Of a stretch of DNA of 64,000 bases, positions 1-64,000 are shown piece after piece (the first letter of the stretch is position 1; the number at the start of each line of letters is the position of its first letter). The translations under genes and the position numbers were made by a program. The notes beneath the pieces are model-generated. The model was given only the letters and a program-made list of their open reading frames with translations. It searched no databases and was not told the DNA's origin. Source of the stretch: Chloromonas sp. AAM2 (lineage: Eukaryota; Chlorophyta; Chlorophyceae; Chlamydomonadales; Chlamydomonadaceae); assembly GCA_004335635.1 (NCBI GenBank), contig QAXH01004600.1, forward strand, positions 55,115 to 119,114, read 5' to 3'.

Positions 1-3000
1 TCAAGCGCATCCTGTTCTGCTTGGCCAGCCGGCACCAGTTTGAGCGGAGCGGGACGGCCTGATGTAATAAGGGATGGAACCTGGGTCGCATCCCCGTCAG
101 CCGGTGGTTGCTCAGCAGCGCCCTTCCACGCCTCTTTCTCCGCTTTCCTCTTGCGGCCACCAGTATCGCTGCCGCTGCCCGCTCCCCCGCTGTGGTGTTC
201 ACTGTCACTACCGCCGCTGAGCTTTGACTGAGACAGCACAGCAAACGGCGAGCTGACCCTGGTCTGTTGGCTACGGGTCGACGACAAGCCGAGGTCGCCT
301 GTGGATTCCTCCGGGATCTCCAGCACCGTCAGCGGGATGTCAACCTGCCCTCCGGAGATGCGTGAGAAGGCTGGGGCCGGCGGGCCAGAGGGCAGCACGG
401 ATTGGCCGCTCGCAGACGACCGGTGGCTCGACACACCGGATGCTTGCTTGCCAGCGCTTGCAGTTGGCAGGAGCAGGGGCTCATCGGATATGTCAGGTGT
501 GCGGCTGCGGCTGCGGCTTTTGCTCCGGCCCGTCGCCACGAGGCGTGGCGTGGCGGCATTGCGGACGGACATCACTCGCCCGCCGGCCGCAGCATTATGT
601 GGTACAGTGGCGGCTCGGTGCGAACGGGTGGAAGCTAGCAAACCAGATGGAAGACGCTGCGGTGCGTGAGAACCAATCGCCTGTGCACGAGACCCATGTG
701 GCACACGGGCGAGCCCGTGTCGGGGCCCGCCCGCCCCGTGTGCCCGTCCTGCGGCGGTTTTGGCGGTTTCTTCGTCGCTGGCGCCATACTCCGGGTAAGG
801 TTGGTGCCTGAGGTTAGACGGCCGTTGTGGCAGTTGGTGCCCCGGGTAGTGTGCTGCTGTGTGTGCATTTGGCCCATGACCTCGCATGGAGGGGCCATGG
901 GCAAAGGAATTGCGAACCATTGACTGGCGACCGCCGCCTGGTGCATCATACAGTCCTCCACCCGTGCTGCAAGCAGCAAAACACCGTCAAGGCATAGCTT
1001 AGAAGGCACCACCAGCCTATGAAGCTAGGCTTTCCCGTCCTGTGCCTTCTACACACGGTGTGGGCACAAGTTCTGGTTTGAATGCGCACGCAAAGCAACT
1101 GTTGCTATAACGGTTTAACAGAGCCAAAAAAAGCTGCCAATAGGGTTTGCAGCCGAACCTGCCCCAGCCAGCCCTGGTATCTCACTTGTGTGCTTGTCGT
1201 GCTTCCTCAGGCAGCCAGCCCATGATGGCTTCGCTGGTCAACCGCTGCTTGGCACGCAGTTGCATGGACCGCACAGCAGCCAGCCACTGGGACTCCTGCA
1301 CAGCACATACATTTCAATATCAACGAGTACATTCCATTACCAAACGAGTACATTTCAATATCAACGAGTACATTCCAATACCAAACGAGTACATTTCAAT
1401 ATCAACGAGTGCACGTCACAGGTTTGATGTGTTCTGAGTGGTCCGTTCACTATGAACAACATTTCGTGCACTTTGCGCTGCTGTGGCTCGTACACAAACT
1501 GCAAAGCCAGCAGACTGGCCGAGACAGCCGCTGTCAAAGTGTTGGTTGGCGCAATACCTCCCAAGCTTTTCTGCACCCTGCATGCCCAAAGTTGGCTAAG
1601 TTAAGTGTGGCCCTCGTAACTCGTACTCTGTCCATGCTGGTTTGCTGTGCCTAACCCCACAGTGTGCCAGGCCATGCTGGGATTGCCAAGTGCTGTCCGT
1701 GTGGCAAGTAAAGTGCACTTGAGCTGTCCTTGTATTTGTTTTCCATCCATTGGCCTCACCAGAAGGGGTCCTCAACGTATTTGATTCGCTACCTTCTGCC
1801 TTTACGCCTTGCCTGTGCCTGACCCTGAGCTAGTGCCATGCCAGGCTGGTGAAGTGCGCTCCTTCCCAGCCTCATCCCACCTCATCCTCGACGGGTTCAG
1901 GGTTGTCAGCTGTGGTGGCACGCTTGAATGTGAGGGTGGCATCAGGACCCTCGCCGGTCTGCAAGAGACACAGGCACAAGAGGACTTGTATTGACAGTGA
2001 ACAGAACAGCATGGACCAGCCAAGCCACAGCTGGTATTGCTGATGAATTTTCCCAGTTCCGGAATTGTTCTGGAATGGAGCCTGATGGAGATGAAGCAGG
2101 TGCAGGCCAGCCAGTGACCCATTGCTTGCAAACATAAGCAGGGTCGTGTGCAGTAGCAATGCCTTTGAGCTGCATGTATTTGCAAGTCAACCTCTGCCAG
2201 CGGGTTCAACTCTTTTCATGAGAGTAAACGCATTGTCTGAAATCAGTCAGCTGAATATAAATACAATGTACCTAGTTAACAAAACAGGCTGGGGTACAAA
2301 CATGGCTTGTGCCCTTGTGCTGGCAGCTGCTGGTTTGGGGCTGCTGCATTTAGCCCAGCCTAGGGTGCAATCTCAGTTTGCAAACATGCCCACCCGGGAC
2401 GACAAGTCATATGCCATGTATGGTGTGGGGCAACGTTGGTTTGGTTTGGTAAGCTAAAAAGCGTTTGCCAGGGTAAGACGGGGAATTCAGCCCAGTGCCC
2501 TGGCAAACACAACAATTCACAAGGACCATGGAGCTGAACAGCAAACAGCACGTGGCAGCAGGTACATGAACCTCTACTGCAACTCAGCCGTTCTTGAGAT
2601 CTGAGTGTTCCATCGCAAGGCGTGAAATGTGCCCACCTCTATGGCAACCCAACGGCCCGCATTGCAGCGCTCCAAAGGCGGGGTCCTGGGGATGGAGGGC
2701 AGCGGAATGTTCCCGCTCGTCCTGCCTGTCTGCGATTGCAGCCCCCCGCTGGATCGTCTAAGAGTGCGCCCGCTCTCCGATAGCCTGGAAGGGCCCCCGG
2801 GCTCCGAGCGCCTGGCAGCAGCGGTTGTGTCATTAGCCTGAATGGGGTCGGGGTCTGAGCTGCGGCTGAAACCCGCAACCTGCAATGGCGCAGGAAGCAC
2901 TCCGCCCTTCGGACGCCCAATGAGTCTGCCTGGCCCGTGGGGGGGTTTGGAAGCGCCCGCCTCTGGTTGCCCGGCTGGCTTTGAGGTCTCTGCTTGGTCG

Positions 3001-3911
3001 GTCGGTTTTGATTCCTCCGCTTGCCCGGCTGGCTGAAGTTCGCCTGCATTCCCGGTCGTACCTGATTGGCTGGGAGGCCCGGGTTTCTGCGCTACTTTGG
3101 TTGATGGTTTCACAGAAAGCAGCCTGCTGGGTCCTGGCGGTCTGGCAGGTGCTGGCTTGGCTGGTTCGGGCTGCTGGCTGGAGCTGCCTGGCTGCTCCAA
3201 CTCCTGTGACTGCCGCTGCTGACTGGCTGTGCTGACTGATTCCGGGACTGGTGCCAGCACAGGCAAATGCATGGCCGTTGGTCGGCCAGTGTCAGGCATG
3301 GTCTGCTGCGCAGTGACAAACTGTGTTGAAGAGTCACTTCGCCGCCTTGGAATCATGCTCCCTCCACCGCTTGTCCTGTCAGTGTCAGGCACTGACTGCC
3401 GTGCAGTGTCAAACTGTGTCTGAGGGTCACTGCGTGGCCGTGATATCATGCTTGTCCCCCTTGAGCTAGGAGTTGGCAGCTGTCCCCGAGTGGTCCGTGG
3501 TACCTGCGGGCTGCGGGTTAATGAAGAATTTACCCGTGACGTACTGGATGCGCTGCCACCACTGTGAGGTCCAGACAACGGTCCCGAGGCCATGCGATCG
3601 CTGGTGGCCCCATGGAGTTCTTCAGAATCCATTCGATAGCTAGGCACTTCAAGGTACTCTGGCTGAGACGAGCGGGGCGGGTTCGGGTATGGGGATAAGT
3701 GGTAGCTGTGAGGCTGTTGCTGTGGTTGCTCATGGCTGTCGCGTTGTGATTGCTGTGGCGGTTGTGACACAGCACGCCCCATGGTTGTTGAGGAAGAGGT
3801 GGCATTGCTGCCACCGAAGGAGGAGCCGAGCCGAGTCCGGCCTGCATCTGGCACAAAATTTAAGGTGCATGGCGTGGGCATGAACAGCATGGTAGCCTTT
3901 GGGGCATGCAT
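1..3911 (-). CDS. Ser/Pro-rich protein of unknown function (partial, 3' end beyond window)
   Basis: Unrecognised. Three in-phase exons are seen on the minus strand: 3911 (or further upstream) to 2637, 1958-1881, and 656 to the window edge. Donors are GTGGGC and GTGGGA, acceptors TTGCAG and CGCAG, and all joints are phase 0. The first exon encodes about 425 residues dominated by Ser, Pro, Gln and Gly, with no hydrophobic segment. The 26-residue middle exon is acidic (ends NPEPVEDE). The last visible exon is Ser-rich with an Arg-Ser run (SKSRSRSRT) and a basic GGRKRKAEK cluster that could be a nuclear localisation signal. That last frame stays open through base 1, so the gene continues to the left. 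The start is uncertain: the ATG at 3911 is the first, but a splice acceptor lies just upstream. RS-like and disordered composition suggests a nuclear or scaffold protein; this is inference. Confidence 0.5.
1311..1412. repeat. 42-bp minisatellite, about 2.5 copies
   Basis: The unit alternates ATTTCAATATCAACGAGTAC and ATTCCAATACCAAACGAGTAC. It lies in the presumed intron between the 1881 and 656 exons of the left-edge gene. Confidence 0.85.
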
Positions 3912-4416
3912 GATCCTGGACACTGTGTGGTCATGGCATGATGAGTCCCGTCAACCAGGACGTGCAAGCAAACAGACACTCACCAACCAGCCTGCTTAGG
4001 AAACCTGGTCTGCTCTCCTTCTCTGGTTCCATTTGCTCCTGAGCCCTCAGCTGAGCTAGGGCTGGTCTGCCCTAGCTCGTCACGGTCAATGCACGACTAA
4101 CGGTTGGACATTGAGCGATGCGCATTGTTTGCTCGTTCTTTGTGGTAGTGCAGATACTGAGTGCAGCCCGGAAAGCACTGGCCGTGCACACGCACGGCCA
4201 GGGTCAGAGGGCCCATACGTAAGCCCTCCACATCGCAAACTTCGCATCCTGCATGACCCTTATTGATAAGCAGCACGGAGAGCGTTGCAGTGCTGCGGTG
4301 CGAGCCAACAACCAGCTGCCAAATCGCGACGGTTTCGAATCTCGTTCAACACGTGCAGCCATCTCAATGCATCAGTGGCTGCCAGCAGATGCGCTGGCTT
4401 GTTTGGAAGAGGTAGT
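3912..4416. promoter_or_regulatory. Divergent intergenic region (about 500 bp)
   Basis: It separates the minus-strand Ser/Pro-rich gene from the plus-strand Gln-rich gene, both transcribed outward, so it should carry both promoters. I see no clear TATA box or other named element. Either start could lie within this space. Confidence 0.3.
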
Positions 4417-6494
4417 ATGCACCAACTACTGCCAGACAGTGGCCACACGGCAAGATGCGGCTCCAGCCAGCGCTTTTCCACCCGGGGCTGCGATCGTCGC
4501 ATCCTCGCGGCATCAGCACAAAGGCATGTCCAAGTTGTGGCGCCCTGCATTGCTCAGGCGCAGGCCCTGCCTCGGGCGACCAGCGCGCCTGAACAAGAAC
4601 CAGATGGTTTTGCAACACTGGGAGAACCTATTCCAGACCTTAATCAGGGCTCCAGCGAGGAAAAGCCTTCCTTCCTGCAAGGCGTGGTGGACAGGTGAGG
4701 CAAAGGCTGCACTTGCCTTCACCTCAAGCCAGCACATCACCATATCATCAGCCCTTGTGCAGCTTGCCCCTACACCCACTGCAATCACGCCCTCCCTCTT
4801 TCTCCATGCAGGTCCATGCAGCAACAACAAGCCAGTAGTCAGCGCCCGCGTAGGCGCATGCCACAACCAGCTGCAGGCCAACCCCATCCCTCATCGCCCC
4901 ACTGGCGTGTTTCAGGCCGCCGACACCTGGTTATATCCACTGAAACACCAGCTGGCAAGATGGCCGGTGCCCTGGCCGGCATGCTACGCACTCACTCATG
5001 CGCAGACATCACATTTTTCTCTATCATGAGCATCTTCAAGTGCCTCAAAGTGCTGGCGTTGACCAACATCTTCCTCGACCAGCACGAATCCAACTGCTCG
5101 TTCGTTTTTTCTGAGGTTTCTGAAGCAGAGCACCAGCAGCGAATTCACTCGCTGATGCAACACCATAATCAGCACCTGGGGCAGTCCCAACAACCCCAGC
5201 AACGCCAACAGCGTCTCCTGGGGCAAGTGCCTCTCTCTCGGCCTGGGGCTCCCAGGCCCCCTCCAGGCATGCGCCTGCAGCAACAAGAACTACGGCAGCA
5301 ACAGCTGCGGCAGCAGCAGCAGCAATCAGGGCATCAATGGGCGCAGCCGCCATCACACAACGGACCCAGCTTTGCAGCACAAGACCAACAGCAGCAGCAG
5401 CAGCAGCCGCAGCAGCAGCAGGTGTACATGCCAGGCGCAGGCCCAGAGCCTGTACCCGGCCTGCCAATGTCCGCGTTCAATCTGCACGCGTGGATGGCTC
5501 CCAAGACAGCCCCTGCACCATCTACAAGAGGCAGTGCAGCCATGGCTGCAGCAGCTGGTGTCCAACGGTTGGACTTTTCCCTCGACTTGCGCCAGCAATG
5601 GAACCGCATCGCCTACCTCTCCTTCGACACCGCCATGTCAATCGCTGACTCCCTCTTCGCCCAGCTAATGGCACAGCTACACAGTCCCCAGCCCCGCATG
5701 GCCGAAGCCCAGCCCATGCAGCCAGTAACGGGTCCGGTTCGTAGGCGAATGCATGAGAAGCAGGTGGCCGTTGGGCCGCAGAATGGTGTTGTGCCAACGA
5801 TACTGTGTGATACGGACCTGAACCAGGCGATGCTGATTTTTGCGTCCCTGTGCTTTGTACAGCAGCGGTTGACCAATGACAAGGTGGACCAGAAGCTTGT
5901 GGTGAGTGGGGTGGGGACAAGCTTGTGGCATAGCTGTGTAGCTACTCGAGCTACCCATGTCAAGAGCGGTACAGACGGCACATCAAAAGGTCACTGGACT
6001 GCATGGCAATACTAGAGCCAGGGTACGCAATGCCCGCACCTCTCCACCTGCTTACAAGTGCATTTCGTGTTCCAGTCCACAACCAACTTTCAGCCCCGTT
6101 TGCAACCCATGCATTTCAGCATCTTGCTTCTGGGTGTGGCTCAGCCATCAGTTTTCAACTCAGTGGCTCATGTTGTGTGCAGGTGAGTGTGATCCGCCAC
6201 GCGCACAACTCCCCGCGTCTGGACGGTCGCAACGGTTTCCTGCTCCAGCTTCAGCTCATGCCCTCACACGTGGTGGAGTCACACCTCTCAAAGCAAAGGG
6301 TGTACAGGAAGTCGAACAGGAGGCCTGTTGATGGTGCCGCTGCTGGTAATGGGCAGAGAGGTGCCCGGCAGGGTAAGGCAGGGAGGCGGCGTTGGTATTC
6401 AGGCAGAGCAGAAGAGGAGGGGGCGCAGGACGAGATGCCTGGGCAGAGCATACAGCAAGCAACGCATGCTGCTGCGTCTGCCGCCACCATGTGA
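4417..6494 (+). CDS. Glutamine-rich protein of unknown function
   Basis: Three exons fit in phase: 4417-4694, 4812-5901 and 6183-6494, giving 559 residues from the ATG at 4417. The frame is open upstream to about 4285, so the start is not certain. The middle exon begins with a basic/Gln segment, then has a long Gln/His/Pro tract (about 5150-5440, CAG-rich) like that of transcription co-activators. After it comes a non-repetitive part with several Leu/Phe-rich predicted helices (around LDFSLDLRQQW and LNQAMLIFASLCF). The final exon starts VSVIRHAHNSPRLDGRNG and ends Arg/Gly/Ala-rich. The polyQ plus helical C-terminus would suit a transcription or Mediator-type protein, but no family is recognised and this is inference only. 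Confidence 0.5.
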
Positions 6495-8332
6495 AGCTGT
6501 CAGCACGATGAGGGCTTGAAATGCTGGTGGCTCCACATGCAAGGCAAAGTGGTCTTAACGGCCCGGCGCCTGAATGGTGGTGTGCCAACGTTTGAGTGGG
6601 TTCAACACTTGGATGTACACTTGGATAGGGTAATGGGTGTCCCAAGTGCACGCTATCGAAGGCAGGAGGATGTGCATGGTGTAGGGCTTAGTCTTTCATG
6701 GGCGCAAAACATGGATGTGTTCAGCTGGCGCACTGGGTAGGGATTGCTGCCGTAGGCACCGTGTGGGCTTTTCGTTGACAGGACAAGATGTTGAGCAGCA
6801 CTCCAGACTGCTGGGTTTAGCAAGGCAACATCAGGACGGCCCTTGACAGCTCTCAAATGGTATCTGCGATGGTTCGGGTAGCTCAAGAGGCTTTGCCAGG
6901 ACTTGCACCGGAGGAGAAGCGCATGTACGGGATGAGCTTGCGTGCGCAAGCCAGCTGTAAGAACCCCGGCCAATGGTGATTTATTTGCAGTGCTGGGATT
7001 GGAACATCAGCACATACAGGGCAAGGGTTCACGTGGCAAGGCAGGATGCAAGCCTAACATGTCTGAAGTAAAAAGCGAGTTTTTTTATCACAGTTCTGGC
7101 CTGAGAGTGGCACAGCACCAGTGAAGTGCGAGGATTGCCTTTAATGATTAACACTGATACTGTGCTGGCCGTGGAGAAGCACTGAATTGAACAGCTTTGT
7201 CAGGTCTCAGGTCCTTTGATCTCTGGTTGCAAGCACTTTTCTTGTCGTAAGCAAGTCATCAAGCCAACTGCTGGATTTCACACGTGTCCCAAAAGGCCTG
7301 TTAAGCAGCAGGCAGTGCAGAGCGTGAATGGTCAGATAAACAATGCAAGTCAGCCTTTGCCTACGTGCTTCACTTTGCGTCAAGTGCTTGTTCACCCGGT
7401 CAGATGACAAGAATTGGAAGCTACGGCATCCCAGAGGTACCCAAAACATGCCTCTCACAAGAGGAGGGAACCGAGCCGTCCCACTGTCATGCCACTTCAC
7501 ACATGACGAGTTTGCTCAAAACCAAGCATCGGCATGACTTCACAGGTGCTGACTGACATTAACACACGTGCCTAAGTTGTGAGGGTTAAGAGTACACACG
7601 TGCAGACAGGTCTGCGAGTACAAGCACCTGGAAACTACGCACTTAAAATACGTCAGATAGTGATGATAAGAGACAAGAGCAAGCAGCATCGAGGCAGCGG
7701 CATGCTTATCCACCTTGCATATGCTTTTGAACAGAAATGCAATACAGCAGTAAAAACGTGTCCTAGGATATCACATGGCTCGCAGCTAAGGCGTTAAGAC
7801 GCTAAGCATTCAACTGTAACAAATACGCTCGTCTACTAGGTGAAGCTCCTGGGCCATGACAGAGCGTCAAGCATGTACTGCCTCTCCATGCCTCTGGTCA
7901 ACCCAATCCACTCCTCCATGCTGTGCTAGACATGAGATGTCCCGGGCATGCATGTGCCCGGCACACAGGGCTCTAACCCCACGCTTGTTAGCCGTGCCTT
8001 CCGGCTTGACAACACTTCGCTGGCCTGAGCATGCATCCCAGTCCCTGCTGAATCATGTGTCCTGCACCGCCTAGACTTGTACCTGACAACTGCCCTTTCC
8101 TCACACAAGCAAAAACCTGGCCAAGCCTGGTGTTGCATTCTATGTACAAGGCAGGTGCAACGACCAACACCCATAGCGCTGTGAAGTCCAACACCTGGGG
8201 CTGCTTTGAGGTAGCTGTTGGGACTGCTGGTGCAAGTCCATCCCTCGCCTCCGCCCGGGCGTTTGTGTTGTATACACCTGACACATGCCCTTGCCTCACA
8301 CTAGACAGGACCTGGGAACAGCCTCTCTTCCC
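6495..8332. other. Intergenic region between convergent genes
   Basis: About 1.8 kb between the 3' ends of the Gln-rich gene (plus) and the phosphatidylglycerophosphate synthase gene (minus). Open frames here are short with no convincing coding character or splice context. It presumably holds both 3' untranslated regions. Confidence 0.5.
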
Positions 8333-11071
8333 TCACTGCGCCTTCTTAGCCTCAGGGTAGATGAAGTGCGTCCACACATTCGACATGTAGGTCGCCAGGG
8401 ACCACACGGCAAGCCCGGTGGAGACCCACAGGAGAGCGTACGCAGTGTGTGTCAGGTACGTCAGGAACGTAGACGCTGCAACGCACACACAGCGTGCAAG
8501 CGGACTTCCAATCTCAGAGTTGAGCTTCAGCTAATGCCCTGCTGTTCATGGGCATGATTTTATTCATGGCATGATGTGCGCGGCACGGTGATGGGTTCAG
8601 CCATGTGGAGGCTTTCGTGCGGTTCGGTTCCTGGATTCTGGCATGTTTCCTGCAGCGTGAGACGCATCTTTGCTTGCCGTGTTATCAAGCCTATCAATAA
8701 TCAATTCTGCTTGGCCCATCCTACAGCGTGAAAAAGCGCTCCAAACAAAACAAAGCGCTCCAGACACGCACAGACACATTTCCTGCCTGCTCCTCCTTCC
8801 CACAGTGTCCCTCCCTCCCACCCACACAGCGCTCACTTGCAAAGGGCATCCAGGGCAGCAGATCTTCATGCGGTTGCCTGAGCACCAGAAGTGCGCCCAT
8901 GGAGGACATCTGGAAGGCAGTCTTCCACTTACCCAGGCTGTTCACCTTGACGGCCTGAGAACACACACAACGGGAAGCACAATGTAACGACAATCAAGGC
9001 CAAACAAGAGCAAAGTATTGATGACTAGGCGAGCGTCCAATGCGCTACACAACTGCCATGACATGAAAGTAACCTGATGGCAGATCCTGTGCTTCCTTGG
9101 TCATGCTTCCGTGCCCTGAAATGAATGACTGCAGCAGCAGTGTCTGCTCAGCATCATCCCCACAGGATCATTTTGTAAAGCATCTCACTGTGCCAAGGTC
9201 GCCCTCTGCAAGTCACACTTCAATTGCTGACAAATGGGCTTTGTTGGACTGCCCCACGGATAGGGCAGCAGAAACAGAAAGTACCAAACCAGCACGCCCA
9301 TGGTTGCGATGGCATGGGATTGAGCAGGCCTGGCCATCAAAAGCCAGCCGATTGGCCAACCGTTCCCAACTGAGCCGCTTGCCTTCCGTTCTGCCTTGTT
9401 TTCTCCTTTCTTCTTCGGACCTGTCTTCTTCTTTCTTGCTCAGGGTCGGTCAGGGCGGTACTCATCCCGCCCCATGTCCTGTGACAGCCTCCCTGACGTA
9501 CATTTTACAACGATTGCAAGCCAAACCTAAGACACGTTGCCTGTACCTTGTGTGCCGCTCCTCCTGCCGCTGCCGCCCACTCTCTCAGTGCTGACATGGT
9601 GATTTCCCGGCTGATCATGACGCACACGGGCAGCAGCATCTGAGCCTGGGCCAGGGGAGGCGGTGGGCTGGTGGTCAGCAAGATGAGAGAGGAGCACACC
9701 CTGCAAGGAAAGGCAGAGCAATGTCCCAGCGGTCAGGGATGGGAGGATGAGCACCTGAAAGAAAATGCCCGGAAAGTAAGTGCACCTGAACACACCCTGC
9801 AAGGACATGCAATTGCATGAGCAATGACAAGGTAGCATGTGTACCTCAGACAGCGGGTGGTGGTTGTTTGATGGTGTAGCTTGATGATTTGCTTATGACA
9901 TCCGTGAATGAATGAATCATGCCTGTTTGGTATGGTTACAACACATGTCAAAGGTCGTGAATGTACTCCTCCTGTGTGTCTGCTCAACGTGCATGCACTA
10001 CAGATGCTCAACGTGCATGCTGGATAAGTGCCTCATATGCTTCCATACCAGACGTACTCAATGAATGTATGCCTAACAGACAACTGGACGGTGTGAACCA
10101 TTGAAGTACTCATATATACAATGTACAATCCCAGCCTTTGTAGAGGCTGTCACGCTCCCGTTGGGCTGGTCACGCCACCCTCCTGCTGATTGTGTCACTC
10201 ACATGACCTTGTCCGCCACGGGGTCAAGGAAGGCGCCGAACACACTGGCCAGCTTGAGCTGTCACGTGGCAGGGCAAACGGAAACGTGTGAAGGCACTTG
10301 CACGAGTGTGTGTTTTGATGCAATGTTGCAGCAATTCATACAGAAAGAGCAATGGCAGGTAGCCCAGAAGACATGATAAAGTCATTGGTACCATCATGGG
10401 CGCTGTCAGCTTGTGCTGAATTCTTCAATGTGACGTGCCGTGACTGTGCTGTGACATCAGAGTGAGAATAACGACTGTGACCTGTCACACCCTGTACCAT
10501 GAACGATTGAATTAAACCATTGAATCATGCATGTTTCAGGCCCTTTTGAGTCTAACGAGGTGGATAGCACTTCCAGGGGTGACCACCACCATTACTATCA
10601 CGGTGTATTGCAATCCCCTTCACTTGCGAACCACATGCGAATAGTTCTGGTATGCTGTCGGCTTGTACTGAGCCTGCTGGGTTCGGATGCATTGCACATC
10701 ATCCTGCTTGGCATGCCTACAATTTGTGCAAGGTATGACATCCAGGGATGATATGATTGAATGAGATCGCCAGGACCGGCCCAAGACAACATGTGCTGGG
10801 CATGCGCTCCATGCCAGACACAGGCGCTCACTTTACGAGCCAAGTAGCCATCTAGCCAATCCGTGAGCGAAGCACAGATGAAAACGATTGCTGCTGTAAT
10901 GGGTGAGTATTTCCACTTAAGATCCCAGAGCAAGATGATGATGGGAACCATGGCCAGCCTGAAGAGCGTCAACACATTTGGGAGAGTCAAGAGTTTCTGT
11001 CTTGCGGGCTTAGGCGCCTGCGCCGCGATGTGCCTGTATGCCTCGCTACGCCTGTCCAGTGGGCTGAGCAT
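8333..11071 (-). CDS. PGP1: CDP-diacylglycerol--glycerol-3-phosphate 3-phosphatidyltransferase (phosphatidylglycerophosphate synthase)
   Basis: Transfers the phosphatidyl group from CDP-diacylglycerol to glycerol-3-phosphate, giving phosphatidylglycerophosphate, the precursor of phosphatidylglycerol needed in thylakoids and mitochondria. Five exons: 11071-10832, 10258-10203, 9700-9547, 8954-8837, 8475-8333; 236 residues, all junctions in phase. The full CDP-alcohol phosphatidyltransferase motif is present, D71-x2-D74-G-x2-A-R-x8-G88-x3-D92-x3-D96, split across exons 1 and 2 (DWLDGYLARK, then FGAFLDPVADKV). The N-terminus LLTLPNVLTLFRLAMVPIII is the typical first membrane helix, and exon 3 has the conserved MISREITMSALREWAAA. 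A splice acceptor lies just before the ATG, and an upstream exon 11362-11291 ending in GTGAGT would join in phase, so a longer N-terminus (transit peptide) is possible. Plastid versus mitochondrial location is not decided. Confidence 0.88.
10528..10630 (+). repeat. Dispersed repeat family A, copy 1
   Basis: Shares with the copy at 54018 the blocks CAGGCCCTTTT, GTCTAACGAGG, CACCATTACTATC and GCAATCCCCTTCACTTG in the same order. It lies inside intron 1 of the phosphatidylglycerophosphate synthase gene. Confidence 0.75.
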
Positions 11072-11558
11072 CGACTCCTGCGGTGCATGTCATGTGCATG
11101 CATGCAACTTGCAGGCCGTGAAGCACAGTCGCTTAGTGCTTGGGTGCTGCGTGTTGAAAGGACAGCATTCTGGGCACCACATGCTGACACAACAAGCTGC
11201 ACCAAGGTTTTGGGAAATGCGCGTTAGGACGAAACCTAGTCCGACATTTAAACCCTTCGACACCCGTAACGATGGGCACAGACCACTCACATGCTCTGGA
11301 TGTGATATCAGTAGGCCGATCTTTGGGATTGGTCCATCGCTGCCGGTCGTAGCTTCCGGCATCACGTTGCTTAGCTGCGCTTCCGCTGATAGTTGGCCGC
11401 TTGAGTTCAGTCCTCGTATAGTGCACCACTGAGCATGATTGTGAGTACTGCATAGCCTAGCCTAGCCTAGGCTGTCAGGAGCCTTTCGTCGTGTATGGCT
11501 GTCACTCATTCATGTATGGCCGTCACTCTCTCTACTGGATGACAAACCCGGATGAGCC

Positions 11559-13590
11559 ATGCCAGCTGGGCTGAGGGCGATGAGTAACATTTGCTCCTGC
11601 TACACGATGCATCACCAAGCACGTCCGCATGATGCGCACTCTATGCACACCAGTGCTACATCATGCAACAAACCAATGGCACACCCTCAACGAAAAAAGA
11701 AAATCAACAGCCCTCGTCTGCTCAGCCATGAAAGTGATTGCCGTGTCGCCAAGGTTACAGCAACCTTGGCTACTCAAGAGACAGAGACAGGCAGACAGCA
11801 AGCTGAAAAGAGCAGCAGGCGCACAGCGCTGCTTGCCACTGCATCAGTACTCCTGCCAGCCACATGGCAAGAGCAGTCACGTGGCCGGGCATGGGCACTG
11901 CCGCTTGCCCCTCTGGGGAATACACGGCGAGTGGGCGGGGACAAGCAGACCGGCCTGAGCGCGGAACAAGTCAAGGTGGATGATTACAGCCATTTTGATA
12001 CGTGCAAGTTCATGCCTTATCTTGACCATATCCTCAGCTGCAACAGGTCGAGCATCTCCACAGGCACACTTGGAACATCATCCAGCTTAGTAGGGTGACA
12101 GCAACTATTGGCCGCACCCGCTGGTCCGGGGCAGCGGGTTCGGCATGTGCAGAAGCCCTATCTGAACACAGCCTCAGCTCAGTTGGGTCAAGTACCTCCA
12201 CAGGCACAATAGTGGCAGTATCCAGTTTAGTAGGATGGCAACAGCAGTTGGCCGCATTTGGTGCAGTGCTGGTCAACCGTCTCCTGTTACTTGCCGTGCA
12301 TTAACGGAAAGGGACTGCGGTTCCATGAGATGTAGGATGCTGGGAGTATGTCACCAACCTCTCCTAGAATTAAGCATGCCTGAACGGAGTTGTTGAATTC
12401 TATGAGACATGCCTTGGAGCCGATTCACAAGACACGTATCCCTGTTATTTGCAGAACATCTTGGCTCAGGACTTGACCCAAGGCATGTACTTTGTGACTG
12501 GAAATCTTACACGCGAAATATTTGATGATAACTGCGCTTTTGTGGACCCGGTAAGAACCAGCTGATTGGTCGGAGACTGCTGTTAGCCAGACCGCATATC
12601 CCACTCACCACCTAACACTTGCATGATGCCACCCCTGGGGGTGCTAGCCTGTCCGCAAACCTCGTTAGACCCTAAAGGGCCTGAACAAATTGACATGTGC
12701 TCGGTGTGTGCTGCAGACCAACTCTGTATCCGGCTTGTCCCGCTACTTGACAGCGCTTGGCATTCTGTTTGATCCCCAATTCAGCAAGGTGCGACTCTCG
12801 GGTTTGACCGGTTTGGGATTCTGGTGTTGGCAGGTGGACAATCGTTCCCCAACCAGCTAGTGGAACAAATCAACAACTGAAATACTCAAGGAAGTGGGGT
12901 ATCACATGAAGGGAGCGACTCCAACCCGTCAACCCTACAAGTGAAGGGGATTGCGACACACCTGGATAGTAATGGTGGTGGCCAGCCCTCAAGGTGCTAT
13001 CCTGTCCGCAAACGTTGTTAGACCAAACAGGGCCTGAAAATTATGCATGGTTCATCACTGAGGGCCAATCCCGATGGATGTGAACATGACCAATAGTCCT
13101 TGTGGATGGGCAGGTTCTGCTAACGGACATCAAAGTCACCGGGCCAAAAACAATTGAAGCTGACTGGCAGCTGGGAGGCTGGCTGAAGAATGAGTATTTC
13201 CCCTGGCAGGCCAAGGTGGACCCCTTCCAAGGTGTGATGCTCACACACAAACACGCACGGCACAGTCAACCACCTTGCTTTCCCACTAATTTCCCATTAT
13301 CATGTCCTCAATCAAGGCAGCTCAAGACATTACCCACGGCAGAGCCTTTCTGGTGATAGCAGATTGTCACAGCTATCCAGAAGAGAAGCTGCAAACTGCT
13401 GAGGTGGCGCGTTGCGCGAAATTACGAAGACAGCTGCACTCACACTTCGTGTTGTCCAGGTCACACTGTCTACAGCTTAAGCGAGGACGGGCTAGTAATC
13501 CGCCAGGAGCAGACCTGGAGCATCTCCCCGTGGCGGGCGCTGCAGCAGACCTTCACACCTGCGCCGGGTCCCAGGGCCCAGCTGCTGTGA
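11559..13590 (+). CDS. DUF2358 (NTF2-like) protein with predicted thylakoid-lumen signal
   Basis: Five exons: 11559-11975, 12455-12550, 12717-12788, 13114-13231 and 13460-13590; 277 residues, junctions in phase. The body resembles plant and cyanobacterial DUF2358 proteins, an NTF2-like fold of unknown activity: an acidic start (ILAQDLTQGMY), then DDNCAFVDP, the loop with YLTALGILFDPQF, and a C-terminus of paired strands ending SISPWRALQQTFTP. The N-terminal exon is Ser/Thr/His/Arg-rich like a plastid transit peptide. It then has SSRR (Arg87-Arg88) directly before a hydrophobic Ala/Leu stretch (TALLATASVLLPA), which is how twin-arginine lumen signals look. A lumenal place is inferred from this. 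The alternative start at 11580 is in the same frame. Family assignment is from remembered motif patterns and needs a profile search. Confidence 0.72.
12045..12262. repeat. Two-copy direct repeat in intron 1 of the DUF2358 gene
   Basis: A block of about 68 bp beginning near 12050 (CATCTCCACAGGCACACTTGG, then ATCCAGCTTAGTAGG and TTGGCCGCA) recurs near 12192 with about a dozen changes (ACCTCCACAGGCACAATAG). Both copies end in TTGGCCGCA. Confidence 0.7.
12625..12695 (-). repeat. Dispersed repeat family A, partial copy 2
   Basis: Contains GCTAGCCTGTCCGCAAACCT and AGGGCCTGAA, the reverse complement of the left part of the family. It lies inside intron 2 of the DUF2358 gene. Confidence 0.7.
12902..13045 (-). 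repeat. Dispersed repeat family A, near-full copy 3
   Basis: Reverse complement of the 54018 copy over its whole length, with shared CTCCAACCCGTCAA, AAGTGAAGGGGATTGCGAC, GATAGTAATGGTGG and ACAGGGCCTGAAAA. It lies inside intron 3 of the DUF2358 gene. Confidence 0.8.
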
Positions 13591-14343
13591 TGACCCTGAG
13601 TCGAGTCATGCCATGCTCACAAGCATATGATGCTTTTGCCTGATGACCTCACATGCTACGCCTATTGCGCATGTCATGGTTGCGTGATGCATGTGGCTAT
13701 CCCCTTTTTGAAAAGTCATGTCATGAGAACAAGTCGTGGTTGGTCTTCCTTGCAGCTGGTAAGCAGCTTACATTTTGTGAGATGTGCACCAGGTCAACAC
13801 GCGCTGGTCACCAGTGTTGTCACCCCAACTGCCGTTGCAACCCCTGCTAAACACGGATGAGATTCAAGTTGGATTCACTGCAACGCCCCTTGTGATAATC
13901 TGTGATGTGTCACTGGAGTCAGGCTTTGCCTGATGTATTAAAATGCCAGATGCCATTGAATCAAAGCTACTCACTGTTCGCCTGTTATGTTACAATGCGG
14001 TCACGCCTTTGGAATGATCATTCACAGAGTTGTCCATGCATGCCTTGTGCCGTGCGCCTGACGTGTATGGTTGGCCCTTGGCCGGCTATGGTGCGCCTTC
14101 AGGACTCCTGAGGATAAGTCCTCAAGCAGAGCTTGGTAGTTTATGAAAGCTGGGTAGGCTTAGCAAGCAGTACAAGGAAAACTGTAATCAAATAGCATGA
14201 TTTAAACACTGTAGAATCATCTATTCATCAAGCAGGTAGCCTGTTGCCCTGTCCAATATCAGTCAGATTTGTGTTAAGCGCCCTGCAGCATTCCTCTACC
14301 CTGCACAGTTCTCATTGTTGCATGAACGTTGTAATGCGACAAA
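13591..14343. other. Intergenic region between convergent genes
   Basis: About 750 bp between the DUF2358 stop and the stop of the minus-strand 1361-residue gene. No coding exon is seen. TGTAA, the usual chlorophyte poly(A) signal, occurs at 14183, which is far from either stop, so its use is doubtful. Confidence 0.45.
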
Positions 14344-17300
14344 TCACATGTCAGGTGCAGCAGGCTGTGTTTTGGGCACTAGTGGCAAGGTTGGAAGGTA
14401 GGCATGTCCATGCCCCAGCAGTACTTGGTCAGCTGGAGGCAGGGCAGGAAGCGCAATCTGGTGCTCCACGCTACACGACGCAACTGCAGCTCCTGAGCCA
14501 GCCTCCCTGTCCCAAGCGTGCTCGGCTTGCCAGACGCTTTCCAAGATCAAGCATGAGGCTGGTAGTGCGGGGCATGGGTTGCGGGCTTGCCGCTTGCAAG
14601 GTGGAGCGAGACTGGTGGGGTTGATCTTCCCTGAGCTGACGTGGCCAGATGAGCTGGTTGAGGTTAATGGCAGAGTTGATGTGGGGCTGGTTCCAGCAGC
14701 AGCTTGCTGTTGGACCAGCAGTGGTGGGGCACTGAAGGAGCTGCCGCACTGGGCTGCACATGCCGCAGCCCCAGCAGCTATGGCTAGCTCCTCAGCCGCA
14801 GCAGCCAGCCCCTCCAGGCCACCATCCGTCAGCTGAAGGGCCTCTAGAGTTCTCCTCACTGCTGTCTCCAAGCCTGGCTGGGATTTGGAAAGGTGCTTGC
14901 AAAGTGTAACGGCAGGAGCCGGAGCCGTGCCTGCAGCTGGCAGTTCAGCTGGAGGTGCAGCCAAACCTGCAGTGGCAGTTGTAGGTTGGCCTGGAGCTGA
15001 GCTCTGGTTAGCCACTAATTGGCTGCGGAGCAGCTCCAAGGCTGGGACACTGGCAGAGGCTGTAACGCTCGCCGCCTCTATGCAAGGTGTAGCAAGCGAA
15101 GCAGAAACGATTGGTGTTGTGAACACGTGGGCCATATTGATGACAGGTGGGCAGGTGCTGCGCTGTGAGCGTCTGCGTTGCATGAGGGTTGCCGCTGCTG
15201 CCCAGTGCTCATCCACCTGAACCAAAGTGGCAAATTACATGGTGGATTCAGTTGCAGAGGCATACAAAACATGCATGAGGTTGGCTGACTGTAGGTGCAC
15301 ATAAGCTAGAGCTCAGCCTTAAACAGGGCATGGGAGCAAACGAGCAACACTACAACAACAGAACACTGCACGAGCAAATGTCCTGTGCGAAAGTCCTGTA
15401 CGAATGTCCTGAGCGAATGTCCAGTGCGCTCAGTGTGCCTCAGTTGCGCTTTGAATGTTTAGCATGATGTGACATCCACCCTGCCTGACATTTTGTCTGC
15501 CACTGTTTGAATCATCTGATTACTCAACAGTCATCGAGCAGAATATGCACCCAAACTACCAAGATGTGCCGAGTGAAACAAGTGGATAGCCAGGCATAAT
15601 ACACACATGCAGTGCACGCTGGACAAAGTCTTGCTTTGGACTCTACGGTTTGGGAACCGGCGCTCACCTGCTGACTGACGGCCAACACCGCAGCTGCCAC
15701 TGCATTCGTGTCTTCGGCCACCTTGGCCATCAGCAGTGAGCTGCTGGTCAGAGCCACAGGAGCCGCTGTGCCACACACTGGCACCTGACCACTGTCAGCA
15801 CTGCAGACGCTGCCATAACCACTGAAGCGTCTGCTGCTAGTGCTGCTGACTGTTGCGGAAGCGCTTGACGTCCCGGCCAGGTGGCAGCTGGTGCTGGTTC
15901 CTCCACTGCTGGCCCTGCTTCTGCCTGCTCCACTGCCAGACACAGCAGGACGACAGGCGCTGATCCTGCCATCTAAGCCCATGATCCTGACAGGAGTCTG
16001 GCTGATCTTACCATCCGTGCTGCTCATTCGTTCTTTGTGTGGTGCCCCACCCTTCATACCCCCACTGCTGCCTGTGCGACGGACGGTCAAGCCATCAAAG
16101 TCTCCCTGTGAGACCGTTGCCACACAACTTGCCAGCAGCGAGCCTGCCCCACATCCTGTCCTGCTGGATAAAGCACTTGTCATGGTTGCAGCAGGGATCA
16201 GCATGTCTGTGGCAGCAGTGTGGTGACCTGTGGTGACGCTGTTGAATGGTAACACAGTCGTAGTAGGCTCTAGCCCAGAACCTTGTAGGCGGTACATGCT
16301 GCTTGCAATGACTGGGCTCAGAGCCACGTCATCACGAGGTGATCCGCGGGACTGCAGGGCGGCCCGCAGCTCAGGCGTTGCAGGGCTGATGTATGAAGCA
16401 GGACTCATGGCGTCGCCACTCTCCTGCTGCTGCTGCTGGACCGAGCTCGCTACTGCCTGCACCTGCCCATCAGAAGTGGCTGGTTCTAGTTTGCCCTGGC
16501 AACCAAGAAGCTCTGCAGAGCGTGTGGGATATGAAAGTTCAAGAGCCGCCACGTGTGGCTCAGCTTGTGCAGCAAGCTGAACACCTGGCGCGCTCTGCTC
16601 CTGTTCCTGTTCCTGATGCAGTGCTGCACTGCCCATGTCGCTCAGTGCTATCTCAAGTCGGTCTGCAGAGCCTGCCTGGTGTGCAGCTACAGGGCTTGTT
16701 TGGCTGCGCCCACGTGGTTCACTCACAACCTGAGGTGTGCATGGTGCACTCTCTGCGCCGCATGCAGACCCGAGGCCAACATCGAGTTGTGCAAGCTTCG
16801 GCTCACAACCACCCACACCAAGTGCTGCTCCACTCGGCAGCAAGGTCGACAATGTCCCACCAGTGCCCTGGTTGAAGCCTTCTGCTAGTGGCTTCTGCCC
16901 TGTAGGCATTGTTGTCAGTGAGAGTGTTTCATCACTATCCAGCAGGTCAGACCACCAGGGGGGGAGATGACATGGCCTTGTGCTGCTGCTGGTTGACTGC
17001 AGGGTACGGCTTGGCGTCCGCACACCGTTTCCAGCGTCCTGTGGTGACTGACAGACTGTTTGGTTATTGTCGGGCGGCAATGCGTGCGGGACGCCCTGTG
17101 CGGGGTGCGCGAGTGTGCTTGTACTGCATGCTGCTGGCTGGCAGGCTGGCTGGCTGCTGGAGGCTAGGAGCTGCTGGGCTGTTGGGCCAGCATCTGCGTG
17201 TGGCAGTATGCCTCGAGTTGGATGGCCTCCACTGCTGGCGCTACAACCTTCGCTTGGAGGGCTCAGCAGCGTGCTGCCGTCACCACATGTTGCCGCTTCA

Positions 17301-19362
17301 GCATTGGCCATGGTTGGACGTCCCAAACTGTCATCGGCAATGTAAGCTTTGCTGGAAACCGCGCGACCTTCCGTGCAGGCAGCGTGTCGCAGCCACGATT
17401 CCACCTCATCGCTTGATGGCAGCCAAGCTTCAGGCGCCTCCAGGCCAGCAAGCAGGCCAACGCTACTGCTTTGGTCGCTTATCTGGCTCAACAAACGCTC
17501 GCGCGTGGGAGCAGCGTGCAACCCCGTGCTGCCGCTTGCCCCGCTTTGCCCGACAGCGGTTCTAGGCACACTGCCGACGGCGCCAACGTCACTTCCAGCC
17601 CCATTGTCCCTGGCCACATCGCCAGCGCCGGCACAAGAAATGCATCCCTCTGTGCTCAACGGTCCGACCTCGGCCGCTCTTAGCCAGGCGTTGACTTCTT
17701 CGTTGTCAGGCAATAAGCTGCTCGGATCCGTCTTCCACAACCCCCCAGGCGAGTCGAAGTGCAGCCATGGCGAGTCGGGTTGGTTTTGTGACGAGCTGTC
17801 GCAACGAGCTGTCGAATGGAAGACGGGTGAGTCCGGTGTGGTAGTACCTGCAGCGAAGTGACACCGATCAGCGGGATTGAGCTCCCACACTATGGTCTTG
17901 GTCTTGTGTCAACTGGTGCAACGGACTGCACGCCATATCGGCTAGTATCTTAATCCTGCGTTCTCTAGAGGACCCTAGACCTCCTGGTCATACTACAGAT
18001 GGATGGAAACAGCGTTACTGCAACCAACCGGGGCATGCTTGCTCTATAAACCTATGCTTCTGGTCAACACTAACACCTGGGCGTGCGCATGCTTGCACAT
18101 ACACGATCTGCCAAGATTCAGTTGAGCCTGTGTGTGAACTACACACCTGTGTGGGACGTGCCCTCCTTGTTGACAGCCAACTGGGGTAGCTCAGGCTGAG
18201 CCAAACCTGACACGCTCAACTTCTTGGCAGTGCTTGGCCGGGAGCTTGCTGCCCCATCACGTGTAGGTATCCTCGCTGTCCGCTGCACTGCGATGGTTGA
18301 AGCAGCAGGCTTCCTGGCCATGCTGGTCTGGGAGTTGACGTATGCGTCAAGTGCGGCTGTCATTTCCAGCACCCCTGGTGTTGCTGGGCTAGTGGCCGGT
18401 GCAGGCAGCTGCAGGTGGCGGGTGCCCTCAGGAACGACAGAAACAGCACTGTCCTTTACAATGGATGCCAGTTTCATCACGTGATGCTGAACGATGTGAA
18501 AGGGCACCATGTGCCAAGGCATGGGCCCACTCGAACAAGGGTTGAGGCGAGGCAAGGCGGCTATCTTGGCCCGGCATGCAGCATGAGTGGCGGCTGCCGC
18601 GCGACCAGAGCTGGAGTGCGGACAGCAGAAGGTTGGGGGTGCGTGAGACTGAAGTGGTGCCGCCTTGCCATGCGCAACGATGGAGTCCCCAACGTGAATG
18701 CAGAAGTCAAGGTGGGCGTGAAGCATATGGGCACGAGCCGCAGAGCAGCTGATGCCGGGCCCTTCCAATTCGCAATTTGGGCACCTGCAGGCGGCTGGCA
18801 TGCATGATTCAGTCCACCGTACGTGCATGCATACCTGTGTGCATGCATACCTGTGTGGGCATATGGGCATGATTCCACCCACCATAGTGCATACTGCAGT
18901 GCCAAGTCGAGATTCTGGGCGAGCACGACGGTCATTCATCTGACCTGAGATGGCGTTTCTCACACATACACTCATACACAGTGATCGGACAGGCAGGCAC
19001 GTGGCTCACCTGCCCTGGGTATGCAGATGATGTGCAAGCCTGGAAAGGCTGGCAGCTACAGCCACCACCTTCTCCCAATCTGCTTCCAGAACCTCAGCAA
19101 GCGTTCCTCCTTGCCGGTTCAGAAATTCGTGACATATGTCAGAGACTTGGTTGATGGCGTGCTTGTGTTCAGCCTCAACATGGGCTCCAAAGTCAACATT
19201 GGCTTTTAGTTTGTCCGCCAAACATGGTGTCACCGCCCCGGTGGCGGCATTCCATCTGTACAATTTGCAGATGCTTTTGCACAGAAGCCGAGGATCCTTG
19301 CTGTTGCTGCAGATCCATTGCAGCACTCCAGCCCGCGTTTGCTTCCGGTCAGTCCAGCTCAT
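14344..19362 (-). CDS. Large Ser/Ala/Gln-rich protein of unknown function
   Basis: Four exons fit in phase: 19362-19010, 18784-18147, 17889-15668 and 15216-14344; 4086 bases, 1361 residues. The first ATG in the opening exon is at 19362, though the frame is open further up. Exon 1 encodes a helical, Cys/His-containing segment. Exon 2 starts RCPNCELEG and has a His-rich stretch. The 741-residue exon 3 is low complexity (Ser, Gly, Ala, Thr) with two related motifs near its start, LLPDNEEVNAWLRAA and WLPSSDEVESWLRHA, and a weaker third (PPWWSDLLDSDETLSL). Exon 4 has an Ala/Leu-rich helical region (LEGLAAAAEELAIAAGAA). I recognise no domain. The repeated acidic-Trp motifs could be short binding motifs in a disordered regulator, which is speculation. 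It is divergent from the small membrane-protein gene, with under 300 bp between their first ATGs. Confidence 0.65.
15365..15432. repeat. Short minisatellite, about four 16-bp units
   Basis: Repeats of GCGAAAGTCCTGTAC / GCGAATGTCC type, in the last intron of the large Ser-rich gene. Confidence 0.7.
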
Positions 19363-19650
19363 CAGTCCCGCTATGAAAATTTCAGCCCTGCTGGCTTCAG
19401 CGCTTGAACATTTACCTTGACAGACCTTTTGAGATTTTCCTTTACGCCACAAAGCAACAAATGCAGGCAACCCATCCGAAATGGTACGGCACGTTTCTCG
19501 GAGGGACAACTGATATTCGCAGGCAAGTGATATTCGCAAACTTTGTTATTGTGCCTTACTGCGCACAGCTCGCTATTGTGCCAGATTTGCCCACAGCCTG
19601 ACGCAGCGTATGATGTTCAAGCCCGAGGCGCTTTAGCGCGCCTCGACAAG
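19363..19650. promoter_or_regulatory. Short divergent promoter region (288 bp)
   Basis: It lies between the first ATG of the minus-strand Ser-rich gene and the ATG at 19651 of the plus-strand membrane-protein gene. Both promoters and 5' leaders must fit here unless unseen upstream exons exist. A small palindrome, GGCGCGCTAAAGCGCC-like, lies around 19628-19642. Function is inferred from position only. Confidence 0.35.
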
Positions 19651-20908
19651 ATGAAGCCCTCAGCTTTTGTGAGGCTGGCCTGCGCTTTGCTGATGGGAGC
19701 AACAAGCGCGGCCGCTGAAGGTAAGCGGCACGCACCGTACAGCAGTTTTTGACCGTAATGCAGCGTAAACAGGGTGTTGACCAGCCAGCACAATCACATC
19801 TCATGACCAGGCCTCATTGGCTGGATGTGTCTGCTCCGCTCGTCCTCTCATGCGTGCAGCATGCACAGCATAGCACACCATGCACTCAGGAGTGGAAGTA
19901 TGCCTTTCTATTGATTGTGCTTGCTAGACAGCGGTGGCTCAATGGTGCATGCAACACGAGCCTCTGAGGCGCAAGCATGGACATCAAGAGCAGCATCACA
20001 CAGAGGTTGTTGCATCTGACATGTGCGTTCACCTGGCAGGCCACACACCCAAAACATGCCCCGTCCTTGCTTAAGGTGCAGGCGTGTCATTCCAGTCTTC
20101 AGGTTCAGCATCCTCGTGGCTATCGGAAAACAGCACTGCTGTTATCATCATCGCAGGCGCCATTACTGGTGCGAGCAATTGCATGATGCATCAATAGAAG
20201 CAGGCTTTCAGCACGGGCTGACTTGTCCTTCCTGCATCACATGAGGGGAGGGAGGGACTCCAACCCGTCAAACCTTCAAGTGACGGGGATTGGCCACACT
20301 TTTGGTCGAACGGTGCGCTGCTTCAACAACAACTTTCTCGTACAACAAGTCAGTGTCCTGTATGCATCACATCCTATCCTATGTCTATCCCCGTGATGAT
20401 CCTGGTGTCCAATTGTGCACGTCTGCTGCGGAACCTGCTTGGTGCATGCAGGTGTTGCCATTCTCTGCATAGGCTTAGTGGTTATGTGCTGCGTCTGCTT
20501 GAAACGGCAGCGTACATCAGACAGTGATATAGAAATGACCAAAGCAGTCCACACGACCAAGGTGCGGCTACAATGCTTATGACAGATACTATGTTTTGAC
20601 TATGACAGATGCAGTGCGACAGATGTACCCGCTGTCTCATGGCGGCACAGCCGATGGAGCATGGCAGGGACTGCACACGAGTGCCCAGGATATGTAAGAC
20701 ACATTGCTTCTTACCTGTTGCAGTGCACATGCACACCAGTATCGCACACACACAAACTGCGATGAATTGTGTGCAGGTTGAGCATGGCCACACGAACCCT
20801 GTGTACAACACAGAGGTGACGTGCATGGACCAGGCCCCCCAGCCTTCCCAGCCCCAGCCTTTTGATGCTGGGTCACCCACTGCACGGCAAGCATGGGCGC
20901 CGATGTGA
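19651..20908 (+). CDS. Small type I single-pass membrane protein
   Basis: Four in-phase exons: 19651-19720, 20103-20168, 20452-20561 and 20777-20908; 125 residues. Residues 1-23 look like a secretory signal peptide (MKPSAFVRLACALLMG, then an Ala-rich cleavage region). If it is cleaved there, the outside part is only about a dozen residues and contains one N-glycosylation sequon (Asn33-Ser-Thr). Residues 36-62 form one strong transmembrane helix (VIIIAGAITGVAILCIGLVV, then a Cys cluster MCCVCL), followed by stop-transfer KRQR. The roughly 60-residue tail has acidic/Ser (SDSDIEM), NPVYNT at 89-94 (similar to NPxY sorting motifs) and Pro/Gln-rich sequence. The helix is split exactly by intron 2, and both halves join in phase, which supports the model. 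No family is recognised. Extra phase-1 exons in the first intron cannot be excluded. Confidence 0.6.
20230..20298 (-). repeat. Dispersed repeat family A, partial copy 4
   Basis: Contains GACTCCAACCCGTCAAACCT and AAGTGACGGGGATTGGC, matching the reverse complement of the right end of the family. It lies in an intron of the small membrane-protein gene. Confidence 0.7.
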
Positions 20909-22916
20909 GAAGGAGAAGCTGGGCTTTGCTGCTGGGAGATGAAGTGTGCTCAGGCACGAAACTCTGTCACGAGCGTCAGAGTGCTGTGTACTGCTAGTGA
21001 GAGTGCAAAAATGACATGTTGATGCGTACACGGGGTTGATGCTGCTAGGTAGCAGTAGTCACGACAGCACGCTGAACACTGTTCAAATGCTTCATGGCCA
21101 ATGCCTAGCTTTTCTCCGTAGCCATATCCTGAAGACTGAAAGAATCTATGCCACGGCTTGGTGAGATGTTCGCTCATGAAACCTCCATGTAATACACTGC
21201 AGCGGAGAGCAGATTTCTTCTTGGTTAAGTCCTTCGGCAGGTCTGCTTGTCTAGTCAGTGTGAGATTTTCTGAATACAGGCACCAGTCTCTCTAGGTAAG
21301 CCCCTGCAAGTTTGGGCATGACCGGCTGCGCCCGTCCCAACCAGTGTTGTCTGATCAAAAAAAGGAGGCTGGCCCGCTCCTCTCTACACACTGTGAGCAC
21401 TTCGAGGGTGTTAGGTGCTGCGGCATTGCTGTTGGCAGGACAGTCAGCTGGTTTGAGTGATTTTGAGCTGGTTTGAGTTTCGTTGAGTGGACCCACCATG
21501 TAAGCAGTGTGTCTCTTATCAAAGCCCTAAAAGCAAGTGCGTCTCTTATTTAGCCCTAACTCGTTACCTCTATCGTCTACCAACATATTGCACCTCACCG
21601 CACAGTCCCACACAACACTAGTCATGACTGGGTCACCACACATCATCAACATTTCATTCACACCATTTTCACAACATTTCAGTCACACCATTTTCACAGT
21701 TTTTTTTCTTCACACGCAGTTTACAGCGCTGCTCAAAAGACCCAGGTCACCACACGTCTTGCCTGCAAGACAACAAACATCACTAGAAAAGAAAAAGAAC
21801 TTCTTTTTATCGCATTGAAAGTGTTCCTTGTAAGAGCATTCTCAGGCTGCTCGAGAAAGGCAATTGGCGCAATGAATCTGGTTAGAACTGGGGCCTGCAG
21901 GCACAGCTGCAAGGGGCCTGAGGCAAGAACCAGTATGTTAGACATCTATTTGTTCCATTGTACACGGTTTGATGTACAATCATCCACAGCTCCGACGATG
22001 TACATGCTCTGCTATGTAGAGCCACTCCTGCTACTGAGCCAGGTGGGAGCCTAAGTACCCAGGCCATCAACCCCTTTCCTGCATGGCTGCGCAGTTCCCA
22101 AAAGCAGCCTCTGACATGACCACCACGGAATGTCATGTCACTGCCATGCCCATGACGGTGGGATGATGACATGACCAAACAGAAAATCTTGTTCAGCAAC
22201 AAGCACATGCACTGGCCAATCTGCACATGTCCCAACTGCTGTAATTCTGCAGCCAGGATGCGAGCCCTGGCACCCATACATCAGCAATACTAATGACGAA
22301 ATCACATGCTAGTAAAGATAACCCAGCATCCTTATAAAGCTTTCAACATCACAAAATCAATAAGTCCTCTAGCAATCCAGTTTGAACAAAAGATCAAAGT
22401 ATCAATCAAAACCTGCTTTGAAAATATCTGTTTTGGGGTGCAGCAGCTATCGCCTACTGCTGCTGTTCCTGTTCCTGCTGCAAATCATACATTCTGCTGT
22501 ACATCAAACACGTTTTGCAGGGCCAAACCAGAGGCCCCTATGAATCCAGCCTGTTTGCAAGTGGTTTGTCAAGCGTCAGGTCTTATGTCATCAGTTGTTC
22601 TATGCGCTGTTGCCTTGACTATCTGATCCTTCAGTCCGCCAGACGCACAATGCCTGTGAGGCCATCGTGATGTGATGGCTATCCAAACCGCACACGTATG
22701 ACTTGACGTTGGCACGCCTGCCAACAACACATTCTTGTTGGGAGAGTCTTTGGAGGAATACCAACGGATGCTGTGCTACAATTTCCTGATAATTAAGCGC
22801 CGTGCATTCCTAGCCAGACACACAACAGAGCGTTTTTCTGAGCCACGTTTTCAAGCCGGACCTGTTGCTCACAAGATGCACAGGCCAGGAAGTCACACCC
22901 ACAATCCAGCAGGCTG
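20909..22916. other. Intergenic region between convergent genes
   Basis: About 2 kb between the stop of the small membrane-protein gene and the pyruvate kinase stop. It is AT-richer than its surroundings between 21530 and 21820, with CATTTTCACA-type short repeats (CACACCATTTTCACAACATTTC near 21660). No coding exon is recognised. Confidence 0.5.
21188..21192 (+). terminator. Possible poly(A) signal TGTAA
   Basis: TGTAA is the usual green-algal poly(A) signal. This one is about 280 bases after the membrane-protein stop. A five-base match is weak evidence. Confidence 0.25.
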
Positions 22917-25900
22917 CTAGACCCTGAGGCCGGGCATCTTGTTGAGGCCCCCAAAGTCGGAGGGCCTAGCCAGCAGTCCCGCCACGTTCAGCTCCTTGAG
23001 GTCGACCACCCGCATGACGGGCACCTCGTCGGCTGACGGCCCGTCGCTGCCCAGCAGCACAATGCCAATGCCCTGGCCGGGCCACAGGTCCTCCTGCAGT
23101 GGGCAGACAGAGATTTGAGTAATTGAATCTAGGCAAAACACGCTCGAGGCTAAGCACAGTATCAAGACCATCTCACTCTCTCTGGCCTAACTCTTTGGCC
23201 TGAACACGCCCATTAATCAAGGGCACTGCCAGGGCTGACACCACAGGGTGCAGTGCGTGCCAGCCACAGATGCAAGCAAGCAAGTCAATTTTTGAAATGG
23301 ACGCATATGCAACGGCTGGCTGATATCCAAACCCAAAGTTGCCTGGCGCTGCTGCCACTCTTCTTCTCCCACAGTAGAGGGCGATGCAACATGGAAAGGT
23401 GGCAGCATGCTCTGTGGTCATCGAGCACTTTCAAGCTCAGCACGGTCCCCCCTCAGCACGCCTTGAATAATGTCAAGTACATTATGGCTAATGGCTTCGT
23501 GCTTGGACAGCAACTTGAATGTTATATGAAGTGTGAGCCAAAGAACCCCACTTGTAGACCGGGGCTCCTACCTGTGTCGCCTCGGTGCGAGCTGCAATGA
23601 CAAGGGCGTCGATAGGCACGTTGAGGGTGGGCACCTTGACTGCGTGCTGACCAAAGATAGCACTGGCCTGATTGGCCACATGCTCGTTGGTTGTGATCAC
23701 CATCTGTAAAGAGCGCAACACAAGCCACCCTGAGTCATGGACCTGAGCAGGTTCTACACACAGGCAGACTAACCCTCTAGAGGCACGTGCATACAGACTG
23801 TGCAGGCAACGTTCCCGAGCTCTTCAAAAGCACTGTGTTCATTTTGCGTGCGTGGCACTCTTTGCTGCACACATGATCCTGCGATTGGCCACGCCGTCTT
23901 TGCCGTGTGGCCCTCTTTGAAGTCTGTGCCGTGTGTGAATGCCAACCAAAGGTGCTGGGTGTTGACAAAAGTGCGCTGGTATGGTTGGCCTTGGCGGTTT
24001 CCACACACTCACTTGTGGCACCGCAGGCCTGTACTTGGCCACCATGCGCGCCGCCCTGCCCGTCTCGGTGATGACGATGATCAGTTGTGCATTGCACTCG
24101 ACCATGGTGGAGGCCACAGTGGCGCCGATGGCCTCGGACATGCAGAAAGGCTTGAGGGAGTGATCCCTGCCAAGCCCAGGCAACCAGCGCACTGGAATCA
24201 AGAGACTGCACCGTCTATGCATCTAAAACCAAGGACAGCTAAGCTGGAAGAGTCTTCAACAGTTGGAAGACACGGAAACCAGAACAGACACATGCCGAAA
24301 GCATGTTGTGATTGCAATCGAGTCCTGCTTCACAATGCCCACCTGATGAAGGCTTGTGTGGCCGTGTAGCAGCTTGCGTTCTCGGCGTTGGCCACAATGG
24401 CTGCCATGGTTGCCACTGCTGTGTCAGGGAACTTGCCGCTGGCGGTTTCACCTACGCGGCGGTCAGGACACTTCAGGCTCAAGAGGATGCTCAACACATT
24501 TCCAGGTGAACGAAGCAGACTGACAGCTCCCAAACCCCTTTGCCACATTGCAACTGGTGTATTGAATGCATTAGCACCTGGCAAGAAGCAGCTCATGCAT
24601 GCATCACCAGAAGCATAAGCACGAGAAAAAATTTCATGAGTGGGGCGGCTTGGATGTGGGCGCTGTGAGCACACTGCGGACGTGAATGAACCCTGACAAA
24701 CTGCATAAGACTGCCTTGCAAGCACGGAATCAGATGCATGTCGTCGTGTGAAGTCTTGTGTTATGAAATCAATCGCCGGGCTCCATGTGATCCTGTGATC
24801 CTTTCATTTCAAGCCCTGACAAGCAGGTCACAGTGACAGTGTGCTGCTGTCAAGTGTGCTACCATGGCTGAATTATGATATGACACCGCCCAGATGGATA
24901 CTGATGCAATCAAAGGTGGCTTTCCCTACCTTCACGTTGGAAAATGATTGTAAAATGGCCTCGTGTGAAGTCTCGATTGAAAACAAAAACGACCCTTGTG
25001 TTTTGCTCGTGTTCTGAAAATTTTTCTAAAAAGTCCCCGTGTTGATTTTGAGGACGTACGGTATCGCCATCACTGACCTGACAGCATGACAGCGTCCGTG
25101 CCATCAAACACCGCATTGGCGACATCTGTCATCTCCGCACGAGTTGGGAGTGGGTTGGCCACCATGCTCTCCAGCATTTGTGTGGCGGTGATGATGAACT
25201 TGCCGGCTATGTTCGCCTTGGTAATCATCATCTTCTGAGCAAGCGCCACCTGGAAATGCAAAGAGGTGAGGCCCAGCTGAGGCACAGTCAAGTGGCAACA
25301 GAAGACTCCAACTTCAACAGTACCAAGTTAAGGACCAAGGGTCGCATCAGCACTTCTCCCAAGTCAATGTCACCGTCAGCTAAATGCATGGCACACACGA
25401 TTTGAGCGACCGAACCAAACTGTTCCTTACACACAGTTCGACTTGTCACACATGGCATGGTTGGCACTGAGCCTGCACTGATGTTGTCTGAGCTTTCCCT
25501 CGCACACACTCCAGTCCGCCCACCTTTTCCGAAGGGATCTCCATGGCCAGATCCCCGCGTGCCACCATGATGCCGTCGCTCTCCTGGAGAATGGCGTCGT
25601 AGTTCTGCAGCCCCGCTTCGTTCTCAATCTTGCTGATGATCTTCACATGGGCACCGCCCGCCTCGGTCAGCACCTTGCGAATGAACTGCACGTTCTCGGC
25701 ACTCTGCAGGGGCAGCACATGCACGTGCGCAATGTGTGGTTGTTCAACTCACAATGACTTCCGGACATCAAGTGCAAGGGCACAGCGTTCAGATGATTTG
25801 CATGTCGTCACAACAGATACTGCAGTTCTGATGACGTCAGGAATTCAAACACAAGGGCACAGCATACGGTTTGCATGAGACACCGTCAAAGATCAAAGGC

Positions 25901-27918
25901 TCGCCATCAGCAGTGTCTCAAACCACCCACCTGCACGAAGCTGGCCGCCACGAAGTCCATGTCGTTTTTACAGCAGAACTGCTGCAGGTCATTGATGTCC
26001 TTGGGGGTGAGCACTGGGATGTCCACGTGTACGCCTGAGGTGCACGCGAACAAGCATGATGACGCTTTTCAGCAGTGTGTCTGGCAAAGGCAAGACGCTA
26101 CTGGAGCATTTCTAATGGAGTATCAGCCCCTATGGCGCGTGATGTGTCAGTATGCAGAAGGGCGCACAACGGGTAGCCTATACCAGATCAGAGGCAAGAC
26201 ATGCACATGGGCTGCCTGCACTGATAAATGCCAGCATGTTAGTCAACAACTAGACTTTTTGAGTACCTTTAAAAGATCTAGTTGTGATTCTAGGAAACGG
26301 CTGCAACTGCACGATGTTGCACCAAGCAGCAGTACACAACAACACTTAATGTTGGACAATGTAATAAAAACACACATGTAATGTCACAGTGTGCCTGCTC
26401 CCCCTGATTGGCGTCCTGCACACTTCATTTACCTGGTAGGTTGACGTTCTTGCGTGGCCCCAGGCTCTTGGAGTTTAGGCAGCGGCCCCTCAGCTCAGTG
26501 TCACTCAGAAGCTCAAGGACCTCGATGCTCAGTGACCCGTCCGCCACCTGAATCCTCTTGCCGGGGCCAACCGTCTGGCACAGCTTGGTGTAGGAGATGC
26601 CCACCTTGGTCTCCCCTGCAGAGTGTGGGGCACAGTGTCGCAGTCAGACAAGGTGACTCAGCCAGTCTCAGCCTGCCTCGAGTGCACAGCTGGCCACGAA
26701 GCTTGCCTGATTGGCCATAACACGCCATCATCAGCCTAACAGGTCTGCTGCTTACTGCTCGAGGACCTACACCTCTGTTTGGATCTCCGCCTTCTTGGAT
26801 TGCGTTGTCTTTCTCTCTTGCTTTGTTTCCCAAAAGGCGCAGCATATCATGTCAGCCAAGAGGCATCCAAGAAAAGGCGTTGTTTACTGCTTGACTTGCA
26901 CGCCAGGTCCCTAGCAATGCTTGCAATGGTTGAACAGAAGCCACTCTGCGCACCTGTTGCCTCGTCCTTGTATCCCTCCCACTTGTCGTAGGAATCCCCA
27001 ACGGCCACCAGCGTCACCTCCTGGCCCGCCACCAGGTTGATGTCCTCGCCGCCGCGCGTCATGGCAGTGCGGATCTGCAACATGGCATACAGCAAAACAC
27101 GTACACGCATGCTGAGGAGCAAGTTGTATGCACACTGGGAGCAGAAATGCTTGCATGAAATGAAACGACTGGCTGAATGCCTGATGTGTGTCAGTATAGG
27201 GTTGTGGGGCATGTTCGGTTCACAGCCTGCCTGCACATGACTGCTGTGAAGCGTCGCTTCTGCATGCATTGCACTCCGGCACGGGCTGGGCATAATCGTG
27301 AAAGAAAAAGTGGCGCACAGCCAACATGACCTTTGGGATTGTGGATGCCCTGTCTGCATGGTTGAGCTTTCTCCGGTTCCCGTGGCGTGTATGCATGAAC
27401 CAAGCCCATGGGCATGAGGTATGTTCTTACCTCGGGACCCTTTGTATCCAGCAGTGTTGCCACGCGCTTCCTCTTGTTCTCGGATATCTGAAGGGCAAGG
27501 CAGGTGAAGGACTGATGCGGTTTCACACAAGTTGGGCTTGAGCCATAGGCAAGGCCTTGGATGATGCTTGAGCGGTGTGCATTTCTATAAACAAGCCACA
27601 AGTGTTTGAGCGTACACGCCAAGACACTGAGAACAACTTGTATTGCCACTACAACGACTGCACAGTCCATGGGCATTCGTGATGCTTGGGGTAGGCAACT
27701 CAACACAGCAAAATGAGGATCGTGAACACCAGGTTCAGGCCCTGACTAGGCTTTAGTTTTGAGTGGCAGTCGCTTACCTTTCTCAGCCTGTCCAGCACCT
27801 CCTGGTGTCCCTCGTGCGTGCCATGGCTGAAGTTGAACCGGGCGACGTTCATGCCCGCGTCCACAAGCTTGCTGAGGCCCTCCTCGCCCCAGGAGGCAGG
27901 GCCAAGGGTGCACACAAT
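22917..27918 (-). other. Pyruvate kinase module 4 (active-site residues intact) and C-terminus
   Basis: Exons: 27918-27778, 27487-27431, 27074-26954, 26615-26433, 26034-25931, 25703-25524, 25249-25078, 24451-24343, 24166-24013, 23703-23572, 23093-22917. Residues about 1890-2403. Intact: [62 protein letters not shown]. The protein ends [12 protein letters not shown] then TAG at 22917-22919. Parts of exons 49 and 50, and the intron DNA next to exon 49, are nearly identical to module 3, suggesting recent duplication or gene conversion. Confidence 0.87.
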
Positions 27919-30900
27919 CTGCGCACGTCATGACAGAGGCTTTGGTCATCCAACACCGTGTTTCTGGTGAGACACTGATGTTGTTTTTGCATTATGCTGT
28001 CATTACCCGATAGCCTACATGACCTTCAGAACCATCAGACAGTGCATGGCACGACATGGTTATTGAACATGCATGGTACATGTGGCACGACATGGTTATT
28101 TAACATGCGTGGTAGTGGGCACAATCGCCGCAGCTCAGTCGGCATTCGACGTGCACGCAGATCCGCACACCTTGGTCTTGCGTGGTGGCGCCGCGGGTGT
28201 GAGCACATCACTCAGTGAGATGGCGGTGGTACGCAGGGAGAGCGTCTTGGTGTTGTCACGATCGCTGGCCACATAGGGCATGGACACACCAGGCGCAGCC
28301 TGCGAGCATGCCAGGAGCATACTGTCACAAAAGCACTGCCTGCAGGCTGAAACCAAACAATGCGGACACCAACCCATCCGCACGTGCAGAACGAGCATGA
28401 GCTTACACATGCCGCATGCCCTGCTTTGGCTACTCTGTGGAACAGCAAGCTTGCGTTCAATCTACGTCCGGGCAAGCACGCATGGCCATGAATTCAGTGG
28501 GTGCATGTGCCTGCCACATGACCTGCTTCAGCTCTTTGTTGGTTTCATGTGATCATCTGGTCAAGACATCGCCCTTCACCTCTCGTGCCCGGGTTGAGCA
28601 CTTCAATGCAGTCTTAACAACGCACACACAGACACTAACACTCGACCCATTTGGGCATGTGGGGGTATGTGCGCACAGCTGCCAGATCACCTGCTTTAGT
28701 TGCTCCATGGCATAGCAAGCTTGTCATGGAGCTGTTGCTATGGCCTTGACAAACACCATTTGTGTGTTGTCCTCTCACCTTGATGCAGACCATGGGCATG
28801 CTCTCTGCGTCCGACTCCAGGCAGCCGTGTACCACCACCACCTCCCGCCCGGGCTGGCACAGGCCCACCTCACATGCGTAGATGGTGGCCTGAGAGCATC
28901 ACAGAGAGTACATATTCGTACACAACCAGACACAGGTGGTGTTCTGCCTTACAAGGTACACATTTAAGGCATAGCAGGTACCATTACATCCTTGACCGTT
29001 TTACACAGTGGCTTTTTAGCACGTGGCCTTGTACGTAAGAAGCTTACCCGAGGGTTTAGGCTCTTGTCTGGATTCGGCTGAGGTGATAAGCCGGCCTCTC
29101 ACCTTTTCCAACATGATCTCAAAGTCCACATCTTCTCTTGAATACGGGATTGTGTCCACGAAGTACGGGTGCAGCGCGTACACGGGGCCGCACTGCCGCA
29201 CCACACGCTCGCTGTTGGTGACCACCAGCACAGGCACTCGGGGACGGTACTTGACAACCATGCGTGCAGCATCACCTATGGGCAACCACAGTTGCATGGT
29301 TTTGATTGGGTACATGTCATACAAAACAGAAACGCCAAACTTGTCAACAAGAGCCGAGCAGCTCGAGCAGACAAGGTACACCTAAATGGATAGCAAACCC
29401 AGCGTTGTGAAGGTACATACAAGTGCTCGTACTCGAGAGGCAGACACGTTCTTGTTACTTGCGGCAAGGTCTGACCTTTGGTGGTGACCACGATGATCAT
29501 TCCTGCTTTGACGTCCATAGCATCCTTGGCGGCGCAACCCAGCACAGCCTCCTTCGTGCTCATTGGCTTGGCGGTGAAATCACGAATGAAGTCGTACGTC
29601 TGCGTTGAAACAGGCAAGTGTGATCAAGTCAACCGTCTCGAGCGAGGGCAGCGCTGCAGCATCTAGAATCCAGCCGACATCATTATCGCGCCTGACGGCG
29701 AGCGACGAACACATGCATCGTGTCGTACTGCAATGCGACAGTTGCGATGGTGCATCAGCATCTAGGTTCCATTTTGTAATATTAAGCGTGGCGGCGAGCT
29801 AGTGTGGAATGCGCCGCGTGTCAAGTTGCAACGAAATTCCGTACCTGATAGTAATTGACTCCAACCTCGGCGTTGGCTACAATGGCCGCCATGGTTGACG
29901 CCGCCTTCTCTGGGAACTTGCCACTGGCTGTCTCGCCTGCGCTCATCAACGACCGACGAGGTGAACAGTCAGCATACGGTCTTTGCACACGAACAGACCA
30001 TGCTGTCTCGCTGTGCAACTCAGACGTCTAAGTTCAGGATAGAGGCCTGCACCGAAGAGACCGCACTAAGAGATGTGCTCGATGTGCCAACCGGCTGCAC
30101 AAATTCAAAACAGAGCATCACGTGCCTGTGTTCACTGACCTGACAGCATGACAGCGTCCGTGCCATCAAACACCGCATTGGCGACATCTGTCATCTCCGC
30201 ACGAGTGGGGAGTGGGCTCTCGACCATGCTTTCCAGCATCTGTGTGGCGGTGATGATGAACTTGCCGGCTATGTTCGCCTTGGTGATCATCATCTTCTGA
30301 GCAAGGGCCACCTGTGGGTGCAAACACCGACTCAACAGTTGAAACACAGCCAGCTGACGGGACAAGGGGTGGCAAGTAAATGAATCCAAGAAACGAGGAA
30401 GCATGACAAGCAGACTCTCTGGAGACCAGTGTGCCGCTTCATGGAGTGTTTTGAATATGATGTGCTGAGGAATGGCACTGGTTGGCGCTGAGCCTGCTCT
30501 GATGTGGTCTGAGCTTTCCCTCGCACACACTCCAGTCCGCCCACCTTTTCCGAAGGGATCTCCATGGCCAGATCCCCGCGTGCCACCATGATGCCGTCGC
30601 TCTCCTGGAGAATGGCGTCGTAGTTCTGCAGCCCAAACGAGCTCTCTATCTTACTGATGATCTTGATCAGCTTGCCACCCGCTTCATCCAACGACTTTCG
30701 AATGAACCTGCAGCAACACAACAGGAACATCCAAGTGAAACTCGCTGAGCAAGCATTCCACCCATCAATTAAACGTCACTGGTGTGTTGCTGACTTGGAT
30801 TAGAATGCTTAGCTGCCAGGTGGTTTGGCAGCCTCTGCTCACCTGACGTCATCAGCAGTCTGCACGAAGCTGGCTGCCACGTAGTCCATGTAGTTCTTGC

Positions 30901-33900
30901 ATGCAAACTTCTGCACGTCCTCCAGGTCCTTTGGCGTCAGGACTGGCAGCCGTACCTAAACGAAAGGACCAGATGGTCAGTGGAGAGTGAGGCATTGACG
31001 TTGCCATCCCAGCATCACATACATGCAGCAAGGGCTGTTTACTCCAAAGCTGTAGCAGGACAAATCCAGCCAGGCCAGACTAGTACAAAGGTGGACCAAG
31101 GAACACAGGCAGGCTGGTGGCATAAATCTGAGGCTTCACCATCAAACTTACCCTGACACCAGGCAGGTTGCAGTTCTTGCGTTCTCCCAACATCTTGCTG
31201 TTGAGGACCTTGCCCTTGAGTTCCTTGTCACTCAGGATCTCTAGGATCTCAATGCTGATCTGCACGTGTGGAGACACAATCATACAACGGGTGGGCATAC
31301 GGCAAGGGCATGATGGGACGCCACTGGTACAGGAAGGAAAGGCACTGCATTGTGACTGCTCGACAGCAAAGTGCGTGCTGCAGGTTGGCTGTTGGCTGGG
31401 CAGAGGAGGTGGCTCTCTTGCATTGCCTTGATGCACATTTTCTTGCTGCATTACGCACCGCGCCATCACCGATGAGGATGCGACCGCCTGGTTTGACGTC
31501 CTGGCACAGGTACGGGTAGGACAGCCCAATCTTGATCTCACCTGCACACAAGAACAGGCATAAGGAGACTTCGTAGAGGAACACGTCTTACCGTCCACAC
31601 CTACTCATGGATGCCTAGAGTTCACTTGCATGCTTGCTTTATTATTCACTCCACCTGTCACTCGAAAGATCTGAGAGCTGCAAGCTGGCAATGCCATCTA
31701 CACACAGATGCAGGAATCATGCCAAATAAATTCTGAACAAACAGAGCGGGATAGAAGCTTGAACAGTATCTGCGAGCGCATTCTGTTTCTTGAACATTTG
31801 CTGAGAAAGGAGAAATGTCCACACCTTGTTCGCTCTTGTAGCCCTCCCATGTCTCGTAAGCGTCCCCCACCGACACCACCGTGACCTCCTGCCCCGCCTC
31901 CAGCATCATGGGCTGGTGGTCCTTAAGCATGGCGGTGCGGATCTCCGGGCCCTTGGTGTCGAGCAGCACGGCAGGACGCACACCCTTGGCGACAGCGATC
32001 TTACGAACTCGGTCAAGAACCTGCAAACAGGGTTGATCAAGTTTCCCATTTCTCGTTGTCAATTAACCAGGTCAGGTCAAGCACCGGTAACGGGTATGGA
32101 AAATCCTGATATGGTTGCATACGATGGCATTACATACATACATGGCATATGGTAGCATGGAATGCGGCATTTTGCACGACGATTCCTTCTGCTGCCGCGG
32201 CATGGTCTCTCAACAGTGTGTGCGCCAAAAGCTTGACCACGTCACACCAGGCCAGCACGTGGTGCCAGACAGCATGTTGATACGTTAGAGTTCATGTCTT
32301 CAGGCACTTTGCCCCAGCACACGCCAGATCCAGATCCAGTTTGATCAGGTCAATCGCGCCTGGCCAAAACCAATCTCCCAGCCCAGCTCACCTCCTGGTG
32401 CCCGGCGTGATTGCCATGGCTGAAGTTGAACCTGGCCACGTTCATGCCCGCGTCCATGAGGCCCGCCAGTCCCTCCTCGCTCCAGCAGGCCGGGCCCAGG
32501 GTGCACACGATCTTGGTCTTGCGGGGCGTCTCAATGGGGTCGCACACCAGGTCAAGACCAACCTGAAGCGGGAAGACCACGCAAGGGCAAGCAAGCGCCG
32601 CCATGTCGGAAATTCATAAGGGTTGCAAAGTCCTGCAAATGGTGCTGCTGGTACTATGGAGGAACCTCAGGCACCATAATGACAGCTCTAAAGTGATAGA
32701 TATTCCTGCAGACCGCAACACCACGGCATCACACCACAATGCAGTGTTCAAGCAAGTCTGATAAGCATGATGTCGCGTGTTTGCTCACCATCTCTGACAC
32801 AGGCGTCATCATCTTGCCATGTTCACCTTAGTTGACCTGTAGGCGATGGTGTCCTCTCCCAGGTAGCCCTTGAGCTCCACCAGCTCAGACGCCTCATCGC
32901 CCACCACCATGGTCACGAACTCCATCTCAGCGAGCTCCTCCTCACCGACAAAGTAGCCAGAAGAGGGCCCACTGCAGGGAGTGGAAAGCACGGCTGCTGT
33001 CAGTTCTGAGGCACAGGCATCATGGAGTTGGTTGGGACATCGTGTTGCTTGCCTGCCATTTTTGCGATCCGTTCCAACTCACCTGATGATGACCAACTGG
33101 TCACTGAGCCGATCATCTGCAGCAAACTGTGCCAGGCCCTGCTGACGGGCAAAGGCAATCACCTGCGCGCAGCAAGCACACAGAATCTAAGACACCTCCA
33201 GAGACATGAACATCACACAATGCCTTCCATGGGCTTGCAGTGTTCACGTGCAGGCCTGCAGCTCTACCATGTCTCAACCTCAACCGCAACCTGGTACAAA
33301 TCCCTGGTCTGTTACAAATTCCTGGCAAACGCAGACAACCACATAGAGTTCAAGACTCTGCCAGGGACATACACATTCACACATGAATGCTTTGAAAGGG
33401 CCTGCAGCCTGGATGTCTAGGCCTGCAGCATCTCACAGCCTGTACTTCGCCTGTTTAGTCTTGTTGTACAGGCCTGGTACAAGTTCCTGGTCTGTTTAGC
33501 CCACTCTCACCCTGTCACGGATCTGGCCCATGTTCAGCTTGGTTGAGGGCAGCAGCAGGGGAACCGTGCCGAAGTTGAGGTTGCATTGACGAGCTACCTC
33601 CGGACGCGTGGTGCACACAACAATGGGCTGCAGGGCATGCCATGGAAGTCAACATGCGAGTCAGCAAGAGCCATGCCAGACCAACTTCACATGCAGTTAC
33701 CACGTAACTAGCCAGGAGCGTAACTAGCCAGGAGCTGTTTGTGTGTGTGGATGTATAGATGATAGTTGACGCGCTTGGCTGCAAGACCCATGCTTGTTCC
33801 GTGCATTTGATATGGTGAAGGCATTGGCAAGCCCTTGCTCAACATCTGCCTCATTGCTGCAGTTGCAGGGTAGTAATTGCCTCCAGCCTGAGTTGAATCC

Positions 33901-36900
33901 CAGCCCCACCTGCTTTGGCCTGTACTTTGTCAGCACGTGCACAGGCGTTGATGTATTGCACACAATGGCCACCAGAGCAGCGGACATGTCCAGTGCAGCC
34001 TTGACGGCGCTGCTGCACAGCGTCTCGAGCGTGGCCATGGGCTTGGGTGTGTAGTTGCGAGTGTAGTTGTAGTTAGCGTAGTGGTCACTGCCTACCTCGG
34101 CATCACGCAGAATAGCAGCAGCCGTGACCACAACCTGTTGCAGCACAGGGGTGCGTTGACGATAGTGATAGAGTGTGTGATCAACTGGAGTTCAGCCATC
34201 TCGTCCCAGAAGTGGGCACAGAACAGAAGATGGCATAAACTTTAACCACGCATTTGAGCAAGAGTATGCAGTCGATTGGCACGGGCAAGTGACACTGCAC
34301 AAGAAGCGACTCAGGTGCCAAGGAGGGTTGCGGCACAACATGAGCTGTGACCAATGAAGGGCAAGACCCCTCAAGAGAGGGTGAATGCTGCCCACCTTTT
34401 CCACAAACAACCCAGATGCAGTCTCTGTGCGCAGCAGGATGGCGTCTGCCCCATCGTACATGGCATTGGCCACATCTGTCATCTCAGCGCGTGTAGGCCT
34501 GTTTGCAAGGCAGGGCAGAGCAGAGTGTGTGTGCGTGCGTCGGTCTACACCGGATGCACTTTTCCACGGCTACACGATGGGCAGCAATGGCAAGACACTG
34601 AATCGCAGTTTCCACGTCTGGTGGCCCTGCATCAGACTTGCATCCAGCGCTAGCAGGATATTCCACTGGATGTGGCTTTGCATCAGAGTTGTATCAAGTG
34701 CTGGCAGGATGTTCCACTTGATGTATGGTCGAGCAGGGCTGCAGAAGTCAGTGGTTGCCTGCTGTGCCTACCTGGGTGTCGAGATCATTGAATCCAGCAG
34801 CTGTGCCGCCACAATGATGGGCACGCCCTTGAGGTTGGCCTTGCTGATCAACCACTTCTGGGCCAAGCATACCTGCACACAGTGTTGTGGCGACAGGCAA
34901 TACCACAGGTTCAGTGTTATGTGGGGTTTCAACGACAAAGAGAGTGGCTGCCTTATCAAGCAACATAATGACTCTGGTGGTCATCCGAATTGTACAACAA
35001 AGCACGAGATGATGTTAATTGCAATAGTTGGTGTGCACGCCTCAGACATCTGATCTTTGCCGAAGCATCCTGAGGTGCGTGTCTGGCCACTTGAACTGAA
35101 TTGAAGTGCACTGCATGACGAGTGGGGACACACCTTCTGTGGAGGCATGCGCAGCCCCAGATGGTTCCTGGAGACCATGATGCCGTCGGACACATCCAGG
35201 ATGGAGTCAAAGTTCGCGATGGCAGGGATGTTGTCAATCTGGGTCACAAGCTGCAGGACAGTGGCAAGGGAATAGACCATCAGGCAGAAGATATGCGTGA
35301 TAACCGACAAGACAGGCAAACAGCAGAAATGGCAAGCGTCTGATGTGCACAACCTGCCTCAGCAATCTGACCCTAACTCAGTTAGACTTGGCCAGAGGCA
35401 GCGATTCAACAGAAGCCTGCCAACAAACTTCCCACACTCATACCTTGATGTGCGCCCCTCCTGACTCATCCAGCATCTTGCGGACCTGTAGCACGTCCTC
35501 GGCGGACTGGACGTACGGCAGCGTGAGGAAGTCAACCTCGCCTGCGCAGAGAGCATGTGTAAACTAACTGGGTTGGACAACCCTCCGATGGGCGGTTGTG
35601 TTCCATTGCCCGAACCCAGCCTGAACATGGAACGGACTTGCTGCGTTGTTGCATTCTAGGCCTTAATCCGCCAAAGGAAAACCCTGATCACCGCATAGGG
35701 CGGTAATGCCCCTCTCAAACATCGTCCATTGCTGAGGCTCTTGCAGCCCTTCACAGCTGCAACGTGGGCTGCAGTAGCATGTCCGTTGAGCCATGTGTGC
35801 TGGGTGTCAAGGTCATGCTTGCCATACTATGCAGGCTCGCCGTCTGCTTGGACGCATCACATCAGCATGTACTCACCAGTCTTCAAGGGAATCGGAAATA
35901 CCAGATTCACTTTACCAGATACATATGCATGAGGCACTGCTCACCATAGTGCTTGCCACAAAACTTGATGTACTCCCTGTCATGCGGTCCCAGGTAGGGC
36001 ATGTTGAGCTTGGCGCCAGGGATGTCTACCAACATAGCCTCACCCAGCTTCTGACCATGCAGGACCTGCATTCAACGTGTATATCCAAATCAATCTGAGA
36101 CCTCCCGACTTCCAGCTTTCATATGCTCGCTGGCATCGCTTTGTATGGCTCTTATGAAAGGAGGTAAAATTGTATAGGACGTAATCTTCGAAACATCAGA
36201 GCACACAACCCAGGTATGTCCAGGGACCTTTGAGCCTGGCCCTGACGTCGCAAGTAAGGATGCGCTGTTGCGCCCGGTCCACTCACCGTAGCCACCACTT
36301 GCTTGTCGTTGACCTGGTCAACCTTGAGAGTGATGGTGCCATCAGCTAATAAGATACGATCACCTGGATGGGGAGCAAGACAGGGGCCGGACGAAAGCAC
36401 TGACTTGCGTTGTGAAACTAGCATGCCGATCATCAGGTGGTGCCTGGCTGGAAGTGCTTCGATTGACCCCGGACAGCAGCCCCTGACCAGGCGTGACGCT
36501 GTGCTCAAACGTGCTCAAACTTGTGCAGTCGAAGCAAGTCCACCTCGTGCCAAAACCAAAGCTTAGGCCTGCGGATTGCCAGGTCGCACCTGGCTTGACA
36601 GACTTGCACAGATCAGGGTAGCTGACGCCAATCATTGCCGTGCCCTTATTCACGTCCTGGGAACCCCTAAACTTGGGGTCAGAAAAGGACACTAAAGTCA
36701 CCTGCAACCACGCATGCCACGGGGATGAAGCTCAAAACTGAGACTGAGACTGTACTCATACCATTTGCGCATGTAGGTGATATTTGCACCTCCAATCCTT
36801 GCATAGTGATGCACCACACCTGTCAAGTGCAACACCGCAACTCTAGGCAAGTGGCGTCACCTGGATTAATGCCATCCAATAGTACCCAAGCCCGTCCAAC

Positions 36901-39900
36901 ATGCATTGTTCACCGTACGTCACTCTACCTTGCTGCCTGCGTTGAGCTGCAGGGGTTGTCCGCCCTTGAGCATAGAGGTGCGAATCTCTGGACCCTTAAT
37001 GCTGCGGAGAACAAGGGAGGCAGGGCAGCGGCGAGTCATATACGGTTTTACTCCGACAAAGAATGTTCCGACAAAGTATGCACAGAGATTACGTCAGGGG
37101 GGCCCACATGCACTGAGTGCGAACGCTAGCAAGCCATGCAAGGTAAGAGGCTGGATACTGAAAAGAAAAAAGAAAGCACAAGTGCCTCGCAGCACCCGTG
37201 CTATCAGGCCACAGAGTCACGTTATACAGAGCGTGTGGGCCACTGTGCAGCGCTCGGTGTCCCACCTGCACATGAGTGCGGGCCTGGGTGTGTACAGGCA
37301 TGCCCCGGAGCCCGGCTTGGCCTTGGCATCCACCACCCCTTTCCAGGAAGACATGATGGACTGGACTTGGTCCTGCAAACAAGGGCATGTGTGGCTCGGT
37401 ACTGGCAGGTTGTAGTGGCACCATTGCACGATCATGTGAAGCTTGGCAGGCTCAGGCTGTGAGGCGGTGGTGCTGAGTGCAAACCCTGAACGTGTGTTCT
37501 AATGATGAGGCTATCGCATTGACGGAACCACACCACAGACGTGCGAGCGGGGACGTACCAGGCCATCGCAGAGTGACATGTTGATTCGCACGATGCTGAC
37601 ACCCTTGTCGATTAGCATGCTCAGGACGTCGGGTGACCAGCTGGAGGGCCCAAGGGTGGCAATAATCTTTGTCCTGAACACAGGCAGCAGCATGACAAAC
37701 TTCTCTCATCTTGGGGTAGTGGAAGTGTCTCTGAAGGGAATACGACGATGGTGCATGACGGTATCGTGATCAAGATGAACTGAAATGGGCTGCCACAGTG
37801 TGAGCTCCTGCTACCGTCTGATGTCCCACTTCTGTCCCTGCACTCACCCTCGGTAGTTGAACTGGGGCTTGCAGATGAGGTCATGGCCTATGCGTAGCGT
37901 CTGTACGCATGTGCTGCATGTTGTGTTGAACGGCGACTGGTAGTGCAGGAAGGTCTTCTGCAGCTTCTTCTCCATGGCAGGAGTTGGGGCCGCTGCAACA
38001 TGCATGAATAAAGTGGACAACAACATTCCAATTGACAGAACACCATAACATCTCGGTAACAAACCAACGCTGCCGTAACACTAGCCAGCTGGCACTCTGA
38101 CATTTCACTCAAGAAACAAGTACACAGGTCAGCTGTTCTAGCCCACATGCCGGATTACTGTATGAACGGCCACATGAATCAAGTGCATGCATGTCAGCCG
38201 TTCCAGCTCGCACGATTGATTTCATAGGCCAGCTGCCAGAGCCTTGCATGCGAAGCCTAGTGCCACACCGCTCAATACTGCTATAACAGCAGCGAGCTGG
38301 AAACCATTCCACACAAAAGCGCCCAACCGAGACTTATCAAGCCAACTCGGTACAAGCTGGGATGGAAAATGACCAGATCTCAGGGTTCCAAGTGCGTAAA
38401 AACGAACGTCTTCCCTATCCAAAAGTTTGTGTCAACTGATGCACGTTTCCTGCCCACGTGGCCCACTGCCCTTGTCACGTGTCTCAGACCCTGATGTAAA
38501 CAATTATTTCTTCAAAACAAGTATTTCTGAACATGTCTAGATAGATGGATATGTATAGATAGGTGGACCGAACTCACCAGGTGATTCATTGGCCTGCACC
38601 ATGAGCTCTGGCATGTCGTCCGCCCACAGCTTATCGGACCCACTCAGCATCAGCACGTGCTTGCCATCCCACAGGACACCGTGCGTCCTGCAAACACCAG
38701 TTGCACATCGTTGCCATCTGCTACCTTGACGACACAAGGGTGGCCATCAAAAGGCAGAGCTGCTTAAGAGACCAGTGTCTGGGCGCTGACAGAACAGGTA
38801 CTTGAGATACATTGCACCGACAGTGTCAGCATATCTCAATGACTGAGCTGCAGTGTTCAGGACACTCTCACTGGAGCACCTTGACCTCACCGCTGCATGG
38901 GCGTGCATCAACAACCACGAACTTGCAAACAGGAGTAAAGTAATTGAAAGGCTCTGGAGATACTCTACACGGACAACTGTGCAGTGTGCGACTCAGCACA
39001 CATCAGAATCGTTGACTGAGATGCTCAAGACCTTGCCCCTGGCTTCTACCCAGCGCACCTTGCATACTCCACAGCCGCCTTGACAGCCTCCTTCTTATCC
39101 ATGGAATTACCATTGGGTAGATGCATGGGGTAGATGCCAAAGCGCGGCGCCGCGCCCCTCAGCACGTGCTCCTGATCGCAGGCCACCACCACGGGGCAGC
39201 AGGGCCGGTACTTGGCCACGAGGTCGGCAGCCAGGCCAGTATGGGTGAAGACAATGATCAGACACCCTGAACAGAGGCATTGACGTGCATTGTTCGGGTT
39301 CTGGGCTGGGCTGATGAACGACCCACGCGAGTGCAGGGGCGCAAACGGATCAGTACACTTCCTGCTCCTATGCGTTTCCTCATATCTCTCGAACTGGTCC
39401 TGCCCATGGCTTCTAGCAGAACTCGCGCAGTGAGCGACGCGTGCAGCCCCTTGCCCTCTGCCCAGGCAACACTCCACCTTCGGAACTCATCCCACCATAC
39501 TCGGTGAGTAGACCTTGCAATGCCCCGGCCCGTTGCCTAGTCTCACTCCTCTTGTGGACTTTCACTAGGCCCTTTCCTTCTCAGCTGTTGTCATCTCCTT
39601 TTCCCCCCACTCTCACCCTCAGTAGCATCCAGCACCCCATCTGAGTTGCTGTCCAGCATGAAGAGCACCGCTGCCTTGGACACGCTGGCAAAGGTGGCCT
39701 CCAGGCCCGTCAGTGGGCCCGCACGCCGGTTGTTGCTGCAAAGGGCAAGCCAGGGACAACATAAATACACCCGAGTACAGTAGACATGAATGATTGGCAA
39801 AGGCGGCCATGGCCGTGCGTGTGGCGACAACTTTGAGTGCGAAAGGCACATGGCTGAAGTCTTTGGAACGACAAGTTGCAATTTTGGCCAAGGCATTTGA

Positions 39901-42900
39901 GTCAAAAAACGAGCCAGACTACCCTCATTCCAATCTTGTGATGAGTTTTGACACAACTTCTTGTGGATGCAGGGGGTAATGCATATGTTCTGATGGCCGA
40001 CCGTGAGCGCAGGTAGCAGTGTAGGTGCCTCAGGGTGTGAGTGAGTGAGTGTATAGTGGTGGTCCCACCTGAACACGCTGATCCAGTCCAGCTGCCTGCT
40101 GTAGTCCAGCCCCAGCTCAGCAGACTCCACAATGGAGGCCATGGTGGACACGGCCAGGTCGGGCCACTGACCATTGGCACTCTCACCTACGCATGAATCA
40201 GAATCGCTACATCGGCAATTGTATGTATGCATGCATATGACAAGAGCAATTGACTGTATGCATGCGCATGCGACAGGGCAGAGCATTCTCATCGTGAACC
40301 ATTGCTGACTGTAGCTAGGTAGATAGGTAGGCAGAGCCGCTACTGACGCTGCTTTATGCATGCATAAGCTTCAGGGCGGAGAATGGTGGTTGAGGGTGAG
40401 TGCCTAATGCTATGTGCTTGTCACTAACAGTTCGTGTGCGTGGTGCAGGTGTTTGTATTGCTGGATCGTTCATAACGTGGATGCCTACCGCCATCTTGAT
40501 GGGCCTATCTGCTCAAATGGGCAGCTAAAAAGGCCGAGAAGTGCTCCACTAGTATGTGCAGTTGCTGAGATCGTGCAGGTAGCTCTGTTGACTGACCTGA
40601 CAGCATGACAGCGTCCGTGCCATCAAACACCGCATTGGCAACATCCGTCATCTCCGCCCGAGTAGGGAGTGGGTTGTTAATCATGCTCTCCAACATTTGG
40701 GTGGCGGTGATGACCAACTTGCCAGCCAGCATGCACTGCAAACACGCAACCCTCGTGGTAGTTGAAGTTGGTTTCAGAAAATGAGTTCCGTGCGAGCCAT
40801 TCCTCCGTTTGATCCTCAAACACTGCTGACTGGGCCATAACACACACATGGCAGTCCAAACAAGGTCTGTCCAAGGTTGAACGAGCAGGACCATTCCACA
40901 GCTCTTCTTCACAGTATGTGACAGCAGTCCATGACTGTTAGCACCAACAGTCTGGCTAAGCAGTGTGCTCTGGATGCCGGGCATTTGTTTGGCACTACTG
41001 CTTGTCTGGCTGCATGCAAGGCACAGCACATGCAACGCCCCCACCCCATCCAGGCTCTGCTCAAGCATGAGTAGTATTGTGTGGTGCTGCTACAAGAAGA
41101 CACACTCATGGGTTCAGCCCTTGAAGCATAGTGCAAGGCCTTTTGTGCATAACTGCAACTCATACCTTGGCAATGATCATCTTCTGGACAAGGGCGATCT
41201 TCTCAGCTGGCACCTCCATGGCCAGGTCACCACGAGCCACCATGATCCCATCCGTCTCCTGTAAAATCAACATGGGCGTTTTGAGTACGCTGGACAGGAA
41301 GGGTGGGGCTATGTTCTCTGAATGACAATGTGGACGGTTTGGAGAAACAGGTTTGACAGGAATGCGGGGTGGTGCTATGTGCTCTAAACCATGGCTGGTT
41401 GGCTGGCCGGTTATGGCTGGCTGGCTGATGCTGCACTGTGCACTGAGGCAGCTTGTTAAGGTGGTATTGCAGCTTCATGTTGAGCACACACCTGGATGAT
41501 CCCATCGATGTTGCGAAGTCCAGCTTCATTCTCAATTTTGCTGATGATCTTGATGTTTTGGCCTCCTGCCTCGCTCAGCACCTGGCGGATCATCCGCACA
41601 TCGTCCGCATGCTGCACGCACACAGGGGCGAGCAGCCAGCAACCACATGTCAGCTCTCCCGATGAGAGGCATGAACTTCACTCAATCCACATCATGGGTG
41701 ATTGAAGACTGCAGATTGTGCCAAAGAATCGTGCCTGCCATGCTAATGCGTACATGGGGGTGCTGGGCAGCGTAAGCACTGATTGTGTTGACCACATCGC
41801 CTGCAACAGTTGGTTCCCTAAATCGACCGAGGACTGGCACTCCAAACTTGTCAGTTGTGAAACTTGCCAAATCAGTACCTGCCTTTGGGAATCACATGGG
41901 GATACCATTGCCACTTGACATGGAAATCAACGACCACACAAGCGACAACCTTCAGCCCTTGCAACTTACCTGTACAAATGACGCAGCAATGAAGTCCATG
42001 CTGTTCTTGCATGCAAACTTCTGCACGTCCAGGATGTCGTTGGGTGCCAGAACAGGCAGGTCCACGTGCACGCCTGGCAGGTTGCAGTTCTTGCGCTGGC
42101 CCAGGGTGTGAGAGTTGATCACCTGCAAGCACACAACCACAGTGCAGGTTGCGGTGGTGACCAACTCGTCTTTGTGAAAAGTGGGGAAAATGGTAATGGG
42201 TGAGCAGCACACCTGCAGGAGCATGTGGTTCTCCATGCTCCGGTTGTCAAAGGTTGCATGCACGAGCATGCAGTGCCCCATTCCCACTGCACGATCACCA
42301 GGTCTGCTGCTTCCTCCGCACCACTGCAACGCATGCTTCCAGTACCAATGCGCCTTCCAGGCTCCATACCTGGCCCAGCCATGCTTCCTGTTGTTGGGTG
42401 TTCCAATCATTGAATGCTGCTAAAGTCTATCCTTTCCGCTGCTCACAGCTTGCCCTGCCCCGTCCATAACCTTGTGCTGGACCACTTCAGGCACTGTACT
42501 TCAGGGCATCATACCTTGCCCTTGAGCTCCCGGTCGTTCAGGATCGAAATGACCTCAATGCTGATGGCACCGTCAGCGATTAGGATGATGTTGCCTGGCT
42601 TGACGCTCTGGCAGAGCTTGGCATAGGAAAGGCCAATCTTGGTCTCACCTGGGGCAAGGAAGCATGTGCAACAACTTGCTTGCTAAAACAGTGTCAACCA
42701 ATATGTTACTGGTTGTCACATGGCCTTCTGTCCTGGGAGGACCGCTCAGTGGGGGCAAGAGCAGGAGGGGGAACAAGCAGCACAACTGACAAAGTGTGCA
42801 GCAGTCAGTTAACTCACCCACATGCCACATGCTAGCAATGTGCAGACCAAGATGCATGGTTTGGCACGGCTGAGGCTCGTCTTCCCTGGTGAAGTTTGTA

Positions 42901-45451
42901 TCCTTACCTGCTGCCTCATCCTTGAATCCTTCCCATTGCGTGTATTCATCCCCGGCTGCGTAAACAATGATGTCCTGTCCTGCCTCCAGGCTGATGTCCT
43001 TGCCACCGCGCAGCATGGCAGTCCGCACCTGCGCCCACAAAGGTGCAGCCATCAAAGCGTCGGCGCTGCCATCACAAATGTATACATTCAAATGAATGTA
43101 GTCATGGTACAGATCGTATGGATAAGCTGCCACTGTTGTTGCCATCGGCTGTCAGCCAGTAACAGGTAGTGCGGAGTCAGGCAGTCATGCAGGCAAACTG
43201 CTGGATAATGCATGCATGCGCTGGACTTTGTCGCCATACAAAAACCACATGTGTGCCTGACCAGGTTGTGACTCCTGCTATCTACAATACCTGTGCATGG
43301 GATGCAAAGCTGTAACAAGCCTAGGGCTTGTCGCATCGGGCAGCCTCTCAAGTGCATGAATACTACACATGATGCGTCCTTACCTCTGGGCCCTTGGTAT
43401 CCAGCAGCAGCCCCACTGTCTTGTCCTTGGCCTTGATCACCTGCATTGGTATTCGTGCACTGAGCTCTCAGTGTAAGTCTTGGCATCACCTGACAGTCTG
43501 CAGGTTTTCATCGTATGCATTCACTCAAAAGGAAGAATAAGCATCAGGCTCCATGAGAATGCGTAATATTTCACGCAATCACATGCTCTTTACTTTTCTG
43601 GTCCAAGAGTCTTCTTCACCTCTCCTTACCTTTCTCAGCCTGTCCAGCACCTCCTGGTGCCCAGCGTGTGTGCCATGGCTGAAGTTGAACCGGGCGACGT
43701 TCATGCCCGCATCCAACAGCTTCCCAAGACCCTCCTCGCTCCAGGAAGCAGGGCCCATGGTACACACAATCTTGACCTTCCGGTCCATAGGCACTTCCTG
43801 TGCAGATGTACACCAAGGGCCATGGTTGCCTATGTGTAAAACCTTAAACAGACTAAACCTTGCAGAATCTCAAACCTTGTTAAACGAGAATTATCTGCAC
43901 CTGCTCTCAACACGATGCCTTGTGTCTCGTGCTTCCAACAGTTCTCTGCTGGCCTGTCGTTTTATTCCAACGTCATGTGCACAGCTTGTACAGTGCAATG
44001 GCTGACTTCCTGCATACAATATGGGTCGTGCCTGCAGTCTTAAACAGCTAGCCGTGGTGTTCAGTGGATTCTGCCCGAAAATGGGCCTTTAAGAACTGCA
44101 CCTCTGCCCACCAAGGTTCAGAGGCTGAAGTTCAGTGTAATATCATGGCTATTTGATAGCTGTGATGGCACGCAACACGTAGATGAAGTCAAGCATTTAA
44201 TTGTCACCAACCTTGAAGATGGTGGTTGGGCTGATGCGTGTGACTCGCTCCAAGACAGTGTCTGGCGTCCTGCACACACACATTTACAAACATGCACATC
44301 AAGTCTAATGCCTTGGGCAGGCTCTGTCTCACATGCAAACCTGCCTCACCGCACCCCTTCTGGGTAAGTTGACCATGACTCACCTCTCTGGAGGTATAAT
44401 CGAAACAGGCCGGTACTCAGGTAGCCAGTCTGCTGCTTGCTGAACCTTAAGAGCAGCTGCAGCCACCTCACGCTTGTGGAATTCCTCCTTGAGATCATCA
44501 TGCGACTGCGTGCCGCAGACAGGACCGGCATTGGCCTTCTTTCCGGCATGCAAGGTTTATGCAAGGATTTACGGAACCAGATGATTCATACCTGAGCCTT
44601 GTGTCTCTACCATACCTGAACTCGCTCCAATCTGCTTTTCGTCTCTGTCAATGCCTTTTCGTTCAGCGCCTTGTGCGATGCGATCGTGTCCACATCCCGA
44701 ACGCTCCTGCCTCTGCTTTTGCCTGCAATCAGGGGATTGCCGTCCGATACGCCATTGCTTGTGGAACCATCGGGCTGAGCCTTGTCTGAACGCTTCTCCC
44801 TCCCATGGGAATTCCCCATCGGTGGAGCTGGAACAGGAGGATCAACCCGTAATCAGGATGGAATCCGAAACCCTTGACAATCAATGCCGGACTGATGGAC
44901 GGTGTGTCAGCCAGCTGTGAAAGCACTGTGCGATGAAACTCTGATTCCAAGCTATCAAAGGGTTCAAGTACGAATCAGTCGTGGCCAACAGACCAACCGT
45001 TCTTGATGATTCAAAAGTACTTCATCGATTTTCGACACTCATGTGCAGCCGGCAAAGCAATCGGCAAACAAAAGGAAAACATATCCATGTATGCTCCCGG
45101 CTTACCTCGTTGTGTGCCACGCACATCTTCAATGGTCATCGTAGAAGTTGACGTGGGCTCCCGGCATTGAACCACATGGCTGGAATGCGTGGCCACCTGT
45201 TGCAACCCTGTGTTGGGCAACACCAGTGGCAGGAGACGAGGCTGAGAGGCAGAACTTGTCTGGCCATGTTGTGATGACCAGGCCCATGACTGAGGTGGTC
45301 CATAACTGGGCCCATGACTAAGTTGGCTGGTGCCAATGAGCTTGAAACCGTGAAGTCGAGCGTAAATTTTGTTAAAAATGGGGTCTGCTGACGACCTGGG
45401 AATGCCATTTGGAATGAAGTTGGACGAGGGCACGACCTTGAACAGCAGCAT
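22917..45451 (-). CDS. PYK: Four-module (tetra-domain) pyruvate kinase polyprotein
   Basis: Pyruvate kinase converts phosphoenolpyruvate and ADP to pyruvate and ATP. This gene reads as one frame of 7212 bases (2403 residues) over 54 exons. Every donor/acceptor pair is GT-AG and every phase matches, with no stop. Order: an N-terminal region of about 257 residues without pyruvate kinase similarity (exons 45451-45106, 44827-44616, 44538-44384, 44269-44212), then four kinase modules starting near residues 264, 819, 1350 and 1890. Module exons are listed in their own entries. The linkers ([39 protein letters not shown]) run straight from one module into the next inside or across coding exons, so separate genes are unlikely. 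The start is uncertain: ATG 45451 opens a long exon that joins in phase to exon 2, while ATG 44819 is a later in-frame alternative. No transit peptide is obvious, so a cytosolic place is the default guess. I recall that chlorophycean PYK1 models may also be multi-domain; I could not verify this. Confidence 0.88.
28045..28113. repeat. Two-copy 36-bp tandem repeat in a pyruvate kinase intron
   Basis: GGCACGACATGGTTATT followed by (G/T)AACATGC(A/G)TGGTA occurs twice in a row, between exons 43 and 44. Confidence 0.8.
28171..32562 (-). other. Pyruvate kinase module 3 (active-site residues intact)
   Basis: Exons: 32562-32392, 32020-31825, 31541-31459, 31259-31152, 30955-30843, 30707-30545, 30311-30140, 29936-29845, 29599-29476, 29275-29103, 28889-28779, 28299-28171. 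Residues about 1350-1889 plus the linker to module 4. Intact: [35 protein letters not shown] (the Asn after the metal Glu is Ser), [31 protein letters not shown]. It lacks two introns found in modules 1 and 4 (after the RLRK and DTKGPE segments), so that region is one exon of 196 bases here. Confidence 0.87.
32827..37673 (-). other. Pyruvate kinase module 2 (degenerate, probable pseudoenzyme)
   Basis: Exons: 37673-37559, 37372-37266, 37001-36929, 36701-36590, 36363-36287, 36065-35945, 35541-35444, 35250-35134, 34872-34772, 34498-34396, 34134-33910, 33627-33511, 33162-33083, 32971-32827. Residues about 819-1349. The fold is traceable ([47 protein letters not shown]). The active-site positions have changed: NFSHG is NMSLCDG, DTKGPE is SIKGPE, SKIEN is TQIDN (catalytic Lys to Gln), ARGDLG is SRNHLG (metal Asp to His), ATQMLESM is AAQLLDSM. 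All frames remain open, so the module is kept as protein despite losing catalysis. A structural or regulatory role in the polyprotein is inferred. Confidence 0.85.
37088..37202 (+). repeat. Dispersed repeat family B, copy 1
   Basis: Its reverse complement recurs at 51733-51845 with roughly 85-90 percent identity by eye. Shared blocks include ATTACGTCAGGGGGGC, AAGCCATGCAAG and GAGGCTGGATACTGAAAAG. It lies in the intron between pyruvate kinase exons 19 and 20. Confidence 0.8.
37848..43797 (-). other. Pyruvate kinase module 1 (active-site residues intact, EF-hand-like insert)
   Basis: Exons: 43797-43630, 43440-43384, 43028-42908, 42648-42515, 42122-41970, 41611-41492, 41258-41166, 40735-40597, 40186-40069, 39735-39617, 39266-39059, 38687-38578, 37992-37848. 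Residues about 264-818. Key motifs are intact: [10 protein letters not shown] (substrate and nucleotide contacts), [10 protein letters not shown] (K+ site), [18 protein letters not shown] (catalytic Lys and metal Glu), [10 protein letters not shown] (metal Asp), [10 protein letters not shown]. The usual ETASGKFP becomes ESANGQWP. In the C-terminal domain, between SKAAV and [10 protein letters not shown], there is an extra segment whose 12 residues [12 protein letters not shown] match an EF-hand loop. I expect this module to be catalytic. Confidence 0.85.
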
Positions 45452-46113
45452 GCACACAGCCGACTGGGAGGACTTCCACTCGTGCACTTGCTAGTGGTAT
45501 CGTGGGAGTGGCAGCTTAATATGTTCTGATGGTTCTTGGCTGTGACAGGGCCTAGGATAAGCGATTACCAAGGCCAGGAAGCTGGTGAGCACAGGGCCCT
45601 CGATAAGTGATATAACTAGTAGACATGATAGAATGGCAGCCATCTGGCACGCAGTGGAAGCTCAAGCTGCAGCTCTCAAACAATGCTGCCTGTCAGTTTG
45701 TGGCATTGATGAGCCTTGTGGTAGGCTGGCAGAGGATGACTGGACACGAACGTTAAATCTTTATGTCAGGCAAAACTGGTAAGAAAAAGGAAACAAAAGA
45801 GTGAGTTAAATTTGTTTGATTGATTTGACATCAGGGAAGCCGTCGATGGACACGGGAAAGTTGTTCAAAAACAAAGATGTCTGCCCGTTCTGGGACAATT
45901 CTTGCTGCTTCATTGGCCATTAGTCAATACAACAGGACACATGAACAAGTAACCGCGTGAACCCGTCAAATTGTCCCAGAACTGGCAAACCTCTTTTTTG
46001 TTTTGTGGGGCGCTTTCTACGTGCTTTTTACGTGCGCGGTACATATGTGCCGTGCTCACATCCGCACGCCATTTTCTTGTCTCTTTTGCGATGGCATGGA
46101 GTTAGCGTCTTCC
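45452..46113. other. Region upstream of the pyruvate kinase gene
   Basis: It should carry the pyruvate kinase promoter (minus strand). No coding exon is recognised. It contains a MITE-like inverted repeat at 45882-45987 and, just before it, a GGGAAGCCGTC...GGACACGG block that recurs at the right window edge. Confidence 0.4.
45882..45987. mobile_element. MITE-like foldback element, 106 bp
   Basis: Ends are inverted repeats of 19 bp with one mismatch: TGCCCGTTCTGGGACAATT at 45882-45900 and the complement of TGCCAGTTCTGGGACAATT at 45969-45987. There is no coding capacity. The same end sequence recurs at 46609, 54589 and 63848, so this is a family. Confidence 0.7.
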
Positions 46114-46500
46114 TCAGCGCTTTTCGTTTGGAACGCAGGGCACGGGCCGCGAAATGAGCCATCTAAATGTTTGATGTGAGCGTTGTGTAGCATCATGCTT
46201 GAATGTCCCCACCAGAGATATCGCTCCGAATAATGCAAGTCCACTGTACAGGAGTGCATTGAAGAGCCGCGCGATTTGCACGAGGCATGCATGTAAAAGT
46301 GCAGCAGCTGCGAACTTTCTCAACTCACCACCTCGGAGCGCCTCAGAATAGGGAGCATTGACACGACGGATCCAAAACACTGAACAGCACACGAAATCAA
46401 CCACTAAACAGCACACGCTAAACGCACCGTGCCGACGCCCAGTAACCAACCCAGGACGCGCTGGCGTCCGGGAGCGAAGCGGTGAATATCGGATCCGCAT
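46114..46500 (-). CDS. Possible small two-helix membrane protein (weak)
   Basis: An ATG-initiated frame of 128 codons with an Arg-rich start and two hydrophobic stretches: AFSVCCLVVDFVCCSVFWI, and a longer one from KFAAAALLHACLV to LALFGAISLVGTF. Such composition is unusual for random frames here. A GTGAGT donor sits inside the frame after EALRGG, so it may really be a first exon of a spliced gene. No homology is recognised. It would be divergent from the thioredoxin-like gene at 47094. Confidence 0.3.
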   Translation of the reverse strand: MRIRYSPLRSRTPARPGLVTGRRHGAFSVCCLVVDFVCCSVFWIRRVNAPYSEALRGGELRKFAAAALLHACLVQIARLFNALLYSGLALFGAISLVGTFKHDATQRSHQTFRWLISRPVPCVPNEKR

Positions 46501-46608
46501 GCTGCCACGAGACTACGAGGTTTGTCAGGATGCCTTGCAGTGCTGTTTAGGCCCCAATGGGACAGATGCCGTTGGTGCCGGCAAAGCCACGGCACAATGT
46601 GGCATTCA

Positions 46609-46626
46609 CCAGTTCTGGGACAATTT
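46609..46626 (+). repeat. Solo copy of the MITE end motif
   Basis: CCAGTTCTGGGACAATTT matches the foldback-element end. No inverted partner was found nearby. Confidence 0.5.
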
Positions 46627-47093
46627 CCAAGAATGACAGTGGAGTCAGTCTGGCCTGCATGCAATCACCATGCATGCAATCAGTACGTGTCTGCCGTTAA
46701 GCCCTGCATGTTGTTTGGAACGTAAAGCTCGCAAGCGGTGCTACTGGAGTTGGACAACTGTCTCACTTTTGTAGACAGGCCCACGCCATGTTCGTTGAGC
46801 TGCTGCTGGAAGCAGTGCTCTACTGCTGCTCTCACATCTGCAGCAATGTTGCACGCAGGAATGCACTTACTTATGTGCCGGTAATCTCACACTCACCGTT
46901 ATCACCATCCGTGATCACACTCACTACCTTGGACACTCGGCGTGCGACTCCGGCTTTCAAATTCCACTCCATTTTGGGCTTGACAATAAGCGTTGGTGCT
47001 GGACGAGACGAGTTTGTTCGGCAGGTCAAACCGCAGTTCAACATGAACCACTCGAAACAAGTCTGTTGGCAGGCGTCCTGTCCTCCTCTCGCT

Positions 47094-49758
47094 ATGCCGA
47101 GCCTTGCGGGCAATGCATGGACGAGCAGGCAAACGGCGCACTCACAGGTAAATGCCCTCAAGGGTTTCTCTAGGGTTTTGGTAACTGGGACAACAGCAGC
47201 CTCCAGCATTCAGGCATTCATCTGGTTCTCTGAGTTCCAGTCCGTTACTGTGATCCAGCGGACCCTGGGCTCATGTGCCGCATGCACGTCATGGTCCGTC
47301 ATAAGCAGGGTGTGACACGGCCAGCCATTGCATGCATGTGCTTTTGACTCATTGCACAGGCTGGCCGGGCCGGAGGCAGAGTGCTGTCCACATTGAATAG
47401 AGGGCGCACAGGGCGTGTGCGGCTCACAGTGCAGGCACTGAGCATCGACAGGCGCACACACTTGGAGCTGGCATGGAGGAGGCAACAGGTGGGCAGTACG
47501 GTTTGCCTAAACAAAGGTGCACATGCAATCTCAACTGCACTGTCAACTTATGATTGCGCATGCAACCTTGATTGCACCATGCGCTCTGTAGTCTGATCAG
47601 CTTTTGCCATCCTACTCTTCATTCCATACCAAGCTGGTCTGCCGCACAATGCCACTGACATTCAACAATCTGACGATTCACACAGGAGCGTGAGGATCGC
47701 ATCACCCAGACCGACTTGTCCCGTGGATCAAATGGCTCCGTACTGCATGGTAAGCAATGCACAAGCTGTCAGCAATCATCAGTGCATTATGCATGCGGCC
47801 ATGCATTGGAATGACATCTGAAAGTGAAAATATTCAGGCTGTTGGAGATGCTGTCATAGAGCACTTGCGAGCACACATTCAGATGCATCCGCCCATGCCA
47901 GTCATGTGGTGGGATTCATGATTAGAATGCAATGCGCATGCATGTGCACATGCAGTTGACGATCTGGCGCACCTGGAGGTTTTGTTGGAGAAGGCAGGCA
48001 GCAACATGGTCATCCTAATGCTGACATCCAGGGTAAGCGCACAGACATGCAACAGCCAGTGGAAGAGGAAGTCGCATGTACTTCAAGCCAGAACGGGGTC
48101 ATACAGGGCCGTTGCCAGGAATACATACATAAGAAAAGGCCTGTTTGGAATGTGTTCAACGTAATTCACTGTTGAGCTCAACTCGGTACATACATCTCGC
48201 CCGCTTTGGCCCGGTATGAGAAATGATTGAATGATGACGACGGAAGGGAGGAGGGTTCTAGATGGAACGGATTACTGAGACAGCTTGGCAATGAAACACC
48301 TTCAAACCAGGAAACAGAGGCAGGCAGGGCAGCAGAGGGCTTAAGATGAGTGCATGTTTTCCCGCAGTCCGCAGGTGCACAATGCAGGGCATGTCCGTCT
48401 GAGGTCTCATCCACTTCTCCGTTCCAATCTTACAACCAATGTCCACAATCTGCTTTGCCCGTCATTGTCATGCAGACGTGTGGTGTATGCAAGGATGCCT
48501 CAAAGCAGTTCCAGTCCATGTGCACGGATGCAGCCGCTGCCAAGGCTCGCGTCATCTTCCTACAAGCAGACATACACAACGACTATGATAACTATTCAGG
48601 TGTGGGGCAACGGGGTGGGGTTGAGCGTCACCAACCTATTTGCCAGCCTTAACCGGGTTGGGCCAGTGACTGAGTGACCGAGTGAGTGAGTGCCTTTTTA
48701 GATCGGGATTGTCCTACAAGTGGAACAGAAGATGGCTCAAGGCATGAATACAATATTGTCACTACTACTGGCATTGCACTGCCTCACATATGCTGTGTGA
48801 TTTGCGTTGTGGACTTGGACTGCTGTGGCCAAGGCCCAGCCACTGTGACAGGCGTGGGTTATAGGCAGAGCTGACATGCACTTGTCACGTGTTGTGCCTC
48901 GCAGACGTGGCCCGGTGGCACAAGGTCAAGGCGGTGCCCACGTTCCTGTTCAGTGAGTACGATCGCTGCTGACTGTTCACATTGACAGCTTGGAACCCTT
49001 GTGTGCAGCGCATCCACACTATCACAGCATTGCTCAAAGGACGCAGTTGCACCTACTGTAGCATTCAGACGAAGAGTCGAGATGGCCTGCATTGTAATAA
49101 TTGCTCTTGTCTTATGCACAGTCACTGCGGACGTTCCACCTAGTTCACCATTCAGATCGAAGGAGTTGACTTGGCCGTTGCACGTACTGCAACACACACG
49201 AGGCGTTCAGACGACTTGCAACTTAACAGTTTCACCAGACTGAACATCATCGGAATCGCAAACAGGCTTAGGGATGTACCGTTTCATGTTGCATGTGTTG
49301 GCGCACTGCAGTTGACGAGGGTGCGGTGGTGAGGCGCCTCTCCCTGCGGGACGTGCGCCGCCTGTCAGGCACAACAGACTGGGTGAGTAGGTCACTGTTG
49401 GCAGCCTGTTGAACAGGCTGACGCCTGAACGGTGAGTGCAAAATAGGTTTACCACTGGCAGCAGTGCCACTATAAGGGCAGCCCATGAGTGTGGGACAGG
49501 CACGTTGCCGTTCTGCTGCCATGTGATGATCATTGCTCGATGTGCAGCACTGGTGTAGAAGCACTTGTGCAGCGGTTATGTGATCTGAATATGTGCTTCA
49601 AAACCGCATGTGCTCAAGGAGTATCTGCAAGTGCTGATGTTGGTACCTTATTGAATGATATGCTTCAGATTCAGAGCGCCTTGGCCGATGACATGCGACG
49701 CCTGCAAAGCGTTTTTACTGAGGTGCTGTTCAAGCGAGCGCCCAGCTCACGCCAGTGA
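47094..49758 (+). CDS. Plastid-targeted thioredoxin-fold protein with CGVC motif
   Basis: Exons: 47094-47147, 47360-47488, 47686-47749, 47956-48032, 48476-48599, 48905-48952, 49312 to about 49386, and a terminal exon from about 49559 to the TGA at 49756-49758; about 256 residues. The first seven are well supported by phase. The last junction needs a GTAGGT donor and a GTGTAG acceptor and is less sure. Residues 1-60 are Arg/Ser/Ala-rich and lack acidic residues until THLE, like a chloroplast transit peptide. The thioredoxin fold is seen as the strand NMVILMLTS, the active site TCGVCKDASKQF (Cys110 and Cys113), strand ARVIFLQADI, and KAVPTFLF with the cis-proline. The dipeptide Gly-Val between the cysteines differs from the canonical Gly-Pro. 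A helical C-terminal extension (LLNDMLQIQSALADDMRRLQ) is not part of the standard fold. Likely a redox-active stromal protein; partner unknown. Confidence 0.7.
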
Positions 49759-50389
49759 GAGGTACCGGTGAGCAGTGCCCCCTCCCGTGTTGGCTTGGAG
49801 GCACGTGCCAGGCAGTGCTGGGCCTGCGCGTGGCTGCTCTAGACTGTGGATAGCAAGACATGTCCACTGTGCGCCAACATGTGCAAAGGCTGGGCAGGAG
49901 ATGGCAGTGTGCAGGCGGCGTGCAGGCAGCAAGCACGCTGCAGGACGATGAACTCAACACCTTGCAATGGATGTGCACATGGTTGGAACCCAGCAGCGGC
50001 TGACTGGTAAGCGAGTAACCGTCCAGTTTGCCTAGTGCTTGACACTGACGCTAAAGGCCTCAAGTAGCAATTCAGTGTCAGGAGCTAGTGCTTCTGGGCA
50101 ATGTTAATCGCTTGGCAAGGTTATTGGCTGGAGCTTGAGTAGCGCTGCAAGTGCAGGTGTTCCAACCACGTAACGCACATTCGCACTGTCGGGTGCTGTG
50201 CCAGCAGTCTTGGACGGCTGGTGAAGCTAGTGCAAACGTTGAGATTTGCACCTCTGGCAAACTCAACTCGCTGAGCCAACTGCACTCTTAAGAGGGCATG
50301 AGAGGCTGCTTGAGTGAGGGCACCTGCTGCATCGCCAGGGCAGTTGTTCTGTGTTTGTTACCTGTTGCCATGTGGTGACTGGGGGTGGG

Positions 50390-50500
50390 TGTGCTGCATG
50401 AGAGCGGGTACTTGCTGCATGAGGGTGGGTACCTGCTGCATGAGGGGGGGGGGGGAACTGCGGGTACCTGCTGCATGAAGGGGGGGTACCTGCTGGGTAA
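50390..50500 (+). repeat. G-rich minisatellite, about four units
   Basis: Units of GGGTACCTGCTGCATGAGGG type, with a run of 13 G near 50443 and seven G near 50480. It could form G-quadruplex on the plus strand. Confidence 0.8.
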
Positions 50501-51732
50501 CCAGGGCCACCGGCACATGCTACATTGTTCATTTCGTTGTGACGACCGATTTATGTATCAACGTGTTTGCTCCAGAGCATTCATCCATGAGCGACGCATC
50601 GCCATGCACGGGCTTCGGATTGTCTCTTATGAGTGGCGAGCGCTGTGACAGCCCCTGTGCCCTGTGCACATATGCTTGTATTCAAAGCATACGCTTGCCA
50701 ACCTCGGTAGGCATTTACATGATAAACGTTGTTTGTTTGTTGTGTTGTCAACCTTAACCGGTTCTGATTGTTGCAGCCGCAAGCAGCCTGCAAGCAGCAC
50801 GCCATGCGTGGGTTCATCTGGCCTTTCTGAGTGCAACAGGAGTGCAGATGGTCTGTATGTTACCAAAACAAAGCTGCGTTCGTTTGCTTTTCAAGTTTGA
50901 CTGTTGTTTTGTTGACAGGGACAGTTCTGGTTCATTTAATGTTAGTTGGCGAGTGTTTATTGATAAACCGGATTCTATCTGGTCATGGCTGCTGTGCATG
51001 GCCATGTTCGGGTCTTGGCCCTTGTTTTCCTGTTGCAGTCTTGTGTGCTGTATTTCAGTAAACATGTAACCTGACCAGCGTTTGTTGGTACATGCGCACG
51101 CACCGCAATGGCACCGCCAGTGGCTACAGACAACGCACATACTCGCCCTTGGACAGCCCACTGTAAACCCCTGGAATTTCTCCCAAAGGCACACGTCACG
51201 TGGCTTCTGTTCTGGCAGCCAGCAGGACATCGATATCAACACCATCATGACATTAGGGATTGGGCGTCTATTAAGAAGCAGAATCAAGCAGAGCTACTAG
51301 CAATAGTCGATGGCCAAACGAATGAATATCACTAGTGATCATCTCTGTTGAATGTGCGTGCTTGTTTGAATACCTGCTCGAGTCAAGGCTGCTGCCATCG
51401 GCGCCCATCTGTCCAGACATCAAGGAGCTCTCAAAGGGCTGTTCAGTCACAATGGTTTTAAGTGCCCTGGTCAGAGTACAGTGATTGTAAGGCCTTGTAA
51501 GAGCTTGCCTGGTAGTTCAGTTTGCAGTCTGTAACTTCGAAACGTGACCACAGTGGAAAGCACAAATTAGTGGTGATTTGATCGGTTAGACATCAGCCAC
51601 TACTGAAGAGCAATTATCCTCACAAGTCCAGTCAACCACACTGGCAGCCACACGTGGATCTTGCCAGTCAGGGCTTAAAGTCAGGTGACTGCTGCATTCT
51701 TGGGTTGCATGCAACGTGCTTTGACAGCGGCA

Positions 51733-51845
51733 GCTGGTGTTGCGAGGCACTTATGCTTTCTTTTCTCTTTTCAGTATCCAGCCTCGTCTTGCATGGCTTG
51801 CTTGCGTTAGTGCTCAGAGCATGTGCGCCCCCCTGACGTAATTGA
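51733..51845 (-). repeat. Dispersed repeat family B, copy 2
   Basis: Reverse complement of the 37088-37202 copy, with shared GTATCCAGCCTCGTCTTGCA and GCCCCCCTGACGTAAT. Confidence 0.8.
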
Positions 51846-52735
51846 TATACGTAGGCACTGTTCTGAAAGTCAACCAGTTCATGGAGGCACCGAGGTCTCA
51901 CTAGGCACAACATCCTTCAGGCCAAGAGCGCCATACAACTCCCAGGAGGTCCCATGTACACCCCACTCATGGTTGCATGTGTACGCACCATGCAACACAT
52001 TGAAAAATTCGTGGTGTGGAGGGTTTGGCTGCCTTCTAAGCGGCATAAAACTCCCAGCACCACCAAGCCACCTGACTGCAACACAGGCATTACATACATG
52101 CGGGAGTACACCAGTGCATCTGGTTGTATGCAGCAATCCCTGCCACACTACTGCTTGCTGAACACGAACAACCAGCTCCCGGCTGGCGGGTAGCTCGTCG
52201 GATTGTGTTCCCGAGCTAGTCATGCAAAGAAAGAATGGGTAATAGTGCAGCTGTCGATCAGCAGCGCTGGCACTGACAGGCATCAAGATCGCCACAAGTA
52301 CGGCCATAAGGGAATCTCTCTAATCAAGGGCTAGCAGGCATGACTTATATGTACCACTAATGTGAATGGCATGAGCCGCCAATGGAAATGACGCACCACC
52401 GCTACCACCGTCCAAATCGAACTGTGTTCAATGGTTTGGAACCAAGCTGCAAAGACAAGGACATGAAGGCAGCCGTCAAGCTTAGCGCCCCAAAGAAAGG
52501 GCTGATTCATCGGCTGTCATTGGCTGTTTCCGTTTCTGGCCATTGGTGCTGCACGCAGCCACTCTGTTCTGTCTACTGCCAATCAGTCTGTTATGAATTT
52601 TTCTTTGTTGTGTTCAAAACATGTAATGTACATGTAATTTGAATCAAGGCATATTTGCTTTCCCAGTCTACTCTGATGGTAGCCAGGACAAAGCATACAT
52701 GAAATATCTGCCAGTGTCTGGAGCAGTACATTCGT

Positions 52736-53820
52736 TCACGGCGTTGCAAGGTCACAAGACGAGACTGAGCGGCTCATTTCTTGCCTCCCGGGCGGGTTTC
52801 GGAGCACCACTGCCCACGTGAAAGCCGCACCACAACAGCTCCACAGCAGCATGGGCCCAATCAGGAAGAGGGTCGCCAGTGGGCCGATCACCTAGAGGCG
52901 GCAACACGCTGAAGATGGGAGGAGGGGCATGGCGGCCAAGCCATTCACTAGCCACGCAGCACCTTCTTTACTGAGTCATCCGACCTCTTCTCGGCTCCCA
53001 TGCTCCCATGTGCATGTCCGTGTCCATGTCCTTGTCCGTCAGAATGACGTCAGAGTGGGGTGTGGCTTTGTCCAACCGGGCCTATTCCGCCCATGTGCAC
53101 CATCACGTGATCGCACGTCCATTAGAGCGCATGGTATAGGAAACAGTGGAAGTCTGATGCCAGGAATGCCCATGTGCGTTCAAATGTGGCAGGAGCTATG
53201 CAGTTGGACATTGCCGGTGACTTTCCAGTTGCGATGCACGATCGGTACTACAGACGACTTGCGATGGCATACCAAGGGATGCTTGAATTTGATGTCGTGG
53301 TTGAACGTGCCAAGAGGGGTGGCGAGGAGACTGGGTTTAGCTTGCTGCAAGATGACCACTGTGTATGGCAGAAGTAAGCATGCTAAGGACACCTACCAGA
53401 GAAAAGACGTAGAACACCGCCAATTCGACCGTTACCAGCACACACGCACACGCCATGGCCCATTGCGGAAGGCGGGCGCGCAGCAGCAGCGGGCCCCAGG
53501 CCAGGGCAAGCAGCAGCATGAGCAGGTACAGGGACAAGGGAAGGGCCTGCACCATGGCACCTGTGGCGGTGATAGAAATTGCGTAGAGGTTGGGCAGCTT
53601 GTCTTGCGCAGTCAGGACCACAAGGTATGATCAAGTATAATTGGCAGAAAGGGACAGGCGATCTGGAAGACGCACATCTAGCCATCCGTGCTGCGTACTA
53701 AGGCACAACAAGCTCAGCCACAACAGCAAGCGCAGCAGGCCATGGAACAACAGGGACTGGAGCCCCACCAGATTGAGGCAGAGCAAGCGCTGAACGACCC
53801 GGCGAACTACGTGCAGGGTT
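52736..53820 (-). CDS. Multi-pass membrane protein of unknown family (5' part uncertain)
   Basis: Two C-terminal exons are well supported: one ending at 53397 with donor GTAGGT (reaching up to 53560 or 53620) and the last, 52891-52736, joined in phase 0 and ending LATP then TGA. The first carries hydrophobic stretches SLYLLMLLLALAWGPLLL and ACACVLVTVELAVFYVFSLV; the second has IGPLATLFLIGPMLLW and CGAAFTWAVVL. An upstream minus-strand frame at about 53700-53820 is also strongly hydrophobic (SLLFHGLLRLLLWLSLLCL) and probably belongs to the same gene, but its junction is not resolved. At least four to five membrane helices are expected, with a short basic C-terminal tail (RNPPGRQEMSRS). I do not recognise the family. 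On the opposite strand the 53700-53820 segment reads as a Gln-rich frame ending at TGA, which is an alternative reading. Confidence 0.5.
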
Positions 53821-54017
53821 GAGACGAAGGATGCAATCAGACACTAACATGACAGTTGACTGTAGTAGAGACGATTAATGAATCCTTCGTTTTGATGTAC
53901 CCTCATTGATGTACCCTCATTGTGGATGCAATCAGACGGATGCATTTTGTGGATGCAATCAGACAGATATGTTGAGACATGACATTTGAGAGACAATGAA
54001 CATTGAACCATATGCGT

Positions 54018-54155
54018 GTTTTCAGGCCCCTTTTGGGTCTAACGAGGTTTGCGGTCAGAAAAGCACCTCGAGGGGTTGGCCACCATCATTACTATCCAGG
54101 TGCGTCGCAATCCCCTTCACTTGTAGGTTGGACGGGTTGGAATCCCTCCCCTCTT
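54018..54155 (+). repeat. Dispersed repeat family A, longest copy 5
   Basis: The best-defined copy: begins TTTTCAGGCCCCTTTTGGG, with GTCTAACGAGG, CACCATCATTACTATCCAGG, CGCAATCCCCTTCACTTG and GGGTTGGAATCCCTCCC. The last block resembles a tRNA-gene B box (GGTTCGAATCC with one change), which would suit a SINE, but no A box is seen. Confidence 0.75.
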
Positions 54156-54576
54156 GTGAATGGTCAACTTCAGCACTAGCATGATCATTGTCAGCGGACA
54201 AAGGATAGGCAACCGGGAAATCTATCAGGCGCAGTAAGAGGCATTGATCATGATTGATAGCAATATGGGGACATGACTGATTGCCAATATGAGGAGGGGT
54301 TGCTTGACTGGCGTTGGGGGTGGACATGGGCCAGCGTTCTTGACTCAGCATCAAAAGTTGCCGGTGAAGGAGTGACAAGGGCAAGTTTGCAGTAACTAGG
54401 TCTGGTCCTGGCATGACCTTTGGCATGAGTTCTTGTGCCAGTATTAATAGATCCGCTGCAGAATCCGCTACAAGCCAGCGATCTTCATGGAGTAGACAAG
54501 GGAAACGGGCAATCTTGCTGTGGCAGTCAATGGTGCTGTGGCAAGGTGTTTGCCATATGATGTTTGCCCTTGGCAT
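54055..54576 (-). other. 174-codon open frame next to repeats, possible transposon remnant
   Basis: A long uninterrupted frame whose C-terminal end lies inside repeat copy 5. It has a helical stretch (ADLLILAQELMPKV) and no membrane segment. The ATG is at 54576 if counted with the first Met. Its overlap with repeat DNA and position between a family A copy and a MITE-like element suggest it belongs to a mobile element or is chance. No domain is recognised. Confidence 0.2.
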
Positions 54577-54588
54577 AAAAAGGAGGCG

Positions 54589-54734
54589 TTTGTCAGTTCT
54601 GGGACAATTTTTGAGAGCCTGAGACTGACATGGTTGAGGTGTGAAAACAGGTGGTGAGTCTGTGGTGTGTGGATATTGTAAGACCAGTGAGCGTCTCAGT
54701 GTCTACAAGAAATCGTCAGTTGTCCCAGAAGTGG
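54589..54734. mobile_element. MITE-like foldback element, about 145 bp
   Basis: Left end TTTGTCAGTTCTGGGACAAT at 54589 and inverted right end CAGTTGTCCCAGAAGTGG at 54717-54734. Same family as the element at 45882, with more divergent ends. Confidence 0.6.
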
Positions 54735-54807
54735 TTTTATGCGTCGTGCGCGGTATCAAAACAGGATCCGCTACAGGCCAGCGTGCTGCATCACACGTGG
54801 GTGACCA

Positions 54808-54915
54808 TGCAGCTTCACTCACCTCCTTGTCCCAACACCATCCAGCTTCACTCACCCGCATGTCCCCACACCATGCACCTTCACCCACCTCCATGTCCCC
54901 ACACCATCCAGCTGG
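54808..54915 (+). repeat. 33-bp minisatellite, three copies
   Basis: The unit CAGCTTCACTCACC...TGTCCC(C/A)ACACCAT(C/G) is repeated three times with few changes. The 33-bp period is a multiple of three, so a His/Pro-rich frame runs through it, but no gene context supports coding. Confidence 0.85.
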
Positions 54916-56351
54916 CCACGGCCACGCACCCAAGGAGAACCGTCCATGCAACTTGAATGGCCGGCACCTGAGCACGACAATGGCGCATCATGACAGTCCC
55001 CGCCATGCACGTGATGCCTTGCTGCATGCATGGACTTGTGAACCTGAGGATCGGAGAATCCTTGATCATCTGTCGCTAGAAGTACTCATGTGGGTGTTAT
55101 TGCAGCGTCTGTTGTGGCAGTCATGGCTGCATGTGTACGCATGCAGCCACATGCACGGGCTAGCTGTCGGCATTCCGCTGACAAGAGCCCTGCTCCTGAA
55201 ATCAACTGCTGTGTGCCTTATCCAAATGCGCCTATGGGCAGTTGGTGGTTGGATTACTGGGTGGTGTGCGTGAGCTGCCAATGCATGTGACCCACAGGCG
55301 GTGTCCACGGCGGTTTCTTCAGTTTGTGGTAGCATCTTTTACTGTCCTCTGCAGCGACAGCAAAGGTGGTAACACGAGCCCATGTGCAGACGGGCATCAT
55401 GGAGTGAGGCAGGTGCTGTGCAGTGAGCGGTGGGTGCGTCGACGCGTGCATGTGCCATTCACTTGGCGATAATAGTCAGGGATCGCTCTAAGGGATGCTT
55501 GTGTGAATACAAGAACACACACCTGTAAGAATAGCAGCATTCATGAAGTAGCTGGCCTGCAAGATAGTGACGGAAAGGTGCAATGCAAATGGAACTTCCT
55601 GTTCAGCTCTTGGTGTGGTTGAACGGCATGCTCACCGACTGGGTAGCCCAGCAGAATGGGCAAGCACATGGTAGACTAAGGCCTGCATTGCCTGAAATTG
55701 TCGTGCAGCTTTCATGCCCTCTGTTGCTGGTGTGGTTGCGTTTGCATGGACTCAACAGACATGACGGTAGTAGTACCATGTGCTCTAGTGCGTCATCACA
55801 GAGCTCAACTATTTGATGTAAGCCTGATGCTAGAGAGTTGCCCTTACCAGCAAAGGCATGGAGACAGCCACGCCAATCTCCCATCCAACAGTGGGGTGCA
55901 GCATGGTGTAACTTTTGATTGACTTGCAGGCGGAATTGATAATTGACTTGAAGCATATGGACTATGAATGGCCCCATTTACTATTGGGCAATGACATGTT
56001 CAAAAACAACTGGCTTGAGATAATGTGTGTACATGTGTGTAAATCATGTGTGTAAATCATTGTGACATGTTGGCAGCTGTAGTTTGACAGGTTGGCTGGA
56101 TGCGACAGCTTTCAATATGACGTGAGCCTATTCAGGCACATCAGGGTCGTCGCTTTTTGTGCCGTTTCCTGGCGGCCAAGTTACACGATTTACATCAGAC
56201 GCGAGGCCAGCGAGACGGGCCTGCTTTGCTGGGCGGCATCGGCCTCCCAATTTAACTTTTAAATCCACGTTTTGCACGGCCATCGTCCCGTCCTCACATT
56301 AGCACCCGGATTTTTTTTTCGCGCCAGTGTCACCAGCTTGGCGCAGGCGCA
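54916..56351. other. Region upstream of the prolyl-tRNA synthetase gene
   Basis: About 1.4 kb without a supported exon. A small tandem repeat GTGTGTAAATCAT lies near 56035-56060. A T-run and CGCGCC lie just before the ATG at 56352, where the promoter is expected. Confidence 0.4.
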
Positions 56352-62650
<6,299 letters not shown>

Positions 62651-62893
62651 CGGTCATTTCTAGCAAGTCTTGTGCCTCAAGACTCAGTGTAGTGCCACGG
62701 TGGCAATTGAGTCTATTGTACGGGTCGCCTGCAGCCTGGTGTGTGGACGCACATGCGTTTTTAGCTTGACAGTAAGGCAATGTTTGAGAATGCTATGAAG
62801 TGTTGCCGAGATTTTGAACTCTTGGTGCGTATCTCCTCGGCCAGTACAGGTGCACTTGCATTGTGCTACCTGATTATGGGTGTTTGAATGTCA

Positions 62894-62898
62894 TGTAA
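62894..62898 (+). terminator. Possible poly(A) signal TGTAA (ProRS)
   Basis: TGTAA about 245 bases after the ProRS stop, within a plausible 3' untranslated length. Weak on its own. Confidence 0.3.
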
Positions 62899-63064
62899 CC
62901 GCGATGCAGAATCCTCAGATGTGGACAACAACCTTTTGAAAAACAACCCTCTTTGTCAGGTCATGAATTGGTTTCTATGGGTTCAGGCATCACTGGCCTG
63001 ATAGTCACAACCACATGACACCCGTCAGTTGGTTTCTATGAACCTAGAGTCACTGGCCTCAGAA

Positions 63065-63069
63065 TTACA
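63065..63069 (-). terminator. Possible poly(A) signal TGTAA (MurL-like gene)
   Basis: TGTAA on the minus strand, about 10 bases after the stop of the MurL-like gene. That is unusually close, so a further signal may be the one used. Confidence 0.2.
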
Positions 63070-63078
63070 ACTAAGCAA

Positions 63079-63669
63079 CTAGGCACCCGTAAGCTTGTAC
63101 CAGCTGGGGTACAGTGTGGGAACGACAAACTGTCCAGCGTCCGCCAGCTCAGTGTCATGCTGAATCTTCTCCCACTCCGCATACCCTTGCTCCCTGATCA
63201 GTTCTGCTTGCTTTGCAAGCATCATTGGCAGGGCTGTGCCAGCCTTCTGGTGGCGTTGGCTGGCCAGGTACATGGCTGCAAGCACCTCCCCAGGTGTGCC
63301 CACACACTCCAAAGGCTTGTGGCCTGACAGTCCCATCAGCTGCTCAAAGATGTGCACATGCGATGGCAGATCATACACGTCGGCACAGCCATCCAGTGGC
63401 TCAACTAGCTGCACAGCGTTGTCAGGAAGCGAGTCAGCCGCTGTGCCTCTACTGTTGCCAATGCTCTTGTGCCAGACGGAGGGCAGTAGGACTTGCGGCT
63501 CCAGGAATGCCGCAAACATGCAGTACAGAAAAGCACACTTCTCGCATTTCCCACACCAGTTGTCGTCTGTGGCCCAGTTGCAAGAGATGATCAAGTGCAG
63601 GTACCTGCAAAGGGCAGGCTGCATTTGATACTCAATGATGCCCACCATTGTCATCACTCTGTACTCCAC
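63079..63669 (-). CDS. MurL-like protein (UDP-MurNAc-L-Ala-L-Glu epimerase family), C-terminal exon only
   Basis: One exon of 197 codons after a TGTCAG acceptor at 63670, ending LTGA then TAG; the rest lies beyond the right edge. It contains a paired-cysteine motif DDNWCGKCEKCAFLYCMFAAFLE (four motif and neighbouring Cys, likely metal or structural), then a region with LMGLSGHKPLECVGTPGEV. Both resemble the C-terminal part of bacterial MurL, which converts the L-Glu of UDP-MurNAc-L-Ala-L-Glu to D-Glu for peptidoglycan. This is from memory of the family pattern, not a search. Alternatives are another ATP-pyrophosphatase-like family with a CGKCxKC motif (as in QueC). If it is MurL, it would relate to cyanobacterial-derived plastid functions or to a horizontally acquired gene. 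Confidence 0.5.
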   Translation of the reverse strand: MEYRVMTMVGIIEYQMQPALCRYLHLIISCNWATDDNWCGKCEKCAFLYCMFAAFLEPQVLLPSVWHKSIGNSRGTAADSLPDNAVQLVEPLDGCADVYDLPSHVHIFEQLMGLSGHKPLECVGTPGEVLAAMYLASQRHQKAGTALPMMLAKQAELIREQGYAEWEKIQHDTELADAGQFVVPTLYPSWYKLTGA

Positions 63670-63847
63670 CTGACATGCACAAGGTCGTGAATTGAACATA
63701 CAGTGGTGAATTCAACATACAACATGGCCACACTCAGGATACCAACAGCTTCTTTAACAATTCTCTGACGATGAAATAACGTAAGTCGTCATTCATGAAC
63801 TAACAATTCTCAAGTCGTTGGTGACGAAACCATAAAAAAAAAAGAAG

Positions 63848-63868
63848 TTTGCCAGTTCTGGGACAGTT
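63848..63868 (+). repeat. MITE end motif at right edge
   Basis: GCCAGTTCTGGGACAGTT matches the foldback-element end. An AT dinucleotide run follows at 63938-63958 and a GGGAAGCCGTC block at 63971, suggesting a larger element cut by the window edge. It lies within the intron or upstream region of the MurL-like gene. Confidence 0.5.
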
Positions 63869-63937
63869 CTTGTGTGAATAGGTCTGTATTACCGCCAGGA
63901 ACCATTGTGTGTCAGTCAACATGTGTATGTGTGTTAC

Positions 63938-63958
63938 AATATATATATATATATATAT
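63938..63958. repeat. AT dinucleotide microsatellite
   Basis: About ten AT units. Confidence 0.9.
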
Positions 63959-64000
63959 GTATTTACACCAGGGAAGCCGTCAGAGGACACGGAACGGGAT

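Follow-up and report, generated by a model that had tools for sequence, protein, structure and literature searches.

A single gene in the 64,000-nt stretch of Chloromonas sp. AAM2 DNA analysed here (the window) encodes four consecutive pyruvate kinase (PK) modules in one open frame. Three of these modules retain all catalytic residues that we scored and look active, whereas module 2 looks dead as an enzyme, and a calcium-type loop conserved in related algae is inserted in module 1. Pyruvate kinase is the textbook allosteric homotetramer, and a built-in tetramer is still the natural reading of four modules in a row. On sequence grounds, we consider the product rather probably to be a covalent pseudo-tetramer of three catalytic modules and one non-catalytic module, possibly tuned by calcium and anchored by lipid. 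A single-chain PK with distinguishable positions allows its subunits to be altered one by one, which is impossible in a homotetramer, and the communication between subunits therefore becomes directly testable.

Gene model and coding evidence

The rebuilt exon model comprises 7212 nt including the stop codon, and the only stop codon in its frame is the terminal TAG at 22917 (Table 1). All 53 introns are GT-AG, a uniformity that is built in because GT and AG were demanded during exon placement. Four modules in succession each gave Pfam matches above the cut-offs to the PK barrel (PF00224, E 2e-82 to 1e-125) and to PK_C (PF02887, E 5e-12 to 9e-21), and by the possession of both domains each module belongs to the pyruvate kinases. 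An unspliced six-frame search of the whole genome placed 18 of 35 exon matches to PF00224 in this stretch, where they form four consecutive sets. All four modules have coding-like codon usage: they score 0.28 to 0.41 nats per codon, whereas the 95th percentile of a null of stop-free 345-nt intron pieces is -0.19. The rebuilt 54 exons and the Pfam matches thus bear out the preliminary description of one gene with one frame and four PK modules, with the same outer borders, and the four-module chain is confirmed as a real observation.

Table 1. Features of the four-module pyruvate kinase gene, in window coordinates
Feature	Coordinates	Strand	Remarks
Whole gene	22917..45451	minus	54 exons; 2403 aa, or 2285 aa from Met119
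Exon 1 (aa 1-115)	45106..45451	minus	Doubtful as coding, possibly 5' leader
Preferred start, Met119	44817..44819	minus	Next in-frame Met; gives MGNSHGRE
Exon 3, with the N-terminal block DLKEEFHKREVAAAALK...DWLPEYRPVSIIPP that is conserved ahead of module 1	44384..44538	minus	From the alignment of relatives
Module 1 (A), PK + PK_C	37850..43779	minus	18/18 catalytic sites
EF-hand-type loop DSNSDGVLDATE, an insertion (aa 653-664) within the module 1 C domain	39618..39653	minus	By motif rule
Module 2 (B), PK + PK_C recognisable	32521..37849	minus	9/18 catalytic sites, putative pseudoenzyme
Exon 25 of module 2	35134..35250	minus	VTQIDN in place of ISKIEN and VSRNHLG in place of VARGDLA, with loss of the catalytic Lys and the metal ligands
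Module 3 (C), PK + PK_C	28180..32520	minus	18/18 catalytic sites
Module 4 (D), PK + PK_C	22917..28179	minus	18/18 catalytic sites

Pfam was also run on eight further open frames in the window and gave one match, a sub-threshold one to SpoVS (16.1 bits, cut-off 24) in a 438-aa frame at 4699-6012 (plus strand) that also contains a CAG repeat at 5389-5421. An uninterrupted 794-aa frame at 15527-17908 (minus strand) had no Pfam match at E<=0.01.

Relatives and module history

Residues 120-2285 of the 2285-residue form (the chain from Met119) were searched against a collection of 5.8 billion proteins at E <= 0.001, which returned 63 relatives among 7986 candidates scored. When split with a profile made from this gene's own modules, 29 of the 63 contain four full-length modules, and the earlier guess that related algae share the architecture proved right. 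All 23 named four-module relatives are green algae, the other six being ENA or JGI entries. The holders include Volvox, Astrephomene, Edaphochlamys, three Chlamydomonas species, Gonium, Monoraphidium, Raphidocelis, Tetradesmus, Scenedesmus, Haematococcus, Pleodorina, Sanguina and Ostreobium, together with Ulva and Mesostigma as read from the portal codes Ulvmu1 and Mesvir1. Nineteen of the 29 are of the same type as the present gene (type 1) and 10 are of a sister type; with its four modules, module 1 loop and position-wise grouping in the tree, the Chloromonas gene belongs to this green algal EF-loop type. Linker sequence is conserved at every module border in the 17 proteins compared. The relative P0029, whose MMETSP name we take to indicate a transcriptome origin, carries modules 1 and 2 and the module 3 barrel on a single chain.

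In a quick tree of 97 rows, built without bootstrap and with 24 of 94 inner branches open and long branches flagged, the modules of eight type-1 proteins, this gene's included, group by position (modules 1, 2 and 4 at 99% and module 3 at 89% SH-aLRT), and the four-module gene therefore predates the split of these lineages and has been kept since. Modules of the ENA entries and Pseudoscourfieldia, which lie outside the chlorophycean type-1 set, cluster by lineage and not by module position elsewhere. Forcing 21 first modules together gave a p-AU of 0.048 in a reduced set of 54 rows, drawn from the 97 by omitting the fourth modules, the dead second modules and a number of taxa; this value is borderline and thus offers no choice between concerted evolution and separate expansions. 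Shared intron positions were set aside as evidence for a recent duplication of modules, because any two modules have 1-5 of 11-15 positions in common.

Cryptist relatives were P0068 (Goniomonas, MMETSP0114), which consists of the tail of one module, a full EF-loop module and the start of a third, and P0109 (Baffinella). Judging from the Goniomonas piece, the tandem form may reach beyond the green algae.

Other PK genes were identified in the same genome. An apparent sister-type gene on contig C1355 (8462-13243) encodes module 3 and a degenerate module 4 with the motifs RFKFSH, DLQGPE, ARGALG and ARHMLE; upstream, where modules 1-2 would sit, is a long run of N, either a gap or withheld sequence (9901/9901 bases in one piece and 7615/9901 in the next). 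Contig C1381 contains a single-module PK that we take to be of the ordinary kind, and contigs C30, C1042 and C1504 contain PK exons that are presumably of plastid type. Because a single-module PK is present in the same genome, the giant enzyme is an addition to the usual PK and not its replacement.

Three complete modules and one ruined

Catalytic residues were scored at 18 positions (R72, N74, S76, D112, T113, K269, E271, D295, T327 and others, in what we take to be rabbit M1 numbering), which were located by motif on 190 module pieces. Equivalence of the four kinase modules is not supported: module 2 keeps 9 of the 18 sites, against 18 in each of modules 1, 3 and 4. The module 2 equivalents of K269, E271, D295 and T327 are all replaced, with Gln for the catalytic Lys, Asp and His for the metal-ligand acids and Ala for the substrate Thr, and Asp-Thr is changed to Ser-Ile. 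By their residues, modules 1, 3 and 4 qualify as active pyruvate kinases and look active, whereas module 2 qualifies only as a homologue and looks like a catalytically ruined pseudoenzyme. With module 2 ruined, the chain would represent at most three enzymes and one non-catalytic module. Identity is 56-62% among modules 1, 3 and 4 and 35-39% between module 2 and the rest.

The same pattern is found in most type-1 relatives. All 19 four-module members have complete modules 1, 3 and 4 (18/18), and module 2 is ruined (5-8/18) in 15 of them; the remaining four (P0010, P0012, P0013 and P0014, all ENA entries) have four complete modules, which indicates that the loss of module 2 is not demanded by the architecture. 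In the sister type it is module 4 that is degenerate (10/10, with 7-14 of 18 sites), modules 1 and 3 being complete in all ten and module 2 in eight, with 13 sites in the other two. Two related four-module lines have thus retired different modules, and three active sites seem to be enough, with a non-catalytic partner being either tolerated or of use.

Tracts of nearly identical DNA link the active modules. A module 3 tract at 30472..30712 (minus strand) matches module 4 at 25690..25452 with 87% identity over 241 nt and extends about 70 nt into an intron, and a second one at 30314..30132 matches 25252..25070 with 95% identity over 183 nt. Tracts shared by modules 1 and 4 reach 90% identity; module 2 has only one 66-nt match of 77%, with modules 3 and 4, and none with module 1. 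The module 3/4 tracts, one of which crosses an exon-intron border, suggest gene conversion. We infer that the active modules are kept alike partly by this process and that the dead one is left out, and shared catalytic constraint could partly explain their likeness.

An EF-hand-type loop in module 1

An EF-hand loop comprises 12 residues with ligands at positions 1, 3, 5, 9 and 12 and Gly at position 6, and the module 1 insertion DSNSDGVLDATE is canonical by this rule. The motif was matched 33 times across the 183 proteins retrieved, which total 196,204 residues, and always at the same module 1 site; 30 matches were found by the automatic rule and three, missed through truncation or a changed neighbour, by eye. 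The strict loop is present in 18 of 19 four-module type-1 relatives, and the nineteenth (P0004) differs at the non-ligand position 8, a conservation that is not fully independent because type 1 is partly defined by the loop itself. Its ligands are also conserved in distant relatives. Eight of nine readable first modules of the sister type have an insertion at the same spot (e.g., FTEDTTPE) and no canonical loop, and the insertion of P0026 resembles a worn EF loop, suggesting that the insertion may predate the split of the two types.

Pfam identified no EF-hand domain in any module at E<=1, and we therefore refer to an EF-hand-type loop and not to an EF-hand domain. The loop is single and, in the AlphaFold model of the EF-bearing relative P0076, is arranged as helix-loop-strand, so that by helix-loop-helix structure, pairing or Pfam match the protein does not belong to the EF-hand proteins. 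In this model (18-row alignment; mean pLDDT 79.5, with a low-confidence value of 50 for the loop block), the loop follows a helix at 361-379 and precedes a three-residue turn and a strand at 392-397; all 50 Foldseek matches listed, 3khd among them, are pyruvate kinases. The strand leads into a TxxG segment that aligns, by the module 4 alignment, with TETG of the Toxoplasma enzyme, to which we ascribe an effector-loop role. The conserved loop may bind calcium and possibly tunes the allostery of the chain; with such a loop next to the effector loop, algal glycolysis would receive a direct input of an unexpected kind.

N-terminus and start codon

The 2403-residue frame first described is open in the rebuilt model, but its length hangs on exon 1, for which 12 aligned relatives show no evident counterpart. 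The codon score of exon 1 (-0.13) lies above the intron null and far under those of the modules, which allows for a longer N-terminus. The true start is probably Met119 at 44819 and not the Met of exon 1. From Met119 the chain has a mass of 247 kDa, and its leader before module 1 has 145 residues, compared with 155-192 in seven volvocine entries.

The sequence rule for N-myristoylation is an initial MG with the pattern G-{EDRKHPFYW}-x-x-[STAGCN]-{P}, and this protein fits the rule only if Met119 starts the chain. Among entries P0001-P0009, seven of nine, the volvocine ones, start with MGGRGSK or MGVRGSK, and 6 of 10 sister-type members start with MGCGSS, MGCAPS or MGCGQS, MGC starts being suited to palmitoylation as well. 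A strict MG-xxx-[ST] start is present in 13 of 29 four-module relatives (16 of 47 examined when fragments are included) and absent from the other 16 and from P0029. As a control, a looser pattern was matched by 2 of 124 Met-starting proteins among P0048-P0183, a set with many fragments whose first residue lies within the barrel; P0079, one of these two matches, bears the EF loop. Since database starts are themselves predictions, these starts are suggestive only; the N-terminus from Met119 is possibly N-myristoylated and could serve the chain as a lipid anchor.

Proposed mechanism and alternative readings

In the proposed pseudo-tetramer, one chain of about 247 kDa with its four modules would take the place of the usual homotetramer. 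Module 2, having lost its catalytic residues, may act as a structural or allosteric partner. Calcium at the module 1 loop would shift the state of the C domain and with it the allostery of the chain, and a myristoylated N-terminus, if Met119 is the start and is so modified, would tie PK to a membrane. A bolder form of this proposal, which we consider less likely than not, is a calcium-switched, membrane-anchored single-chain PK of inherent asymmetry, in which the dead module and the calcium loop govern three working modules; it might also explain a monomeric green algal PK reported in 1989 and, if true, would place the final reaction of glycolysis under the direct influence of calcium signals.

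It is also conceivable, albeit rather unlikely, that the fusion fixes only stoichiometry and assembly, that module 2 is a decaying copy and that the loop and N-terminus are non-regulatory. The homotetramer is given as the commonest PK form in a passage of PMC8100219, and module 2 evolves faster than module 3 (best identity 57% versus 77% in the 97-row set), both of which agree with a plain built-in tetramer. However, module 2 forms a supported 8-row clade, is full length in the type-1 proteins sampled and retains coding-like codon usage, and the conservation of the loop ligands in distant relatives argues against a loop without function.

We give little credence to a polyprotein or split gene that yields separate kinases of about 55-60 kDa by transcription or processing. 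Three TGTAA words, which we take to be algal poly(A) signals, are clustered inside one module 3 intron (28953-29005), so that shorter transcripts or an early poly(A) site could arise, and the linkers at the borders could conceivably be cut. TGTAA is uninformative here as an end-of-gene marker, because none occurs in the 917 nt scanned 3' of the stop codon. Against separate products, published passages cite a PK of monomeric form from a green alga, no stop codon occurs at the module borders, the spliced linkers are conserved, and the transcript-derived P0029 spans two borders.

A flagellar PK scaffolded in the axoneme, like the late glycolytic enzymes near the central apparatus, is very improbable, since relatives occur in Monoraphidium, Raphidocelis and Tetradesmus, which are without flagella for most of their life. 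This role was dropped because nothing was found that connects the chain with cilia and because a number of its holders spend most of their life without flagella, although a passage of PMC8175508 describes a fall of PYK1 in Tetrahymena cilia lacking C1b. That adjoining single-module genes were joined on paper by assembly or gene prediction is hardly credible even in a fragmented genome of 2324 contigs, because phase matches over 53 introns, the modules group by position in the tree and the 29 four-module relatives already contradict it.

A candidate for the monomeric green algal pyruvate kinase

Monoraphidium minutum, presumably the former Selenastrum minutum, encodes a four-module protein of 242 kDa. 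In passages of one review and one research paper, a green alga is cited as the source of a purified monomeric PK, which a covalent tetramer such as this one would explain; the four-module gene is therefore a candidate for this old enzyme. On the other hand, review passages describe the S. minutum PK as homotetramers of 57- and 56-kDa subunits and, citing a 1989 paper, as homodecamers, which indicates ordinary subunits there too and speaks against an easy match to the monomer. A C. reinhardtii PYK1 spot with a listed mass of 55,233 (excerpt of PMC4977305) was considered and set aside, as it is not the protein of about 250 kDa.

The joined four-module build is not new, as it is already in public databases. 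In the titles and abstract openings covered from the open literature, we found no description of this build, of the dead module or of the EF loop, a weak negative result because subscription journals were mostly outside its coverage, and no paper in a search by locus tags, one of which was a guess. The present analysis adds the division into three complete modules and one ruined (3+1), the conservation of the calcium-type loop, a start that may provide a lipid anchor and a candidate gene for the monomeric PK.

Comparison with known systems

Classical homotetrameric PKs (Toxoplasma 3eoe and rabbit M1) have the same fold and catalytic residues as modules 1, 3 and 4, the fold being judged from the model of the relative P0076. 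To our knowledge, however, classical PKs are separate chains of about 500 residues with neither an EF-type loop nor a dead subunit.

Dinoflagellate tandem PKs, such as Symbiodinium natans pyk1 (P0045) and those of Effrenium voratum (P0048-P0050), also carry several barrels per chain but differ in that they have five or six modules, each about 350 residues long, with no PK_C among their precomputed domains. More broadly, P0043-P0045 and P0048-P0053 (five from dinoflagellates and four JGI entries) contain four to six PK barrels of about 350 residues, likewise with no precomputed PK_C.

The sister type, which includes C. reinhardtii CHLRE_05g234700v5 (P0022), Haematococcus (P0019), Ulvmu1 (P0031) and Mesvir1 (P0026), differs from this gene in its degenerate fourth module and the lack of a canonical loop, with 42-48% identity. 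In C. reinhardtii XP_001695738.1 (P0008), Volvox africanus Vafri_13670 (P0001) and Monoraphidium minutum (P0011), the four modules stand in the same order as in Chloromonas, with an EF-type loop in module 1, a dead module 2 and complete modules 1, 3 and 4. The replaced residues of module 2 differ in detail among these proteins, whose best local alignments to the Chloromonas protein show 59%, 60% and 56% identity, respectively.
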